Of a DNA stretch of 64,000 nt, positions 1 to 64,000 are shown one piece after another; position 1 is the stretch's first letter, and each line of letters begins with the position of its first letter. Below the pieces are notes generated by a model. That model did not search any database, was not told where the DNA came from, and saw nothing but the letters and a program-made list of their open reading frames with translations. The DNA comes from Tenacibaculum soleae (lineage in GTDB: Bacteria > Bacteroidota > Bacteroidia > Flavobacteriales > Flavobacteriaceae). The position numbers and the translations under genes are program-made. Location: contig NZ_MAKX01000024.1 in assembly GCF_001693415.1 (NCBI RefSeq), positions 145,303 through 209,302 on the forward strand, given 5' to 3'.

Positions 1-1100
1 ATAGAACTACATCAATATGGTTATCAAAAACCATTTATGATATGTTAAAAAATACTTGGTATATAGGTCAAAGAAAATGGGGTGGTGTAGTGTATCCAGT
101 ACCACCAATTATTTCAAAAGAACTATTTAACGAAGTAAATAATAAATTGACTAATAGTAATCATAAGAAAGGTAAATCAGTAAATTATCGCTTTTTACTT
201 AAGGGTATTATTTTTTGTGAAAAGTGTGGTCGTGCATATAATGGTAATAGAAAATATAATAACAAGAATCACAATAAAACAAGTAAGTATTCAGCTAATT
301 ATTATCAATGTGCATCTAAACGATTAATGAAACATAATTGTGATAATTTTGGTATTAACATAACTAATTTAGAAAGCTTTATTATCTGTCATTTATTTAA
401 AAATAAAGAACTATTGAGTCATCTTGAAAATTTAGAAAAAAAAGATACTGCATTAATTGAAAATAAAGAAGAGTTAAATAGATTAACTGAACAAATAATT
501 GAACAAGAGGATATTAGAGATAACGTTGAAAAATCATTATTTGTAGAAGGCATTAATGATATTACTAGAACAAGATTTATAAAAAAACTTAATAATCTTG
601 AAGAACATGTTAAAGGATTAAACACTAAAATTGAGCATACTAGGTTAAGAATTAAAGAAATCGAAAATGACCGTCTTTTAAACATCAGTAATCAAATAAA
701 TAGTTATAACAAGAATTGGGAATTTCAAGAGTATAAAGAAGCTGTAAATAATATAATTGATAGGATAATAGTACTAGGTGAAAGAAATGAAAAAAACTTC
801 AACAATAAAAAATATCATTTAATTCAAGTCAAATATAAAGGGTACGATGATTATTCAGTTTTTTTATCAAAAAAACCACATACTAAATGGATATGGTTAA
901 ATAGTGTCAGAAAAATGACAGAAAAAGAAATAAATGAAGAAATAAGTATACAAGAAGAATTAATAAAGTATGAAACAGGTAAAGAAATTAAAGTAACAAA
1001 AAAAGAAATTCAAAATATTTATCATGAAGGTTTATTAGTTAATGAAAACATAAATAAAATAATTCAACTTAAAACCGAAGATATAATTGATTTTGATTAA
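1..1100 (+). CDS. Large serine recombinase (integrase), 5'-truncated by the window
   Basis: The reading frame is open to the window edge (first full codon at 3), so the ATG at 42 is internal and the N-terminal catalytic resolvase domain lies outside. What remains is the recombinase-domain pattern ending in a YIG motif (KNTWYIGQRKWGG), then a zinc ribbon with CEKC and a later C-x9/10-C pair, then a long charged coiled-coil-prone segment and a lysine/glutamate-rich tail. This order is standard for large serine integrases and transposon resolvases of mobile elements. Such enzymes integrate or excise an element at att sites without host factors. It sits at the left edge of a block of accessory genes, so it may be that block's integrase. 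No att sites could be identified. Confidence 0.85.
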   Translation, partial: RTTSIWLSKTIYDMLKNTWYIGQRKWGGVVYPVPPIISKELFNEVNNKLTNSNHKKGKSVNYRFLLKGIIFCEKCGRAYNGNRKYNNKNHNKTSKYSANYYQCASKRLMKHNCDNFGINITNLESFIICHLFKNKELLSHLENLEKKDTALIENKEELNRLTEQIIEQEDIRDNVEKSLFVEGINDITRTRFIKKLNNLEEHVKGLNTKIEHTRLRIKEIENDRLLNISNQINSYNKNWEFQEYKEAVNNIIDRIIVLGERNEKNFNNKKYHLIQVKYKGYDDYSVFLSKKPHTKWIWLNSVRKMTEKEINEEISIQEELIKYETGKEIKVTKKEIQNIYHEGLLVNENINKIIQLKTEDIIDFD

Positions 1101-1119
1101 TAACAAAACTTATATTGTT

Positions 1120-1360
1120 ATGCGAAAAGCAAAAAATATGAAATAAAAAATAACAGCTATTATTAGTATTCTCTCTTCTATAACATGGACGATTATTGCA
1201 TTGTATTTTCTAATTTGAATCTAGTGTTAATAGTGATAAATATATTTTATTAGGAATTCTTGTATCTTCAATTTCTGTAATGTTATACGTTATTTGGACG
1301 AATTATAGTATTATAAATTCTTCAAAATTAAAAAAATGGACATTGATATTAAATTGTTAA
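1120..1360 (+). pseudogene. Decayed small membrane-protein gene
   Basis: An ATG at 1120 starts MRKAKNMK and then meets a stop at 1144. The same frame continues as a hydrophobic stretch (ITAIISILSSITWTIIALYF) to a stop at about 1216. A second hydrophobic stretch (LLGILVSSISVMLYVIWTNY) follows in another frame and stops at 1360. Two membrane-like segments split by a nonsense codon and a frame change look like the remains of one small two-helix membrane protein. No family is recognised. AT-rich DNA gives hydrophobic peptides easily, so this is a weak call. The rest of the 1101-1383 gap shows nothing else. Confidence 0.3.
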
Positions 1361-1383
1361 AAAAAACTTAGAAAAAAAACTTA

Positions 1384-1620
1384 ATGAATACAAGTAGAAC
1401 ATTTAGGTTTAATTCAAATGAAGGTTTAAATTATACTGTTAGATGTGTTGTTGGTAATAGAAATTATATTGTAATAAGTATTAATAAAAATCCATTAGTT
1501 ATTAATACTTACAAAACAATATATGAAGCTGTAAAAGACAGACAAAATTTAATGATTATTATGGATTTATTGGGTCTAATAAAAGAATACAAAGGAACTC
1601 CTTTGATAAACAAGATTTAA
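1384..1620 (+). CDS. Hypothetical small protein (78 aa)
   Basis: A 78-residue ORF with no recognised family. The composition is soluble-looking (MNTSRTFRFNSNEG at the start, then short alternating beta-like stretches and a helical C-terminus). Its stop codon directly abuts the stop of the convergent polymerase-like gene, with no spacer for a terminator. An A-rich stretch precedes the ATG, which suits weak Bacteroidota ribosome binding. The position between a decayed gene and the replication-like module suggests element cargo. It could be spurious. Confidence 0.4.
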   Translation: MNTSRTFRFNSNEGLNYTVRCVVGNRNYIVISINKNPLVINTYKTIYEAVKDRQNLMIIMDLLGLIKEYKGTPLINKI

Positions 1621-3018
1621 TTACTCCTCACTAATAACAGGAACAACTCCCAATACATCTCTAAAAACAGATTCCATAATTTCTAAGGTGATTTTTTTAT
1701 CTTCTTTTCTTACTATCAAAGCATCATGAATAGTAAAAGGAGTAACTTCTTTTTCTACTAATTTTCTGCAAATTTTATTTATAAAAATATCTGATTCAAT
1801 TTGTTGTAATTTTATGGCAAATTCAGCATAGTTTTTAGTTTTTTGTGATGAGATGATTTTGTAAATATTTGGATAAACTTCTTTAAAAACCTTTTTATCT
1901 TCCTTATAACTTTTGTTTTTCGAATAAGCTATCTTCATCCACAAATCTTTAGATTCTTTTCTAGCTATACCGTATAGCTCTTGTAGGTGTTCATACCAAT
2001 TTCCGTTAATTGTAAGATTGAAATACTGTTCAATCTCTTTCTTTAAATCTTCTGTTGCATTTATTAAGTAATCTTTCAATAGAATATTAAATAACACTGG
2101 TTGCGAGTTCTTTAAATCCAAATAGACCATATTTTCATAACCAATTATAAACTGACGTAAATCACTACTCATATTAGTTAAGTTGGTGTCTATTCTTCTA
2201 TTAGTTTTATTTCTTTTAAAATAAATTGATTTTAAATTTTTACCTCCACCAATAGCTTTAATAGACGAAATTCTTGAAGCGTATTTATTATACGCTTTTA
2301 TCTTTTCTTCATTATTATTAGCGATATCAATATTTTTATAATATTCATTAGTAGTGAAGTCAATAGCTTTTTCAGCATCAATTTTAAAATTCTTTCTGAA
2401 ATGGCTTCCCATTTTTTTTATATGCTTCGTAGCATTGTTAATAAAACTTGAATCCTCATTGTAGCTACTTGTTAAATAGCTTTTGTTTTTAGAGGTAATC
2501 AATATTTTTACTTCATACCAAATAGTTGAAATCCTACTTTTTTGACTGTTGTAATCTTTAGGTATTTCGGTGCTTTCAGAGTGATTGTATTCTATTATTG
2601 TGAAACAATTGGGAGTAACTACATCTTTACTAATTATATTATGAATAGATAATAGCTTATAATATTCTTCAATATATTTATTCAGTTCTAATAGATAGTA
2701 ATATGTTGTTTTTCCTTTGAAATAATAATCGTTCCAAATAATATTATTGTTAGCTAAAAAATCAATATGCTTTACATAAGCATTACCATACCTACTCTTT
2801 AAATATCTAGAGTCTAAAGGTGAAAATAAGTTTAAAGAGCTATCCTTTTTATTAAAAATGGAGTTTTTTGTAATGATATCATTTAAAATACTAATGAATA
2901 TTTCTGGTTTATAATTAAAATCACCAAGTCCTAAATGAAGTTTCAATAGTAAATTGTCTACAATTACTTTGGGTAAATATATTGCCCTATATTTTTTATA
3001 TACTTTTTTCTTTGACAT
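1621..3018 (-). CDS. Divergent family-A/phage-type polymerase-palm protein with winged-helix-like N-terminus
   Basis: Protein of 465 aa. Residues about 65-112 read like a winged helix (LKSRYGNAYVKHIDFLANNN, then a short wing and YYYLLEL). Residues 273-291 carry the RRIDTNLTN...LRQFI lead-in. MVYLDLKNSQP (297-307) resembles motif A, with D301 as the first metal ligand. RKESKDLWMKIAYSKNKS (353-370), followed by VFKEVYPNIYKII, resembles motif B. FAIKLQQIESDIF (400-412) precedes TIHDALIV (429-436), which resembles motif C with H431-D432. This order is that of family-A DNA polymerases and single-subunit RNA polymerases. The third motif-C residue is Ala, not the Glu of PolA or the Ser of T7-type RNAP. 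There is no exonuclease domain. I infer an element replicase or primase-polymerase. The function is not established, and it could be an inactive relative. Confidence 0.6.
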   Translation of the reverse strand: MSKKKVYKKYRAIYLPKVIVDNLLLKLHLGLGDFNYKPEIFISILNDIITKNSIFNKKDSSLNLFSPLDSRYLKSRYGNAYVKHIDFLANNNIIWNDYYFKGKTTYYYLLELNKYIEEYYKLLSIHNIISKDVVTPNCFTIIEYNHSESTEIPKDYNSQKSRISTIWYEVKILITSKNKSYLTSSYNEDSSFINNATKHIKKMGSHFRKNFKIDAEKAIDFTTNEYYKNIDIANNNEEKIKAYNKYASRISSIKAIGGGKNLKSIYFKRNKTNRRIDTNLTNMSSDLRQFIIGYENMVYLDLKNSQPVLFNILLKDYLINATEDLKKEIEQYFNLTINGNWYEHLQELYGIARKESKDLWMKIAYSKNKSYKEDKKVFKEVYPNIYKIISSQKTKNYAEFAIKLQQIESDIFINKICRKLVEKEVTPFTIHDALIVRKEDKKITLEIMESVFRDVLGVVPVISEE

Positions 3019-3338
3019 CAGTTCAATTTATAATACGCAATATAGCACTCATATTTTTATGATAATTGCATGTTCTTAGATATAGACATAGTGTTTTACT
3101 TGAAATTTTTTCTTTCTCTTTAATGTGATTCCTTTAAAACAGCTTTTATTTAGAGTTAAAGCCTCTAATTTTAAAATTGCATGTTAGCTAGTAGGTGAGA
3201 GAAAAACTACAAAAAAGTACATTTAGAACATTATGTGCTACTTATTACCTCTTCTAGGGAGGGAGGATAAGAGAGGTCTCCCCTCCGTGGTAGGTATAGG
3301 TAGGGTGTTTAATTAATAATGTACTCTGTAGTGTATAT
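3019..3338. other. 320-bp spacer with a GC-rich structured patch
   Basis: No ORF is convincing here. Positions 3248-3303 are strikingly G/C-biased in very AT-rich surroundings. GGAGGG at 3259-3264 can pair with CCCTCC at 3283-3288, while CCTCTT at 3248-3253 can alternatively pair with AAGAG(A)GG just before it, giving mutually exclusive stems. An 11-bp direct repeat, AATTGCATGTT, lies at 3064-3074 and 3175-3185. A small hairpin TTAGAG/CTCTAA spans 3150-3168. The spacer separates three small genes from the polymerase-like gene on the same strand. It could be a structured leader RNA, a terminator or antiterminator, or a replication origin; the sequence does not decide. Confidence 0.45.
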
Positions 3339-3551
3339 TTATTTTGTTTTAAGTTTTCCAATAGTTGGAATTATAATATGAAACACTCCGTTTTCATCCT
3401 TCAATAAAGAAAAGTCTTTTAAAATTGATTCATATAAAACATCTTCAAGTCCTTCATATTTTGTCTTTATTAAAGAAATTAATTGTTGTTTAATTTGCGA
3501 ACTATAAATTGATTCTTCTTGCTCTTTAAAATTATTGCTATTAATTTTCAT
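3339..3551 (-). CDS. Hypothetical small protein (70 aa) of the replication-like module
   Basis: A 70-residue acidic protein of unknown family. The N-terminal half looks helical (SSQIKQQLISLIKTKYEGLE) and the C-terminal part beta-like (FHIIIPTIGKLKTK). It starts 4 bp after the stop of the upstream 69-aa gene and is third in a tight minus-strand run of three small genes, so co-transcription is likely. The strongly structured patch at 3248-3303 lies just downstream. No function is proposed; regulators or replication accessory proteins are plausible by position only. Confidence 0.55.
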   Translation of the reverse strand: MKINSNNFKEQEESIYSSQIKQQLISLIKTKYEGLEDVLYESILKDFSLLKDENGVFHIIIPTIGKLKTK

Positions 3552-3555
3552 TTAA

Positions 3556-3765
3556 CTAAGCTATTTGTCTTGCTTCACATGATAAATACTCTGCTAGAAT
3601 TAACTGGTCTAACTCATTATTTTCATGTAACCAGATAAGTTCGATTTTTAAACTTTCATCACTGTAGTCAGCTTCTTCTTGGTATTGAATACTAACGTAA
3701 TTTATTAATAGTTTTTTGGTGTAAGGTGTGTATAGTAATTCGATATTTTCAATAGTCATTTCCAT
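3556..3765 (-). CDS. Hypothetical small protein (69 aa) of the replication-like module
   Basis: A 69-residue acidic, helix-rich protein (YSDESLKIELIWLHENNELD in the middle) with no recognised family. It lies 3 bp downstream of the small HTH gene and 4 bp upstream of the 70-aa gene, so it is the middle member of a compact three-gene operon. Short acidic partners of HTH proteins are common in mobile elements, but nothing in the sequence fixes its role. Confidence 0.55.
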   Translation of the reverse strand: MEMTIENIELLYTPYTKKLLINYVSIQYQEEADYSDESLKIELIWLHENNELDQLILAEYLSCEARQIA

Positions 3766-3768
3766 AGT

Positions 3769-3969
3769 TTAGTTTTTGTTAGTGTATTTGTTATTAAATT
3801 CAAATAAGATACTTATGTGAATCTTCCAACTATGCCTTTTTTTGTACAGTAAATCTGGTTGGTCTTTATACTTGGTTTTGAGTTCTTTTATACGGTAACG
3901 AAAAGTACGTTCACTGATTTTAGTTAATTCAAGTACATCTTTAAATTCATAGTAAATTTTTTGCTTCAT
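3769..3969 (-). CDS. Small helix-turn-helix DNA-binding protein (66 aa, excisionase/MerR-like)
   Basis: A 66-residue basic protein. VLELTKISERTFRYRIKELK (residues about 13-32) reads as a helix-turn-helix of the MerR/excisionase type, followed by a Lys/Trp-containing wing-like segment (YKKRHSWKIHISIL). It is the first gene of the minus-strand small operon and diverges from hsdM across 151 bp. That gap holds the 14-bp repeat AAATATTGTTTGTT twice, one copy directly abutting this start codon, and a perfect palindrome in the hsd leader. It may regulate the element or act as an excisionase; both are inferences. Confidence 0.6.
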   Translation of the reverse strand: MKQKIYYEFKDVLELTKISERTFRYRIKELKTKYKDQPDLLYKKRHSWKIHISILFEFNNKYTNKN

Positions 3970-4049
3970 AAATATTGTTTGTTAATAAATATGCAGCTGC
4001 AAGTAAAAAGGATAATTTTAAAATATATTTTTTCAAAATATTGTTTGTT
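3970..4049. repeat. 14-bp direct repeat in the divergent control region
   Basis: AAATATTGTTTGTT occurs at 3970-3983 and again at 4036-4049, 66 bp apart. The first copy touches the start codon of the small HTH gene, covering its ribosome-binding region on the minus strand. The second covers the putative -33 TTG of the hsdM promoter. Both divergent genes could therefore be controlled through one repeated operator. This is an inference from position; chance repetition in AT-rich DNA is possible. Confidence 0.4.
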
Positions 4050-4071
4050 GCCTTCATTATTGATACATTTA
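4041..4071 (+). promoter_or_regulatory. Putative promoter of the hsd operon
   Basis: TTG at 4041-4043, a 20-bp spacer, then TACATTTA at 4064-4071 gives a near-consensus Bacteroidota sigma-A promoter (TTG-N19/20-TAnnTTTG, last base A instead of G). The expected transcription start is just upstream of or within the palindrome at 4078-4099. The hsdM start at 4121 would have a leader of about 45 nt. Confidence 0.5.
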
Positions 4072-4077
4072 GGACAC

Positions 4078-4099
4078 AAAATATGTACTAACATATTTT
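4078..4099. promoter_or_regulatory. Perfect palindrome, candidate operator in the hsd leader
   Basis: AAAATATGT at 4078-4086 and ACATATTTT at 4091-4099 form a perfect 9-bp inverted repeat around ACTA. It sits directly after the putative -7 element and 22 bp before the hsdM ATG, the usual place for a repressor dimer site. The divergently encoded small HTH protein is the nearest candidate binder. Confidence 0.5.
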
Positions 4100-4120
4100 A
4101 GATAAAAATAAACCAGCTGA

Positions 4121-5869
4121 ATGACAAATGTTAAAGAATCTGCCAATTTTATTTGGTCGATAGCAGACTTATTAAGAGGAGACTACAAACAAAGTGACTA
4201 CGGAAAAGTAATATTACCACTAACTGTTTTAAGACGTTTAGATTGCGTTTTAAAAGCTACAAAAGCAAATGTTTTAAAAAAGCATGAGCAAGTAAAGACT
4301 ATGAATATTCAGAATCTTGACCCGATTCTAAATAAAGTAGCTGGATATAACTTTCATAATTCAAGTTTATTCGATTTTGATAAACTAATTGCAGACCCAA
4401 ATAATATTGCTTCTAACTTACGAAACTACATTAATGGTTTTTCAGAAGAAGCAAGAGAAATTATAGAACAGTTCGAATTTGAGAACCAAATTACAAAGTT
4501 GGATGAATCGAACTTACTGTTTATGATACTGAAACGTTTTCAAGAAATAGATTTACATCCAACCCAAATTTCTAGTATGGAAATGGGGTATATGTTCGAA
4601 GAACTAATCAGAAAATTTGCCGAAATATCTAACGAAACCGCTGGAGAACACTTTACACCTCGTGAAGTAATTCGCTTAATGGTAAATCTATTGTTTATGA
4701 ACGATAGAGAAATCTTAACACAAAAGGGAATTGTAAAAACAATTTTTGATTGCTGTGCGGGTACTGGCGGAATGTTATCTGTAGCCGAAGAATATCTGAA
4801 TGAATTAAATCCAAATGCTCGATTAGAAGTATTCGGACAAGAATTAAATCCAGAATCGTATGCTATCTGTAAATCTGATATGCTAATAAAAGGGCAAAAA
4901 CCAGATAATATAGCCAGAGGAAATAGCTTAAAAAGTAAAGACACTGAAAAGCTAAAAGGCGACCAATTTATAAATCACAAATTCGACTATTTAATTACCA
5001 ATCCACCATTTGGTGTAAAATGGGGTAAAGTTCAAAAAGAAGTAACAGAAGAACATCAATTGCTTGGTCATGGTGGTCGTTACGGTGCTGGTTTACCTTC
5101 TGTAAGTGATGGCTCATTTTTATTCTTAATGAATTTAATGTCTAAAATGAAACCTAAAAGCGAAGGTGGTTCTCGTTTAGCGATTGTATTTAATGGTTCA
5201 CCATTGTTTTCTGGCTCACCAAGTAGCAAGAAAAACGAAAGTACAATTCGTCAATGGATTATAGAAAACGACTTACTAGAAGCTGTTATAGCGTTACCAA
5301 ATCAATTATTTTACAATACAGGTATTAGCACTTATATCTGGATAATTAGTAATCATAAAACTACTGAACGAAAAGGTAAAGTACAACTAATTAATGCGGT
5401 AGATTACTTTAAGAAAATGAGTAAATCTTTAGGTAGTAAACGTAATGAACTATCTGATGAACATATTACAGATATTACAAAACTATATGGTGATTTTAAA
5501 GCCAGTGAGCATTGTAAAATATTTGATAATACCGATTTTGGTTACGCTAAAGTAACTGTAGAACGTCCTTTAGTAGAAAACGGAAAACCAGTTACCGATA
5601 AAAAAGGAAAACCAAAAGCAGATGCCAAATTACGTGATACCGAAAATATCCCGTTAAAAGAAAAAGTAGCTGATTATATGAAACGTGAAGTACTACCACA
5701 CGTACCAGATGCTTGGGTAGACGAAAAGAAAACTAAAATTGGCTACGAAATTAACTTTACAAAATACTTTTACAAGTACAAACCACTAAGGTCTTTAGCG
5801 GATATTAAAGCCGATATTTTAGCATTAGAAACTGAAACCGATGGTTTAATTAAAAAGGTAATGCAGTAA
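4121..5869 (+). CDS. hsdM: Type I restriction-modification system, DNA methyltransferase subunit HsdM
   Basis: Protein of 582 aa. It has an HsdM N-terminal helical domain (FIWSIADLLRGDY onward, residues 10-165), the type I hallmark GEHFTPRE (175-182), the SAM-binding motif I FDCCAGTGGML (209-219) and the catalytic NPPFG (294-298). It transfers methyl groups to adenine N6 within the bipartite site chosen by HsdS, and forms the HsdM2S core and the HsdR-containing nuclease. It is the first gene of a four-gene plus-strand operon. Its stop overlaps the next start by one base, so translational coupling is likely. Confidence 0.96.
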   Translation: MTNVKESANFIWSIADLLRGDYKQSDYGKVILPLTVLRRLDCVLKATKANVLKKHEQVKTMNIQNLDPILNKVAGYNFHNSSLFDFDKLIADPNNIASNLRNYINGFSEEAREIIEQFEFENQITKLDESNLLFMILKRFQEIDLHPTQISSMEMGYMFEELIRKFAEISNETAGEHFTPREVIRLMVNLLFMNDREILTQKGIVKTIFDCCAGTGGMLSVAEEYLNELNPNARLEVFGQELNPESYAICKSDMLIKGQKPDNIARGNSLKSKDTEKLKGDQFINHKFDYLITNPPFGVKWGKVQKEVTEEHQLLGHGGRYGAGLPSVSDGSFLFLMNLMSKMKPKSEGGSRLAIVFNGSPLFSGSPSSKKNESTIRQWIIENDLLEAVIALPNQLFYNTGISTYIWIISNHKTTERKGKVQLINAVDYFKKMSKSLGSKRNELSDEHITDITKLYGDFKASEHCKIFDNTDFGYAKVTVERPLVENGKPVTDKKGKPKADAKLRDTENIPLKEKVADYMKREVLPHVPDAWVDEKKTKIGYEINFTKYFYKYKPLRSLADIKADILALETETDGLIKKVMQ

Positions 5870-7032
5870 TGACTGACTTTGAAAAAGTTATAGAAAACGT
5901 AGCAGTTCGTTTACCTAAACTCCCAGCTAAAAGGAAAAAGAATATATACGATATACTTGGTGTTCAAACTAAAGAAACTATCAACTCAAGAGTATTAGCT
6001 TACTTTTTAAACAATAAAGAAGAGCATCAATTTAACACTCTTTTTATTGATGCTTTAAAAGAATTACTCAAAGAAAAGCAAAAAGACGGAACTGGAATAG
6101 ATATTGAAGCCTTTACTGGTGATTTTAATGTGCTTACCGAAGATGTAACTCGTAGAGCAATTGAAGACGAGGAAAAACAAAAACGTATTGATGTTAGTAT
6201 TGAAGGTAGTGATTGGACAATTATTATTGAAAATAAAATAAACCACACTCTTAACAATCCACTAAAAGCCTATTGGGAACACGCACAAGCTAAGTTTTCT
6301 AATAACGTAATTGGTGTTATACTTTCTATTCCTAAGCTACCAAGAAAAGAATGTGTAGTAAACAATAATATTAAATACATTAATATTACACATAAAGAGC
6401 TAATACGTAAGGTTCAAAAAAACTTAATTATAGGTACAAAAACAAACGACCTCAGCCTTTTTTACTTAAAAGAATACATAAAAACAATAGAGTCTCATTA
6501 CAAAACAAGAACAGACCAACCAAAAATGAATGAATTAGTAAACGTATTAACCAAACAAGGAAAACACATTAAAAACATTCAACATAAAGTAGATGAATCT
6601 GTACGGTTTATTGATAATGAAATAATTGAAACTTTTAAAATGTTTGGATACAAAAAAGTAAAAAGTTGGTTTGTTAATGAAGATAAACACCCCGATATGT
6701 ATTTTTGGATTCACGATTCTAAAAAAATACTTTTAGATAATTCTCTTTGGTTTTGCTATGAATCTTGGGATAGCCTTAATAACAAAGTAAATCAAATAGA
6801 ACAAAAGGATTTATTTAAACATATAGATACACATACTGCTAAAATAACTCATGGAAATTCTAGCAAATCCAAATTAAGAACTCATATTGCTAAATATAAC
6901 CACCATAATTTTTTAAAAGAAGGTGAATCATTTAGAGAAGCTTTCACAAATGTTTTAAGCACTTATTTTATGGCAGAAAATACAGGTATAGTTGACAAAA
7001 CAATTGCTCATTTAACTAAAGAAAACTTGTAG
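5869..7032 (+). CDS. PD-(D/E)XK nuclease-like protein within the hsd operon
   Basis: Protein of 387 aa. The N-terminal half has a PD-(D/E)XK arrangement: helical LPAKRKKNIYDIL, then KRIDVSIEG with D108, then WTIIIENKI with E121 and K123, followed by a helix with WEHAQ. This resembles the PDDEXK_4-type family often found near defence genes. The C-terminal half (about 210-387) is not recognised. The gene starts inside the hsdM stop and ends 1 bp before hsdS, so it belongs to the operon. It may be an extra nuclease or an accessory effector of the type I system. The active-site residues look intact. Confidence 0.75.
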   Translation: MTDFEKVIENVAVRLPKLPAKRKKNIYDILGVQTKETINSRVLAYFLNNKEEHQFNTLFIDALKELLKEKQKDGTGIDIEAFTGDFNVLTEDVTRRAIEDEEKQKRIDVSIEGSDWTIIIENKINHTLNNPLKAYWEHAQAKFSNNVIGVILSIPKLPRKECVVNNNIKYINITHKELIRKVQKNLIIGTKTNDLSLFYLKEYIKTIESHYKTRTDQPKMNELVNVLTKQGKHIKNIQHKVDESVRFIDNEIIETFKMFGYKKVKSWFVNEDKHPDMYFWIHDSKKILLDNSLWFCYESWDSLNNKVNQIEQKDLFKHIDTHTAKITHGNSSKSKLRTHIAKYNHHNFLKEGESFREAFTNVLSTYFMAENTGIVDKTIAHLTKENL

Positions 7033-7033
7033 T

Positions 7034-8353
7034 ATGAAGCAATACAAAACATACAAAGATTCTGGTGTCGAATGGATTGGTGAAGTTCCAGATTCTTGGG
7101 AGTCATGGAAAATAAGTCACGCATTTAAAAAAGTTGGTAGTGGTACAACTCCACAATCTGGAAATCCAATTTATTACGAAAATGGTACAATTAATTGGTT
7201 AAATACAGGAGATTTAAATGATGGAATATTATATTCTTGTGCAAAAAAAGTAACACCAAAAGCATTAGAAGATAATTCTTCTTTAAAGTTATTTCCTAAA
7301 GGCTCTTTGGTTATTGCTATGTATGGGGCTACTATAGGAAAGACAGCTTTACTTCAATTTGAAACGACTACAAATCAAGCTTGTTGTGTATTTAATGAGT
7401 CTAATATAATTGATATTCATTTTTTACAATATTGGTTTAAAGGAAATAAAGAACATATAATTAATTTAGCTATTGGAGGGGGACAGCCTAATATAAGTCA
7501 AGATATTTTAAAAGGTATTAGACTTTATTGCCCAAGTAAAGAAGAACAAACCCAAATAGCCAATTACCTCAACCACAAAACAGCACAATTAGATAGTTTA
7601 ATAGCTAAAAAAGAGCAGTTAATAAGCTTATTACAAGAAGAGCGCACGGCAATGATTAATCAAGCGGTTACCAAAGGACTCAATACAAATGTGCCCATGA
7701 AAGATTCGGGTATTGAGTGGCTGGGTGAGATTCCAGCGCATTGGGAGGTGAAAAAATTGAAATATTTTGCAAATGTTGTATTAGGTAAAATGTTAACCAA
7801 TGAGGATAAGGGAGATTATGAATTAAAACCATATTTACGAGCTAAAAATGTAGAATGGAATACTCCTAATGTAGAAGATGTAAAAAAAATGTGGTTTTCT
7901 AAATCGGAATTGGAAAAATACAGAATTCTTAAAAATGACTTATTAGTTAGTGAAGGTGGTGAAGTTGGCAGAACTTGTATATGGAATGATGAACTAAATG
8001 AGTGTTATATCCAAAATTCTGTTCATAAGGTTACTTTTAAAAACATTACTAATTCTCATTATTTTTTAAGTCAATTTATTTTATTTGGCGAAAAAGGTCA
8101 TTTTGATGCAATAGTAAACAGAATTAGTATAGCTCACTTGACTAAGGAAAAATTAAGTGCAGTTACTTTTGTTTATCCTCCGTTAAAGGAACAAGAAAAA
8201 ATTAATGAGTTTATAGAAATTGAATTTGAAAGAATTAGCACAGTAATTTCAAAAACTCAACAAGAAATCGACTTACTAAAAGAATACAAAACCGCATTAA
8301 TTAGCGAAGTAGTTACAGGAAAAGTAGATGTTAGAGAAGAAGTTTTGAATTAA
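7034..8353 (+). CDS. hsdS: Type I restriction-modification system, specificity subunit HsdS
   Basis: Protein of 439 aa with the two-TRD layout. The entry motif DSGVEWIGEVPDSW opens TRD1, and a related copy (DSGIEWLGEIPAHW, near residue 222) opens TRD2. Each TRD is followed by a helical conserved region: EEQTQIANYLNHKTAQLDSL in the centre, then the matching KEQEKINEFIEIEF and LLKEYKTALISEVVTGK at the end. These helices set the spacing between half-sites and dock two HsdM copies. Length and both spacers are complete, so the subunit should be functional. No second or silent hsdS copy is visible in the window. Confidence 0.95.
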   Translation: MKQYKTYKDSGVEWIGEVPDSWESWKISHAFKKVGSGTTPQSGNPIYYENGTINWLNTGDLNDGILYSCAKKVTPKALEDNSSLKLFPKGSLVIAMYGATIGKTALLQFETTTNQACCVFNESNIIDIHFLQYWFKGNKEHIINLAIGGGQPNISQDILKGIRLYCPSKEEQTQIANYLNHKTAQLDSLIAKKEQLISLLQEERTAMINQAVTKGLNTNVPMKDSGIEWLGEIPAHWEVKKLKYFANVVLGKMLTNEDKGDYELKPYLRAKNVEWNTPNVEDVKKMWFSKSELEKYRILKNDLLVSEGGEVGRTCIWNDELNECYIQNSVHKVTFKNITNSHYFLSQFILFGEKGHFDAIVNRISIAHLTKEKLSAVTFVYPPLKEQEKINEFIEIEFERISTVISKTQQEIDLLKEYKTALISEVVTGKVDVREEVLN

Positions 8354-8363
8354 AAAAAGAGTT

Positions 8364-11300
8364 ATGGCAAAAGGCATACATACAGAATTAACGTTTGAAG
8401 CAGCAATAGAATTATCGTTATTAGAAGATGGCTGTTATGTTAAAGGGCATTCTACAGATTATGATGCAGATTTAGGTGTTTTTCCAAAATACGTTATCGA
8501 GTTTCTTAAAAATTCGCAAGCAAAACAATGGGATAAGCTGGCTAATATTCATAAAGATGCGGTAGAAACAAAGGTTATTCAACGCTTGCTTAAAGAGTTG
8601 GATTCTAAAGGTACGCTGGAGGTTTTGCGTAATGGTTTTACAGATTATGGTGTTAAGTTTAACATGGCGTATTTTCGTCCAGAAAGTAGCTTAAATCCAG
8701 AAGCTGAGGTTTTATATCGTAGCAATCATTTAGCTGTTACAAGGCAGTTGTACTACGAGCGTAATGGTAAGAACTCGCTAGATATGGTGTTAAGTTTAAA
8801 CGGCTTGCCAGTTTCAACAATCGAGCTAAAGAATCAGTTTTCTGGTCAAGATGTTAGCAATGCTAAAAAGCAATATGTTTTTGATAGAGAGCCGAGCGAA
8901 CCGATATTTCAATTTAAAAAGCGTACGTTGGTACATTTTGCTGTAGATGCAGACGAATGCTACATGACCACAAAGCTGGCTGGTAAGAAAACACGCTACT
9001 TGCCTTTTAATTTAGGAGCTAATAACGGAGCTGGAAACCCGCTAAATAAAAATGGGTATCGTACTGAGTATTTATGGGAATACGTTTGGGCTAAAGATAG
9101 CTTTATGGATATTATTGGAAAATTTTTACATTTAGATGTGGAAGTTTACGAGCTAAATGGCGTAAAAAAGAAAAAGGAAACCATGATATTTCCAAGGTTT
9201 CACCAAATGGATGTCGTTCGTAAATTAACTAAAGACGCTAAAACAAAAGGAGCTGGTCAAAATTACTTAATACAGCATTCAGCTGGTTCTGGTAAATCTA
9301 ATTCCATTGCGTGGTTATCTTACCGATTATCAAGTTTACACGATACTCAAAACGAACGAGTATTTGATTCTGTCATTGTTATTACTGATAGAAAAGTATT
9401 AGATAGTCAGTTACAAAACACTATTTATCAATTTGAACACAAACAAGGCGTAGTTCAAAAAATAGATAAAAATTCTCAACAGTTAGCCGATGCTATTACG
9501 GCTGGTTCAAATATTATTATTACTACGTTACAGAAGTTTCCGTTTATTATAGAAAAAATTGGAGAACTAAAAGCTAAAAAATATGCAGTAATTATTGATG
9601 AAGCACATTCTAGCCAAGGAGGTGAAGGAACAAAAAAGCTTAAAGAAGTATTATCTGCAAAGTCATTAGAAGAAGCTGTTTTAGAAGACATGCCTTCTGG
9701 CTTAGATGAAGATGCCGAAGACCAGATACGCAAATCTATGGAAGCTAGAGGAAAACAAGATAACCTTAGTTTTTTCGCATTTACAGCAACTCCAAAAGAC
9801 AAAACAATTCAAGTATTTGGAACTCCAGATAAAGAAGGAATACCAAAACCTTTTCATGTATATAGCATGAAACAAGCTATTGAAGAAGGTTTTATTTTGG
9901 ATGTTCTTAAAAATTATACAACGTATAAAACATACTTTAAGTTATCTAAAGAAATTGAAGACGACCCAAAAGTTAATAAAAAACAAGCAGCCAAAGCAAT
10001 CGGGCGTTTTATGTCTTTACATCCGCATAACTTGGCACAAAAAACCGAAGTAATTATAGAGCATTTCCGACAAGTTGTATCTAAAAAAATTGGAGGGAAA
10101 GCAAAAGCAATGTTGGTAACAGGTTCTAGATTACATGCTGTTCGTTATAAAGAAGAGTTTGATAAATATATTAAAGAGAAAGAATATACTGATATAAAAA
10201 CTGTAGTAGCATTTTCTGGAAAAGTAATATATGATGCGTACCCAGAAGGAGTAACTGAGGTAGAACTAAACGGATTTAAGGAAAAAGAACTGCCTAAAAA
10301 ATTTGCTTCTGATGAATACCAATTACTTTTGGTGGCTGATAAATATCAAACAGGTTTTGACCAGCCGTTATTACATACAATGTATGTAGATAAAAAGTTA
10401 TCTGGAGTAAAATGTGTACAAACATTATCTAGGTTAAACAGAATGCATGCTGGTAAAGAAGATACTTTTATTCTTGATTTTACTAACGATACCGAAGACA
10501 TATTAAACTCTTTTCAACCGTATTACGAACTTACCACAGTAGAAAATACAACAGACCCTAATCAATTATATGATTTAAAATCTGAAATTGAAAAAGGACA
10601 AATTATTTGGGATTCGGAGGTGGATAGTTTTTGTAATGTGTTTTTTAAATCAGCAAAAGCATTATCTGTAAAAGAACAGGGTAAATTAAATGCTTTTGTA
10701 GACCCAGCAGTTGACCGTTTTAAACAACTACCAGAAGAGAACACCAAAGATGATGTAATTGGTACTGAAATTACGCAAGATAATTTTAAACATGCATTAC
10801 AAACCTTTACAAGATTGTATTCATTTTTAACTCAAATAATGCCGTTTAGTGATGTGGAGTTAGAAAAACTATTTACGTATTCTAGATTTTTATTAAAGAA
10901 GCTACCTCGTAAAAATGAAAGTGATAGATTTCAATTAGGCGATGAAGTTTCTTTAGAATATTACAGACTTCAACGTGTAGCAGAACAAAACATTGCTATG
11001 GAGAGCCAAGGTGAATATAGTTTAGAAGTTATGGATGGTGCTGGAATACGCATGAGTAAAGAAGAACAAGAAGCATTATCTGAGATTATTAATGTATTGA
11101 ATAATAGATTCGGTACAGAATTTAATGAAGCCGATAAGTTATTTTTTGACCAAATAGAAGCCGAATTAATTGCTGATAATAAATTATCAGAACAAGCAAA
11201 GAATAACACACTTTCTAATTTTAAGTTTGGTTTTGAAGATGCTTTTATGGATAAGTTAATTGCTAGAATGGAGCAAAATCAAGATATTTTTACCAAAATG

Positions 11301-11375
11301 ATGGATGATAATGATTTTGGTAGTTTGGTGAAAGATTATATGTTAAAGAAGGTTTATGAAAGATTGAATAAGTAA
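8364..11375 (+). CDS. hsdR: Type I restriction-modification system, restriction/translocase subunit HsdR
   Basis: Protein of 1003 aa. The N-terminal PD-(D/E)XK nuclease has D140 in SLDMVLSLNG and E154-K156 in IELKNQ. The SF2 motor follows with Walker A HSAGSGKS (305-312), VIIDEAHSSQGG (Walker B/DEAH), FTATPKD (motif III), a second RecA lobe with TGFDQP and QTLSRLNR (motif VI), and a helical C-terminus for docking to HsdM. It cleaves unmodified DNA after ATP-driven translocation. It starts 10 bp after hsdS. All catalytic motifs are intact, so the operon appears active. Confidence 0.96.
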   Translation: MAKGIHTELTFEAAIELSLLEDGCYVKGHSTDYDADLGVFPKYVIEFLKNSQAKQWDKLANIHKDAVETKVIQRLLKELDSKGTLEVLRNGFTDYGVKFNMAYFRPESSLNPEAEVLYRSNHLAVTRQLYYERNGKNSLDMVLSLNGLPVSTIELKNQFSGQDVSNAKKQYVFDREPSEPIFQFKKRTLVHFAVDADECYMTTKLAGKKTRYLPFNLGANNGAGNPLNKNGYRTEYLWEYVWAKDSFMDIIGKFLHLDVEVYELNGVKKKKETMIFPRFHQMDVVRKLTKDAKTKGAGQNYLIQHSAGSGKSNSIAWLSYRLSSLHDTQNERVFDSVIVITDRKVLDSQLQNTIYQFEHKQGVVQKIDKNSQQLADAITAGSNIIITTLQKFPFIIEKIGELKAKKYAVIIDEAHSSQGGEGTKKLKEVLSAKSLEEAVLEDMPSGLDEDAEDQIRKSMEARGKQDNLSFFAFTATPKDKTIQVFGTPDKEGIPKPFHVYSMKQAIEEGFILDVLKNYTTYKTYFKLSKEIEDDPKVNKKQAAKAIGRFMSLHPHNLAQKTEVIIEHFRQVVSKKIGGKAKAMLVTGSRLHAVRYKEEFDKYIKEKEYTDIKTVVAFSGKVIYDAYPEGVTEVELNGFKEKELPKKFASDEYQLLLVADKYQTGFDQPLLHTMYVDKKLSGVKCVQTLSRLNRMHAGKEDTFILDFTNDTEDILNSFQPYYELTTVENTTDPNQLYDLKSEIEKGQIIWDSEVDSFCNVFFKSAKALSVKEQGKLNAFVDPAVDRFKQLPEENTKDDVIGTEITQDNFKHALQTFTRLYSFLTQIMPFSDVELEKLFTYSRFLLKKLPRKNESDRFQLGDEVSLEYYRLQRVAEQNIAMESQGEYSLEVMDGAGIRMSKEEQEALSEIINVLNNRFGTEFNEADKLFFDQIEAELIADNKLSEQAKNNTLSNFKFGFEDAFMDKLIARMEQNQDIFTKMMDDNDFGSLVKDYMLKKVYERLNK

Positions 11376-11463
11376 GATTATAATTAGATAATAACTTGTA
11401 GCACTTTTAGACTATAGTCTTTTACTAACACAGTTTATAATTAAAAAATAATAGCTAAATCGT

Positions 11464-11471
11464 TACTTTTG
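11464..11471 (+). promoter_or_regulatory. Putative -7 promoter element of the small recombinase gene
   Basis: TACTTTTG at 11464-11471 matches the Bacteroidota -7 consensus TAnnTTTG exactly. No clear -33 TTG is seen at the right distance. The element lies 23 bp before the left arm of the palindrome that overlaps the recombinase start, so the palindrome would lie in the transcribed leader. Confidence 0.4.
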
Positions 11472-11493
11472 TATCATTTTATTTAGCAGTTTA

Positions 11494-11540
11494 AAAATAA
11501 TACACTATCTTTATTGAAAAGCTAGATAATGTATTATTTT
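11494..11540. promoter_or_regulatory. 17-bp-arm inverted repeat overlapping the recombinase start (candidate recombination site/operator)
   Basis: The left arm at 11494-11510 and right arm at 11524-11540 match as inverted repeats at 16 of 17 positions, separated by 13 bp. The recombinase ATG (11529) lies inside the right arm. Small serine resolvases and invertases commonly bind a dyad crossover or res site next to their own gene and autoregulate from it. Alternatively it is a simple operator or a start-occluding RNA hairpin. Confidence 0.5.
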
Positions 11541-12149
11541 TATTCAAGAATTTCTACAGTAGGTCAGAACACAGGTCGCCAGATTACTAATTTTAAATCT
11601 CATGGAGAATTTAAAGCTGAAAATTTATATATAGATAAAGTTCAAGGTAATGTTCCTTTTTTAGAACGTCCAGAAGCTTCAAAGTTATTCGATGCGGTTA
11701 CTGGTCTAAACAAAGAAGAGATTACAATAGTAGTAGATAGTATCGATAGACTTGGTAGAAACTTAATTGACATATTGCATACTATTGAACGATTTACTGA
11801 TAACGGTATCAATCTAAAATCAATTAAAGAAGGCTTTGAAACTTTAATAAATGGTGAAAAAAATCCAATAGCAATGGTCGTGGTTTCTGTAATGGGTTCT
11901 ATTGCCGAAATGGAAAGAAACCGCATAAAAGAACGTACAGCAGAAGGTATTAAAATAGCACAGGCAGAGGGTAAATTTAAAGGTAGAAAGATTGGCTCAA
12001 CTCAATCTAATGCTAGATTATTAGAACGTCACCCAAATATTATTAAAAAACTAAATAAAGGGCTTACAGTTCGTGAAGTAGCTGAAATTGTAGGTAAATC
12101 TACAACTACTGTTGTTAAAGTTAAAAAAGTTTTGGCATTGAATAAATAA
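11529..12149 (+). CDS. Small serine recombinase (resolvase/invertase family)
   Basis: Protein of 206 aa, normal for the Pin/Hin/Tn3-resolvase group. The N-terminal YSRISTVGQ has the catalytic serine (S9). DRLGRNL and the later MGSIAEMERNRIKERT are the conserved arginine-bearing catalytic motifs and E-helix. A C-terminal helix-turn-helix (GLTVREVAEIVGKSTTTVVK) binds the half-site. It catalyses site-specific inversion or resolution. It lies 153 bp after hsdR behind its own probable promoter and a dyad. It may resolve or mobilise the island; a direct role in switching hsdS is not supported by any visible inverted copy. Confidence 0.93.
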   Translation: MYYFYSRISTVGQNTGRQITNFKSHGEFKAENLYIDKVQGNVPFLERPEASKLFDAVTGLNKEEITIVVDSIDRLGRNLIDILHTIERFTDNGINLKSIKEGFETLINGEKNPIAMVVVSVMGSIAEMERNRIKERTAEGIKIAQAEGKFKGRKIGSTQSNARLLERHPNIIKKLNKGLTVREVAEIVGKSTTTVVKVKKVLALNK

Positions 12150-12150
12150 T

Positions 12151-12179
12151 AAATGGAATCACTTTTTATGATTCCATTT
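12151..12179. terminator. Bidirectional terminator hairpin
   Basis: AAATGGAATCA (12151-12161) and TGATTCCATTT (12169-12179) form a perfect 11-bp stem with a 7-nt loop. It lies between the stops of the convergent recombinase (12149) and lipoprotein (12189) genes, with A/T runs on both sides. Confidence 0.65.
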
Positions 12180-12188
12180 ATTTATATT

Positions 12189-12680
12189 TTAATAATCAGT
12201 TAAATTACCATCATAAATTCCTGTAACAGAAATCCCATCTTGATTAATACAATCAATAGTAATTTTGTAGTTGTTATTGTTTTTTTCAATTATAACTGTT
12301 CCACTAACAATTTCACCTTCAATCTCTTCAAAATTATTAGATGTAAATTGATTATTTTGAACAAAATAATCACCATTATAAAAAGTGCCATTTTCACGTG
12401 ATAAAGAATGATTAAAAGTATGCACTCCATCATCTAAACTTGTTCCGTTAGAATTATACATGCTAAAGCTTAAATGTAAACCTTCTCCATGTTCAAAATA
12501 AGAATTAGCCATTAACTCGATATAAAAATTATTCTCATTTATATTTCCCATTGAGAAAATAGAAATATTATAATCTTCATTGTTAATTGTTATTTTATTT
12601 TCATTATTACCAATTCCATCATCAGATGAACATGATAATAATGTAAATGCTGTTACAAAAAGTATTATTATTTTTTTCAT
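12189..12680 (-). CDS. Hypothetical lipoprotein (163 aa)
   Basis: The N-terminus MKKIIILFVTAFTLLSCSS is a lipoprotein signal with lipidated Cys17, followed by an acidic linker (SDDGIGNNEN). The body is beta-rich and polar, with motifs such as GEIVSGTVIIEKNNNNYKITI, which resembles small Bacteroidota lipoproteins that store or shed as surface beta-sandwiches. No specific family is recognised. It is last in a three-gene minus-strand run behind the FG-GAP lipoprotein (18-bp gap), so the two are probably co-expressed at the cell envelope. Confidence 0.7.
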   Translation of the reverse strand: MKKIIILFVTAFTLLSCSSDDGIGNNENKITINNEDYNISIFSMGNINENNFYIELMANSYFEHGEGLHLSFSMYNSNGTSLDDGVHTFNHSLSRENGTFYNGDYFVQNNQFTSNNFEEIEGEIVSGTVIIEKNNNNYKITIDCINQDGISVTGIYDGNLTDY

Positions 12681-12698
12681 GATATATTCTTTTATTTA

Positions 12699-14045
12699 TT
12701 AATAACAAAAATTAGAACTAAAGATATTTGCAGCTCCATAATAACCAAATACAGGACTTCCGCCATTTTTAGAAGCACCTACAAATAATTCCATACCATT
12801 ATCTGAATCGTAGTTTCCTTCTTTTATATAATAAACAACACCTATTTTATCATATTTATCATGATTACTCCATTTTACACCTTGACTTTCATTATGTAGG
12901 ATAGATAAGCCAGCAGAAGTATTAAAAACTATATCCTTAAAAGAATCATTATCAACATCAATTGAAACAATATCATAAGTAGTCAAATATATATCTTCTT
13001 CTATAGGTAATTCTACTCGTAATTCTTGATAACCTCCATCTAGTATAGATTTATTATTACTTAATAATATATAAACGTTAGGTACTCTAATCTGGTTGTT
13101 AGAAATATCAGAAGAGGGAGGTTTAGAAGTACCCACAATTAAATCTTTATAGCCGTCTTTATTCAAATCAGTTAAATCACCTAGTGAACCTCTCATTTCA
13201 TTTGCTAACATACTTTCATCATTAAAAGAAAACTGTTTTTTTGAGAAAGTATTTGAACCTTCATTTATATATAATGTTGTTCTACCAGTAGTCCAATTTG
13301 CAGATGCTCCTTCAATGGTTAAAATATCCATATCTCCATCATTTTCAAAATCTACTAACTCCATAAAATGAGAAGAGCCGTTAATCGATTGAATATTAAA
13401 ATTTGAATTACCCTCATTAATAAATAAATCCATATTATTATTAATAAAATCTATATCTCCATCATTATCAAAATCCGAACTAACAAGACTATAAGATATT
13501 CCATAAGAATGAGGTCTTGGGTCGCTTTTTGTTGAGTATGATTTAATAATATTGAAATCTGAAAAACTGTTTCCTAAATTTTTAAACCACCCCACTTTAC
13601 TTAAATCCGTAGAATAAGCACTACAATTAACATAACTAGTAAAAATAATATCAAGATTTCCATCATTATCAATGTCTCCAACCTCAAGAGTTGCTATTGT
13701 TTTGTTATCACAAGGAGAAGCCCAGTTTGTAGTTTTATATTCTTTGAGTAGCTCTTTATTATAAATTTTATTACCATCATTCCTATATAAAAAAAAGCTA
13801 TTTCTATTTTCATAAGATATTATATCAATATCTCCATCATTATCAAAATCTATTGGTTTTGAACTATAAGATGATTCCCCAATTTTGCACACAGATGAAA
13901 TGTTAAAGTCATTATTGTTTTCGAACGGATTATCTATATTATCACCATCTTCTATTGGATTGTCATCAGAAATATCCTCTTGGATAGTCGATGAACAAGA
14001 TATGATAGTATAAATACATATCATTATTATGAATATATTTTTCAT
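12699..14045 (-). CDS. FG-GAP/VCBS-repeat lipoprotein (448 aa)
   Basis: The signal peptide ends in a lipobox (IYTIISC, Cys17) and an Asp/Asn-rich linker follows. The body carries repeated Ca-binding-like DxDxDGDxD loops (for example DFDNDGDIDIISYENRNSFF and DIDNDGNLDIIF), typical of FG-GAP/VCBS beta-propellers with integrin-alpha-like folds. Such proteins sit on the outer membrane and bind ligands or partners. The start is 1 bp from the stop of the upstream 105-aa gene, showing an operon. Ligand unknown. Confidence 0.85.
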   Translation of the reverse strand: MKNIFIIMICIYTIISCSSTIQEDISDDNPIEDGDNIDNPFENNNDFNISSVCKIGESSYSSKPIDFDNDGDIDIISYENRNSFFLYRNDGNKIYNKELLKEYKTTNWASPCDNKTIATLEVGDIDNDGNLDIIFTSYVNCSAYSTDLSKVGWFKNLGNSFSDFNIIKSYSTKSDPRPHSYGISYSLVSSDFDNDGDIDFINNNMDLFINEGNSNFNIQSINGSSHFMELVDFENDGDMDILTIEGASANWTTGRTTLYINEGSNTFSKKQFSFNDESMLANEMRGSLGDLTDLNKDGYKDLIVGTSKPPSSDISNNQIRVPNVYILLSNNKSILDGGYQELRVELPIEEDIYLTTYDIVSIDVDNDSFKDIVFNTSAGLSILHNESQGVKWSNHDKYDKIGVVYYIKEGNYDSDNGMELFVGASKNGGSPVFGYYGAANIFSSNFCY

Positions 14046-14046
14046 G

Positions 14047-14364
14047 TTAAAATTTAAGTTTGATAAGTGTGTCCATATATTTGTTAAACCATTCTTTACT
14101 TATATCTACTACTTTAGCCTCACTGTTTTCATTAGGTTCATACATACCACTTATGTATACATGACACTTTAAAAAAGTTATAAGGTTATTATGTTGATAG
14201 TCTTTAGAGTAAGTAAAATAATGATGGTTCTGTTTATACTCAAACTCTGGAAAAGGAATAATCATATCTTTAGAAGCATATTTAGCCTCTAATTCTTCAT
14301 TTAAAATATTTATTACTTTGTTAAAATTTACTTGTTCAGTCATATTTGTTTTTTTATTTAACAA
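14047..14364 (-). CDS. Hypothetical cytoplasmic protein (about 98-105 aa)
   Basis: A soluble, acidic protein without signal peptide, and no recognised family. The start is uncertain: ATG at 14364 gives 105 aa, while an internal ATG at 14343 (MTEQVNFNKV) gives 98 aa and a more natural N-terminus. It is the first gene of the minus-strand run leading into two lipoproteins. It follows the LytS-type kinase gene on the same strand after a short gap, so it may belong to the same transcription unit or be its target. Confidence 0.6.
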   Translation of the reverse strand: MLNKKTNMTEQVNFNKVINILNEELEAKYASKDMIIPFPEFEYKQNHHYFTYSKDYQHNNLITFLKCHVYISGMYEPNENSEAKVVDISKEWFNKYMDTLIKLKF

Positions 14365-14391
14365 AGAAAAACAAATAAAAGAGCTGTTTTT

Positions 14392-17300
14392 TTACAAATT
14401 ATTTTGCGTTGTATTTTTTAAAGTAATCGTTACAATTGTTCCTTTTAAAGCAGATGAAGTAATTGAAAAGGAATCAGAAGGTAAGTTTAATAATTGTAGT
14501 CGTTCGTTTACTAATTTAATTCCTTTAGATTGATGTTCAGCTATATTTAAATTACTATTAAACCCTTTACCATTATCAATTATACTACAAATTAGAAAAT
14601 CGTTTTTTTGATTAAAATCAATAGTTAATTTAGAATTATTAGAATTATTATTAAAAGCATGTTTAAACACATTTTCTATAATTGGTTGTAATAACATAGG
14701 AGGAATAGTAGTAGTATTTACATCAATATTATTAAATTTTATTTTGATGTCAATTTTATTTTGAAAGCGTAAATTTTCAAGTTCTATGTATGTTTTTAAA
14801 TAACTAATTTCTTCTGCTAGAGAAATGTATTGATGTGATGAATTATGAAGTGTTTTACGAATCAATTTTGAGAACTCACCCATATATTTTAATGAATTAT
14901 CAATATCATTATCAATGATGAAATTTTGAATAGAGTTCATTGCATTAAAAATAAAATGCGGATTCATTTGACTTTGCAATGCCTCTATTTTAGTTTCTGA
15001 AACACGTTTGTAAATATCTTGTTTAAGCTGTTGTTCTTTTTTAATTCTATTGATTTTGTGCTTATAAAACAGATAAAAACTAAATAATACAATACCTAAA
15101 AAGAGACTAATAAACCACCAAGTTTTCCAAAAAGGAGGGTTAATAGTTACTTTTAATAAACTATTAGTATAAGTTTTACCATTGCTATAATCTTTTATCT
15201 CTCCAGTAATATTATAGTTGCCATTACTTAAATAGTTTAATCGCACTGTATTTTTATTACTCCACTGACTCCAATCGTTATTCGATACTTTATATCGGTA
15301 TTTTAGTTTGTTTGGATACGGATGGTTGTTTATACTATAGTTAAACGAAATTGTGTTTTGATTATAAGGTAACTCAATTGACTCTTTAGTGTATTGAAAC
15401 CAATTGTAATTTGAAGAATCAATATTTTTATAATTTACTTTAATGTTTGAAACATTAAACTCATGATATTCAGCATTAAGATTATTAATAATAGTATCCA
15501 AATTAATTTCATAATATCCTTTATCTGTACCTACTAATAATTTATTGTCGGTTACAGTTGCTGAGCTAAAAAATTTATTTGTAATTCCTTGTTCTTCATC
15601 TAAGAAAATAATTGAATCATTTTTATATAAATTAATTCCTTTTTCTGTTCCAATAATTAGATGTTCTTTATAAGTTTTTAAAAACAAGATGGTGTTTCCA
15701 ACTATTTCTTTATTTTTAATTGTGTTTATTATTTTAAAACTATCATTTGGTTCTGTTATAAAAACAGTGCCTCTAGTATTTGCTATAACTAACTGTTTTT
15801 TATTATTAACTACAGAGTATGTTAATTCCTTTTCACTCCAAATACTATCTTGTAAATAGGAAGTAAACTGTTCCTTTTTGTATTGATATAAACCAGAGAA
15901 CTTGGAAGAAAAATATAACTTATTATCAATCTTATTTATTGAAATAATATCTCTTGGATTATTTTTATGACTAAGTTCAAAAACAATGCTTTTAGTATTC
16001 ATTCCAATATTATCTATGGCATAAACCTGTGAATATGGTCTTTGAAAAAAAGCATTGTATTTAGAAGTAAAATAAAAAGCATTGGTATAAATAGGAAAGT
16101 AACTTTCTAATTTATTAGAATTAGATAATTTATAAAGACCAATTGTGGTATTAATCCAAATTTCATTGTTATAATTTTTTATACTTAACAACTCTAAATC
16201 GTTAAAGCTATTACCTTGAAAATGCCCACTAAAACCTTCGTTAAACAATAACTTCTTATTTTTATAATAAGCTTTAAATTTTGAATAGAATTCTAATTTA
16301 GAAATATGAAACTTGTTTTTTTTTGATTCTATAACTAATCCTTTTTTTGTAAGAAAAAACGCTTCATTTTCTTTAGTTTGAATGTCAATAGTATTTTTTA
16401 TATTATTATAAAAACGAACCTTTTTTGATAGATTAACTTTATAAATTCCTTTATCTAAAGTTCCAATTAATAAATTATTATTGTTTTTATCATATTCTAA
16501 ACACCATTGTTTAGTACTTTTTATATTGAATGTATTGTTTTCTTTTACAATAGATTTGTTGTCTATTTTAAATACTCCACCTGTAGGATAATTAATACCA
16601 TCTGCAACTCCGTAGATATTTTGGTTTTTGTCAAATATAAAGTCCCAAAAAACACTATTTCCAAACTCACTATTTGGTTTAATTCCGCTTATGTAATCTA
16701 GAATGTTGAACTTTTTTATCGATTGATTTTTATGAGCGAATCCATCAAAACTTACCAGAATAGAATTTTTGTTTTTGAAAATAGAAAAAACTGAATCATA
16801 GTTATGATGTAAAAAAACTAATTGATTTTTAACTTCATCATATTTCCATAAGCCACTTCGATACGTTTGAATATATACTTCATTCTTGTAAGAAAAGAAA
16901 TCCATAATTTGAAACGAATTATCTGCTTTATCTGTTACATTTTTAATTTCTTTGGAATTAATATCAATAACTGACAATCCATTTTTAGTACCAATAAAAA
17001 CCTTTTGGTTATGGTAAAATATCTTACGAACATAATTGTTTACTAAACCGTTGTTAGTGTTATAAACAGAGAAACCGTTACCATTATAAAAAGTTAAACC
17101 ACCACCATAACTACCAAGCCATAAATTATTATTACTATCTTCTTCAATAGCCCAACAGTTATTATGAGCTAAACCATCTTCTTTATAAAAATTAGAGATT
17201 TTATTGTTTTCTATTTTAGAAACTCCAGCACCTGTACCAACCCACAAAATACCTCTGCTATCTTTTTTTAATGAATAAATACTGTTGCTTGGTAATCCAT

Positions 17301-17403
17301 TTAAAGTAGTTATGTTTTTTGACGGAAATGTTTGTGTGAATGCTAATCGAATGCACAATAAACAAATCAGAAGAAATAATTTATTTTTTATGAAGTATTG
17401 CAT
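14392..17403 (-). CDS. Two-component propeller sensor histidine kinase, LytS/YehU type
   Basis: Protein of 1003 aa with a signal peptide (residues 1-23). It has about 14 two-component-propeller repeats with ILWVGT/NLWLGS signatures (PF07494 type), a Y_Y_Y-like Ig domain at about 690-750, one transmembrane helix at about 759-781, a coiled coil, and a His_kinase domain with MNPHFIFNAMNSI (phospho-acceptor His near 815). The HATPase domain has IDNGKGF and a terminal KGIKLVNERL. It senses a periplasmic signal and phosphorylates the adjacent LytTR regulator, with which it overlaps by 23 bp. The ligand is unknown; the lipoproteins downstream are candidate targets. Confidence 0.93.
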   Translation of the reverse strand: MQYFIKNKLFLLICLLCIRLAFTQTFPSKNITTLNGLPSNSIYSLKKDSRGILWVGTGAGVSKIENNKISNFYKEDGLAHNNCWAIEEDSNNNLWLGSYGGGLTFYNGNGFSVYNTNNGLVNNYVRKIFYHNQKVFIGTKNGLSVIDINSKEIKNVTDKADNSFQIMDFFSYKNEVYIQTYRSGLWKYDEVKNQLVFLHHNYDSVFSIFKNKNSILVSFDGFAHKNQSIKKFNILDYISGIKPNSEFGNSVFWDFIFDKNQNIYGVADGINYPTGGVFKIDNKSIVKENNTFNIKSTKQWCLEYDKNNNNLLIGTLDKGIYKVNLSKKVRFYNNIKNTIDIQTKENEAFFLTKKGLVIESKKNKFHISKLEFYSKFKAYYKNKKLLFNEGFSGHFQGNSFNDLELLSIKNYNNEIWINTTIGLYKLSNSNKLESYFPIYTNAFYFTSKYNAFFQRPYSQVYAIDNIGMNTKSIVFELSHKNNPRDIISINKIDNKLYFSSKFSGLYQYKKEQFTSYLQDSIWSEKELTYSVVNNKKQLVIANTRGTVFITEPNDSFKIINTIKNKEIVGNTILFLKTYKEHLIIGTEKGINLYKNDSIIFLDEEQGITNKFFSSATVTDNKLLVGTDKGYYEINLDTIINNLNAEYHEFNVSNIKVNYKNIDSSNYNWFQYTKESIELPYNQNTISFNYSINNHPYPNKLKYRYKVSNNDWSQWSNKNTVRLNYLSNGNYNITGEIKDYSNGKTYTNSLLKVTINPPFWKTWWFISLFLGIVLFSFYLFYKHKINRIKKEQQLKQDIYKRVSETKIEALQSQMNPHFIFNAMNSIQNFIIDNDIDNSLKYMGEFSKLIRKTLHNSSHQYISLAEEISYLKTYIELENLRFQNKIDIKIKFNNIDVNTTTIPPMLLQPIIENVFKHAFNNNSNNSKLTIDFNQKNDFLICSIIDNGKGFNSNLNIAEHQSKGIKLVNERLQLLNLPSDSFSITSSALKGTIVTITLKNTTQNNL

Positions 17404-18136
17404 TTAAGAAACTTTCTTTTTTTCGGGAAGCTATAGGTAATTGCTCACCGTTATTTAATTCAACATACAGTTCTACAGTTTTATTAAAACGCGCTACATG
17501 ATTTAAGTTAACTAGATACGATTTATGTATTCGATGAAAATTTGTTTTTGGTAAAAGTTCATCAATATATTTTAATGTTTTAGATAAAGTTATTTTTTTA
17601 CCGTTTACAAAAGTTACAGAACTGTAATTACTGTCAGCTTTGCAGTATAAAATTTTATTAGGATTTATAATTTCGTAACCAGATTCTGTTGGTAAAGCAA
17701 TTTTATTATAATTAGAATCTCCAGAATCTATCTGGTTTAAAATCATCTTTAAATTATTTTCTTTAGTTCTTTTTTTAAGTAATAATTTATAGCGTTTAAT
17801 TGTTTCCAATAAATCAATATAATTTATTGGCTTTAATAAATAATCTAACGCATTCTCTTTAATTGCTTTAATTGCATATTCTGAATAAGCAGTTGTGAAA
17901 ATAACATCAAACTTTTTATCTTCAATCTTTTTTAATAGTTCAAATCCGTTTTTATTAGGCATTTCTATATCTAAAAACACTAATTCTGGTTCATGCTTTT
18001 CTATCGATAATTTTGCTTCATCTACACTTTCACATTTATCAAGAACTAAAAACTGATTTGATAAATACCTATTTAATAGTTTTTCTAAAAATTCTCTGGC
18101 ATTGTATTCATCATCAACAATAATAGTTTTTATCAT
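17381..18136 (-). CDS. LytTR-family response regulator
   Basis: Protein of 251 aa. The receiver domain has the acidic pair D8-D9 in IIVDDE, phospho-acceptor D56 in LVFLDIEMP, and TTAYSEYAIKAIK with the switch Thr. The C-terminal LytTR DNA-binding domain (about 148-250) contains KADSNYSSVTFVNGKKI and FHRIHKSYLVNLNHV. It is the partner of the overlapping propeller kinase and probably activates envelope genes through paired direct repeats. On the minus strand TAACTTTG (plus-strand 18142-18149) matches the -7 consensus only 6 bp from the ATG, implying a very short leader. Confidence 0.95.
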   Translation of the reverse strand: MIKTIIVDDEYNAREFLEKLLNRYLSNQFLVLDKCESVDEAKLSIEKHEPELVFLDIEMPNKNGFELLKKIEDKKFDVIFTTAYSEYAIKAIKENALDYLLKPINYIDLLETIKRYKLLLKKRTKENNLKMILNQIDSGDSNYNKIALPTESGYEIINPNKILYCKADSNYSSVTFVNGKKITLSKTLKYIDELLPKTNFHRIHKSYLVNLNHVARFNKTVELYVELNNGEQLPIASRKKESFLNAILHKK

Positions 18137-18352
18137 AGTAACAAAGTTAGTTTATTAAATGTGTGGTTAGTTAATGAATTAGTTATCGCTATGTAATTAG
18201 GCATAAATTAGTATAAGTACTTAGTAATCGTAAAAGCTTTATTATTTTTTTGAAGTATTTACTATTATAATTAAGTAAGGTTTTTATATCTTTATGACTA
18301 TATGTATTGTTATGAAAAGCTAACTACTAAATTTATTTAATAAAAATATTAT

Positions 18353-18739
18353 TTATAAAAAATCTTTATCAGTTCTAAAATAGTAAAATAAATAGAACAC
18401 ACTACCTAAACCTAATAAACAGAAAAATAATTTCCAAAATAAAAAATTATACATTAATAAAGGTGCAATAACTAATGATATAATGATGTATGTCTTAATA
18501 ATCAGTATTAGTATTTTAGCAAATTGTGTTTTATTCACTCTATACTCTTCCTTCTTAAAATATTCAAGGATGTAAAAGAAACTAATCACTCCTATAATCG
18601 TAAAAGGAAACATATGTAGTATAACAGAATCTTTATTTATTTTGAAAATATTGTTGTAAGCCCAAAAAGTGTAAATGAATATTCCAATATAGAAATTATA
18701 AATACATAAAATAAAAAACTTACGTTTAATGTAATCCAT
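18353..18739 (-). CDS. Hypothetical four-helix membrane protein (128 aa)
   Basis: Four hydrophobic segments are visible: about residues 8-27, 42-60, 75-96 and 99-117. They are separated by short charged loops, and the C-terminus is FRTDKDFL. No family is recognised. The gene stands alone: its start is 77 bp from the divergent DUF72 remnant and its stop is 216 bp from the LytTR start. Small integral membrane proteins of this kind are common and functionally unassigned in flavobacteria. Confidence 0.65.
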   Translation of the reverse strand: MDYIKRKFFILCIYNFYIGIFIYTFWAYNNIFKINKDSVILHMFPFTIIGVISFFYILEYFKKEEYRVNKTQFAKILILIIKTYIIISLVIAPLLMYNFLFWKLFFCLLGLGSVFYLFYYFRTDKDFL

Positions 18740-18807
18740 AGTGCTATTTTAAGTTTTTAAATATAGTTATTTTATGTGTTATATATAATACATACACAAA
18801 TATATGT

Positions 18808-19089
18808 AGGAGAGATATGCTGCACATGCGTTTAACAAACAACGAAGCTTTTATTAGGTTTGTAGGTGCAAATCATCCGACGGATTATGAACGTTTAGAT
18901 GCTTGGATTTATAGATTAAAAGAATGGAGCGATTTAGGGTTGCAAAATATTCATTTTTTTATTCATCAGAATATAGAAGTCGAATCACCTTTATTAGCGG
19001 CTTATTTTATTAAAAAAGTAAACAAAGCCTTAGGAGCAGATTTAAAAATTCCGAATGAAAGTATAAGTCAACAAATGAGTTTGTTGTAA
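18808..19089 (+). pseudogene. Truncated DUF72 (YecE-like) gene, 3' fragment, copy 1
   Basis: The peptide RRDMLHMRLTNNEAFIRFVG, then WIYRLKEWSDLGLQNIHFFI, is the C-terminal third of DUF72/YecE proteins, which are normally about 250-300 aa. The homology continues upstream of the only available ATG (18817), through the RRD codons at 18808-18816, and then breaks up. No start or 5' two-thirds is present, so this is a remnant and not a 90-aa gene. It ends in MSLL-stop followed at once by a 28-bp terminator palindrome. A second, more decayed copy of the same 3' end and terminator lies at 20419-20593. Confidence 0.75.
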
Positions 19090-19092
19090 AGT

Positions 19093-19120
19093 AAAAATCC
19101 AGCTTTAAAGCTGGATTTTT
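19093..19120. terminator. Terminator palindrome of the DUF72 remnant, copy 1
   Basis: A perfect 28-bp palindrome: arm AAAAATCCAGCTTT at 19093-19106 and its complement at 19107-19120, followed by T-rich sequence. It is identical to the copy at 20566-20593. Confidence 0.8.
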
Positions 19121-19194
19121 TATTTATTGAAGCGGAGTAAAGTTGGTATTTCTTTTTTGAGTAGGTGACAAAACACTTGTAAAAAGAAGTATAG

Positions 19195-20352
19195 TTAATT
19201 GTTTTTTACTCTTCTTGTTTTTTTCTTAATTTGTTTTGAAAAAGGTTTGTCAAAAAAAGAAATAATTACAGATTCACCCTTGTTATTAAGCTTTATTTTT
19301 GTTGCGTATGATAAATATTCAAACTTTATTGAAATTATTTTTTTATTTTCTATTTCTTGAAATTGTTTTTTATTAATTTTTTTCAAAATTCGATCTATTT
19401 CAATATCCGAAAAATCATATTTACTTAATAATGATAACATTCTATTAAAGCCTTTTTTTTCTAATGCGTCTAGAATTTTTTTTCTATAATTAGGAATATC
19501 TATATTTTTTTCGGCTATGAATTTGTTATACTTATATAGCAAAACTAAAGTAGTCGTTCCTTCCAAAGGAATATTAATATTTATTTTTTTTATATTGTTG
19601 ATATCTATAGAATATGATTGAATAACAGACGTAACTTCCTTAATAATTACTTTTTTTTCAGAGTCATCTAGGTCATAACTTGAAAGTAGTTCAATAGTTT
19701 TATTATTAATTTTATTCTGTTTATCTAATTTTTTTCTTTTCTCTTGTTCTTTTAACTTTTTAATTCGATTTACTTCTGCAATTTTTTTATTTTTTTCTTC
19801 TTCAATTAACTTTTTAACTTCTTTTTGTTCAGCTAATACTTTCTCTTTATATGCTTTGGTAATAACATAATTAATGGCCTTAGTACTTGCTCTTAAACTA
19901 AAAGATATATCGTTTTTTCCATAATTATCCTTAATTCTAACATTTACTTTATTAGCGGTTTTTAATTTTTCAATAAATTCAAGTTTACTTATACTTTCAT
20001 TTGATTTAGTATTTATAAAATCATTGAAAAATATAATTTTATTATTATCTGACTTTGAAATATTAACTGATTTGTAGAGGGTGTCAAGTTCATCATTGAA
20101 AATCCATAATACATTTGTTTCTGATAAATTTTGAAAGTAACCAGCATCAGCAATATAAAAATTTAAAGATTCATTTTTAAAAAGATTGATTACAAGTAAT
20201 GGGTTGTTATAAGGGAAGTCGGTTCCTTTTCCTTTTATACTTGATGTCTTATACTTTCCATCAAATACATTTCCACCAGATTCAAAGCTCCAATTTTGAG
20301 CTGAAACCATTATTTGACGAAGTAGAATAGCAATAAAAATAATTTTTTTCAT
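19195..20352 (-). CDS. Hypothetical secreted protein with central coiled coil (385 aa)
   Basis: The signal peptide MKKIIFIAILLRQIMVSAQ is followed by NWSFESGGNVFDGKYKTSSI, a beta-rich domain of about 150 residues like those of periplasmic proteins that match stimuli to outputs, but not a named family. A strongly charged Lys/Glu helix (about 168-222, KEQEKRKKLDKQNKINNK) forms a coiled coil. After it come an alpha-helical region and a second beta-rich part. The gene stands alone between two decayed DUF72 3' ends, in opposite orientation to them, which suggests that it arrived by insertion or duplication. Confidence 0.65.
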   Translation of the reverse strand: MKKIIFIAILLRQIMVSAQNWSFESGGNVFDGKYKTSSIKGKGTDFPYNNPLLVINLFKNESLNFYIADAGYFQNLSETNVLWIFNDELDTLYKSVNISKSDNNKIIFFNDFINTKSNESISKLEFIEKLKTANKVNVRIKDNYGKNDISFSLRASTKAINYVITKAYKEKVLAEQKEVKKLIEEEKNKKIAEVNRIKKLKEQEKRKKLDKQNKINNKTIELLSSYDLDDSEKKVIIKEVTSVIQSYSIDINNIKKININIPLEGTTTLVLLYKYNKFIAEKNIDIPNYRKKILDALEKKGFNRMLSLLSKYDFSDIEIDRILKKINKKQFQEIENKKIISIKFEYLSYATKIKLNNKGESVIISFFDKPFSKQIKKKTRRVKNN

Positions 20353-20418
20353 AGTTTTTGTTCTTTATCCTTTTTTCTTTTTATAAAAATAGTACTATTC
20401 TGCAAGCCATTAAATAAA

Positions 20419-20562
20419 ATTTTAATAAAATCTGTCGGAGCAAATCGTCCGTCAAGTTATTGCTTAAAAGAGTGGTGTGATTTAGGATTAAAAAATCTAA
20501 CCAAGAATTTAGGACATATTTAAAAGTTTCTAATAAAAATACAAAAAATGAGCTTGTTATAA
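20419..20562 (+). pseudogene. Decayed DUF72 (YecE-like) 3' fragment, copy 2
   Basis: The translation ILIKSVGANRPSSYCLKEWC, then DLGLKNL, aligns with AFIRFVGANHPTDY...LKEWSDLGLQN of copy 1, with a deletion of about 20 bp. The frame then breaks, but the DNA still follows copy 1 to its end: TTAGGA...TTTAAAA and ATGAGCTTGTTATAA, against ATGAGTTTGTTGTAA in copy 1. The 31 bp after the stop are the same terminator sequence. This is a more degraded duplicate of the fragment at 18808-19089. Confidence 0.7.
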
Positions 20563-20565
20563 AGT

Positions 20566-20593
20566 AAAAATCCAGCTTTAAAGCTGGATTTTT
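20566..20593. terminator. Terminator palindrome, copy 2
   Basis: The same perfect 28-bp palindrome as at 19093-19120, again 3 bp after the DUF72 stop. It now serves as a terminator between the remnant and the convergent S41 protease gene. Confidence 0.75.
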
Positions 20594-20610
20594 GTATTGG
20601 TTTCAATCAT

Positions 20611-22065
20611 TTATTTTAAATCGATATACATATTGTTATAATCAATATATTTCATGTTAGAGTTCCATTGTGGAGCAAAGTTCGATTTTCTTTTTTTAGT
20701 TGCAGAAACACCTTTAGCACCTGTGGTAATATATTGTATGGTTCTTTCTAATAATGGTTCGGTAATATCACCAATTATGCCTAAATTACCAGGATCTTCT
20801 TCTATAATTACTTCAGGAATAAATCCTTCAGGTTTATTTTCTCCATTACTATTCTGAATTTCTAAAACAATTGGTTGCATTGCCCAAGCATGATTTGTTT
20901 TAAAATTTGGGCCGTTACGCGAAAAGTTATCAGAATCGTACAAGGTTATTGAGCCTACATGTTTACCGTAAGTTTGAGATCCTACAAGTTTTACATTGAT
21001 GTAAGGAGATAATGCATTTATAACTAATTCAGATGCCGAAGCGGTATTTTCTGAAACAATAAAATATACTGTTGGTAAGTTTAAATTATTAATGTTTTCA
21101 TCTAAAATAGTGTTTCCATTACTGTCTTTATTTAAAATTTTATCCGTGAAATTATTAATAAAATCATCTGGGTTTCTAACAGCCATTACTTTGTTATTCC
21201 AAACTTGTTTAGAAAACAACTTATCATTACCTTGCCCAGCAATCATACTTCCTAAATACACAGCCGTTTGCACTGACCCACCACCATTGTATCGTAAATC
21301 GATAATTAAATCGGTAATGCCAGCGGTTTTAAAATTAGCAAATTCGGTATTTAAATCTCCATCAAAATCACGTGAAAATTGATTGTACATTAAATAACCA
21401 ATAGTATGGCTACCATCAACAATAACAGTTGTTTTTTTAATTGGATTTTCAGTTACTATTGCGCTATTTAGTGTTATCGTTGTGCCATTACTTATAGGGT
21501 TTCCTGCATTATAATCGGCTAATTGAACCGTAAACGAATTGGCACTAAATAAGGTGTTTACATTGGCTTTTGTTAGTATGGTTCCGTTTACTTCAGTAAT
21601 AAGCATTCCTCTAACAATTCCTTTGGTTTCAGCATCAGAATTTTTTACAACGTCATATACATACACATAATAATTTCCAGAACCATCGGCATAATCAGCT
21701 CCTTTAAGTTTTATTCCTGTCGTTTGTCGTGTACCTTCAAAAGATTGTTCTAAGGCAATGTAATCATCAACAATCCAAGAATAAGTTCTGTTAGGATCTT
21801 TGGGATATTCACTCGGTATGTGTAATAAATTGTAAAATAAATTTTCGGGATTATTATAATTATCTAAATATCCAAAAAGCTCTTGATTGTTATTAAAACG
21901 TCTGTCAGATAAATCAGGTACATCTTTTTGCCACAAATAATAGGCGTTTAAGCCTTTCCAAACAAAATTTTGAACTTGAATGTCAGTAGGAATATTTTCT
22001 TTATCGCTACAAGAAATAGTAGCAAAAGCTAAAAATACAATAAGTAATGTTTTATATAATTTCAT
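20611..22065 (-). CDS. S41-family peptidase lipoprotein (CtpA/tail-specific protease-like)
   Basis: Protein of 484 aa. The lipoprotein signal is LLIVFLAFATISC with Cys19. An N-terminal helical domain (FVWKGLNAYYLWQKDVPDL) is typical of Bacteroidota S41 proteins. A PDZ domain follows (about 115-205, with TGIKLKG and GIVRGMLITEVNG). The peptidase domain has LIIDLRYNGGGSVQTAVYL, the catalytic region SENTASASELVINAL with the nucleophile Ser, and GSQTYGKHVGS with the general-base Lys. It cleaves envelope proteins near their C-termini. The gene stands alone; the ECF sigma operon diverges from it across 159 bp. Confidence 0.92.
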   Translation of the reverse strand: MKLYKTLLIVFLAFATISCSDKENIPTDIQVQNFVWKGLNAYYLWQKDVPDLSDRRFNNNQELFGYLDNYNNPENLFYNLLHIPSEYPKDPNRTYSWIVDDYIALEQSFEGTRQTTGIKLKGADYADGSGNYYVYVYDVVKNSDAETKGIVRGMLITEVNGTILTKANVNTLFSANSFTVQLADYNAGNPISNGTTITLNSAIVTENPIKKTTVIVDGSHTIGYLMYNQFSRDFDGDLNTEFANFKTAGITDLIIDLRYNGGGSVQTAVYLGSMIAGQGNDKLFSKQVWNNKVMAVRNPDDFINNFTDKILNKDSNGNTILDENINNLNLPTVYFIVSENTASASELVINALSPYINVKLVGSQTYGKHVGSITLYDSDNFSRNGPNFKTNHAWAMQPIVLEIQNSNGENKPEGFIPEVIIEEDPGNLGIIGDITEPLLERTIQYITTGAKGVSATKKRKSNFAPQWNSNMKYIDYNNMYIDLK

Positions 22066-22224
22066 AAGGAGTATATTAGTTATAATGTCAACGCAATTTA
22101 ATCAATATTATTATTTTTTTTGATTGTTGCTGTAACAAACTTAAAACTACGTCGTCGTAGTTATGTAAACCAGCTAATAAAGATGTAATTTTAAAGTATG
22201 GCTTACAAATTAATTAACTAAACA

Positions 22225-22734
22225 ATGAATCAATCAGATTTTTTAAAAGTTGTATTACCCTTTAAAGACAAAGTTTTTCGTTTAGCAAAAAGACTTTTAG
22301 TTTCTAGAGAAGAAGCTGAAGATGCTACACAAGAGTTAATTTTTAAGTTATGGAGAAATAAAGAGAAATTATCAGGTTATAAAAATGTAGAAGCATTTGC
22401 GATGACGATGACAAAGAATTATTGTTATGACCGATTAAAATCGAAACAAGCTAGTAATTTAACTTTAGTTCATAGTAATTATAAAGAAAAGGAAACGTCT
22501 TTAGATAAAAAGGTTGAGCATAATGATAGTGTAAGCTTAGTACATAAATTAATAGAAAAATTACCAGAGCAACAAAAAACAATTATTCAATTAAGAGATA
22601 TAGAACAATATGATTTTGATGAAATATGTAAAATGGTAGACATGAAACCAACTGCTGTTAGAGTAGCTTTATCAAGAGCAAGAAAAACAATACGAGAACA
22701 ATTAATAAAACAACATAACTATGGAGTTAGCTAA
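22225..22734 (+). CDS. ECF RNA polymerase sigma factor
   Basis: Protein of 169 aa. Region 2 is at about 10-75 (FKDKVFRLAKRLL, then EEAEDATQELIFKLW as the -10 recognition helix), followed by a short linker. Region 4 is at about 110-165 (LPEQQKTIIQLRDIEQYDFD, then ICKMVDMKPTAVRVALSRAR). It directs polymerase to a stress or envelope regulon and is probably held by the membrane protein encoded next, whose start overlaps its stop by 14 bp. It diverges from the S41 protease gene. Similar sigma/anti-sigma/DUF4252 clusters recur in Bacteroidota. Confidence 0.95.
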   Translation: MNQSDFLKVVLPFKDKVFRLAKRLLVSREEAEDATQELIFKLWRNKEKLSGYKNVEAFAMTMTKNYCYDRLKSKQASNLTLVHSNYKEKETSLDKKVEHNDSVSLVHKLIEKLPEQQKTIIQLRDIEQYDFDEICKMVDMKPTAVRVALSRARKTIREQLIKQHNYGVS

Positions 22735-23191
22735 CATAGAAAAATTAGTACATAAATACCTAGAAGCAACAACGAGCTTGCAAGAAGAAAAAGTATTACA
22801 AGAATACTTTACTTCTGATGATGTGGCACCTCATTTGCAAGAGTACAGTATGTTATTTAGTTATTTTAAACAAAGTAAAAACGAAACCTTTACCCAAACC
22901 ATTCAGTTAAAACCTGAGAAAACTAAAAAGAACTGGAAATGGTTATCGGTAGCAGCGTCAGTCGTTTTACTATTTAGTGTATTTGTAGGTAATGAAAAGT
23001 ATCAAGAGCATCAACAAAGAAAACAGTTTGCGCAGGTAACAGCAGCGTTACAACTACTTTCTGTCAATTTAAACAAAGGAAACGAGGCACTGTATGCCGT
23101 TTCAAACAACTTAAACAAAGGAAATGAAGCTTTAGCGCATTTAAACACCTACGAAAAAACAGTAAATAAAGTAATTAGTAAAGTAAATTAA
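22721..23191 (+). CDS. Probable anti-sigma factor, single-pass membrane protein (156 aa)
   Basis: Residues 1-65 form a short acidic helical domain (EKLVHKYLEATTSLQEEKVL), as in Bacteroidota anti-sigma-like proteins. One transmembrane helix lies at about 71-90 (WKWLSVAASVVLLFSVFVG). The periplasmic tail carries two copies of the motif NLNKGNEAL (near 113 and 128) in a helical segment. The overlap with the sigma gene indicates translational coupling and a stoichiometric partner. Call by context and architecture; no zinc HxxxCxxC motif is present. Confidence 0.75.
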   Translation: MELANIEKLVHKYLEATTSLQEEKVLQEYFTSDDVAPHLQEYSMLFSYFKQSKNETFTQTIQLKPEKTKKNWKWLSVAASVVLLFSVFVGNEKYQEHQQRKQFAQVTAALQLLSVNLNKGNEALYAVSNNLNKGNEALAHLNTYEKTVNKVISKVN

Positions 23192-23236
23192 TAAAAAAAC
23201 AAAGTAAAACCAAGTACTTAATAAACCAAGACAATC

Positions 23237-23761
23237 ATGAAAAATATAATTATAATATTCGTATTCATATTCACAGCAAACTTAACTTTTGGGCAATCAA
23301 TGTTTGATAAATTAGAAGACATCGATGAAGTATCATCAGTAGTAGTAAATAAAGATGCTTTTGAAATGTTATCAAAATTTAATGTAGGTTCAGGAGACAA
23401 CGAAGCTATTGAAGTTTTTAATATGATAAAAGACTTAAAAGAATTAAAAGTTTTTACTACAGAAGATTCTGCTATTTCTTCACAGATGGAAGGGATGGTA
23501 AAATCATCAGTTACTAAAAATAATTTAATAGAATTAATGCGTGTAAAGGATAAAGGATCACGTGTTAAAATTTATGTAAAATCAACAAAAAATAAAGATT
23601 TTGTTAGCGAAGTTTTAATGTTTGTAAAAGACAAAGGTTCTAAAAAAGGGGCGGCAGAATCGGTTATTGTATCTTTAACAGGAACAATCGATATTAATAA
23701 AATGTCGAAATTAGTTGAAACATTTTCAAAAGAAAAAAATGTAAAGGTTAGTAATAACTAA
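23237..23761 (+). CDS. DUF4252 domain protein, secreted (174 aa)
   Basis: The signal peptide MKNIIIIFVFIFTANLTFGQ is followed by the DUF4252 pattern: MFDKLEDIDEVSSVVVNKDA, AFEMLSKF, IKDLKELKVFTTED, and a C-terminal LTGTIDINKMSKLVETF. The function of the family is not known. It is found with ECF sigma factors in Bacteroidota, as here. It is third in the sigma operon, 46 bp after the anti-sigma gene, and is followed by a hairpin before a second family member. Confidence 0.88.
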   Translation: MKNIIIIFVFIFTANLTFGQSMFDKLEDIDEVSSVVVNKDAFEMLSKFNVGSGDNEAIEVFNMIKDLKELKVFTTEDSAISSQMEGMVKSSVTKNNLIELMRVKDKGSRVKIYVKSTKNKDFVSEVLMFVKDKGSKKGAAESVIVSLTGTIDINKMSKLVETFSKEKNVKVSNN

Positions 23762-23775
23762 AATCACTTTTATAC

Positions 23776-23803
23776 AGGAGTAAGTAATGTATTTCTTACT
23801 CCT
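23776..23803 (+). terminator. Hairpin terminator/attenuator between the two DUF4252 genes
   Basis: AGGAGTAAG (23776-23784) and CTTACTCCT (23795-23803) form a 9-bp stem followed by TTTTT. It lies 15 bp after one DUF4252 stop and 28 bp before the next DUF4252 start, so it may lower expression of the distal gene. Confidence 0.6.
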
Positions 23804-23831
23804 TTTTTATAAACCCTAAAAAAGAATCAAT

Positions 23832-24395
23832 ATGAAAAAAATATTTATGTACTCATTATTATTAGTTGTTTTTGCTACTGTTTCTTGTAAAAAAGAAACA
23901 TCGTTACAAGGATATTTAGTAGAAAGTCAAGATAAAAAAGAATTTATAACGTTAGATGTTCCTGCAAGTGTACTTCAATTAAGTATGGATAAAGCATCAG
24001 AAGAAGATAAAAAGGCATTTGAAAGTATTCGTAAAGTGAACATTACCGGTTTACCATATAAAGATACTGACGTAAAAATGTATGAAGAAGAAAAAAATAA
24101 ATTAAAAGCAATTTTAAAAAATTCTGACTACAAAAAATTAATCAATTTTAAAAAAGATGGCATGCATGCTGCAATTTACTATTCAGGAAAAACCGATGCT
24201 ATTAACGAAATTATAGCTTTTGGTTATGGTAAAGAAATGGGCGTTGGTATTGCACGTATTTTAGGAGATAACATGAACCCTGGTAAGATTATGGAAATGA
24301 TGAAAAAATCGAAAGTAGATGCAAATAATTTAGATTTAAGTCAGTTTAAATCTCTTTTAGGAAAAAATAAAAACCAAACAAATCAAACTGAATAA
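23832..24395 (+). CDS. DUF4252-like lipoprotein (187 aa)
   Basis: The lipobox is VVFATVSCKK with Cys19. The body shows the DUF4252 plan: SVLQLSMDKASEEDKKAFES, then VNITGLPYKD, LKAILKNSDYKKLINFK, and IIAFGYGKEMGVGIARILGD near the end. It is a diverged paralogue of the preceding gene, membrane-anchored here and soluble there. It is probably the last gene of the sigma operon and is followed by a strong terminator at 24430-24459. Confidence 0.82.
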   Translation: MKKIFMYSLLLVVFATVSCKKETSLQGYLVESQDKKEFITLDVPASVLQLSMDKASEEDKKAFESIRKVNITGLPYKDTDVKMYEEEKNKLKAILKNSDYKKLINFKKDGMHAAIYYSGKTDAINEIIAFGYGKEMGVGIARILGDNMNPGKIMEMMKKSKVDANNLDLSQFKSLLGKNKNQTNQTE

Positions 24396-24429
24396 GTTAC
24401 TGTGGAGTAATCTTAATAGTTAAAGTATA

Positions 24430-24459
24430 AAAAAGCCATCAATTTATTGATGGCTTTTT
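24430..24459 (+). terminator. Rho-independent terminator of the sigma operon
   Basis: A perfect 13-bp stem (AAAAAGCCATCAA at 24430-24442 with its complement at 24447-24459) and a 4-nt loop TTTA, ending in a T run. Confidence 0.85.
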
Positions 24460-24529
24460 CTTTTTAACGACTCATTAACAAGCCTCCCAATAGATTTTCC
24501 TATTTTTGACATTCAAACGAAAATATTTT

Positions 24530-26977
24530 ATGAAGCTTCAAAAAGCCCTTACCTTAACAATACTTTTTTTTTCACTTACATTATTTTCACAGTCTGAAAA
24601 TAATTATAGAGCAGAAAAAGATAAAGTTCACGATTTAATTCACACAAAATTAAAAGTTGATTTTAACTTTAAGGAAAAGCAGTTAAATGGTGAAGCATGG
24701 ATAACATTAAAGCCACACTTTTATAAAACGAATAAAGTTACTTTAGATGCTAAAGCAATGCTTATTCATACAATAACGATGAATAACCAAAATTTAGACT
24801 ATAATTACGATGATTTTAAGTTGATAATTGATTTACCTCGTGCTTATACAAAAAATGAAAACTTTACACTTTATATTAAGTACACCGCACGTCCTGAAAA
24901 AGTAAAACAAAAAGGAAGTGCAGCGATAACATCAGCTAAAGGATTGTATTTTATCAATCCAACAGGGTTAGATAAAAATAAACCTACACAGATTTGGACA
25001 CAAGGAGAAACTGAAGCAAGCAGTTGTTGGTTTCCTACAATAGATGCTCCAAATCAAAAAACATCACAAGAAATTTATATAACCGTTCCTAATAAATATG
25101 TAACACTTTCAAACGGAAAATTAGAAAAGCAAACAAATAATACCAACGGAACAAGAACCGATTACTGGAATTTTACGCAAAAACATGCACCATATCTATT
25201 CTTTATGGGAGTGGGGGAGTATGAAATTATAAAAGACACGTATAAAAATATTCCGGTAGATTATTATGTAGAAAAAAAATATGCACCTTATGCAAAAGAT
25301 ATTTTTGGAAAAACACCTGAAATGTTAGCATTCTTTTCAAAAATTACTGGAATAGAATATCCTTGGAATAAATATGCGCAAATTGTTGGGCGTGATTATG
25401 TAAGTGGTGCTATGGAAAACACAACAGCTGTTATTCATGGTGAAAATGCTTATCAAATGCCAGGGCAATTAATTGATGAAAACATACAAGAAAACACCAT
25501 TGCTCACGAAGCTTTTCACCATTGGTTTGGCGATTTAGTAACTGCTGAAAGTTGGAGTAATTTAACCGTTAATGAAAGTTTTGCAAATTATAGTGAGTAT
25601 TTATGGCGCGAATATAAGTACGGTAAAGAAGATGCTGATGCTCATTTATTAGCAACTATTGAAGGGTATAAAAACGGACAAAATTACGATAAACATTTAG
25701 TTCGTTTTAAGTATCATGATAAAGAAGATATGTTTGATGCGGTTAGCTATAATAAAGGAGGCGCAATTTTACATATGCTACGAAACTATTTAGGTGATGA
25801 AGCCTTTTATGCCGGATTAAATAAATATTTAACTGATAATAAGTACAGTACAGCTGAAGCTCATCAATTACGTTTAGCTTTTGAAAAAGTAAGTGGAAAA
25901 GACTTAAATTGGTTTTTTAATCAATGGTATTTTAGTAGTGGACACCCGAATTTAGAAATTTCGTATGATTATAATAAATTACGAAAAACAGTAACGGTAA
26001 ATATTATTCAAAATCAAGCAAATGAATTTAAATTTCCTTTTGCTATTGATGTTTTTGAAGGAAGCAAGCGTACTCGTCACAACGTTTTTGTAACAGGTAA
26101 AGATGCATCATTTACCTTTCCTTTTACAAAACAACCTACTTTAATTCAAGTAAATGCAGACGGGGTTTTGTTATGCGATATTCTTGAAAATAAAGTATTA
26201 AGCGATTATATACATCAACTAAAATATGCCGATAATTATATACATAAAAAAGAAGCGTTACTTGAAGTTGCAAAAAAACAAGATGATAACAAAGCTTTTG
26301 AAGCCATTGCAAATGCAATGAATAATGATTTTTATAAAATTAGAATTTTAGCCTTAAAAAACATCAATTTAATCTATAAAGGCTCAAAGAAAAAGGTTAT
26401 TGATAATATTAAGCGAATAGCAATGAGTGATCCTAAAACCTTGGTACAAGCAGCTGCTATTGAAACGTTAGGAAAATTAACCGATCCAGAATTAAAGTCG
26501 GTTTTTGAAAAGGGGTTGCAAAGTAAATCATATGCAGTATTAGGTAAATCATTAGTGGGCATGTATTATATAGATAAAGCATTTGCTATTCAAAAATCAA
26601 AAACATTACCTATTGAAGTTAAAAACATTATAGCAACACCTTTAACACGTATTTATTTAGAAGAAAATGATGATGATGAGTTGGTTTTTATAGCCGGTAA
26701 TGTTATGTCGGGAATGTATTTAAGTCAAAATAAAAAAATACAATCTTTATATAAAAAGGCCTACGATAAAATTGCGATCAGTAATAATACTGAAGCTATT
26801 AAAAATTTAGCAGATGATATTGTAGCAAAAGGTATTCAATACAAACAATATAATTTTGATAAAGTAGGAATCAATTTATTACGACAAATAGTACAAAAGC
26901 AAAAAAATGTTAGCGCTACTAATAAAATACGCAATATTGAAGTTGTTAAAATAGCAATGGCAAAATTATTAGAATAA
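24530..26977 (+). CDS. M1-family zinc aminopeptidase, secreted
   Basis: Protein of 815 aa from ATG 24530. The TTG at 24506 lies inside a perfect -7 box (TATTTTTG, 24501-24508) and would put charged residues before the signal peptide, so it is rejected. The signal is LQKALTLTILFFSLTLFSQ. The M1 exopeptidase loop GAMEN is near residue 294 and the zinc site HEAFHHWFGD near 326, with the distal Glu in NESFANYSEYLW. A long HEAT-like C-terminal region follows (about 560-815). It trims N-terminal residues from peptides in the periplasm or outside. It is a single-gene unit between terminators. Confidence 0.95.
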   Translation: MKLQKALTLTILFFSLTLFSQSENNYRAEKDKVHDLIHTKLKVDFNFKEKQLNGEAWITLKPHFYKTNKVTLDAKAMLIHTITMNNQNLDYNYDDFKLIIDLPRAYTKNENFTLYIKYTARPEKVKQKGSAAITSAKGLYFINPTGLDKNKPTQIWTQGETEASSCWFPTIDAPNQKTSQEIYITVPNKYVTLSNGKLEKQTNNTNGTRTDYWNFTQKHAPYLFFMGVGEYEIIKDTYKNIPVDYYVEKKYAPYAKDIFGKTPEMLAFFSKITGIEYPWNKYAQIVGRDYVSGAMENTTAVIHGENAYQMPGQLIDENIQENTIAHEAFHHWFGDLVTAESWSNLTVNESFANYSEYLWREYKYGKEDADAHLLATIEGYKNGQNYDKHLVRFKYHDKEDMFDAVSYNKGGAILHMLRNYLGDEAFYAGLNKYLTDNKYSTAEAHQLRLAFEKVSGKDLNWFFNQWYFSSGHPNLEISYDYNKLRKTVTVNIIQNQANEFKFPFAIDVFEGSKRTRHNVFVTGKDASFTFPFTKQPTLIQVNADGVLLCDILENKVLSDYIHQLKYADNYIHKKEALLEVAKKQDDNKAFEAIANAMNNDFYKIRILALKNINLIYKGSKKKVIDNIKRIAMSDPKTLVQAAAIETLGKLTDPELKSVFEKGLQSKSYAVLGKSLVGMYYIDKAFAIQKSKTLPIEVKNIIATPLTRIYLEENDDDELVFIAGNVMSGMYLSQNKKIQSLYKKAYDKIAISNNTEAIKNLADDIVAKGIQYKQYNFDKVGINLLRQIVQKQKNVSATNKIRNIEVVKIAMAKLLE

Positions 26978-27037
26978 GTAATCTAAAAAATTAACTATTG
27001 GCATTATAATTGTCTGTTTTAATAAAATCAAAAAAAC

Positions 27038-28234
27038 ATGAAAAAAACTACTTTACTACTCATTCTTATTTCACTTATAACAATTTCTTGTAGTAGCATT
27101 AAAACAACAGAAAAAGCTATAAATTCAGGCGATTATGATAAGGCAATATCTTTATCAGTCAAAAATTTAATAAAAAATAAAAATAAAGAAAAAAATCAGC
27201 CCTATGTTGTAATGTTATCTAATGCTTTTAAAAAAGCAACGGATAGAGATGTTTCTAAAATTTCATTTTTAAAAAAAGAAGGCAAAGCAGAAAATTTAGA
27301 AACAATATATAATTTATATAAAAGATTAAATAATAGACAGGAAAAAATAAAACCATTGTTGCCTCTTAAAAATAATTTAACAGGTAAAAACGCAAAATTT
27401 TCTTTGGTAAATTATAATGATGAAATTATAAAAGCAAAAGAAAATTATGCTGATTTTTTATATAATAACGGACTTTCTTTATTAAGTAAAGGAAGAGAAA
27501 ATAAAATTAATTATAGAAGAGCCTTTGATGAGTTTAAATATTTAGAGCGAGTTAATTCAAATTATAAAAACACAAGAGATTTATTAGAAGAGGCACATGC
27601 AAAAGGAACAGATTATGTATTTTTATCAGTAAGTAATGAAACTGATTTGATAATTCCTAGCAGGTTAGAAGATGATTTGTTAGCAATGGATACTTATGGT
27701 TTAAATGATTTATGGACAGTATATCATTCTGAAAAAATAAGACAGATTAAGTATGATTTTGATTTGGAATTAAACATTAGAAGAATTGATATTTCTCCTG
27801 AACAAATTCGTGAAAAAGAAATTATTAAAGAAAAACAAATTAAAGATGGCTTTAAGTATTTAAAAAATAACAAAGGTATTTATGTAAAAGACAGTTTAGG
27901 AAATAAAATTAAAGTTGATAAATTTAGAAAAATAAGATGTAAATTATATCGTTTTACTCAATTTAAAAGTAGTAGAGTATCTGGGGTTGTTAAATATTTT
28001 AATAATACTACAAATCAATTATTAGAGAGTTACCCTATAGAAAGTGAATTTATTTTTGAACATAGCTATGCTGATTACGATGGAGATAGAAGAGCTTTAG
28101 ATAAAACTTTTTATGGTTTAACAAAACTAAAATCTGTAGGTTTTCCATCAAATGAACAAATGGTTTATGATACTGGTAGTGATTTAAAAGAAAAATTAAA
28201 ATATATTATTACACGAAATAAATTTAGGAATTAA
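27038..28234 (+). CDS. Hypothetical lipoprotein with TPR-like N-terminus (398 aa)
   Basis: The lipobox is LISLITISCSS with Cys18. It is followed by KAINSGDYDKAISLSVKNLI, a TPR-like repeat, and a second one near YADFLYNNGLSLLSKG...AFDEFKYLERV. The C-terminal half is mixed alpha/beta, with an EHSYADYDGDRRALD acidic segment, and is not recognised. It may be an envelope assembly or stress protein; no partner is coded nearby. It is transcribed alone and ends in a strong terminator. Confidence 0.7.
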   Translation: MKKTTLLLILISLITISCSSIKTTEKAINSGDYDKAISLSVKNLIKNKNKEKNQPYVVMLSNAFKKATDRDVSKISFLKKEGKAENLETIYNLYKRLNNRQEKIKPLLPLKNNLTGKNAKFSLVNYNDEIIKAKENYADFLYNNGLSLLSKGRENKINYRRAFDEFKYLERVNSNYKNTRDLLEEAHAKGTDYVFLSVSNETDLIIPSRLEDDLLAMDTYGLNDLWTVYHSEKIRQIKYDFDLELNIRRIDISPEQIREKEIIKEKQIKDGFKYLKNNKGIYVKDSLGNKIKVDKFRKIRCKLYRFTQFKSSRVSGVVKYFNNTTNQLLESYPIESEFIFEHSYADYDGDRRALDKTFYGLTKLKSVGFPSNEQMVYDTGSDLKEKLKYIITRNKFRN

Positions 28235-28242
28235 TAATAAAT

Positions 28243-28275
28243 AAAAAATCTCCTATTATGAACAGGAGATTTTTT
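28243..28275 (+). terminator. Rho-independent terminator
   Basis: AAAAAATCTCCT (28243-28254) pairs perfectly with AGGAGATTTTTT (28264-28275) around a 9-nt loop. It lies 9 bp after the lipoprotein stop and just before the AlkB-like gene. Confidence 0.85.
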
Positions 28276-28288
28276 ATTTTTAGTCATT

Positions 28289-28903
28289 ATGGATTTATTT
28301 TCACAATTTGATAAAGAGCCTCAAAATTTACTTCCTAAAGATGGAACAGTAAATTATTATGGGATTGTTTTATCTAGAAAAAAAGCTGACAAATATTATA
28401 ATCATCTTTTAAGTACAATTGCATGGAAAAATGATGAAGCTATTATTTTTGGAAAATTGATAATAACTAAACGTAAAGTAGCATGGTACGCTGAAATACC
28501 TTTTGAGTATTCATATTCTAATCGTACAAAAACAGCTTTAATTTTTACTAAAGAACTACTAGAATTAAAAAAAATAGTAGAAAAAGAAACAAACGAAACC
28601 TACAATTCATGTTTATTAAATTTATATCACGATGGTTCAGAAGGTATGGCATGGCATAGTGATGGAGAAAAAGACTTAAAAGAAAACGGCGCAATTGCAT
28701 CATTAACCTTGGGAGCTGAGCGTAAGTTTGGTTTTAAACATAAAACAACCAAAGAAACAGTTTATAAGGTGTTAGAACACGGATCTTTGTTGGTGATGAA
28801 AAACGAAACACAATCGCATTGGTTACACCGTTTACCACCAACAAAAAAAGTACATCGACCTCGAATTAATTTAACTTTTCGAACCATTGAAGAAAATAAA
28901 TAA
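28289..28903 (+). CDS. AlkB-like 2-oxoglutarate/Fe(II) dioxygenase
   Basis: Protein of 204 aa, typical of bacterial AlkB homologues. The iron ligands are H123 and D125 in MAWHSDGEKD and H180 in SHWLHRLPP. The 2-oxoglutarate-binding arginines are in RPRINLTFR (192 and 198). Residue lines NLYHDGSEGM and LTLGAERKFGFKHK are standard. It repairs N1-methyladenine/N3-methylcytosine in DNA, possibly RNA, by oxidative demethylation. The stop is 4 bp from the convergent substrate-binding protein gene, and no hairpin separates them. Confidence 0.93.
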   Translation: MDLFSQFDKEPQNLLPKDGTVNYYGIVLSRKKADKYYNHLLSTIAWKNDEAIIFGKLIITKRKVAWYAEIPFEYSYSNRTKTALIFTKELLELKKIVEKETNETYNSCLLNLYHDGSEGMAWHSDGEKDLKENGAIASLTLGAERKFGFKHKTTKETVYKVLEHGSLLVMKNETQSHWLHRLPPTKKVHRPRINLTFRTIEENK

Positions 28904-28907
28904 TAGA

Positions 28908-30023
28908 TTATTTCATTTTCTCAAAAAAAGTTAATTCGTAATTAGGTAGTAATTCTGGATTGGTAATCTTAATCATATCTTTTAAAACTAAATCTGGTCT
29001 TATAGGTGCTAATTCAAAATAAATAAGCCCACCAGTTTTTCCTTTTTTTGTTCCAATAGTAAAAACTTTATACTTGTTTACCGCATCAAACTCTTTGTAA
29101 TGTTTGTTAGCACTTAAAAGCTGTTCTTTTGTTTCGTATAAACCACAACCAATCCAAAAATCAGCATTTTTACCTTTGTCTAAAACACTTTCAAAACTTA
29201 ATTGTAAACTTCCAGTTCCCTTAGTATCTTCCCATAAATATTTTAAGTTAGCATCCCTAAAAAAAGTAGCAACAAAACTTTCGCCTCCAGGAACATTCCA
29301 TATATCTTTAAACATACTTCCTGATAATATTGTTGGAGAATTAATTTTTTTAGCTGCAATTTTTTTAGCTTTCAGATAATTTTTTTCAATAGCATTAAAA
29401 ATACTATCAGCTTCTTTCTCTTTATTAAGAAGGACACCAAAAAATTTAATCCATTCAGCTCTACCTAACGGAGTTTCTTCAAGCCATTCGCCGTTAAAAA
29501 CTACAGGAATTCCTGCTTTCTTAATATTATCATATAATTTACTGTTAGGATGTAAAGAAAAACCAACAACTAATTCTGGCTGTAAATCCATTAGTTTTTC
29601 GGTATTCATACTTTGTTCAGATCCAAGTTCAACTACTTTACCAGCTTCAATTCTTTTTCTAGTTTTTTCTGATGAAATGTATTTAGCATGTGGAAAACCA
29701 ATCAACTTACCTTCACTATTTAAAAGTTCTAACATTGGCACGTGAGTTGTGCTGGTGACTACTAATTTATTTACAGGAACTTTAATTTGATTCTTAGCAA
29801 TATTAGTTTTGTTGGTAAGTGTAAATTTAAACTGCTTTTCGGAGTTTTGAAATACTTTTTTAATGATTAATTTCTTTTGATTATTTTCAGAAACAATATC
29901 AAAACCTTTGGCATATTTTATAGTATATGAAGAGGTTTTTATGGCTAAATTTTCTTTTTTTTCTGATTTTTTACATTGAATAAAAAATAAAGAAAAAATT
30001 ATTAAGGATAATAAATATTTCAT
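28908..30023 (-). CDS. Periplasmic substrate-binding lipoprotein, BtuF/FecB-like
   Basis: Protein of 371 aa. The lipoprotein signal ends in LFFIQCKK (Cys17). The body has the type III periplasmic-binding fold: VVTSTTHVPMLELLNSEGKL, LMDLQPELVVGFSL, a helix backbone around 195-230, then NADFWIGCGLY and a C-terminal ELAPIRPDLVLKDMIKI. These bind cobalamin, haem or siderophores for ABC import. It is the last gene of the minus-strand cob cluster, 6 bp from cobC, so a corrinoid ligand is likely. No BtuC/BtuD genes are in the window. Confidence 0.85.
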   Translation of the reverse strand: MKYLLSLIIFSLFFIQCKKSEKKENLAIKTSSYTIKYAKGFDIVSENNQKKLIIKKVFQNSEKQFKFTLTNKTNIAKNQIKVPVNKLVVTSTTHVPMLELLNSEGKLIGFPHAKYISSEKTRKRIEAGKVVELGSEQSMNTEKLMDLQPELVVGFSLHPNSKLYDNIKKAGIPVVFNGEWLEETPLGRAEWIKFFGVLLNKEKEADSIFNAIEKNYLKAKKIAAKKINSPTILSGSMFKDIWNVPGGESFVATFFRDANLKYLWEDTKGTGSLQLSFESVLDKGKNADFWIGCGLYETKEQLLSANKHYKEFDAVNKYKVFTIGTKKGKTGGLIYFELAPIRPDLVLKDMIKITNPELLPNYELTFFEKMK

Positions 30024-30028
30024 GGTTG

Positions 30029-30556
30029 TTATAAGGTAAATTTTATGATAGCCCCGTAATTTAGTTTTAAATCAAAAGAATTTTCTAAAGCACTTTTATT
30101 AATGTATGACCATAAGCTTCTAATAATTCCTGCATGAGTAATTATTACAACGCGTTTTTTGTTTAAAGTTTTTATTTCTTCTAAAAACTTAACAGCTCTA
30201 GCGTGTAAATCTAAATAAGATTCGCCATTTGTGGTAGTAACATTCACAAAATCTTTCATCCAAATATCTAATTCTTTTTTGTTGATGTCATCCCATTTTT
30301 TAAACTCCCAATTTCCAAAATCAAGTTCTTTAAGTCTGTTATCATAAATAATAGTGTCAGAAAGTTTTTCAGCTAAGAGTTTACAGCGCTGTAACGGACT
30401 TGAATAATAAGGTGTTTCTATATCGTTTACAGGAATTTCTTTTAAAATAGGTTTAATTTCATCATTAAAAGTATTAGTAACACCAATATTGGCTTGTCCG
30501 TAGCAAATACCTTTTTCAATATCGGGAGTGGTATGTCTAACTAAAATAATTTCCAT
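30029..30556 (-). CDS. cobC: Histidine phosphatase, probable alpha-ribazole phosphatase CobC
   Basis: Protein of 175 aa. LVRHTTPDIEKG carries the catalytic RH(T/G) with H8. SSPLQRCKLLAEKL, ELDFGNWEFKKW and VVIITHAGIIRSL (second catalytic His) complete the phosphoglycerate-mutase-like fold. In this context it would remove the 5' phosphate from alpha-ribazole-phosphate, the lower loop of cobalamin. The start lies within the end of cobS (16-bp overlap). Assignment to CobC rests on the neighbours, since the phosphatase family is broad. Confidence 0.88.
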   Translation of the reverse strand: MEIILVRHTTPDIEKGICYGQANIGVTNTFNDEIKPILKEIPVNDIETPYYSSPLQRCKLLAEKLSDTIIYDNRLKELDFGNWEFKKWDDINKKELDIWMKDFVNVTTTNGESYLDLHARAVKFLEEIKTLNKKRVVIITHAGIIRSLWSYINKSALENSFDLKLNYGAIIKFTL

Positions 30557-31308
30557 ATAGCAAGTAATGATAAATAAAATATAACTTCAGAAGCTTGTTG
30601 TAAAGCTCCTGCACAATCGCCTGTTTGTCCGCCAATCCATTTTTTAAATAAACGACTCATATATAAATAAGTTAAAAATAACGGAATTAAAACTCCGAAT
30701 ACTTTAACATCTTGAAAGAAGATTAGAGGAGTTATTCCGAAAACTCCAGAAATAACCAGTGCTTTTGTGCTCATTTTTTGTGTTGTAGGCTTCACTTTAG
30801 CAGTGTCAATATCTCTAACATATTCATGAGTATATAGTAAAAAAGTGGCTACAAACCGACTAATAGCATGACCAGAGATAAGTATTAACGGAATTTTATT
30901 TAAGTGATTATGCAACTCGTTTAAACTGACTATTTTTATTGATAAAATAGAAATTAAGCCTATAACACCATAAGTTCCTAAGCGAGAGTCTTTCATGATG
31001 GTTAATATTTTCTCTTTCGTCCATCCGCCACCAAAACCATCGCAAACATCAGCAAAACCATCTTCATGAAAAGCACCAGTTGTCCAGATAGAAGTGATAC
31101 AACTTAAAATAATAGCTATTAGAGGATTAAAAATAAAAGAAGCTCCGTAAAAAGTAAGTGCTGAAATTGTACCTACAAGAATACCTACTAACGAGAAATA
31201 ACGACTACTTTTATTTAAAATTTCAGGAGAATGATTTACCCATTTAGGGCAAGGTATTCTTGTAAAAAACAAAACAGCAGTTAAAAAATAATGGATTTGA
31301 TTTTTCAT
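30541..31308 (-). CDS. cobS: Adenosylcobinamide-GDP ribazoletransferase CobS
   Basis: Integral membrane protein of about 255 aa, from ATG at 31308 (MKNQIHYFLTAVLFFTRIP). A start at 31356 would add a 16-residue extension overlapping cobT by 44 bp and is less likely. Family motifs are FFTRIPCPKW, TGAFHEDGFADVCDGFGGGW with metal-binding acidic residues, and MKDSRLGTYGVIGL. It joins adenosylcobinamide-GDP and alpha-ribazole to make cobalamin at the inner membrane. It sits between cobT and cobC in a tightly packed operon. Confidence 0.94.
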   Translation of the reverse strand: MKNQIHYFLTAVLFFTRIPCPKWVNHSPEILNKSSRYFSLVGILVGTISALTFYGASFIFNPLIAIILSCITSIWTTGAFHEDGFADVCDGFGGGWTKEKILTIMKDSRLGTYGVIGLISILSIKIVSLNELHNHLNKIPLILISGHAISRFVATFLLYTHEYVRDIDTAKVKPTTQKMSTKALVISGVFGITPLIFFQDVKVFGVLIPLFLTYLYMSRLFKKWIGGQTGDCAGALQQASEVIFYLSLLAIWKLF

Positions 31309-31312
31309 AAAA

Positions 31313-32353
31313 TTAAGCTTCAGATACATTTGCACTTTTAAAAGTAGCCATTTCATTTAAAAAATTTACAGCTGCTTGTACTATCGGAAAAGCAATGGCA
31401 CTACCAGTTCCTTCACCTAAACGTAATCCAATATTTAATAATGGTTTTGCATTTAAAAAAGACAACATTTGTTCATGGCCTTGCTCACCAGAAGTATGGC
31501 AGAATAAGCAATAATCTACAATGTTTTTATTAATGGCTTGAGCAGCTAATAAAGCGGCAGTAACAATAAAACCATCAATTAAAATAGTCATTTTTAAAGA
31601 TGCAGCTTCTAACATGGCTCCGCACATCATTACAATTTCAAAACCACCAAAAGTAGCTAAAGCATCCATCGGGTTTTTAATGTTTTTTTCATGTAAATCT
31701 AATACACCTCTAAGAATTTGTCCTTTTTTAGTAACACCATCATCATTTAAGCCTGTTCCTTTACCAACACAATCTTCAATTGGCGTATAGGTAAAATAAC
31801 TCATTAATAAAGCAGCAGATGAAGTGTTACCGATTCCCATTTCGCCAAAACCAATGGTATTTGTACCTTCTTTAAATAATTTAGCTACTATTTGTTTCCC
31901 TTTATTTAAAGCTAACAAACAATCATTTGTTGTCATGGCTTGTGTAATACTATAATCTTTTGTGCCTTTTGCTATTTTAGCATGTATTAGATTCTCATTT
32001 TCCTTAAAATCAGCATTTACACCAGCGTCAACAATAGTTAAATCAATATTATTTTGATTACAAAACACGTTAATAGCAGCTCCGTTATTCAAAAAATTTA
32101 ACACCATTTGTTGGGTTACCTCTTGTGGATAAGGACTTACAGATTTTGATTTTACAATTCCATGATCTCCTGCAAAAACAACAATACTAGGTTTCTTTAA
32201 AATAGGGGTAAGGGTGTTTTGAATTTGCCCAACTTGTAAAGCAATCGTTTCTAAAGCTCCTAAAGAGCCGATTGGTTTCGTTTTAAAATCTATTTTTTCT
32301 TGTAGTGCTTTTTTTATGGTTGCAGAAACTGGTAATATGCTAGTAGAATACAT
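31313..32353 (-). CDS. cobT: Nicotinate-nucleotide--dimethylbenzimidazole phosphoribosyltransferase CobT
   Basis: Protein of 346 aa, usual length. Hallmarks are KTKPIGSLGALE near the start, VFAGDHGIVKSKSVSPYP, ERGG-like GFGEMGIGNTSSAALLM, and LRLGEGTGSAIAFPIVQAA with the catalytic Glu. It activates the lower ligand base as alpha-ribazole-5'-phosphate. The gene is 4 bp after cobU and 4 bp before cobS, the usual gene order of the nucleotide-loop assembly pathway. Confidence 0.96.
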   Translation of the reverse strand: MYSTSILPVSATIKKALQEKIDFKTKPIGSLGALETIALQVGQIQNTLTPILKKPSIVVFAGDHGIVKSKSVSPYPQEVTQQMVLNFLNNGAAINVFCNQNNIDLTIVDAGVNADFKENENLIHAKIAKGTKDYSITQAMTTNDCLLALNKGKQIVAKLFKEGTNTIGFGEMGIGNTSSAALLMSYFTYTPIEDCVGKGTGLNDDGVTKKGQILRGVLDLHEKNIKNPMDALATFGGFEIVMMCGAMLEAASLKMTILIDGFIVTAALLAAQAINKNIVDYCLFCHTSGEQGHEQMLSFLNAKPLLNIGLRLGEGTGSAIAFPIVQAAVNFLNEMATFKSANVSEA

Positions 32354-32357
32354 GTTT

Positions 32358-32861
32358 TTATTTTAAAGTTAAAGGTAATCCAGATACCATAAAAGTAGCC
32401 TTATTTGCTTTTTTAGCAATGTATTGATTTACCCAACCTTGTAATTCAGTAAATTTTCGGCCAATTTTAGTATCAGCATGCAAACCCATTCCTATTTCAT
32501 TAGAAATAATAATAATATTGGCATCTATTTCAATCAATTTATCTATTTCATCGGTCGCTAAACGTAAACTTTCTTCTACATTATTTTTAGTGTCTACATA
32601 AAAATTTGTTAGCCATAAAGTAACACAATCAATAACTACGGTTGCTTTTTTAGGAATTACGGTACTTATATTTTTTTCCTCTTCAATAGTTGTCCAACGT
32701 TCATCTCTGTCCGAAACATGTCTATCTACACGTTTTTTAAAATCAGCATCCCAAATTCTTGAAGTAGCTAAGTAAAAAGGTGAATCCGATAATGATTCAG
32801 CCAACTGTTGTGCGTAACTACTTTTTCCTGAACGCTCTCCGCCACTTATATAATACATCAT
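32358..32861 (-). CDS. cobU: Adenosylcobinamide kinase/adenosylcobinamide-phosphate guanylyltransferase CobU
   Basis: About 167-168 aa. The start is at 32861 or 32858 (MYYISGGERSGKSS); an upstream ATG at 32885 adds a hydrophobic tail of 8 residues and is less likely. The P-loop GGERSGKSSYAQ and the guanylyl-accepting His in VDRHVSDRDERW are present, as are VVIDCVTLWLTN and NIIIISNEIGMGLH. It phosphorylates and then guanylylates adenosylcobinamide. It is the first gene of the minus-strand cob operon, divergent from the BtuF-like gene. No riboswitch fits in the 69-99 bp between the starts. Confidence 0.94.
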   Translation of the reverse strand: MMYYISGGERSGKSSYAQQLAESLSDSPFYLATSRIWDADFKKRVDRHVSDRDERWTTIEEEKNISTVIPKKATVVIDCVTLWLTNFYVDTKNNVEESLRLATDEIDKLIEIDANIIIISNEIGMGLHADTKIGRKFTELQGWVNQYIAKKANKATFMVSGLPLTLK

Positions 32862-32960
32862 AATAAAGAAGTAATTTAAAAGCAAAGATTAGAAAGATTT
32901 TTTAGAAAAAGAAAATAATACTAGATAACTATGTATTTTAGCAGCTTAAAATATTTTTTT

Positions 32961-33899
32961 ATGAAAGTTTCTTCATTTATGCCTGCAGTAACCCAAATGA
33001 TTTATGATATGGGATTACAAGATTATTTACAAGGTATTACCTTTGAGTGCCCTGCAATTGCGCTTGATGAAAAACAAGTTGCTGTGCGTTATAAATTAGA
33101 AGGACAAACCTTAACTAGTGAAGAAATAAATACTATTTTTTCTAAAACTAAAGCTGAAGGAGGTACTTTATATTATGTTGATGAACCTGTTTTAGAAAGC
33201 ATCGCACCTGATATTATTTTTACACAAGATGTATGTGATGTTTGCCAGATTGATACAGAGTCTGTAGCTAAATCTGCATTAAAATTAGCTAAAACACCAG
33301 AGTTAATTTCTATTACACCAAATTCTTTAGAAGATGTTTTTGATAATGCTTTAACAATTGCAAAGGCAATGAACAAAGAGGAGATAGGTGTTAAATATGT
33401 GAATGATTTAAAAGAACGTATTTATAAAATAGTAGATACACAACGCGCAAACAGACTGCAATCTAAAAGTGTGATGCTTTTAGAATGGATAGATCCTTTA
33501 TTTAACTGCGGACATTGGATTCCGCATCAAATTGGGTATGCTGGTGGAGTTGATTTATTATCGCATCCATCAGGAGATAGTATTGTTATTTCTTGGGATA
33601 AAATTGTAAAATATAATCCTGAAGTTTTAATTATTGCTCCTTGTGGTTATGGTATTGAAAGAACCATGGAGGATATGCGTTTTTTAGAAGATAAACCTGA
33701 ATGGAGTTCTTTAAGAGCTGTAAAAAATGGCGAGGTTTATATTGCCGATTTTGCCATGTTTACGCAATCGTCTGCAAGTACTTTAGTTGACGGAATAGCG
33801 TGTTTAGCAGCAATGATTCATCCTAAGAACTTTAATATACCAGACAATTTAAAAGTTAAATTTTCTAATTATAATGATTTATTGGTATTAGATAATTAA
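32961..33899 (+). CDS. BtuF-like cobalamin-binding protein without visible signal peptide
   Basis: 312 aa from ATG 32961 (MKVSSFMPAVTQMIYDMGLQ). An alternative ATG at 32931 adds MYFSSLKYFF, which is not a signal peptide. The type III periplasmic-binding fold is visible: APDIIFTQDVCDVCQID, LLEWIDPLFNCGHWIPHQIG, AGGVDLLSHPSGDSIVISWD, and EVLIIAPCGYGIERTMED. Cysteine-rich stretches (FECP, CDVC, FNCG) stand out. It is divergent from cobU and upstream of the B12 riboswitch. It may bind corrinoids in the cytoplasm or be exported by an unseen route. Confidence 0.8.
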   Translation: MKVSSFMPAVTQMIYDMGLQDYLQGITFECPAIALDEKQVAVRYKLEGQTLTSEEINTIFSKTKAEGGTLYYVDEPVLESIAPDIIFTQDVCDVCQIDTESVAKSALKLAKTPELISITPNSLEDVFDNALTIAKAMNKEEIGVKYVNDLKERIYKIVDTQRANRLQSKSVMLLEWIDPLFNCGHWIPHQIGYAGGVDLLSHPSGDSIVISWDKIVKYNPEVLIIAPCGYGIERTMEDMRFLEDKPEWSSLRAVKNGEVYIADFAMFTQSSASTLVDGIACLAAMIHPKNFNIPDNLKVKFSNYNDLLVLDN

Positions 33900-33909
33900 A
33901 AAAATAACA

Positions 33910-33917
33910 TACATTTG
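33910..33917 (+). promoter_or_regulatory. Putative -7 promoter element of the riboswitch-btuB transcript
   Basis: TACATTTG matches TAnnTTTG exactly. It is 10 bp after the BtuF-like stop and just before the aptamer. The nearest upstream TTG (33882-33884) is at 25 bp, longer than usual, so the -33 part is uncertain. Confidence 0.4.
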
Positions 33918-33926
33918 CGCAAAATT

Positions 33927-34094
33927 TTAGGTTTTGATGTTTAGCAACATAGCATCAAATTAAAAGGGAATTCGGTTAAATACCGAAGCTGTTCCCGCAA
34001 CTGTAAGCTATTAAGCTTGTAATTAATCTTTAAGTCACTGTTTATTTATAAATGGGAAGACCAATTACAAGACGCAAGCCAGGAGACCTGCCTA
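33927..34094 (+). ncRNA. Cobalamin riboswitch (B12 aptamer) upstream of btuB
   Basis: The aptamer core GGGAATTCGGTTAAATACCG is at 33965-33984. It is followed by CCCGCAACTGTAAGC at 33994-34008, a variable peripheral stem, and the B12 box GCAAGCCAGGAGACCTGCC at 34074-34092. This order is diagnostic of cobalamin riboswitches. Downstream, AAACTTT and AAAGGTTT (about 34111-34131) can pair close to the btuB start, so control is probably translational by sequestering the ribosome site when B12 binds. It should repress btuB and the BtuG-like gene when adenosylcobalamin or cobalamin is plentiful. Confidence 0.93.
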
Positions 34095-34139
34095 GATTTT
34101 AAATAATTCAAACTTTCGGGATAAAGGTTTAATATATTT

Positions 34140-36020
34140 ATGAAAACAATATTAAGTATCTTCTTGTTATTTTTTGTTAACACTCTTTTTTCTCAAAAAG
34201 ACACAATTTCTGTCAATAAACTTAAAGAAGTTATTGTAAACGGAAAAATAAGAACAATTGGAAAACGTATTGGTGCAGAGTCAATTACAATTGATGAAAA
34301 ACAAGTAGTTAAAAACCCAATTAATTTTACAAATCTTTTACGTTATAATAGCCCTATTTCATTTAGAGATTATGGTAATGGAGGAGTTAGCACAGCTAGA
34401 TTTAGAGGAACTTCAGCTTCTAATACCTTAGTGTTATGGAACGGGATACCCATTAATGCAATAGGAAGCGGACAAACAGATTTTAATTCTTTATCAGCCA
34501 ATATTAGTGATAATATAATTGTTCAAAGTGGTGGTAATAGTACCGAATTTGGTTCGGGAGCTATTGGTGGAACAGTTCGTTTAAATGATGAGTTAAATTT
34601 TAAAAAGCATAAAAAGTTCCATTTATTTTCTTCTTTCGGAAGTTACAATACAACGTCTAATTTTTTTAAAAGTTCTTTTGGAGATGAAAAATGGAGTGTA
34701 AAATTAGCTTCTACCGTTAATTATTCTGATAATAATTATACTTTTATTGACGATAGATATAAAGATAATAATGGAGATTTATTAAAAAACGAAAACGGGA
34801 CTTATAAAAATTATGGTGTTAGTTTTAATATAGCTCATAAATTTAGTTCAAAAAATACATTAGCCTTTTACACAACAGGCTATTATGGTAATCGTTTATT
34901 TTCAGACGGATTACCTAATCCATCAGCTGGTAGTGAAAGAAATGAAGATTTTAATCAACGTAATTTATTACAGTGGAATTATAGTTATTCATCACAATTT
35001 AAACAACTAATAAATATTGCTTATTTAACACAAGAGTATCGATATTATGATAATAAAAATGCTGACAATTTTAGTTTTGGGAAATCTAAAACCATTCACG
35101 CTAATTATTCATTAACTTACAAACCTTCTAACATAATATCTTTTAATTACAAAACAACTTTTGAAAACATAACAGGTAGTAACTCTCAAATAACTACTAA
35201 AAAAAGAAATTCGGTAGCTTTTATTGGAAATATAAAATATAAACCGTTTGAAAAGTTACTTACAAACTTACAAGTAAGAAAAGAATTAAACTCTGATTTT
35301 AATGTGCCAACTTCAATATTTATTGGAAGTGAATATAAAGTATCACCCAAATTTACTGTTTTAAGTAATTTTTCTACAAATTATAGAACACCTACTTATA
35401 ATGAAAGTTACTGGCCTATTGTAGGTAATTTAAATTTAAAACCAGAAAATTCACTTCAGGGAGAAATAGGTATTTCATATAAAAATAAAAACGTAGTATT
35501 AAAATCAACCGTATTTTATATACATACAAATGATAAAATCCTTTGGTTGCCAGCAGGAGGAAGTAATTTATGGATACCAAAAAATGTAAGTGATGTAGTA
35601 AATAAAGGGGTAGAATCTTTTATTAGTTATCAAAAAAAAATAGGAGAACATATTATTGATATTTCATCTAATTACACTTATACAAAAGCGACAAATAAAG
35701 AAACGGCTAAAATATTACCATATGCTCCTTCGCATTTGTTAAACTATACTGTCAATTACAAATACAAACGAGCAACTATTTTTTTACAAGGTTTATACCA
35801 AAGTAAAACATATACTAACGAAACAAATTTAAGTTTTTATTCTCTAGAACCTGTTAATGTACAGAATATAGGAATGACTTATAATTTGTCAACAAAAAAA
35901 ATAAAATTACCAATAATTGGGCTAACCGTAAATAATATATTTAATAAAGTATATTATTTTTCAAATTTACGCCCTATGCCTGGTACAAACTTTAACATCA
36001 ACATAAATTATAAATTTTAA
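34140..36020 (+). CDS. btuB: TonB-dependent outer-membrane cobalamin receptor BtuB
   Basis: Protein of 626 aa. The signal peptide is TILSIFLLFFVNTLFSQ. The plug domain contains LKEVIVNGKIRT, VSTARFRGTSASNTLVLWNG and VQSGGNSTEFGSGAIGGTVR. A 22-strand-type barrel ends in TNFNININYKF with the terminal Phe of outer-membrane proteins. It moves B12 into the periplasm using TonB energy. Its place directly below a cobalamin riboswitch fixes the substrate. The BtuG-like lipoprotein gene starts 5 bp after the stop. Confidence 0.94.
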   Translation: MKTILSIFLLFFVNTLFSQKDTISVNKLKEVIVNGKIRTIGKRIGAESITIDEKQVVKNPINFTNLLRYNSPISFRDYGNGGVSTARFRGTSASNTLVLWNGIPINAIGSGQTDFNSLSANISDNIIVQSGGNSTEFGSGAIGGTVRLNDELNFKKHKKFHLFSSFGSYNTTSNFFKSSFGDEKWSVKLASTVNYSDNNYTFIDDRYKDNNGDLLKNENGTYKNYGVSFNIAHKFSSKNTLAFYTTGYYGNRLFSDGLPNPSAGSERNEDFNQRNLLQWNYSYSSQFKQLINIAYLTQEYRYYDNKNADNFSFGKSKTIHANYSLTYKPSNIISFNYKTTFENITGSNSQITTKKRNSVAFIGNIKYKPFEKLLTNLQVRKELNSDFNVPTSIFIGSEYKVSPKFTVLSNFSTNYRTPTYNESYWPIVGNLNLKPENSLQGEIGISYKNKNVVLKSTVFYIHTNDKILWLPAGGSNLWIPKNVSDVVNKGVESFISYQKKIGEHIIDISSNYTYTKATNKETAKILPYAPSHLLNYTVNYKYKRATIFLQGLYQSKTYTNETNLSFYSLEPVNVQNIGMTYNLSTKKIKLPIIGLTVNNIFNKVYYFSNLRPMPGTNFNININYKF

Positions 36021-36025
36021 ACAAA

Positions 36026-37120
36026 ATGAAAATTACAAAATTAATTTTACAACTTTTTTTAGTTAGTATACTTGTTACTTCTTGTTCTGATAATGAGAAA
36101 ATAGTTGAAGTGCTAAAAGATGAATATACCAAAGGGATTATAATTAGCGCAGAAGGTGTTTTTAATGATAAAGATGGTTCAATTTCCTATATAAACAATG
36201 AATTAACTGAATCTCAAAACTTTATTTATGCAGGTAAAAATGGGGCTTTATTAGGAGGTTTAATACAATCAATTACGTTTACAGATACAGATGCTTATAT
36301 TATTTTAAATGATGTGAACACAATTGTAGTTGCAGATAGATATACTTTTGAGAAAAAAGGGCAAATTACTACTGACTTAAAAAACCCTAGATATATGACA
36401 ATTGTTAATGGAAAAGGATATGTTACGAATTGGGGAGAAACAAAATGGGGAGATGATATAGATGATGATTATGTAACAGTTATTAACTTAAACACATTAG
36501 AAGTTGATTCTAAAATAGATGTAGCTATTGGTCCTGAACAAATATTAAATAAGAGCAATAAATTATATATTTCACATAAAGGAGCTTATGGTTCAAACAA
36601 TATTGTTTCTGTAGTAGATTTAAATGCTAATAATAGTATTTCAACGATTACTGTTGATGATAATCCTGATGAAATGGTTTTTGACAATGCAGGTAATTTA
36701 ATTGTTTTATCGGAAGGTAATACAACTTATGATGCAGATTTTAATGTTGTTGATAAAACAACATCTGCTATTTCTTTTATTGATTTATCAAGTAATACTA
36801 TTTCTAAGAAATTAGAATTTCCTTCAATGGAAAGCGCTGCTTATATGACTTACCAAAATGGAAAAGTATATTATTATAAAGGAGCTGATAGTAAGGTATA
36901 TACAATTGATGAAAGTGCTACAGTTTTAGCAACCGAAGGTATAGATGTAGGAGGTATTTATGGAATGAATGTTAGAGATAATAATCTTTTTACTGTTAGT
37001 TACGAGTTTTCTACAACTACAACTTTATCTAAATTTAAAGTTCATGATTTAAATACAAAGTCAGAAGTTTATACTTCTTTAGTAGGTATTGGAGCCTCAA
37101 AAATTTATTTTAATAATTAA
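36026..37120 (+). CDS. BtuG-like surface beta-propeller lipoprotein (YncE/DUF5074-like)
   Basis: Protein of 364 aa. The lipobox is LVSILVTSCSDN with Cys20. The body has repeated propeller blades such as YVTVINLNTLEVDSKIDV, IVSVVDLNANNSISTITVDD and FIDLSSNTISKKLEF. In Bacteroides, BtuG is a surface propeller lipoprotein that caps BtuB and captures B12 at very high affinity. Here the gene is 5 bp after btuB and shares its riboswitch-controlled transcript. Function is inferred from architecture and location; sequence identity to BtuG was not tested. Confidence 0.82.
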   Translation: MKITKLILQLFLVSILVTSCSDNEKIVEVLKDEYTKGIIISAEGVFNDKDGSISYINNELTESQNFIYAGKNGALLGGLIQSITFTDTDAYIILNDVNTIVVADRYTFEKKGQITTDLKNPRYMTIVNGKGYVTNWGETKWGDDIDDDYVTVINLNTLEVDSKIDVAIGPEQILNKSNKLYISHKGAYGSNNIVSVVDLNANNSISTITVDDNPDEMVFDNAGNLIVLSEGNTTYDADFNVVDKTTSAISFIDLSSNTISKKLEFPSMESAAYMTYQNGKVYYYKGADSKVYTIDESATVLATEGIDVGGIYGMNVRDNNLFTVSYEFSTTTTLSKFKVHDLNTKSEVYTSLVGIGASKIYFNN

Positions 37121-37185
37121 TTATAAACAATATTACCAGTTTATAATTAAAGGGAGAATTGCAAGCATAAACATAGAAAAAGAAG

Positions 37186-37217
37186 AAAAAATCCTACCTT
37201 ATTTGGTGGGATTTTTT
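37186..37217. terminator. Bidirectional terminator between the btuB operon and the DCC gene
   Basis: AAAAAATCCTACC (37186-37198) pairs with GGTGGGATTTTTT (37205-37217), with one G-U-type mismatch and a 6-nt loop. The convergent DUF393 stop starts at 37218. Confidence 0.8.
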
Positions 37218-37631
37218 TTATAAAAATTTGTCGCTTATGTTTTTAGTAGGAACCATACACGCATCTTTTTTACCAAACCATCTATAACGATTTTTAGCAA
37301 TAAAATCATAAATAAAGTTTCTAAAACTTTCAGGAAATAGCCAAAAAATTGATGTTAGTTTCCATAAGCCATTAAAATGATTCATAATTTTTATAGCTGC
37401 AGACGATTTTATATCATAACTAATATTTGGTTCATATAAAATGATAGAATCAACTTTAGCAGTATCAATGCCTAAATAATCAATAATTTCTTTTCCTTTT
37501 TTAGATTGTATGGAAGCAAAAATAAATAAATTCTTTTTATCAAGAGTAATAATTTTTAATATCGCTTGGTTACAAAAATTGCATACTCCATCAAATAAAA
37601 TTATTTTTTTATCTCTTGGTAAATCAGTCAT
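37218..37631 (-). CDS. DCC-family (DUF393) thiol-disulfide oxidoreductase-like protein
   Basis: Protein of 137 aa. The family signature DGVCNFCNQAILKII is at residues 14-28 with the CNFC pair. It is followed by FIFASIQSKKGKEI, SIILYEPNISYDIKSSAAIK and the closing helix FIAKNRYRWFGKK. The thioredoxin-like fold suggests redox or electron-transfer work, but the biochemical role of the family is not settled. It is a single gene, convergent with the btuB operon and 141 bp from the divergent ABC operon. Confidence 0.9.
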   Translation of the reverse strand: MTDLPRDKKIILFDGVCNFCNQAILKIITLDKKNLFIFASIQSKKGKEIIDYLGIDTAKVDSIILYEPNISYDIKSSAAIKIMNHFNGLWKLTSIFWLFPESFRNFIYDFIAKNRYRWFGKKDACMVPTKNISDKFL

Positions 37632-37772
37632 TATATTTTTTTTAAAAAGATTAAAACAAAAATATAGATAAATTATGTAACATTTTAAAACAAGAAGCGT
37701 CTAGTAGGTAAGTAAATAAAGATTTTAAATATAAAATCAATATTTATTTTGATATAACAATTAACCAATACT

Positions 37773-38462
37773 ATGATTCGAATAGAAAACCTACACAAAT
37801 CTTATCCAATAGGAAAAGATAAACTTCATGTTTTAAAAGGATTAGATTTACACATTAAAGAAGGTGAATTTGTATCGATTATGGGATCTTCAGGATCTGG
37901 AAAATCTACCTTATTAAATATAGTAGGGTTATTAGACACACACGATGAAGGTAATTATTATTTAAACGGACAATTAATTGAAAATTTAAATGAAAAAAAA
38001 GCCGCTATCTTGCGTAATAAATTTTTAGGTTTTATTTTTCAATCATTTAACTTAATATCCTATAAAACAGCTTTAGAAAACGTTGCGTTACCCTTATATT
38101 ATAAAGGAGTAGCTAGAAAAGAACGTTTAGAAATAGCCTTAAATTATTTAGATAAAGTAGGTTTAAAAGATTGGGCACATCATTTACCAAATGAACTTTC
38201 AGGAGGACAAAAACAGCGTGTAGCAATTGCCAGAGCTTTGGCAACCAAACCAAAAGTAGTATTGGCAGATGAGCCAACAGGAGCTTTAGATTCATCAACA
38301 ACCGACTCGGTAATGGATTTGTTGAAAGAAATTAATGATGAAGGAATGACGGTTTTTGTAATTACTCACGAAGAAGAAGTAGCAGAGCAAACAAACAGAA
38401 TTGTACGTTTAAAAGATGGTGTAATTATTAGTGATGAGTACACCAATGCAAAAGCAATTTAA
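37773..38462 (+). CDS. ABC transporter ATP-binding protein (MacB/LolD type)
   Basis: Protein of 229 aa. Walker A is GSSGSGKST (residues 38-46), the Q-loop is IFQSFNL, the signature is LSGGQKQR, Walker B is VVLADEPTGALD, and the switch His is in FVITHEE. It powers a FtsX-fold mechanotransmission transporter with the two permeases that follow. The first permease gene starts 2 bp after the stop. It is the first gene of a four-gene operon ending in an HlyD-type adaptor, the arrangement of MacAB-like export of lipoproteins, peptides or antibiotics. Confidence 0.95.
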   Translation: MIRIENLHKSYPIGKDKLHVLKGLDLHIKEGEFVSIMGSSGSGKSTLLNIVGLLDTHDEGNYYLNGQLIENLNEKKAAILRNKFLGFIFQSFNLISYKTALENVALPLYYKGVARKERLEIALNYLDKVGLKDWAHHLPNELSGGQKQRVAIARALATKPKVVLADEPTGALDSSTTDSVMDLLKEINDEGMTVFVITHEEEVAEQTNRIVRLKDGVIISDEYTNAKAI

Positions 38463-38464
38463 TT

Positions 38465-39694
38465 ATGTTTGATATAGATACTTGGAGAGAAATTTTTCAA
38501 AGCATTAGCAAAAATAAACTACGCTCTATTTTATCAGGATTTACAGTAGCCTTTGCTATTTTATTGTTTACATTACTTTTTGGTATTGGTAATGGACTTC
38601 AAAATACATTTAAAAATGAATTTGCAAAAGACGCTATAAATTCAATCTACATCAGTTCAAACCTAACAACAAAGGCATATAAAGGACATCAGGTAGGACG
38701 TAGAATTCAATTTAAAAATGATGATTTTGAATTTATAAAGGAAGAGTATTCTGATAAAATTCAAATGATCAGTCCGCGTATTCAAAGAAGTTCAAAAGTT
38801 GTTTACAAAACAGAAGAAGATAATTATACAATTAGAGGTGTATATCCTAAATATGACATATTAGAATCTGCCGAAGTAACTGAAGGACGTTTTTTAAACA
38901 TAAGAGATTTAAAAGAAAAAGCAAAAGTTGTGGTTATTGGTCGTATGGTTGAAAAAGATTTATTCGGTCAATTAAGTGCTTTTGGCAAGCAATTAAATAT
39001 TGGTGGAATTATGTATAAAGTTATCGGTGTTTTTTCTGATCCAGGGGGCGATAGTGATGAGCGTTATATTTATATGCCATTTACCACCATACAACAAATT
39101 TATGGTAATAACGATTATATTGGAGATTTTGGATTAACATATAATCCTAAATTAAGTATAGATGAAGCTATTGCATTTGGAAATAAAATGCGAAGAGAAT
39201 TAAAAAAGAAGCACGAAATAGATCCAAACGATCAAAGAGGAATTAGAGTAAATAATTATGCCTCAGATAATAAAGAGGTATCTAGTATGATGGTTGGTTT
39301 AGGTATTCTAATTTTAATCATCGGTTTAGGAACTTTAATCGCAGGAGTAGTTGGTATTAGTAATATAATGGTATACGTTGTAAAAGAACGTACTAAAGAA
39401 CTAGGAATTAGAAAAGCAATTGGAGCTAAACCAAAATCGATTATTACAATGATTATGTTAGAGTCAATTTTAATAACAGCTTTGGCAGGTTATTTAGGAT
39501 TGGTGATTGGTGTAGGTATTTTAAAAATAGCCGGACCAAGTTTAGAACAATATTTTATTTTAAACCCAGGTGTTTCACAACCCGTAGTAATAGGTGCTAC
39601 AATTACTTTGATATTAGCAGGTATGATAGCTGGATATTTACCAGCAAAAAGAGCAGCACAAATTAAACCAATAGTAGCTTTAAGAGCAGATTAG
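38465..39694 (+). CDS. ABC transporter permease, FtsX/MacB-core fold (1)
   Basis: Protein of 409 aa. It has an N-terminal TM helix after WREIFQSISKNKLRSILSGF, then a large periplasmic MacB_PCD domain (about 45-255). Three C-terminal TM helices form the FtsX domain, with IMVYVVKERTKELGIRKAIG (a conserved coupling motif) and PAKRAAQIKPIVALRAD. It pairs with the next, related permease as a heterodimer driven by the upstream ATPase. The gaps on both sides are 2 bp. Substrate unknown. Confidence 0.93.
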   Translation: MFDIDTWREIFQSISKNKLRSILSGFTVAFAILLFTLLFGIGNGLQNTFKNEFAKDAINSIYISSNLTTKAYKGHQVGRRIQFKNDDFEFIKEEYSDKIQMISPRIQRSSKVVYKTEEDNYTIRGVYPKYDILESAEVTEGRFLNIRDLKEKAKVVVIGRMVEKDLFGQLSAFGKQLNIGGIMYKVIGVFSDPGGDSDERYIYMPFTTIQQIYGNNDYIGDFGLTYNPKLSIDEAIAFGNKMRRELKKKHEIDPNDQRGIRVNNYASDNKEVSSMMVGLGILILIIGLGTLIAGVVGISNIMVYVVKERTKELGIRKAIGAKPKSIITMIMLESILITALAGYLGLVIGVGILKIAGPSLEQYFILNPGVSQPVVIGATITLILAGMIAGYLPAKRAAQIKPIVALRAD

Positions 39695-39696
39695 TT

Positions 39697-40917
39697 ATGA
39701 AATTTCTATTTGATAAAGATGTATGGCAAGAAATTTACGAAAGTATTCGTAAAAATAAAACAAGAACTGCAATTACTATTTTTGGAGCTTTTTGGGGGAT
39801 TTTACTTCTTGTAGGGTTATTAGGAGCCGCCAAAGGAATTGAAAATGGTTTTAATAGCATGTTTGGTGATTTTGCCACTAACAGTGTTTTTATGGCTGGT
39901 GGCAGAACCTCTAAAGCTTTTAAAGGTTTTCAAGAAGGACGACAAATACAATTAACCACTAGCGATGTTGAAAAAATTAACAGTGAGGTTAAAGGTGTAG
40001 AGTTTGTAGTGCCAAGAAACGCTACAGGAGGTTTAGTTGTAAACGGATTAAAAACAGCAAATCTTACTATTTTTGGAGATTACCCGTTACTAGATAAAGT
40101 ACAAAAGAAAAACTTAATTGAAGGACGTTTTATTAACCAAAATGATATTAACCAAAACAAAAAAGTTTGTGTAATTAGTGATGATGTTTATGAACAGTTA
40201 TATGATAAAGATGAAGAGGTTTTAGGCACTTATTTAAAAATAAATAACATTGGTTATAAAGTTATAGGTGTTTATAAACCTGGTAGAATTGGAGGTAGAG
40301 GAAATACAGTTCACATTCCATTTAGTACCTTTCGTTTAGTATACAACACAGGTAATAAGTTTGAGTGGATGATGGTAACAGGTAAAGCTGGTTTTGACAT
40401 TGAACAAGTTGAAATAGATATAAAAGGTTTGTTAAAAAGTATTCATAAAATTCATCCAGATGATACTAGAGCTTTTAACGGATTTAACTTAGGTAAAGAA
40501 ATTGCTAAAGTCACAGGTTTTTTAACCGGAATGCAATTTTTAACATGGTTTGTTGGTATAGCTACCTTAATAGCAGGAGTATTTGCTATTGGTAATATAT
40601 TATTAATTACGGTAAAAGAACGTACTAAAGAAATAGGAATACGAAGAGCATTAGGAGCAACACCTATTATGATTCGTCAACAGATTATACTAGAATCAAT
40701 TTTTTTAACCTTATTAGCAGGGTCATTAGGTATTATTGCAGGAGGTTTAATTTTAATGATTATCGATAAAGCAGATATTTTAACAAACCCAACAGTAAAT
40801 ATACCAATTGTGTTAATTGCTTATGCAGTATTAATTATATTAGGAACCTTTATAGGGTTTATACCTGCATACATGGCAACAATCATACAACCAATTGAAG
40901 CATTAAGAGAAGAATAA
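39697..40917 (+). CDS. ABC transporter permease, FtsX/MacB-core fold (2)
   Basis: Protein of 406 aa, a paralogue of the preceding permease with the same plan: WQEIYESIRKNKTRTAITIF before the first TM helix, a periplasmic MacB_PCD domain, then the FtsX domain with LLITVKERTKEIGIRRALGA and a closing PIEALREE. The two differ clearly in sequence, so a heterodimer is more likely than a recent duplication. An adaptor gene follows after 36 bp. Confidence 0.93.
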   Translation: MKFLFDKDVWQEIYESIRKNKTRTAITIFGAFWGILLLVGLLGAAKGIENGFNSMFGDFATNSVFMAGGRTSKAFKGFQEGRQIQLTTSDVEKINSEVKGVEFVVPRNATGGLVVNGLKTANLTIFGDYPLLDKVQKKNLIEGRFINQNDINQNKKVCVISDDVYEQLYDKDEEVLGTYLKINNIGYKVIGVYKPGRIGGRGNTVHIPFSTFRLVYNTGNKFEWMMVTGKAGFDIEQVEIDIKGLLKSIHKIHPDDTRAFNGFNLGKEIAKVTGFLTGMQFLTWFVGIATLIAGVFAIGNILLITVKERTKEIGIRRALGATPIMIRQQIILESIFLTLLAGSLGIIAGGLILMIIDKADILTNPTVNIPIVLIAYAVLIILGTFIGFIPAYMATIIQPIEALREE

Positions 40918-40953
40918 AACAAAATCAATTAACAAGAATATAAATAGATAAAA

Positions 40954-42069
40954 ATGAAAAAAGTAATCATCTTTGGCGGAATAGCGTTAGCATTAATACT
41001 AGTGTTAGTATGGTTTGGAAAAAAGAACAGCGCTTCACCAATAGAATATAAAACTGAAAAAGCATTTAAAGCAACGATTGTTAAAAAAAGTGTAGCAACT
41101 GGTAAAGTTGTTCCTTTAGAAGAAGTTGAAATTAAACCACAAATAGCAGGTATTATAGATAAAATAGTTGTTGAAGAAGGGGCAATTGTTAAGGCAGGTG
41201 ATTTAATAGCTACGGTAAGAGTTGTACCAAATGTAGCATCGTTAAACAGAGCAAATGGAGTTGTAAAAAATGCAAAATTGTCATTTAATAATGCAAAAAC
41301 ACAATTTCAGAGAACAAAAAATTTATTTGATAAAGGAGTAATTTCTCGCCAAGAATTTGAAAATGCAGAATTAAGTTATAACAATTCAAGACAAAACTTA
41401 GCCAATGCACAATCTGATATGGATATTATTAAAAAAGGTACTACATCAGGTTTAGGGAATGCAGCAAACACTAGTATTAGAGCTACCACATCAGGTATGA
41501 TTGTTGAAATTCCTGTTAAAAAAGGATATCAAGTAACACAAACAAACGATTTTAATGCAGGTACAACTATTGCCCGCATTGCAGATATGACTAAAATGAT
41601 TTTTGAAGGTCAAGTTGATGAGTCAGAAGTTGGTAAACTAGTAAAAGGAACAAATATTGAAGTAGCTTTAGGAGCTATTGAAGATAAAAAGTTTCCAGCA
41701 GTTTTAAACTTTATTGCACCTAAAGGAACTGATGAAGGAGGAGCTGTACAGTTTAAAATTAAAGCAGATGTTACTTTAGATGAATCTCATTTTATTAGAG
41801 CTGGTTACAGTGCAAATGCAGAAATAGTTTTAGCTAAAAAAGATAGCGTTTTATCAATTAAAGAAGCATTATTACAATTCGATAGGAAAACTGAAAAACC
41901 TTATGTTGAAATAAAAACTGGCGATCAGGAATATGAAAAGAAAGATGTGAAATTAGGATTGTCTGACGGAGTTAATGTTGAAATTTTAGAAGGAGTTACC
42001 GCTACAGATGAGATAAAAATATGGAACAAAGTTTCTAAAGAAGAAAATAAAACAAATAGAAATAACTAG
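40954..42069 (+). CDS. Periplasmic adaptor subunit, HlyD/MacA family
   Basis: Protein of 371 aa. It has an N-terminal TM anchor (VIIFGGIALALILVLVWFG), a split biotinyl-lipoyl domain (VEIKPQIAGIIDKIVVEEG and TTSGMIVEIPVKKGYQVT), an alpha-hairpin (about 105-150), then beta-barrel and membrane-proximal domains. It would connect the MacB-like pair to a TolC-type outer-membrane channel, which is not encoded here and must come from elsewhere. It is the last gene of the operon and is followed by a very long palindromic terminator. Confidence 0.92.
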   Translation: MKKVIIFGGIALALILVLVWFGKKNSASPIEYKTEKAFKATIVKKSVATGKVVPLEEVEIKPQIAGIIDKIVVEEGAIVKAGDLIATVRVVPNVASLNRANGVVKNAKLSFNNAKTQFQRTKNLFDKGVISRQEFENAELSYNNSRQNLANAQSDMDIIKKGTTSGLGNAANTSIRATTSGMIVEIPVKKGYQVTQTNDFNAGTTIARIADMTKMIFEGQVDESEVGKLVKGTNIEVALGAIEDKKFPAVLNFIAPKGTDEGGAVQFKIKADVTLDESHFIRAGYSANAEIVLAKKDSVLSIKEALLQFDRKTEKPYVEIKTGDQEYEKKDVKLGLSDGVNVEILEGVTATDEIKIWNKVSKEENKTNRNN

Positions 42070-42078
42070 TGATTTTAG

Positions 42079-42132
42079 TTTAATATCATAAAAAAAGCAA
42101 CTCAAATGAGTTGCTTTTTTTATGATATTAAA
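42079..42132. terminator. Very long perfect palindrome, bidirectional terminator
   Basis: Arms at 42079-42104 and 42107-42132 are perfectly complementary over 26 bp, around a 2-bp centre (AA). The core is AAAAAAAGCAACTCA and its complement. It separates the convergent adaptor (stop 42069) and gcvT (stop 42143) genes and offers U-tracts in both directions. Confidence 0.85.
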
Positions 42133-42142
42133 TATTTTAAAT

Positions 42143-43225
42143 TTATCCTTTGTAAAAAGGTAATTTAACTACTTTAGCAGGTATTTGTTTTTTACGAACT
42201 TGAATAAAAATTTCAGAATCTACTTTAGAGTTTTCTTTAGTAACGTATCCTAAACCGATTCCTTTACCTAAAGATGGACTCATAGTACCAGAAGTAACAC
42301 GACCAATTACAGTACCTTCACTATTAACAACATCATAACCTTGGCGAGGAATTCCACGCTCTGTCAATTCAAAAGCAACTAATTTTTTAGTAACACCAGC
42401 TTCTTTTTGAGCCTTTAAAGCTTCAGCGTTTACAAAATCTTTGGTAAACTTGGTAATCCAACCTAAACCAGCCTCTAAAGGAGAAGTAGTATCATCAATA
42501 TCATTACCATATAAGCAATAACCCATTTCTAAACGTAAAGTGTCTCTTGCTGCTAAACCTATTGGTTTAATACCAAAATCTTTACCAGCCTCAAAAACTT
42601 TTTTCCATACAGCTTCTACATCTTCATTTTTAACATAAATTTCAAACCCACCAGAACCTGTATAACCAGTTGCCGATACTATAACGTTTGGTAAACCAGC
42701 AAAATCAGTAATTTCAAAAGTATAAAATTTAATAGTTTCTAAATTTACTGAAGTTAACGATTGCATTGCTTCAACAGCTTTAGGCCCTTGAATAGCAAGT
42801 AACGACCATTCTTCTGAGCGGTTTTCCATTTCAACCTTTAAGTCATTATGAGAAGAAATCCAGTTCCAATCCTTTTCAATATTAGACGCATTTACAACTA
42901 GCATATACTCATTTTCGGCAATCATATAAATAATTAAATCATCTACAATTCCGCCATCAGCATTTGGCATACAGCTATATTGAGCCTTTCCCGGTGTTAA
43001 TTTTGAAGCATCATTAGAAGCTATTTTTTGAATTAAAGCCAATGCATTTTCTCCTTTTAAAAAAAACTCTCCCATGTGGCTTACATCAAAAACACCAACA
43101 CCGTTTCTTACGGTTTCGTGTTCTAAATTTACACCTTCGTATTGTACAGGCATGTTATAACCCGCAAATGGAACTAGTTTAGCACCTAATGCTTCATGTA
43201 TATGTGTTAATGCAGTATTTTTCAT
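42143..43225 (-). CDS. gcvT: Glycine cleavage system T protein (aminomethyltransferase)
   Basis: About 360 aa from ATG 43225 ([20 protein letters not shown]). The upstream ATG at 43276 adds a 17-residue aromatic tail and is rejected. GcvT motifs are [55 protein letters not shown] and [16 protein letters not shown]. It transfers the aminomethyl carbon of glycine from lipoyl-GcvH to tetrahydrofolate. Other gcv genes are not adjacent, as is usual in flavobacteria. Confidence 0.96.
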
Positions 43226-43460
43226 TTTAAAATTGTTTGTTTTAAAGTAATTGCTAAAATATTGAAAATATGACAAACAAATAGCGTGATTTTGTTTAAT
43301 ATTTTGATGATTTATTAACCAAAAAAGTGCTAATATTTTCTAGTTCTTGTTAAAGAGTCTTATTTTTGAGTTCTAATTAAATTTATACTACCTGTTTTAG
43401 ATAAATTGTTTTTTGTGTAAATTAGATGATAAATTAGCGACATATTAAGAAAATAATTAA

Positions 43461-44006
43461 ATGAAATTATCAAGAAAAAGTATATTTAATATTGCATTTG
43501 TAGTTATAATAGGATTGTTATTATATCCGCCAACTAAAGTTTATTTTATAAGATTAATTTCTTTTTCACCTTCAGTTATCACTGAAGATGAACAAGTAAA
43601 TTTAACTGATTATAACTGGAATTTAAAAGGATTAAATACCTCAAATATCGATTTTAACGACACTAAAAATAAGGTGATTTTTGTAAATTTTTGGGCAACT
43701 TGGTGCCCGCCTTGCATTGCCGAAATGCCGAGTGTCCAAAAATTATATAACGATTATAAAGATAAAGTAACTTTTGTTTTTGTAAGTAATGAAAAATGGA
43801 CGGTTATTAATGATTTTTACCTAAAAAACAATTATAATTTACCAACTTATAACTCGTTAAGTAAAATACCTGAACAATTAAAAAGTAATTCGATTCCTGC
43901 TACTTTTATTATTGATAAAAAAGGAAATATTGTTACCGATAAAAAAGGTGCTGCCAATTGGAACAGTGCTAAAGTTAGAGCGTTATTAGATAATTTAATC
44001 AAGTAG
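43461..44006 (+). CDS. TlpA/ResA-like membrane-anchored thioredoxin-family protein
   Basis: Protein of 181 aa. An uncleaved N-terminal anchor (IFNIAFVVIIGLLLYPP) is followed by a thioredoxin-like domain with the redox motif WATWCPPCIAEMPS, VSNEKWTVINDFY and the cis-Pro region SIPATFIIDKKGNI. It probably reduces or matures periplasmic thiol proteins such as c-type cytochromes. It is a single gene or is co-transcribed with the small VF530 gene 30 bp downstream, although a separate -7 box precedes that gene. Confidence 0.92.
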   Translation: MKLSRKSIFNIAFVVIIGLLLYPPTKVYFIRLISFSPSVITEDEQVNLTDYNWNLKGLNTSNIDFNDTKNKVIFVNFWATWCPPCIAEMPSVQKLYNDYKDKVTFVFVSNEKWTVINDFYLKNNYNLPTYNSLSKIPEQLKSNSIPATFIIDKKGNIVTDKKGAANWNSAKVRALLDNLIK

Positions 44007-44012
44007 AAGCTT

Positions 44013-44020
44013 TACTTTTG
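44013..44020 (+). promoter_or_regulatory. Putative -7 element before the VF530 gene
   Basis: TACTTTTG matches TAnnTTTG and lies 16 bp before the ATG. No matching -33 TTG was found. Confidence 0.35.
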
Positions 44021-44036
44021 TAGCTTTATATAAATT

Positions 44037-44255
44037 ATGAGTCAAGAACAACCTAATAATCCGCTTCACGGAATTAAATTAGCTACCATGTTAGAAGAAC
44101 TATATTTAGAATATGGTTTGGAAGAAATGGGAGAAATTTTAAGTATTAATGCCTTTAAAAAGAATCCAACGTATAAATCGAGCTTAAAATTTTTAAGAAC
44201 AACTCCTTGGGCAAGGGCAAAAGTCGAAAAGTTGTATTTAGAGTATATTAGTTAA
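44037..44255 (+). CDS. VF530-family (DUF2132) DNA-binding-like protein
   Basis: Protein of 72 aa. NPLHGIKLATMLEELYLEYG, the FKKNPTYKSSLKFLRTTPWA pattern and the closing KVEKLYLEYI match the small VF530/DUF2132 family. This family has a helical double-psi-like structure and is thought to bind DNA. The biological role is unknown. It is followed by about 400 bp without a convincing gene. Confidence 0.9.
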   Translation: MSQEQPNNPLHGIKLATMLEELYLEYGLEEMGEILSINAFKKNPTYKSSLKFLRTTPWARAKVEKLYLEYIS

Positions 44256-44655
44256 TTTAAGTCATATTTCTTATTTTCAGCGTCATTCCAAATTTATTTC
44301 GGAATCATAACTTGACAAGAAGCTTGTTATTTGTTAAGAGAAGCTGAAATAAGTTCAGGTTGATACATTCAGTATATCGTTAATAAAGGATAATCATAAA
44401 TAAATTTCATTTAGAATCTAAATAACTTTGTCTTTTAAAACCAATTTCACTCCATTTTTTTGGATTTTCACATAGTTGAAGTCATAAATACCTTTGTTTT
44501 TCTGTTTATAATGTAGTGATTTTTGTGTAGTTTTGAATTTATCAGTTCCTGTAAAAAATATTTGAACAGATAAGAGAAAATTAAATTTATATTGAGAACT
44601 AAATAAAAAACTTCTAGATATAATTTTATTCATTTCAATCATAAAATCACTCGAA
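44256..44655. other. 400-bp intergenic region with hairpin-rich repeat-like element
   Basis: The part at 44281-44360 has three small dyads in series: ATTCC/GGAAT (around 44285-44305), ACAAG/CTTGT (around 44313-44325), and CTGAA/TTCAG (around 44344-44358). From memory this resembles a palindromic repeat scattered through flavobacterial intergenic DNA, though I could not search. TAACTTTG at 44423-44430 matches the -7 consensus and may serve priA through a leader of about 220 nt. No other signal is seen. Confidence 0.45.
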
Positions 44656-47103
44656 GTGACACCATATTTCATCGACGTTATATTACCTATTCCGTTAAAA
44701 AAAACATTTACGTATTCGGTAAATGAAGCAGAATTTTCATTTCTTAAAAAAGGAATGCGCGTAGCAGTATCTTTCGGAAAAAGTAAAATTTATACCGCTT
44801 TGGTGTTTAATATTCATCAAAATGCACCAGAATTATACGAAGCAAAAGATATTCATCAAATTTTAGATGAAAAACCGATTGTAACTGAACCTCAATTAAA
44901 GCATTGGCAATGGATTTCTAACTATTATATGTGTTCTTTAGGTGATGTTTATAGAGCTGCATTGCCTTCAGCATTTTTGTTAGAAAGTGAAACTATTATT
45001 TATAAAAATGAAACTTTTTCGGATGAAAAAAGTTTAACTGATGAAGAGTTTTTAATTTTTGAAGCCTTACATCATCATTCGCAATTAACCATTCATCAGG
45101 TTTCAGATATTTTAGGCAAAAAAACAGTTTTACCAATTATTAATGGTTTAATAAATAAAGAAGCTGCTTTTATTAAAGAAGAAATTTACGAAACATATAA
45201 ACCTAAGCTGGTTAAATATGTTCGTTTAAATGCAAAATATACCTCAAACGAAACACTACAAAATTTATTAGAGGAACTTTCAAGAGCAAAAAAACAACGA
45301 GAAGCGGTATTAGTTTATTTTCAGTTGGCGGTTTCCAAAAAACCGATAAAAGCAAAAGATTTAGAAGAAAAATCAGGGGTTTCATCCGCAGTTTTAAAAG
45401 CGTTGGTTAGTAAAGATATTTTTGAGTTTTACGAAATTCAAACAGATCGTATTAATTTTAAGGGAGAAGCGAATCTATTAAAAGAGTTGAATGAATTTCA
45501 ACAGCAATCTTTCAACGAAATTAAAACTTCTTTCGAAACTCAAAATGTAACCTTATTACATGGTGTTACAGGTTCTGGAAAAACAGAAATATATGTAAAA
45601 CTGATAAAAGAGGTTATTGCAGAAGGAAAACAAGTGTTGTTTTTACTACCTGAAATAGCTTTAACCACCCAAATAATTACGCGTTTACAACATTATTTTG
45701 GAGAATTTATATCGGTATTTCACTCAAAATACTCGATGAATGAGCGTGTAGAAGTTTGGAATAATGTGTTAGAAAACAAACCCAAAGCACAAATAATTTT
45801 AGGAGCTAGATCGTCAGGTTTTTTACCTTTTAATAATTTAGGATTAATAGTTGTTGATGAGGAGCACGAAAGTTCGTACAAGCAATTTGAACCCTCGCCA
45901 CGTTATAATGCTCGTGATGCAGCAGTAGTTTTGGGACATTTACATACAGCAAAAGTTTTATTAGGTTCGGCTACACCATCATTAGAAAGTTATTATAACG
46001 CGAAGCAGAACAAGTATGGTTTTGTTGAGTTAACAAGACGTTTTGGAAATATTCAATTACCAAAAATTGAATTGATAGATGTAAAAGAAAAACATCGAAA
46101 AAAGGAAATGAAAGGTCATTTTTCTGATCGATTATTAAAAATGATTACCGAGGCTTTAGAAGAAAAGGAACAAGTAATTTTATTCCAAAATCGTCGCGGA
46201 TTTTCTCCAGTTGTTGAGTGTACCACTTGTGGTGTTTCTCCACAATGCCCAAATTGTGATGTTAGTTTAACATTTCATAAATTCCGCCGAGAATTAAAGT
46301 GTCATTACTGCCATTACCAACGTTCAATGCCTAATAGTTGCGGAGCTTGTGGTAGCAATACTTTAGATACCAAAGGTTTTGGAACAGAACAAATAGAGTT
46401 AGAATTAAAAGAACTTTTTCCGAAATATAAAATCGGAAGAATGGATTTAGATACGACACGCGGTAAATATGGATATCAAAAAATAATTGGCGCTTTTGAA
46501 GCACAAGAGATTGATATTTTAGTGGGTACGCAAATGTTATCGAAAGGATTAGATTTTGAAAACGTATCATTAGTAGGGGTTTTAAGTGCCGATTCTATGC
46601 TAAATTTCCCCGATTTTAGGGCGCATGAAAGAGCGTACCAATTAATGGTGCAAGTATCGGGTAGGGCGGGACGCAGTAAAAAACAAGGTAAGGTAGCGAT
46701 ACAAACGTATAATCCGTATCATCAAATTTTACAGCAGGTTTCTACAACAAACTATGCAGAAATGTATAAAGAACAGTTGCAGGAACGCTGGCAATTTCAA
46801 TATCCGCCTTATTATCGATTGATAAAAATAACCTTAAAACACAAAGACTATAATCGTGTAGAAAACGGTGTAAATTGGTTAGCAAAATCGTTACAAAATG
46901 TGTTTCAAGAAAACGTGTTAGGTCCAACAGCTCCAGCAGTTTCCAGAGTTCGGAATTTATATATTAAAAATTTAACGATTAAGATTCCTCCAAAACAATC
47001 GTTAGTTAAAACAAAGGAACAGTTACATAAAATTAAAAATACGTTTGAAGCAGTAAAAGATTTTAGACCTATTCGTTTTATTATTGATGTAGATGCTTAT
47101 TAA
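44656..47103 (+). CDS. priA: Primosomal protein N' (replication restart helicase PriA)
   Basis: Protein of 815 aa from a GTG start (TPYFIDVILPIPLKKTFTYS). It has an N-terminal 3'-DNA-binding domain and a SF2 helicase with Walker A GVTGSGKTEIY, VVDEEH and LGSATPSLESYY. The zinc-binding insertion has eight Cys (CTTCGVSPQCPNC and CHYCHYQRSMPNSCGACG), and the C-terminal lobe ends in GTQMLSKGLDF and QVSGRAGR. It reloads the replisome at stalled forks. It is a single gene convergent with the VOC gene, whose stop is only 9 bp away. Confidence 0.97.
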   Translation: MTPYFIDVILPIPLKKTFTYSVNEAEFSFLKKGMRVAVSFGKSKIYTALVFNIHQNAPELYEAKDIHQILDEKPIVTEPQLKHWQWISNYYMCSLGDVYRAALPSAFLLESETIIYKNETFSDEKSLTDEEFLIFEALHHHSQLTIHQVSDILGKKTVLPIINGLINKEAAFIKEEIYETYKPKLVKYVRLNAKYTSNETLQNLLEELSRAKKQREAVLVYFQLAVSKKPIKAKDLEEKSGVSSAVLKALVSKDIFEFYEIQTDRINFKGEANLLKELNEFQQQSFNEIKTSFETQNVTLLHGVTGSGKTEIYVKLIKEVIAEGKQVLFLLPEIALTTQIITRLQHYFGEFISVFHSKYSMNERVEVWNNVLENKPKAQIILGARSSGFLPFNNLGLIVVDEEHESSYKQFEPSPRYNARDAAVVLGHLHTAKVLLGSATPSLESYYNAKQNKYGFVELTRRFGNIQLPKIELIDVKEKHRKKEMKGHFSDRLLKMITEALEEKEQVILFQNRRGFSPVVECTTCGVSPQCPNCDVSLTFHKFRRELKCHYCHYQRSMPNSCGACGSNTLDTKGFGTEQIELELKELFPKYKIGRMDLDTTRGKYGYQKIIGAFEAQEIDILVGTQMLSKGLDFENVSLVGVLSADSMLNFPDFRAHERAYQLMVQVSGRAGRSKKQGKVAIQTYNPYHQILQQVSTTNYAEMYKEQLQERWQFQYPPYYRLIKITLKHKDYNRVENGVNWLAKSLQNVFQENVLGPTAPAVSRVRNLYIKNLTIKIPPKQSLVKTKEQLHKIKNTFEAVKDFRPIRFIIDVDAY

Positions 47104-47111
47104 TAATTGTT

Positions 47112-47507
47112 TTATAACATTTCTACAAGTTGGATGTTGTTACCACAAGTATCATTAAAAATAGCGTATTTTACAGTTGGTGTTTCGGTTGGTTTTACGC
47201 TAAAATCTACATCAAGTTTAGTAAGCCGTTCGTATTCTTTATCAAGATTTTCAACATTAAATTGCGTGTAAGGTATGCCAGCTTCCATTAAAGCGTTTTG
47301 ATAAGCTTCAGAAGGTTTAAAGTGCAGCGGAGCAGGTTCTAACGATAATTCAGGACCATCTAAAGCATCTTTTGAAACTACAGTTAACCATCTATTCTCT
47401 CCACCAACAGGAATATCATGTTTTTTAATAAAACCCAATTTTTCAGTGTAAAAGTTTAAAGCCTTTTCTTGATTTTGAACAGGAATGCTAATTAATGCTA
47501 TTTTCAT
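47112..47507 (-). CDS. VOC-family (glyoxalase/dioxygenase superfamily) protein
   Basis: Protein of 131 aa with the paired beta-alpha-beta-beta-beta modules of the vicinal oxygen chelate fold: ALISIPVQNQEKALNFYTEK, FIKKHDIPVGGENRW, and a second module ending in FNDTCGNNIQLVEML. The metal-ligand set is not that of a canonical glyoxalase I, so the substrate is unknown. It lies 30 bp downstream of an SDR gene on the same strand and may be co-transcribed. Confidence 0.9.
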   Translation of the reverse strand: MKIALISIPVQNQEKALNFYTEKLGFIKKHDIPVGGENRWLTVVSKDALDGPELSLEPAPLHFKPSEAYQNALMEAGIPYTQFNVENLDKEYERLTKLDVDFSVKPTETPTVKYAIFNDTCGNNIQLVEML

Positions 47508-47537
47508 TGATATTATTTTTTAAGCTTGTTGTTTATA

Positions 47538-48263
47538 TTAAAAGTTTCTAATGTCAACAACAGCTCCGTTTTGTAATTGATTTTCAGTATCAATTTTATA
47601 AATTGTTTCTGCAACAAAATCTGGAGTGTATAAATCGTTGTTTTCTTTTAAATCAACAAAACGTTGTACGCTATTAAAATCAGTTTTACTAGTGTTTCTT
47701 ATTTGAGATTGCATATTGGTATCTACAACGCCAGGATAAATTGAAACGCACTTTACACCGTTTTCTATTTCAGTTTGTTCAGTAGCAATTGCCTTGGTCA
47801 TCATATCAATAGCAGCTTTTGATGTGCAATAAATAGCCCAACCTTGATACGGGTTTACCGCTGCGCCAGATGAAATATTAATAATTTGTTTTTTGCAGAT
47901 TAATTGCTGTGTTAATTTGATAAATAAACCAGATAAAATAAGTGGAGTAGTGGTGTTTAATTGTATGGTTTTAGAAATATCGTTAGCTTTTAAGTTTTCT
48001 AAATTTGATATTTCGCCTAAACGGCCTGCATTATTAATTAAAGTAATTGAGGCTATTTTAGGCGTTATAATTTCTTTTAAAAGATGTGTAAAAGTGTTTT
48101 CTGTAGCTGTTATGTCTGATAAATCTATGGCAACATCAGTTATGTTTTCTAAACCAGATGATGTTCTTGCTAAAGAGCATACTTTGTATTTTTTAGCAAT
48201 ATATTTTTTAGCCAATGCTTTTCCAATTCCTTTGCTTGCTCCTGTGATTAATATAATATCCAT
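47538..48263 (-). CDS. Short-chain dehydrogenase/reductase (SDR), sepiapterin-reductase-like
   Basis: Protein of 241 aa. The cofactor site is TGASKGIGKALA (residues 7-18), with NNAGRLGEI, the catalytic Ser in INISSGAAVNPYQG and YCTSKAAIDMM with Tyr and Lys, and VYPGVVDTNMQ-like SIYPGVVDTNMQ. It is a Rossmann-fold NAD(P)H oxidoreductase of the classical SDR type; the layout recalls bacterial sepiapterin reductase/benzil reductase homologues. Substrate unknown. It precedes the VOC gene in a small minus-strand unit. Confidence 0.93.
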   Translation of the reverse strand: MDIILITGASKGIGKALAKKYIAKKYKVCSLARTSSGLENITDVAIDLSDITATENTFTHLLKEIITPKIASITLINNAGRLGEISNLENLKANDISKTIQLNTTTPLILSGLFIKLTQQLICKKQIINISSGAAVNPYQGWAIYCTSKAAIDMMTKAIATEQTEIENGVKCVSIYPGVVDTNMQSQIRNTSKTDFNSVQRFVDLKENNDLYTPDFVAETIYKIDTENQLQNGAVVDIRNF

Positions 48264-48410
48264 AAAGGTAAAAATACAAAATGAAACATTATTACGAGAA
48301 AGAAGAAGGAGGAAATCTTTTTACCAGAGAAGATTAAAAGAACGGTTTAAAGAAAGTTGATTTCTTTATTAATAGAATGATTACTTCACTACGTTGGCAA
48401 TGATAAAATG

Positions 48411-49190
48411 TTATCTAAAAAATTCTTTTGATTTTTCCCAATATACATCCATTTCAGTTAAAGACATGTCAGATAAATCTTTACCTTCATTTTTAGCAGC
48501 TTTTTCTAAATACTGAAAACGATTAATGAACTTTTTATTTGTTTTTTCTAATGCATTTTCTGGATTTACCTTAATAAAGCGTGCGTAGTTTATCATTGAA
48601 AATAATACATCACCAAATTCTTTTTCGATATTTTCTTGGTTTCCCGCTTTAATTTCGTCATTTAGTTCGGTAAGTTCTTCCTGTACTTTTTCCCAAACTT
48701 GTTGTGGCTCTTCCCAATCAAAACCAACACCAGCAACTTTATCTTGAATTCTATTTGCTTTAACAAGGGCAGGTAAACTTTTAGGAACTCCTTCTAAAAC
48801 CGATTTGTTACCTTCTTTGAGCTTTAGTTTTTCCCAGTTTTGCTTAACTTCTTCTTCATTTTTAACTTCAACATCTCCATATATGTGTGGATGACGATCA
48901 ATTAATTTATCAGAAATTGCATTGGCAACATCGGCAATATCAAAAGCTTGTTTTTCGCTACCTATTTTAGCATAAAAGACGATGTGTAACAACACATCGC
49001 CTAATTCTTTTTTTATTTCTTGTAAATCATTGTCTAGAATGGCATCTCCTAGTTCGTAAGTTTCTTCAATTGTTAAATGGCGCAGACTTTCTAAGGTTTG
49101 TTTTTTATCCCACGGACACTTTTCACGAAGGTCGTCCATGATATCTAACAAACGGTTAAAGGCGCTTAATTGTTGCTTACGAGTATTCAC
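48411..49190 (-). CDS. mazG: Nucleoside triphosphate pyrophosphohydrolase MazG
   Basis: Protein of 259 aa with two tandem MazG domains, each with the EExxE...ExxD metal-binding pattern: EETYELGDAILDNDLQEIKK, ELGDVLLHIVFY, then a second EELTELNDEIKAGN and EFGDVLFSMINYARF. The N-terminal entry DIMDDLREKCPWDKKQT is diagnostic. It hydrolyses NTPs and dNTPs and limits aberrant nucleotides and ppGpp. It overlaps nothing but lies 3 bp from the DUF5606 gene, followed upstream by def and ruvX on the same strand. Confidence 0.95.
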   Translation of the reverse strand: MNTRKQQLSAFNRLLDIMDDLREKCPWDKKQTLESLRHLTIEETYELGDAILDNDLQEIKKELGDVLLHIVFYAKIGSEKQAFDIADVANAISDKLIDRHPHIYGDVEVKNEEEVKQNWEKLKLKEGNKSVLEGVPKSLPALVKANRIQDKVAGVGFDWEEPQQVWEKVQEELTELNDEIKAGNQENIEKEFGDVLFSMINYARFIKVNPENALEKTNKKFINRFQYLEKAAKNEGKDLSDMSLTEMDVYWEKSKEFFR

Positions 49191-49193
49191 GGT

Positions 49194-49619
49194 TTATTCT
49201 TTTTCAGTAGTTGTAGCTTCTTCTTGTTTAGTTAAAGCACTAAAATCAAAATCAGATGAAGCTAATGTATTATACCATTGAATTACTTTTTTTATGTTTG
49301 AAGCATATACACGCTCTTCGTCATAACCTGGTAAAATTTCACCAAAATAAGCGGTTAATTTAGCAGCACTTTCTTTATGAGAAATAGCTTCTTTACCATC
49401 TTCTTTATCAGCAATGTTTTTAAGAACAATTGCTAAAGGTACTTCCTCTTCATAAGTATAAATAGCTATGTTTTCTAATAAACTTACATTGTGTGTAGCG
49501 GTAATAGGAAAACGTTTTCCGTCTACAATCGATTTTACGATTACACCTGTTTTAGTTTGTGATAAGATTTGAAATAATCCTGGTTTACCAGTAACGGCAA
49601 TAATTTTGTTAAATTCCAT
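49194..49619 (-). CDS. DUF5606 domain protein
   Basis: Protein of 141 aa, soluble. Its N-terminal part, IIAVTGKPGLFQILSQTKTG, is an SH3-like barrel signature of the Bacteroidota DUF5606 family; the middle is ENIAIYTYEEEVPLAIVLKN and the C-terminal tail is acidic (EEATTTEKE). The function of the family is unknown. The conserved gene order def - DUF5606 - mazG on the minus strand (28-bp and 3-bp gaps) suggests a housekeeping role near translation or nucleotide quality control. Confidence 0.9.
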   Translation of the reverse strand: MEFNKIIAVTGKPGLFQILSQTKTGVIVKSIVDGKRFPITATHNVSLLENIAIYTYEEEVPLAIVLKNIADKEDGKEAISHKESAAKLTAYFGEILPGYDEERVYASNIKKVIQWYNTLASSDFDFSALTKQEEATTTEKE

Positions 49620-49647
49620 ATTATAATATTTTTAATGTCTTGATAGA

Positions 49648-50235
49648 CTATTTTCTTTTAACTTTAGGAAAACGCATTCTGTAACCTGCGTTAACTTTTC
49701 CTTTAGCTATGTTTTCTAATTTCTTTTTAATTAATCGTTTTTTTAATGAAGATAATTTATCGGTAAACAAAACTCCATCAATATGATCGTATTCGTGTTG
49801 AAAAACACGTGCTGCCAATCCGCCTAAAACTTCGGTATGACTTTCAAAATTTTCATCTTGATATTCAATCGTAATTGTTTCTTGACGAAAAACATCTTCA
49901 CGCACATCAGGTATACTTAAACACCCTTCGTTAAAAGCCCATTCATCACCTTCTTCTTTAATAATTTTAGCATTGATAAATACACGATTAAAGTTTTTTA
50001 ACACCTCTCTATCTTCTTCAGATAAATCTTCATCATCGGCAAAAGGAGAAGCATCAATTAAAAACAAACGAATGTCTTTTCCTATTTGTGGTGCTGCTAA
50101 TCCTACACCTTGTGCGTTATACATTGTTTCTTTCATATCGGCAATTAATTTTTCTAACTGCGGATAGTCTTTATCGATTTCTTTTCCTACTTTACGTAAT
50201 ACGGGATCTCCGTAAGCAACAATGGGTAAAATCAT
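49648..50235 (-). CDS. def: Peptide deformylase
   Basis: Protein of 195 aa. All three active-site motifs are present: GVGLAAPQIG (residues 43-52), EGCLSIP with the metal-binding Cys, and QHEYDHIDG with two His ligands and the catalytic Glu. It removes the N-formyl group from nascent proteins. The minus-strand run ruvX-def-DUF5606-mazG is spaced by 54, 28 and 3 bp, consistent with one transcript. Length and motifs are normal. Confidence 0.97.
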   Translation of the reverse strand: MILPIVAYGDPVLRKVGKEIDKDYPQLEKLIADMKETMYNAQGVGLAAPQIGKDIRLFLIDASPFADDEDLSEEDREVLKNFNRVFINAKIIKEEGDEWAFNEGCLSIPDVREDVFRQETITIEYQDENFESHTEVLGGLAARVFQHEYDHIDGVLFTDKLSSLKKRLIKKKLENIAKGKVNAGYRMRFPKVKRK

Positions 50236-50289
50236 GTTTTTAAATTTTTTAAGGAATGCGAAAATACAAAGAATCGTTTTGCAATAAAA

Positions 50290-50700
50290 TTATTTGTTAT
50301 ATAAATATGACTGTAAAATAATTGTAGCACTAATTTCATCAACCAAAGCTTTGTTTTGACGTTGTTTTTTATTTAAACCACTATCAATCATTGTTTGAAA
50401 AGCCATTTTAGAGGTAAAACGTTCATCTTCACGCTTTATAGGAATGTTTGGAATTGATTTACTTAGTTTTTGTAAAAAAGGAATAATTAAAGTTTCACTT
50501 TCGCTATCAGAATTATCCATTTGTTTAGGTTTACCAATAATAAATAACTCAACGTTTTCTTTTTTAACATAATCTTTTAAAAAAGGAATTAGTTCTTTAG
50601 TTGTAATTGTTGTTAATCCAGAAGCAATAATTTGTAATTCATCAGTAACAGCAATTCCTGTTCTTTTTTTTCCGAAATCAATGGCTAATACTCTTCCCAA
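50290..50700 (-). CDS. ruvX: Putative Holliday junction resolvase RuvX (YqgF)
   Basis: Protein of 136 aa. RVLAIDFGKKRTGIAVTD at the N-terminus is the RNase H-like acidic motif, followed by LFIIGKPKQMDNSDSE, RFTSKMA and a final acidic LVDEISATIILQSYL. The YqgF family processes pre-16S rRNA or branched DNA. It is first in the minus-strand run with def. The start divergent from dapD leaves 116 bp for both promoters. Confidence 0.94.
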   Translation of the reverse strand: MGRVLAIDFGKKRTGIAVTDELQIIASGLTTITTKELIPFLKDYVKKENVELFIIGKPKQMDNSDSESETLIIPFLQKLSKSIPNIPIKREDERFTSKMAFQTMIDSGLNKKQRQNKALVDEISATIILQSYLYNK

Positions 50701-50793
50701 GTGTGTTGTTTTTTAGCAAAAATAAGCATTTTAAACAATGATAATACATCTGTTTAAAAAATGTATCTTCGCATTATATTGAGATAGAGATTT

Positions 50794-50801
50794 TATATTT
50801 G
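50794..50801 (+). promoter_or_regulatory. Putative -7 element of dapD
   Basis: TATATTTG matches TAnnTTTG and lies 15 bp before the dapD ATG. No well-spaced -33 TTG is seen. Confidence 0.4.
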
Positions 50802-50816
50802 TAGAAAATTTAAAAG

Positions 50817-51632
50817 ATGACAGAATTACAATCTATTATAGAAAAAGCATGGGATAACCGTGATTTATTACAAGAAGAGACTACTATAAACAGCATTAGA
50901 AAAGTTGTTGATTTATTAGATGCAGGAGAATTACGAGTAGCTGAGCCTACCGAAAATGGGTGGCAAGTAAACGAATGGGTTAAAAAAGCAGTTGTATTGT
51001 ATTTTCCAATTCAGAAAATGGAAACTTTAGAAGCTGGTATTTTTGAGTATCATGATAAAATTCCGTTAAAAAGAAATTTTAAAGAAAAAGGTATTCGTGT
51101 AGTACCAAATGCCGTAGCACGTCATGGAGCATACATTTCGGCAGGAACAATTTTAATGCCTAGTTATGTAAATATAGGTGCTTATGTAGATGAAGGTACT
51201 ATGGTTGATACATGGGCAACAGTTGGTTCTTGTGCTCAAATAGGTAAAAATGTACATTTATCTGGTGGAGTAGGAATTGGTGGTGTTCTAGAGCCATTAC
51301 AAGCAGCTCCAGTAATTATTGAAGATGGTGCTTTTATAGGTTCTCGTTGTATCGTTGTAGAAGGTGTTAAGGTAGAAAAGGAAGCTGTTTTAGGAGCAAA
51401 TGTTGTATTAACAATGAGTACAAAAATTATTGATGTTACTGGTGATACACCTGTTGAAACGAAAGGAGTTGTTCCTGCTCGTTCAGTTGTAATTCCAGGT
51501 AGTTATACTAAAAAATTTGCTGCAGGTGAGTACCAAGTACCATGTGCACTAATTATTGGTAAACGTAAAGAAAGTACTAATAAGAAAACTTCGTTAAATG
51601 ATGCTCTTAGAGAGTATGATGTAGCGGTGTAA
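50817..51632 (+). CDS. dapD: 2,3,4,5-tetrahydropyridine-2,6-dicarboxylate N-succinyltransferase
   Basis: Protein of 271 aa, the usual length. It has an N-terminal helical domain and then a left-handed parallel beta-helix of hexapeptide repeats: ISAGTILMPSYVNIGAYVDE, GTMVDTWATVGSCAQIG, LSGGVGIGGVLEPLQAAPVI. The C-terminal part binds substrate (SVVIPGSYTKKFAAGEYQVP). It makes N-succinyl-2-amino-6-oxopimelate in the succinylase branch of lysine and diaminopimelate synthesis. It is a single gene ending in a strong bidirectional terminator. Confidence 0.97.
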   Translation: MTELQSIIEKAWDNRDLLQEETTINSIRKVVDLLDAGELRVAEPTENGWQVNEWVKKAVVLYFPIQKMETLEAGIFEYHDKIPLKRNFKEKGIRVVPNAVARHGAYISAGTILMPSYVNIGAYVDEGTMVDTWATVGSCAQIGKNVHLSGGVGIGGVLEPLQAAPVIIEDGAFIGSRCIVVEGVKVEKEAVLGANVVLTMSTKIIDVTGDTPVETKGVVPARSVVIPGSYTKKFAAGEYQVPCALIIGKRKESTNKKTSLNDALREYDVAV

Positions 51633-51654
51633 TAAGTTATATAAGAGGATGAAT

Positions 51655-51687
51655 AAAAAGGTACGATATTTTAAATCGTACCTTTTT
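51655..51687. terminator. Bidirectional terminator overlapping the convergent glycosyltransferase end
   Basis: AAAAAGGTACGAT (51655-51667) pairs perfectly with ATCGTACCTTTTT (51675-51687). The last codons and the stop (51671) of the convergent glycosyltransferase lie inside the right part of the hairpin, so coding sequence and terminator share bases. Confidence 0.8.
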
Positions 51688-52432
51688 TATTTTCTTCATA
51701 TAGTTTTCTAAGTTTGGCATATTTCATATAAGAAAAGAATGCTTGCATCATAGAAAATGTTATTCCATCTAAACCATGAAAAATCCCTTTTTTTAGAATA
51801 TAACATCGAATAAAAGACCATATTCCGTGAGTAATAGGCGTAAAGAAGTTAACTTTTTTATTTTGTTCAAAATATTCTTCTGATTGCCAGGTAGTGTATA
51901 AATTATATTTACCTATAATCTGATGAAAGTCTTTCCATCCATAATGTAATAAATGTAATTTTGTTGTTTTTAAATTTGTAGCTTGTATACTTTGATGAAC
52001 CTTGGTTGTAGCTGGTTTTGCAGTTTGTTTATTAAAAAAACGACAAGTATATGAAGGGTACCAACCAGCAAAATTAATAGGTTGCTTTTTTAAGAAATTT
52101 TTTCTTCTAAAATTATAAGCATCATAAGGTTCTTTTAAATAATCTTTACTCTTAATAAATTGATAACTGTCTTCATCTAAACGCTCATCAGCATCTAAAT
52201 TTAAGATCCAGTCGTTTTTACAAAATTGTAACCCGTGTACTCTTTGTAATCCATCACCTAAAAATTCTTGAGAGTATACTTTTGCTCCCATAGATTCTGC
52301 AATTTCAATAGTTTTATCTTTACTAAAAGAATCAATAATAATAATTTCATCACAAACTCTATTTAAAGAAATTATACAGTCTTTAATGTTTGACTCTTCA
52401 TTAAAAGTAATTACTAACCCGCTTATGTTCAT
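51671..52432 (-). CDS. Family-2 glycosyltransferase (WaaE/KdtX-like)
   Basis: Protein of 253 aa. The GT-A start ISGLVITFNEESNIKDCIIS, DEIIIIDSFSKDKTIEIAES and WILNLDADERLDE (metal-binding D-x-D equivalent) are present, with a C-terminal helical part near the membrane (GIWSFIRCYILKKGIFHG). WaaE-like enzymes add glucose or heptose to the LPS or LOS inner core. The next two plus-strand genes also encode glycosyltransferases, so this is a surface-polysaccharide region, divergently arranged across 44 bp. Confidence 0.92.
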   Translation of the reverse strand: MNISGLVITFNEESNIKDCIISLNRVCDEIIIIDSFSKDKTIEIAESMGAKVYSQEFLGDGLQRVHGLQFCKNDWILNLDADERLDEDSYQFIKSKDYLKEPYDAYNFRRKNFLKKQPINFAGWYPSYTCRFFNKQTAKPATTKVHQSIQATNLKTTKLHLLHYGWKDFHQIIGKYNLYTTWQSEEYFEQNKKVNFFTPITHGIWSFIRCYILKKGIFHGLDGITFSMMQAFFSYMKYAKLRKLYEENKKGTI

Positions 52433-52476
52433 AAATATTATTGTAATTTTGTGTGGTCAAAAATACAATTATATAA

Positions 52477-53235
52477 ATGATTCCAAAAATTATTCACTTC
52501 TGTTGGTATGGAAAAGGAGAGTACAACGAAACAATAAAGAAATGCATAGCTTCTTGGGAAGAAAAGTTACCTGATTATACAATTAAAAGATGGGATGAAA
52601 CAAATACACCGTTTGATAAACTTCCTTTTCTAAGATTGCTTTACAAGCAAAAAAAATGGTCTTTTATTACCGATTATGTTCGGTTATATGCTTTGTATAA
52701 AGAAGGAGGAGTTTATATGGATACAGATATAGAGATGTTAAAAAGATTTGATGAGTTACATAAAGAAGAAGCTTTTACAGGTTTTCAAACAGATATGATT
52801 TCTTCTCCTTTTCCTGTAGCAGCTGGTATTATTGGAGCAAAAAAAGGTAATTCTTTTATATTGGATTGTATTAAAGAAACGGAAAAGAAGCAACGTTTGA
52901 AATTTAATGGAATGGGAGGGCCTCCTATTTTAACAAAAGTATTAAAAGATTATGGTTTGAAAGTATATAAAACGCAAACTATAAAAGATGTATTAGTATT
53001 GGATAAAAAATATTTTTACCCATTTTATATTACTGAAAAGTTTACAGAAACTTGTATTAAACCTGAAACAATTTGTATTCATTGGTGGCAAGATTCTTGG
53101 GGTAATAAGAAAAAAGGAGGGACGTATATTTTAGATAGTTTAAGTAGAAAATTACAAAAATTGCCGCTAATTTTGTTAAATAGGATAAGATTTAATTTTT
53201 TTAAAAAAAGTTTTTATCTAATAAATAATTTATAA
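52477..53235 (+). CDS. GT32-type capsular/LPS glycosyltransferase
   Basis: Protein of 252 aa. The family entry IPKIIHFCWYGKGEYNETIK, the sugar-donor loop TDYVRLYALYKEGGVYMDTD with the DxD, and EAFTGFQTD and GPPILTKVL mark the Gly_transf_sug family of polysaccharide transferases. It acts on nucleotide sugars in the cytoplasm for O-antigen or capsule. It is the first of a plus-strand run with a second glycosyltransferase 33 bp downstream. Confidence 0.93.
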   Translation: MIPKIIHFCWYGKGEYNETIKKCIASWEEKLPDYTIKRWDETNTPFDKLPFLRLLYKQKKWSFITDYVRLYALYKEGGVYMDTDIEMLKRFDELHKEEAFTGFQTDMISSPFPVAAGIIGAKKGNSFILDCIKETEKKQRLKFNGMGGPPILTKVLKDYGLKVYKTQTIKDVLVLDKKYFYPFYITEKFTETCIKPETICIHWWQDSWGNKKKGGTYILDSLSRKLQKLPLILLNRIRFNFFKKSFYLINNL

Positions 53236-53268
53236 GATAAATAAAAAAACACTTTTTAATATACATAT

Positions 53269-54111
53269 ATGTTTTTATCTATTGTTATTCCTGTTTATAA
53301 TACGCCTATAGCTTTTTTAAGTGAATGTATTGAAAGTTTAGATCACATTCCATTGTCAATTGCTTACGAAGTCATAATTGTAAATGATGAATCTACAAAT
53401 GAAGATACACTAAATTATTTATCAAATTTAGATAAAAAAAAGTATCATATAATTTATAAAAAAAATGGAGGACCAGGCTCGGCTAGAAATGTAGGAATTA
53501 AAAAAGCGAAAGGAGAATATATTTTTCCTTTAGATGCTGATGATATACTAAATGGCGATTTTAGTTTATTTGTTACTTACCTTAAAGAAAACGATAGTGT
53601 AGATGTATTGTATGGAGATTTATTATATTTTGGAGATGTAAATAAAGTAGAAAAAAATCATGAATTTAATAAGATAGCATTATGGTTTGAAAATAACATA
53701 GTACCTATGTGTTCTTTTGTTAGAAGAAGCCTTTGGGAAAAAGTTGAAGGATTTGATGAGAACTTAAAGACTTTTGAAGATTATGATTTTTGGATTCAAT
53801 GCGCTGTTAAGGGAGGAGAATTTAAATATTTACCGATGTCTACTTATAAATACCGCGTTATTGATGACGGAGCTTCACGATATCAAAATACAAGAGAGTT
53901 GCATAAAAAATATTTTAAAATTATTAGAGATAGAGTACCTGTAAAGGAAATTACTTTTTTAGGTTTAATAAAATTTATGAAAGGATATTATTTAAAAAAA
54001 AGAAAAAAGAAAGATTCTTTTTTTACAAAAGTTATTAATTATGTCCGTACTTTTCTCAAAACAATAGAAATTTTAAAAAGAATTAGTTTATCTCTTTTTA
54101 GGAGAGTTTAA
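53269..54111 (+). CDS. Family-2 glycosyltransferase
   Basis: Protein of 280 aa. GT-A motifs are LSIVIPVYNTPIAFLSECIE, IIVNDESTNEDTL, GPGSARNVGIKKAKGEYIFP and LDADD (metal site), with acceptor-side FDENLKTFEDYDFWIQC. A C-terminal basic helix (KGYYLKKRKKKD) may contact the membrane. It probably extends an LPS or capsule oligosaccharide. The start is ATG 53269 after an AT-rich gap. The region 54112-54375 beyond it holds no gene. Confidence 0.93.
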   Translation: MFLSIVIPVYNTPIAFLSECIESLDHIPLSIAYEVIIVNDESTNEDTLNYLSNLDKKKYHIIYKKNGGPGSARNVGIKKAKGEYIFPLDADDILNGDFSLFVTYLKENDSVDVLYGDLLYFGDVNKVEKNHEFNKIALWFENNIVPMCSFVRRSLWEKVEGFDENLKTFEDYDFWIQCAVKGGEFKYLPMSTYKYRVIDDGASRYQNTRELHKKYFKIIRDRVPVKEITFLGLIKFMKGYYLKKRKKKDSFFTKVINYVRTFLKTIEILKRISLSLFRRV

Positions 54112-54344
54112 ATTATAATAGATTATTTTCATTAAGCTTTTTACTAGATATTAATTATTTTTAAGTAGATTTTATATTATAAGAGAAGAAAATACTTGAA
54201 AATAAATAAGGATTTAATCTTTAAGATATTAAATATATTTATAAGATGTAGCTAGAAGAATAATGTATATACTTAAAAGTATTATTATTTTAAATGGTAT
54301 GATTTGGTCTTTTAATATCATTTTAATTACTGTATAATATATAG

Positions 54345-54352
54345 TAGATTTG
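54345..54352 (+). promoter_or_regulatory. Putative -7 element of the sulfatase gene
   Basis: TAGATTTG matches TAnnTTTG and lies 23 bp before the ATG at 54376. A matching -33 was not seen. Confidence 0.4.
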
Positions 54353-54375
54353 CGAAAAAGATAAAAAAACAATTT

Positions 54376-56373
54376 ATGCGCTTTAAACTCCCTAATTATT
54401 TAAGATTTTTATTCATAAACATTTTTTGTTTGTTTGGATTTCTATTCTTATTAAGAATAATTTTTTACTTTTTATTTATAAGTGATTTAACTATAAATTC
54501 AGATGAAATTAACAAATCTCTTTTTTTAGGATTGCGTTTTGATTTAAAGTTGGCTATAATTGCATTTATACCATTAGCTTTATTTTACATATTAGTAAGG
54601 AATTTTTTTAAAAAAGGAATTTTCAAAAATATATATATAGTATATACAACTGTCATATATATAATACTATTAGCATTTTATCTATTTGATTATGGGCATT
54701 ATGCTTATTTAGATTTACGCTTAAATGCTAATGCTCTGCGTTTTTTAGGTAATTTAAATATCTCAACTCAATTTGTTTTTGATACATATCCGGTATATAA
54801 AGGGGCTATTGGTTTTATTATATTCATTTATATAATAATAAAAATTAATAATTTTATTTATCAAGCTTTTAAGAAAAGAGATTTTATATCCTCAAAAAAA
54901 AGTAAAATAGTATTTTCAATAATAACAACACTTCTTTTAGCTTTTGGTATTTTTAGTAGTGTGCAGCATTACCCATTACGTTGGAGCCAGGCTTTTTTTT
55001 CAAAAAATAAAAGTGTAAATCAATTTACTTTAAATCCTGTATTGTACTTTTTTGATAGCTTTAAATTTAGAAACGAAAGTTATGATATAAACGAAACAAA
55101 AAAATATGCTGGAGTAATTAATAAACATTTAGGAATACCATCTGATAGTTTACTATTTAAAAAGAGTTTTACTTTTTCAGATAGCCTTAAAGTAAAAAAG
55201 CCTAATGTGGTTTTTGTAATGTTAGAATCCCTAGGAAATGCTTCATTGGGATATTACGGAAACCCACTTAAAGTTACTCCAACAATAGATAGCCTATTAA
55301 ATAATAGTGTTAATTTTACGAATCATTATGTACCTAAGGTATCAACGGCAGCATCAGTTTTTGGGAGTATTACGGGATTACCTGATGTTGTTAATGTACG
55401 TACAGCTTCAAGAAACCCAATGATTATAAACCAACGTGTTTTATTTGATCAGTTTAAAGGTTATAAGAAGCTATATTTTATTGGAGGAAGTGCAAATTGG
55501 GCTAATATACGTGCGGTTTTCCAGTCTAATATAAAAGGATTAAAAATTTATGAAGAAGGAGCTTATAAGCATGAAGATAGAGCCGATGTTTGGGGAATAG
55601 ATGATTATGATTTATTTAAAGAGTCTAATAAAGAGCTTGAAGAATTACACAAAAAAGAAGAACCTTTTGTTGCTTTTATACAAACAGCCACTAATCACCA
55701 ACCATTTACAGTACCAGAAAAAAGAGATAGTTTTGTACCTATAAAAGAAATTGATGAATCAGTATTAAAAGAAGCAGGCTCGCGTACTTTAGCTCAAGTA
55801 AATGGTATTCGTTATTTAGATTTTAACATAAAACGATTTTTAGAAAGAGCAAAGAAATCAGGTTATCATGATAATACCATATTTGTTTTTTTTGGTGATC
55901 ATCAAGATCATCAGATGGGAGTAGGCTTAGTAAAACATTACAAACCAACTGAAAGTAAATTAGGCGTTTTAACACATAATGTACCTTTGTTTATACATGC
56001 TCCTAAATTACTAAAGCCAAGAGTATTTACTAAACACATGAACTTAGTAGACATGTTTCCAACAACAATGGCGTTAGCAAAAATTAATTATACAAACTAT
56101 ACTTTAGGTGTTAATGTTTTAGATACAATACCACGTACTAATTTTTCTTTTATATACAGATATTTAAACGGAGAACCTGCCTCTGGGGTTGTTCAGGATT
56201 CGTTATTTTATTATCAAACGGTTTTAAGCAAAAAGTCAAAATTAATAAACCTTAATGATACAAGTTTAAATGATATAAGTGACAAACATCCAAATAAAAA
56301 TAAAGAAATGGATAGTTTATTAAATGCCTTTTATCAGAGTACAAAATATCTTTATTTTAACAATAAAAAATAA
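54376..56373 (+). CDS. LTA synthase family protein (membrane sulfatase-fold phosphotransferase)
   Basis: Protein of 665 aa. Five N-terminal TM helices lie between about residues 8 and 200. The periplasmic sulfatase/alkaline-phosphatase domain contains NVVFVMLESLGNASLGYYG (first metal Glu), HYVPKVSTAASVFGSITGLP around the nucleophile Thr, and FVFFGDHQDHQMG with the second-site Asp and His. The family includes LtaS and the phosphoethanolamine/phosphoglycerol transferases of Gram-negatives, so it probably decorates surface glycolipids. It is followed at 10 bp by the tsaC-like gene. Confidence 0.92.
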   Translation: MRFKLPNYLRFLFINIFCLFGFLFLLRIIFYFLFISDLTINSDEINKSLFLGLRFDLKLAIIAFIPLALFYILVRNFFKKGIFKNIYIVYTTVIYIILLAFYLFDYGHYAYLDLRLNANALRFLGNLNISTQFVFDTYPVYKGAIGFIIFIYIIIKINNFIYQAFKKRDFISSKKSKIVFSIITTLLLAFGIFSSVQHYPLRWSQAFFSKNKSVNQFTLNPVLYFFDSFKFRNESYDINETKKYAGVINKHLGIPSDSLLFKKSFTFSDSLKVKKPNVVFVMLESLGNASLGYYGNPLKVTPTIDSLLNNSVNFTNHYVPKVSTAASVFGSITGLPDVVNVRTASRNPMIINQRVLFDQFKGYKKLYFIGGSANWANIRAVFQSNIKGLKIYEEGAYKHEDRADVWGIDDYDLFKESNKELEELHKKEEPFVAFIQTATNHQPFTVPEKRDSFVPIKEIDESVLKEAGSRTLAQVNGIRYLDFNIKRFLERAKKSGYHDNTIFVFFGDHQDHQMGVGLVKHYKPTESKLGVLTHNVPLFIHAPKLLKPRVFTKHMNLVDMFPTTMALAKINYTNYTLGVNVLDTIPRTNFSFIYRYLNGEPASGVVQDSLFYYQTVLSKKSKLINLNDTSLNDISDKHPNKNKEMDSLLNAFYQSTKYLYFNNKK

Positions 56374-56383
56374 TTAATTTCTG

Positions 56384-56932
56384 ATGTTTAAAAACATTCT
56401 TAAAAAATTAAATGCAGGAAAAATTATTTTGTACCCAACAGATACTGTTTGGGGAATAGGATGTGATGCTACAAATGAAGCAGCTGTAAAAAACATCTAT
56501 CAACTAAAAGAAAGAGAAGAGTCTAAAAGCCTTATAATTTTAGTTTCTTCAATAGATATGTTAAAGGAATATGTTTTAGAAATTCCTGATGAAGCTATTA
56601 AAATTTTAAATAGATTTAAAAAGCCAACAACTATAATATATAATAATCCGATAAGGTTGGCTAAAAATACTATTGCTTCTGATAATTCAATAGCTATTAG
56701 AATACCTAAAGATGAGTTTTGTATTGAAATGATTGAAAGATTTGGTAAACCTATTGTTTCTACATCGGCAAACGTAAGTGGAGAACCAACACCCAAATCG
56801 TTTTCAGAAATAAGTAAAGCTATTTTAAATAATGTTGATTATACAGTACCTTTACATCAAAATAGAATTAATAAAAAGTCGTCTACTATTTTAAAAATTG
56901 AAGATGATCAAATAAAGGTTATTAGAGAATAA
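56384..56932 (+). CDS. L-threonylcarbamoyladenylate synthase-type protein (Sua5/YciO/YrdC/TsaC family)
   Basis: Protein of 182 aa. The YrdC-fold entry KLNAGKIILYPTDTVWGIGC, ERE-like LKEREESKSLIILVSS, the ATP-binding IAIRIPKDEF and the PIVSTSANVSGEPTP motif with conserved Ser and Asn match TsaC/YrdC. It supplies threonylcarbamoyl-AMP for t6A37 in tRNA. It sits 4 bp before the tRNA nucleotidyltransferase gene, giving a small tRNA-maturation pair. A single-domain form (without the Sua5 domain) is normal. YciO-type function cannot be excluded. Confidence 0.9.
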   Translation: MFKNILKKLNAGKIILYPTDTVWGIGCDATNEAAVKNIYQLKEREESKSLIILVSSIDMLKEYVLEIPDEAIKILNRFKKPTTIIYNNPIRLAKNTIASDNSIAIRIPKDEFCIEMIERFGKPIVSTSANVSGEPTPKSFSEISKAILNNVDYTVPLHQNRINKKSSTILKIEDDQIKVIRE

Positions 56933-56936
56933 TTAA

Positions 56937-58355
56937 ATGCAAGAACAATATTTTAAAGAAGCAATTTCTGCTGAAATATTTCAATATATAAGTAAAGCAG
57001 CCGAAGAATTACAATTAGAAAGTTATGTGATTGGAGGTTTTGTACGAGATTTTATTTTACAAAGAGGTACCGCAAAAGATATTGATGTAGTTGCTATTGG
57101 TAGTGGAATTGAGTTGGCTGAAAAAGTAGCTTCTTTGTTACCAAACAAACCAAAAGTTCAAGTTTTTAAAACGTACGGAACAGCAATGTTACGTTTTAAA
57201 GAGATTGAAATAGAGTTTGTAGGGGCTCGTAAAGAATCTTATAAAGAAAATAGTAGGAATCCAGAAGTGAAGTCAGGGACTTTACAAGATGATCAAAATA
57301 GGCGTGATTTTACAATAAACGCATTAGCTTTAAGTTTAAATAAAGACAATTTCGGGCTATTACTAGATCCTTTTAATGGAATAGCTGATTTACAAGCTAA
57401 AATTATAAAAACACCGTTAGATCCAGATATTACCTATTCTGATGATCCTTTGCGAATGATGAGAGCCATTCGTTTTGCTACGCAATTAAACTTTAAAATA
57501 GAAGCAGAGTCGTTAAGTGCCATTGCTAAAAATGCAAAAAGAATCGATATTATTACCAAGGAAAGAATAATCGTTGAGTTGAATAAGATTTTAGAAGCCA
57601 AAAAGCCTTCAATTGGTTTTTTACTTTTAGAAGAAACAGGGTTATTAAATAGAATTATTCCTGAATTAATTGCATTAAAAGGAGTAGAGGAAGTTGAAGG
57701 TCAAAAGCATAAAGATAATTTTTATCACACCTTAGAGGTTGTTGATAATATAGCTGTAAACACTGAGGATGTTTGGCTACGTTGGGCAGCTTTATTACAC
57801 GATATAGGTAAAGCACCTACAAAACGTTATCATAAAAAACAAGGATGGACGTTTCATGCACATGAGTTTGTAGGTTCTAAAATGGTATTTAAATTATTTA
57901 AACGCTTAAAAATGCCCTTAAATAATAAAATGAAATTTGTTCAAAAAATGGTCATGTTAAGTTCACGACCAATTGTGTTAGCAAGTGATGTAACAGATTC
58001 GGCTGTTCGTAGATTAGTTTTTGATGCTGGTGATGATGTAGATTCTTTAATGACTTTATGTGAAGCTGATATTACAACCAAAAACGCTAAGAAATTTAAT
58101 CGTTACCATAAAAACTTTGAACTTGTTCGTAAAAAAATTAAAGAAGTAGAAGAGCGAGATAAAGTGCGTAATTTTCAACCACCAATTACAGGAGAGGAAA
58201 TAATGAAAGCTTTTAATTTAACCCCATGTAGAGAAATAGGAGTAATAAAAGAAGCTATAAAAGAAGCTATTTTAGAGGGCGAAATAGCTAATGAACATGA
58301 GGTTTGTTATGAGTATATGCTAACTAAGGGGCAACAATTAGGATTAAAAAAATAA
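56937..58355 (+). CDS. CCA tRNA nucleotidyltransferase/poly(A) polymerase family with HD domain
   Basis: Protein of 472 aa. The nucleotidyltransferase head is VIGGFVRDFILQRGTAKDID, with DIDVV as the metal-binding pair. It is followed by LQDDQNRRDFTINALAL, the RRDF motif, and DPDITYSDDPLRMMRAIRFA. The C-terminal HD phosphohydrolase has LRWAALLHDIGKAPTKR and HAHEFVGSKM. It adds or repairs the 3' CCA of tRNAs; the HD domain removes terminal 2',3'-cyclic phosphate in relatives. It is linked to the tsaC-like gene. Confidence 0.94.
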   Translation: MQEQYFKEAISAEIFQYISKAAEELQLESYVIGGFVRDFILQRGTAKDIDVVAIGSGIELAEKVASLLPNKPKVQVFKTYGTAMLRFKEIEIEFVGARKESYKENSRNPEVKSGTLQDDQNRRDFTINALALSLNKDNFGLLLDPFNGIADLQAKIIKTPLDPDITYSDDPLRMMRAIRFATQLNFKIEAESLSAIAKNAKRIDIITKERIIVELNKILEAKKPSIGFLLLEETGLLNRIIPELIALKGVEEVEGQKHKDNFYHTLEVVDNIAVNTEDVWLRWAALLHDIGKAPTKRYHKKQGWTFHAHEFVGSKMVFKLFKRLKMPLNNKMKFVQKMVMLSSRPIVLASDVTDSAVRRLVFDAGDDVDSLMTLCEADITTKNAKKFNRYHKNFELVRKKIKEVEERDKVRNFQPPITGEEIMKAFNLTPCREIGVIKEAIKEAILEGEIANEHEVCYEYMLTKGQQLGLKK

Positions 58356-58358
58356 ATC

Positions 58359-58396
58359 AATAAAAAAGGGAAGTTTTAAAACTTCCCTTTTTTATT
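58359..58396. terminator. Long perfect palindromic terminator
   Basis: The core AAAAAAGGGAAGTTTT (58362-58377) and its complement (58378-58393) extend to 19-bp arms over 58359-58396 with no loop bases. It lies between the convergent tRNA-enzyme gene (stop 58355) and the exporter gene (stop 58395). Confidence 0.85.
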
Positions 58397-60224
58397 ATGT
58401 TAATGACTGCATGGAAACTAACTTAAAATATTCTCCTTTTTTGGCAAGTAATTCATCATGTTTACCTTGTTCAACTATCTTCCCTTTTTTCATTACAACA
58501 ATTAAGTCAGCGTTTTGAATTGTTGATAAACGATGTGCAATAACTAAAGAAGTTCTGTTTTTCATCATTTTTTCTAAGGCTTGTTGAACCAATTGCTCAG
58601 ATTCAGTGTCTAAAGCTGAAGTTGCTTCATCTAACACCATTATAGGAGGGTTTTTTAAAACCGCACGAGCAATAGATAAACGTTGCTGTTGACCTCCTGA
58701 AAGAGAGTTACCTCCATCACCTATATTAGTATCATATTGATTTGGTAAATCTTTTATAAATTCATGTGCATTTGCAATTTTAGCAGCCTCTAATATAGTT
58801 TTGTCAATCGGGCTATCAATACCTAATGTTAAATTATTTTTAACAGAATCATTAAATAAAATAGATTGTTGTGTAACAATTCCCATTAACCCTCTTAACG
58901 ATTTTTTAGACATTTCTTTAATATCTACTCCATCAATTTCTATAATACCATCATTTACATCATAAAATCGAGTAATAAGGTTTGCTAAAGTAGATTTACC
59001 ACTTCCAGATTGTCCTACTAATGCTACAGTTTCCCCTTTTTTTATTGTTAGGGAAAAGTTTTTTAGTACATAATCATCTAAATATTTAAATGATATATTT
59101 TTAAAGGTGATTGCATTATCAAAGCTGTTTTTAATAAGAGCATTTTCTTTATCAATAATAGTGTTTTTAGTTTCTAAGATTTCTAAAACCCTCTGAGCTG
59201 ATGCATCGCCTTTTTGAATACCTGAATAAGCTGTTGCTATGGCTTTTGCTGGGTTTAATACTAAATAAAATAAACCAATGTATCCAAAAAAGTCTTGTGG
59301 TTTCATTGTTCCTTCTCCGGTTAAAACCAATTTACCTCCAAACCATAAAATAGCTATAATGGTAGTTACTCCTAAAAACTCGCTTGTTGGAGAAGCTAAG
59401 GTTTTTCTATGAATAACTTTTGTCATCAAACTAGAATAGTTTTTTGTAGATTTTTTAAATTTTTTATCAATTTTATTTTCAGCATTAAAACCTTTAATAA
59501 CTTTTAATCCAGTCAAAGTTTCTTCAATAAATGATAAAAAAAAGCCATTTTCTTGTTGTGCCAGTAACGAATTTGCTTTTAATTTTTTGCTAATTGATGA
59601 TATTATAAAACCCGAAACAGGTAATAAAATAAAAACAAAAAGAGTTAATTCTGCACTAATAGCAAACATAGATGCTAATGTAAAAACTATGGTTAAAGGT
59701 TCTCTTACAATTGTTTCTAACGAAGTTAAAAAAGAGTATTCTATTTCAGTGACATCAGATGTCATTCTAGAAATAGTATCACCTTTTCTCTTTTCTGAAA
59801 AATAAGAAATAGGTAATTCTAAAATTTTAGCGTATAAACTATCACGTAAATCTTTTACAACACCATTTCTTAAAAAAGCTAATACATATGATGCGAAATA
59901 TCTAAATAGATTTTTAAAGAAAAATAAAATAAATGATAGCATACAAATAAACAGTAAAGCTGTTTCAATACCACCACTTTCAATCATTTGAGTAACTTTA
60001 AAGTTTAAAGAACCTTGCACGTAATCTGAAATAGAGGAAAGACCAGTGTATTTGGGCTGTGTAAATGTTTTTTCTGTTTTTCCGAATAAAATACCTAACA
60101 CAGGAATAAATCCTAAGACAGATAACACATTAAAAATAGCATATAGGATATTAAAAAGAACATTTAATAGTGCGTATTTACGATAAGGTTTAGCGTACGC
60201 TAATATTTTTTTAAAATAATTCAT
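58395..60224 (-). CDS. ABC exporter with fused ATPase (MsbA-like)
   Basis: Protein of 609 aa. It has six TM helices in residues about 18-315 with the intracellular coupling helix (RKGDTISRMTSDVTEIEYSF), and an NBD with Walker A VGQSGSGKSTLA, signature LSGGQQQRLSIARAV and Walker B IMVLDEATSALD. It acts as a homodimer and flips lipids such as lipid A precursors, or exports drugs or peptides. The neighbours (glycosyltransferases, phosphosugar mutase) suit an envelope lipid role, but substrate is inferred. The start is 1 bp from the mutase stop, so they are an operon. Confidence 0.92.
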   Translation of the reverse strand: MNYFKKILAYAKPYRKYALLNVLFNILYAIFNVLSVLGFIPVLGILFGKTEKTFTQPKYTGLSSISDYVQGSLNFKVTQMIESGGIETALLFICMLSFILFFFKNLFRYFASYVLAFLRNGVVKDLRDSLYAKILELPISYFSEKRKGDTISRMTSDVTEIEYSFLTSLETIVREPLTIVFTLASMFAISAELTLFVFILLPVSGFIISSISKKLKANSLLAQQENGFFLSFIEETLTGLKVIKGFNAENKIDKKFKKSTKNYSSLMTKVIHRKTLASPTSEFLGVTTIIAILWFGGKLVLTGEGTMKPQDFFGYIGLFYLVLNPAKAIATAYSGIQKGDASAQRVLEILETKNTIIDKENALIKNSFDNAITFKNISFKYLDDYVLKNFSLTIKKGETVALVGQSGSGKSTLANLITRFYDVNDGIIEIDGVDIKEMSKKSLRGLMGIVTQQSILFNDSVKNNLTLGIDSPIDKTILEAAKIANAHEFIKDLPNQYDTNIGDGGNSLSGGQQQRLSIARAVLKNPPIMVLDEATSALDTESEQLVQQALEKMMKNRTSLVIAHRLSTIQNADLIVVMKKGKIVEQGKHDELLAKKGEYFKLVSMQSLT

Positions 60225-61934
60225 TTAAAAGTTAAGTTCTTTTATAATTCTTTGAATTTTTATATCTAATTCTTTTTCGATAGCAACAGCATTATCAATT
60301 GCGTCTAATTTTGATTTTACACTAAAATAAAACTTAATTTTAGGTTCTGTTCCACTAGGACGAGCCGCAATTTTAGTTCCATCTTCAGTTTGATATATTA
60401 AAACGTTAGATTTTGGAAGATCTATAACCATTTTTTCACCAGTAATTAGATTCTTTTTAATAGATGATTGATAGTCATATAAAAATTCCACCTTAGCGTT
60501 ATCTATTTCAGTAAACGGATTGTTACGTAAATCAACCATCATTTGTTTAATTTGCGCAGCACCATCCATTCCTTTTTTTACAATAGCAATTAAATGTTCT
60601 TTATAAAAATGATGACGGGTGTATAAGTTTAATAATTCGTTGTAAAACAAACTTTTATTTGCTTTTGAATGCGCAGCAATTTCACAAGCCAATAGGGCAG
60701 CGGTAACCGCGTCTTTATCGCGAACAAAATCACTAACCATGTATCCAAAACTTTCTTCACCACCACCAATAAAATTTAGTTCAGGGTGGTCTTTAATCAT
60801 TTTAGCAATCCATTTAAAACCAGTTAAACCAACTTTTGTTTCAACTCCATATGATGCTGCAATTTCATTTACTAAATTCGTAGATACGATGGTAGATCCT
60901 ACAAACTGTTTACCATTTAATTTTCCTTTATTTTTCCAATCATTAATTAAAAAGTCGGTCATCATACTCATGGTTTGATTTCCGTTTAATAATTTCATAT
61001 TGCCTTCTAAATCACGAACAGCAATACCAATTCTGTCCGAATCTGGATCGGTACCAATAACAATGTCAGCATCAATTTTATTTGCCAACTCAACTGCCAT
61101 TTTTAAAGCTGCTGGTTCTTCTGGATTTGGAGATTTTACCGTTGGGAAACTTCCGTTAGGCGCTTCTTGTTCCTTTACAATATGAACTTGCGTGTAACCA
61201 GCACGTTTTAAAACTTCTGGAATTAATTTAATAGCTGTTCCGTGTAAATTAGTAAAAACAATTTTTAAATTTTCACGCCCTTTTACATCAAAAGTTCCGT
61301 TTTTAATAGATGCTTGCCAAAAGGCCTCATCTACTTCTTTACCAATTAATTCAATTAAGTTTTCTTGTGCCTCAAATTTAATTTCAGAAAAAGCTAATGA
61401 ATTTACTTCGTTTATAATTTTTGTATCATGTGGTGGTACAATTTGCCCTCCGTCATTCCAATATACTTTGTAACCGTTATATTCTGGCGGATTATGAGAA
61501 GCTGTTAAAACAATACCAACATCGCAACCTAAATGATTTACCGCAAATGATAACTCGGGAGTAGGACGTAGGTCTTCAAAAAGAAATACCTTAATATTAT
61601 TAGCAGAAAACACATCGGCAACTACTTTTGATAACCATTTACTATCGTGACGACAGTCGTAACCAATGGCAACTTTTATTTCTTTATTAGGATAAGTTTG
61701 ATGTAAATAATTACTTAAACCTTGTGTTGCTTTACCTAAAGTATATTTATTAATTCGGTTGGTTCCTGCACCTACAATTCCGCGCATTCCTCCTGTACCA
61801 AATTCTAAATTTTTATAAAAACGATCTGCTAAATCATCAGAATTAGTATCGATTAATTGTTGAATTTCATTTTTGGTTTCTGTATCAAATGTATCAGATA
61901 ACCATAATTTTGCTTTGTTTAAAATCTCTTTCAT
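60225..61934 (-). CDS. Phospho-sugar mutase (phosphoglucomutase/phosphomannomutase, PgcA-type)
   Basis: Protein of 569 aa. The active-site phosphoserine is in LTASHNPPEYNGYKVYWNDG, the metal-binding loop is GTDPDSDRIGIA, the substrate loop GGGEESFGYMVSDFVRDKDA, and the phosphate-binding C-terminus ARPSGTEPKIKFYF. It interconverts hexose-1- and hexose-6-phosphates and feeds UDP-glucose or mannose for polysaccharides. It is the first gene of the operon with the MsbA-like exporter; the DPM1-like gene lies 32 bp beyond on the same strand. Confidence 0.95.
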   Translation of the reverse strand: MKEILNKAKLWLSDTFDTETKNEIQQLIDTNSDDLADRFYKNLEFGTGGMRGIVGAGTNRINKYTLGKATQGLSNYLHQTYPNKEIKVAIGYDCRHDSKWLSKVVADVFSANNIKVFLFEDLRPTPELSFAVNHLGCDVGIVLTASHNPPEYNGYKVYWNDGGQIVPPHDTKIINEVNSLAFSEIKFEAQENLIELIGKEVDEAFWQASIKNGTFDVKGRENLKIVFTNLHGTAIKLIPEVLKRAGYTQVHIVKEQEAPNGSFPTVKSPNPEEPAALKMAVELANKIDADIVIGTDPDSDRIGIAVRDLEGNMKLLNGNQTMSMMTDFLINDWKNKGKLNGKQFVGSTIVSTNLVNEIAASYGVETKVGLTGFKWIAKMIKDHPELNFIGGGEESFGYMVSDFVRDKDAVTAALLACEIAAHSKANKSLFYNELLNLYTRHHFYKEHLIAIVKKGMDGAAQIKQMMVDLRNNPFTEIDNAKVEFLYDYQSSIKKNLITGEKMVIDLPKSNVLIYQTEDGTKIAARPSGTEPKIKFYFSVKSKLDAIDNAVAIEKELDIKIQRIIKELNF

Positions 61935-61966
61935 TTGTCAAATTAAAACGTACAAAGATACGCGTT

Positions 61967-62923
61967 TTATAAATTTAGTTTTTGTTTGATTTTATAATGT
62001 TTTTGTTGTGGATTACTTTTAATAATTAATTCTCCTAAAAAACCTGCCAAAAACAATAAAGTTCCTAAAACCATTGAGGTTAAAGCAATATAAAACCAAG
62101 GATTACTGGTTACTAAGATGGTTTTTATTCCGGTTGATAATCGGTATATTTTCATAGCTCCAATAAAAAAAGCAGCAAAGAAACCGAAGATAAACATTAA
62201 GCTACCCCAAAGGCCAAAAAAATGCATTGGTCGTTTGCCAAATTTTGATAAAAATGAAATAGTAATTAAATCTAAAAAACCGTTTACAAAGCGATCCATT
62301 CCAAATTTTGTAACGCCGTATTTTCTTGCTTGATGTTGTACTACTTTTTCGCCAATAATATTAAAGCCTTCGTTTTTTGCTAAAACAGGAATGTAACGAT
62401 GCATTTCGCCACTTACTTTTACGGTTTTAACAACTTCATTTTTATAAGCTTTTAATCCGCAGTTAAAATCATGTAATTTTAAACCAGATGTTTTACGAGC
62501 AGCCCAATTAAATAATTTTGAAGGAATGTTTTTAGTTACCACATTGTCATAACGTTTCTTTTTCCATCCAGAAATTAAATCGAAGTTTTCGTTAATTATT
62601 AAATTGTATAATTCAGGAATTTCATCAGGACTGTCTTGTAAGTCGGCATCCATAGTAATTACAACTGCTCCTTTAGCTAAATTAAAACCAGCATCTAATG
62701 CTTGTGATTTACCGTAGTTACGTTGAAAACGAATCCCTTTTACAGCACTGTTTTTTGTTGATAATTGCTCAATTACTTGCCAAGAAGTATCGGTGCTACC
62801 ATCATCAATAAATATTATTTCATATAAATAACGATTGGATTGCATAACGTTTGCAATCCAATCATGTAATTCTTGTAAAGATTCATCTTCGTTAAGAAGT
62901 GGTATTACTACCGATATATCCAT
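61967..62923 (-). CDS. Family-2 glycosyltransferase, polyprenyl-phosphate sugar transferase (DPM1/GtrB-like)
   Basis: Protein of 318 aa. The GT-A part has ISVVIPLLNEDESLQELHDW, IFIDDGSTDTSWQ, GIRFQRNYGKSQALDAGF and MDADLQDSPDEIP with the DxD. The C-terminus has two TM helices (about 232-255 and 270-293), the standard shape of GtrB/ArnC-like enzymes that load undecaprenyl-phosphate with a sugar. It supplies a lipid-linked donor for envelope glycosylation. The sequence is complete and shows no disruption. Confidence 0.94.
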   Translation of the reverse strand: MDISVVIPLLNEDESLQELHDWIANVMQSNRYLYEIIFIDDGSTDTSWQVIEQLSTKNSAVKGIRFQRNYGKSQALDAGFNLAKGAVVITMDADLQDSPDEIPELYNLIINENFDLISGWKKKRYDNVVTKNIPSKLFNWAARKTSGLKLHDFNCGLKAYKNEVVKTVKVSGEMHRYIPVLAKNEGFNIIGEKVVQHQARKYGVTKFGMDRFVNGFLDLITISFLSKFGKRPMHFFGLWGSLMFIFGFFAAFFIGAMKIYRLSTGIKTILVTSNPWFYIALTSMVLGTLLFLAGFLGELIIKSNPQQKHYKIKQKLNL

Positions 62924-62941
62924 ATTATAGGTGCAAAATTT

Positions 62942-62993
62942 AAAAAAGGTAAAGTTACAAAGTCTTTTGTAAACTTTATAGCTTTACCTTTTT
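62942..62993 (-). terminator. Terminator hairpin of the DUF4199 gene
   Basis: AAAAAAGGTAAAG at 62942-62954 pairs with CTTTACCTTTTT at 62982-62993 and contains a nested TTACAAA/TTTGTAA dyad. Read on the minus strand, it ends in a T run just after the DUF4199 stop and before the glycosyltransferase start. Confidence 0.6.
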
Positions 62994-63002
62994 AAAGTAT
63001 TC

Positions 63003-63524
63003 TTAATATTGATCTTCTTCTGTTTTTTTCATGATTGCGCCTCCGATAGCAGAAATAATAAAACCAAAAAATGCTGAAACAACAATTGATACAGGTATTG
63101 TAATTGCTGGGCCTCCAAATTTTTTAGCCATTTCTTCAGATGCTTCAATCTGCTCGTCATTCATGCCAGCATCTAACCAAGCTTGTTTTTGAATTTCCAT
63201 CATTTGTGCTTCAAAACCAGGTTCAATTACATTGATAAATATTAAAGTGTAAACAGCACTAATAACAGCACTAAATACGGCAATTCCTACACCTACTTTT
63301 AAAGCTTCTCCAAAAGTTAAAAAACCTCCAGTATTAGCTTTAAATTTTTTAATACCTAAAATGATTAAGGCAATCATGGCCACAAAACCTAAAACACCGG
63401 TTATCCATTGAAATTTAATTAAGTTACCTGTTGCATAAAATATTAAATGAATGAATATGCCGATTAAACCTAAGTATAATCCATAATTTAAAATAATGTT
63501 TTTACTGTTTGCTTGATTTTCCAT
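63003..63524 (-). CDS. DUF4199 membrane protein
   Basis: Protein of 173 aa with four TM helices: YGLYLGLIGIFIHLIFYAT, ITGVLGFVAMIALIILGI, LKVGVGIAVFSAVISAVYTL and ITIPVSIVVSAFFGFIISAI. Between helices three and four is a charged loop (MMEIQKQAWLDAGMNDEQIE). This is the Bacteroidota DUF4199 pattern. Function unknown; it commonly precedes the DPM1-like glycosyltransferase gene, as here. Confidence 0.92.
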   Translation of the reverse strand: MENQANSKNIILNYGLYLGLIGIFIHLIFYATGNLIKFQWITGVLGFVAMIALIILGIKKFKANTGGFLTFGEALKVGVGIAVFSAVISAVYTLIFINVIEPGFEAQMMEIQKQAWLDAGMNDEQIEASEEMAKKFGGPAITIPVSIVVSAFFGFIISAIGGAIMKKTEEDQY

Positions 63525-63655
63525 TGTTTGAGTTTAGTTAGTTAACAAATATATTATTTTGTTTTCGAATCGGGTTGTTGTAAAAAAAAGATTCTTAACA
63601 ATAGGTTAGTATTCAAAGAGTTAAAAAAGTTACAAAAAAAAGCTTTTTTTTTTCA

Positions 63656-63685
63656 TTGTTTTTATCAAAAAAGGCTGTAAATTTG
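63656..63685 (+). promoter_or_regulatory. Promoter of the SRP RNA gene
   Basis: TTG at 63656-63658, a 19-bp spacer and TAAATTTG at 63678-63685 give a full consensus Bacteroidota sigma-A promoter. An A8/T10-rich palindromic stretch (63634-63653) precedes it and may act as an UP-like element. The predicted start is at about 63690, where the RNA begins. Confidence 0.75.
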
Positions 63686-63688
63686 CAG

Positions 63689-63784
63689 CGGCAAGTTCTA
63701 CACAACTAGCTCCCTTTGAATCCCCCAGGGTGGGAACGCAGCAAGGGTATTAGGTTGTAGCAGTGTGATGTAGGTAGCTTGCCA
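63689..63784 (+). ncRNA. ffs: Signal recognition particle RNA, small bacterial type (4.5S-like)
   Basis: GGCAAG at the 5' end pairs with CTTGCC at the 3' end. The apical domain holds the invariant GGGTGGGAACGCAGCAAGGG (63728-63747), with the Ffh-binding symmetric and asymmetric loops. The RNA pairs with Ffh to target membrane proteins. Its length of about 95 nt matches the small form. A T-run follows, and the convergent XerD-like gene begins its stop 32 bp later. Confidence 0.95.
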
Positions 63785-63815
63785 TTTTTTGTACCCAATA
63801 GTTTCGTAAAACTAT

Positions 63816-64000
63816 TTACTTTTCTTGTTTTTTATCATCATTTAAATTAATATCACTTCTTGGGTGATGTAATTCTACTACTTCTTTCAAATAGCTAGTA
63901 TCTAAATGTACATAAATCTCAGTAGTTGTAATACTTTCATGTCCTAGTAATTGTTGTATCACTCGTAAATCGGCACCGTGTTTTAATAAATAAGTAGCAA
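63816..64000 (-). CDS. XerD-type tyrosine recombinase, C-terminal end only
   Basis: The minus-strand frame continues past the window edge. The visible 61 residues read [20 protein letters not shown], then [13 protein letters not shown] with the catalytic Tyr in IYVH and the catalytic His in LGH, ending in a charged tail (DDKKQEK) with a stop at 63816-63818. This is the C-terminal motif of XerC/XerD recombinases that resolve chromosome dimers at dif. Its place next to the SRP RNA gene suggests the housekeeping XerD, but only the tail is seen. Confidence 0.85.

Follow-up and report, generated by a model that had tools for sequence, protein, structure and literature searches.

We analyzed a 64,000-nucleotide stretch of the Tenacibaculum soleae genome (contig NZ_MAKX01000024.1, positions 145,303 to 209,302), referred to here as the window. 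The left part of the window carries a mobile element, and within it a gene for a 465-aa protein that resembles the A-family polymerases of the TV-Pol (transposon-virus polymerase) type. An earlier note, made from the sequence alone, had placed this open reading frame (ORF) at 1621-3018 and left out its strand; the position was correct, and the gene is on the minus strand, with the plus-strand frame containing stops throughout. The features of the gene and of the surrounding element, with the evidence for each, were as follows.

1..1100, plus strand: large serine recombinase, 3' part (Resolvase, Recombinase, and Zn_ribbon_recom)
1384..1620, plus strand: 78-aa ORF, convergent with the polymerase gene, no confident family (ORF call)
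1621..3018, minus strand: putative TV-Pol-type A-family polymerase gene, 465 aa (ORF call, AlphaFold model, and profile comparison)
1624..2442, minus strand: predicted polymerase core, residues 193-465, with thumb helices, Arg hairpin, palm, and fingers (pLDDT and Z of 16.3)
1723..1728, minus strand: H431-D432, motif C (H in 39/41 homologues, D in 41/41)
1948..1962, minus strand: R353-xxx-K357, fingers RxxxK (R in 37/41, K in 41/41)
2101..2103, minus strand: Q306, at the position of the PolA steric-gate Glu (D+5; ungapped against PolA E162)
2116..2118, minus strand: D301, putative motif A metal ligand (D in 40/41, E in 1)
2194..2196, minus strand: R275, template-hairpin Arg (41/41)
2443..2682, minus strand: low-confidence linker, residues 113-192, with pLDDT <50 over 116-192 (model)
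2683..2997, minus strand: predicted winged-helix domain, residues 8-112, with helices, a strand, two helices, and a beta wing (AlphaFold2 and structural matches)
3339..3551, minus strand: 70-aa ORF upstream of the polymerase gene, no confident family (ORF call)
3556..3765, minus strand: 69-aa ORF, no confident family (ORF call)
3769..3969, minus strand: 66-aa ORF, small helix-turn-helix (HTH) by eye only (ORF call)
4121..11375, plus strand: cargo, type I restriction-modification genes (Pfam)
11529..12149, plus strand: small serine recombinase, Resolvase domain, 206 aa (Pfam)
12189..18739, minus strand: remaining cargo (Pfam)
18814..18825, no strand: right attachment core, GATATGCTGCAC (junction comparison)
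18817..19014, plus strand: start of the 3' piece of the split DUF72 gene (DUF72 profile)

The element splits a DUF72 gene, of which profile positions 1-149 match at 144065-144532 of the host contig (contig 23) and positions 147-216 at 164119-164316. A 12-base core is common to both junctions (the left GATATGCTGCAC copy is at L038:9222-9233, 779 to 768 bases before window base 1), and the flanks, once joined, read through in frame. From the split gene and the shared core at both junctions, the element is therefore about 19.6 kb long, which bears out the mobile-island setting proposed in the earlier note. The whole large serine recombinase gene encodes 605 aa (L038:9283-11100) and starts before the window; 527 bp separate it from the polymerase gene. 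The restriction-modification cargo consists of HsdM, a PDDEXK_4 protein, a specificity subunit with Methylase_S, and HsdR, and the remaining cargo of two family-less ORFs, an FG-GAP protein, a propeller-type sensor histidine kinase, and a LytTR response regulator, the last two being a predicted two-component pair. Among the 16 element proteins, Pfam identified no replicative helicase and no single-stranded DNA-binding protein (SSB). The only helicase domain noted is that of HsdR, which belongs to restriction, and no helicase is fused to the polymerase. The three upstream ORFs (66 to 70 aa) match no confident family that would make one of them an OB-fold SSB partner, the HTH profile of the homologous loci did not match the 66-aa ORF, and we found no convincing iteron array or origin.

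Other features of the element and its genome were recorded alongside. The AT-rich noncoding gap that precedes the polymerase gene contains a GC-rich stretch (3245-3310); this stretch was rejected as a structured RNA or DNA, with z values of -1.1 and -1.9 against shuffles and no Rfam match. Short inverted repeats flank the small serine recombinase gene, one pair at each end (11492-11542 and 12137-12193; 95% and 80% complementary). Switching of hsdS by these repeats was considered and dropped, as both pairs are at the ends of the small-recombinase gene and none spans hsdS. The same genome encodes a second large serine recombinase (contig 12, 131380-133167; L138) that is 46% identical to that of the element; the surrounding 19 kb contain no polymerase gene.

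The motifs and residue numbers quoted in the earlier note are all present in the 465-aa translation. R275 lies within RRIDTNLTN, D301 within VYLDLKNSQP, R353-xxx-K357 within RKESKDLWMKIAYSKNK, E408 within LQQIES, and H431-D432 within TIHDALIV. The conservation check that the note had suggested was run on 41 aligned homologues: D301 is Asp in 40 and D432 in all 41, and R275, Y342, K357, and E408 are likewise invariant. Because they are kept across these homologues, the catalytic motifs are not chance. The Glu usual in motif C is indeed missing, its position being taken by A433 here and by Ser in 33/41 homologues, so that the motif reads HDA in the window protein versus HDS in 31/41. The nearest candidate for the conserved TV-Pol fingers aspartate is E343 (E in 23 and D in 6 of the 41). 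As the note had also claimed, the exonuclease part is absent; winged helix, linker, and core account for the 465 aa. The window protein matched no Pfam family, nothing convincing in NCBIfam or PADLOC, and no polymerase in a sequence search of the PDB. It matched phrog_4756, of unknown function, weakly (E = 0.0024), and this family matches 3 of the 25 members in our alignment (best E = 1e-6).

The structure comparison proposed in the earlier note placed the protein among the A-family polymerases. Built from a 25-row alignment, the full-length AlphaFold model is confident in its core, which begins near residue 200 (10-residue pLDDT block means of 70 to 98, mostly >85, from residue 201). In this model, two thumb helices (215-232 and 236-257), presumably packed antiparallel, directly precede the Arg hairpin (strands 267-269 and 276-278); the helix pair falls inside the range aligned to A-family polymerases. 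The 50 matches listed by Foldseek against the PDB were all A-family polymerases (best E = 2.3e-5). With VIA-align, the model aligned to Pol theta over 254 residues (Z = 16.3; root mean square deviation [rmsd], 3.2) and to Taq, Bst, T7 DNA polymerase, and apicoplast polymerase with Z of ∼15 to 16. The best viral models were A0A516L5C2 (E = 1.1e-25) and, from a marine phage, a protein annotated as putative DNA polymerase I (E = 2.0e-15).

When the core was compared by profile with nine PolA sequences from hosts and phages, the best of eight settings gave Prob 91.7 and E = 1e-7. In the other settings, Prob ranged from 49.7 to 85.1 and E from 6.3e-5 to 1.1e-6 (E = 2.5e-5 at the lowest Prob, 49.7). 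In the best setting, 12 column shuffles and one reversed control all gave Prob 0.0. Against the eight close host PolA sequences alone, no significance was reached in eight settings (Prob ≤0.8). R275, D301, R353, K357, and H431-D432 align on PolA residues of the same role, with D301 and D432 on PolA D157 and D334. By computation, the predicted fold is of the A family and comprises a thumb, an Arg hairpin, a palm, and fingers.

The N-terminal wing read in the earlier note was recovered by structure prediction. Folded alone with AlphaFold2 from a 24-row alignment, residues 1-112 gave a winged helix (pLDDT 84.8). A Foldseek search with this domain gave nothing significant (best E = 0.11). By VIA-align, the domain scored 8.2 against Fur over 81 residues, tied with 4pql (Z = 8.0; 100 residues; rmsd 6.0), and 7.5, 7.0, and 6.5 against 4pt7, 5kbj, and 4pta; these last three and 4pql, all of which we take to be of the initiator or Rep type, cover 95 to 100 of the 112 residues at rmsd 5.4 to 6.3. 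We assume that 4pql is a plasmid initiator, its entry title reading only DNA binding protein. The likeness of the predicted winged helix to plasmid initiators is weak, and since low scores can arise by chance, the initiator-like head is a lead.

In PolA, the residue five positions past the motif A Asp is Glu (E162) in all nine rows of the alignment compared with the core (A7). At this position, the 41 homologues have Gln in 34, including Q306 of the window protein, His in 4, Ile in 2, Val in 1, and Glu in none. The F762 position is M361 in the window protein, and the family has Phe in 15, Leu in 11, Met in 6, and other residues in 9 of the 41. From the loss of the gate Glu we infer that ribonucleotides may be accepted; a Gln at the gate position might still shut out ribose.

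Searched as a single sequence, the protein had relatives in 5 of 59 genomes, counting its own genome. Profile matches were obtained at E = 1e-3 in 30 of 299 genomes of the Flavobacteriaceae, the family of the host (own genome and some fragments included) and at E = 1e-4 in 17 of 395 genomes of the phylum (own included). Other single-sequence scans of genome and viral collections returned no relative, and scans with a three-row alignment returned two in the genomes and none in the viral collection. Phage and plasmid relatives were few at E = 0.01, namely, three uncultured phage records (595 to 636 kb) and one Hymenobacter plasmid. Alignment A3 contains 25 of the 34 matching ORFs, with the window protein counted once and nine duplicates and fragments dropped; alignment A8 took 15 of 22 matched ORFs, with six copies of existing rows and one 315-aa ORF (L085) left out. 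Eight homologue pairs, none including the window protein, had dN/dS values of 0.10 to 0.26 and are under purifying selection; the gene has therefore been kept for a function. At one locus (L107, genome G326), the polymerase gene is split into two ORFs and resembles a decaying copy.

We also carried out the survey of homologue neighbors that the note had called for, covering 46 loci after leaving out L124 (no polymerase match) and L036 (same contig as L040). It is important to note that these loci are not independent, as several form near-identical pairs, and that part of them also supplied the sequences for the integrase, HTH, and serine-recombinase profiles. By raw count, 39/46 loci have a recombinase of the tyrosine or the serine kind within 9 kb, and 7/46 have neither. 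A tyrosine integrase lies ≤1.8 kb upstream on the same strand in 22 loci and a small HTH gene ≤600 bases upstream in 25, and 20 have the integrase, the HTH gene, and the polymerase gene consecutively on the same strand. Two examples each were used to check the integrase and HTH_17 assignments. The window's own element lacks this three-gene module. Among the nearest neighbors listed, inspected mostly by eye, no recurring helicase or SSB partner was seen. Joint travel of the large serine recombinase with the polymerase was examined and rejected: only 2 of 10 recombinase matches (in nine genomes) have a polymerase, these being the window's own pair and one in G107 (L055), 99 bp apart, and the other eight had none in the stretch examined (<13 kb in three cases).

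Modules are 99.0 to 99.9% identical over 6.1 to 12.6 kb between different genera. For instance, identity reaches 99.9% in L045/L106 over 12.6 kb, L053/L100 over 6.6 kb, and L101/L103 over 6.3 kb, and L103/L104 are 99.0% identical over 7.1 kb. Scanning of 10 loci gave tRNA genes in 6, situated at or close to the shared ends or the integrase. In L101, L103, and L104 (e.g., L103:8307-13114), from three genera, the same gene precedes the polymerase gene, a serine recombinase gene follows it, and a second, small serine recombinase gene is ∼3 kb upstream; the preceding gene encodes ParB_N plus N6_N4_Mtase in L103, the one locus scanned, and the shared stretches of L101 and L103 start at a tRNA-Asn gene. 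In two genera, a compact 6.6-kb block (L053:4173-10772 and L100:1333-7932) contains a small resolvase, an N6_N4_Mtase, the polymerase, and an HTH gene, and it ends inside a tRNA-Phe gene in L053. A small AAA_24 ATPase adjoins the polymerase at L112:7746-8588 (by Pfam) and in L109 and L110 (by sequence likeness), a setting that resembles a phage replication module.

The earlier note had left the protein unassigned in kind, and here it needs revising: by sequence and model, the protein fits the TV-Pol family described in 2008 (Iyer, Abhiman, and Aravind; PMC2579912) and would add to a kind that is known but has been little studied. Replicase, primase, and terminal transferase, as suggested in the note, are candidate functions. 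We favor a primase-polymerase role, by analogy with the staphylococcal CCPol-MP, and consider it fairly likely that such a TV-Pol-type enzyme serves the replication of the serine-recombinase element that carries it. The polymerase is probably used for starting the island's own copying. In this scheme, the large serine recombinase would cut the element out, and the polymerase, guided by its winged helix to melted DNA or to a site on the element, would start short strands with its palm and extend them there. Ribonucleotides or mixed nucleotides might be allowed in this step given the lost gate Glu, and the copy would be finished by the helicase and polymerase of the host. Several results speak against the primase-polymerase role: Pfam recognizes no replicative helicase or SSB in the element, whereas CCPol requires MP to prime; no convincing iteron array or origin was found; the profile misses the TV-Pol of phage Ma-LMM01; the comparison with close host PolA sequences alone was not significant; and the three-gene module is absent from the window's own element. 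We give only a tentative place, well behind the general primase-polymerase role, to a single-protein initiator-primase in which the winged helix would recognize an origin and the gate-less palm would lay down RNA or mixed primers, with no helicase or SSB of its own used. If this were true, a primase neither of the DnaG nor of the AEP type, and unlike CCPol-MP, would be present across Bacteroidota islands.

Three other roles have to be weighed against the primase-polymerase. A repair, gap-filling, or end-processing polymerase, terminal transferase included, would mend DNA ends or gaps left by transfer or recombination. The neighbor survey, in which no helicase or SSB gene recurred beside the polymerase among the nearest neighbors listed, mostly by eye, agrees with such a role, as do the terminal transferase activity of CCPol-MP (PMC7581432) and the repair role offered for divPolA2 in a 2024 phage study (PMC11348598). 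However, the conserved winged-helix head and the frequent integrase-HTH-polymerase order suggest a site-specific start of synthesis, and we regard the repair role as unlikely. Serine and tyrosine recombinases, moreover, are not expected to leave a gap.

The motifs bring in a single-subunit RNA polymerase that would transcribe the element's genes with the winged helix as its promoter-binding part. The steric-gate Glu is absent from all 41 homologues, and the HDS found in 31/41 is close to HDSFGT, the motif C of a T7-type phage RNA polymerase (HDDYGA is the counterpart in a second such phage enzyme). Likewise, RKESKDLWMKIAYS of the window protein is close to the motif B of the T7-type enzyme, RKVTKRSVMTLAYG, and its RxxxKxxxMxxAY reads like RKVTKRSVMTLAY of that enzyme; an RNA polymerase was also suggested for divPolA2 (PMC11348598). 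Against this, the 50 fold-comparison matches listed are DNA polymerases, the Met of the motif is no family trait (Phe in 15, Leu in 11, and Met in 6 of 41), and nothing resembling a promoter repeat came up in passing near the gene during the repeat search. Transcription seems improbable. An anti-phage or host-conflict polymerase, carried as cargo, is suggested by the type I restriction-modification genes of the element and by a large cl6 protein that resembles the window's HsdR in 5 of 22 homologous loci, by likeness. We consider it very improbable: PADLOC gave one weak match (E = 0.0066) in 1 of 25 members and none for the window protein, and it is the recombinase and HTH genes that recur beside the polymerase gene, whereas further neighbors vary.

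The features that set the group apart are its predicted winged-helix head and its lost ribonucleotide gate. Carrying its own predicted DNA-binding head, the group bears on whether A-family palms can be RNA primases. Further, with modules 99.0 to 99.9% identical, the gene is a marker for Bacteroidota islands passing between genera. Among the matches listed in the open-licence literature, we found no paper describing this winged-helix polymerase group.

DNA polymerase I is a long protein with exonuclease parts, and the host copy in this genome is an open frame of 949 aa. The window protein shares its fold and motifs A, B, and C, but the host copies have the motif C Glu and the gate Glu, and the window protein has neither. 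The divPolA2 proteins of barba phages also have a palm without an exonuclease and a globular N-terminal domain of their own; they occur, however, in phages beside a regular PolB and are said to lack a homologous thumb (PMC11348598). A Rheinheimera phage Barba31A DNA polymerase, probably divPolA2, was among the structural matches listed (E = 3.4e-4).

The closest likeness is to the TV-Pols, for which a signature, recombinase neighbors, and Bacteroidetes members have been described (PMC2579912). The window protein shares with them the thumb helix pair, the hairpin Arg, the palm Asp pair, the RxxxK fingers, and the lack of a nuclease domain, as well as the recombinase neighbors and Bacteroidetes members. 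A subset of TV-Pols has an extra N-terminal domain, predicted to be all helical (PMC2579912), whereas the extra domain here is a predicted winged helix; the two may or may not be the same domain. The TV-Pol reported in phage Ma-LMM01 matched neither our family profile (A3) nor phrog_4756, in a comparison that covered these two profiles and this one published member. CCPol was itself assigned to TV-Pol (PMC2579912) and, to the knowledge of the authors of the 2020 eLife study, was then the only member characterized biochemically (PMC7581432). According to that study, CCPol with MP is a template-dependent primase, with MP needed to prime. CCPol-MP of SCCmec, grouped with the PolA-SSB primases (PMC7581432 and PMC10061031), resembles the window protein in having an A-family palm with a catalytic Asp pair on a serine-recombinase island. 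It needs MP to prime and has the helicase Cch2, whereas the window's element has no recognized MP or helicase but does have the predicted winged helix. CCPol also keeps a conserved E174, at the same offset from motif A and equated with E710, the Glu that helps to keep ribonucleotides out, and F225, equated with F762 (PMC7581432), where the window protein has Q306 and M361. At these residues, which contribute to the choice between DNA and RNA, the group departs from CCPol.
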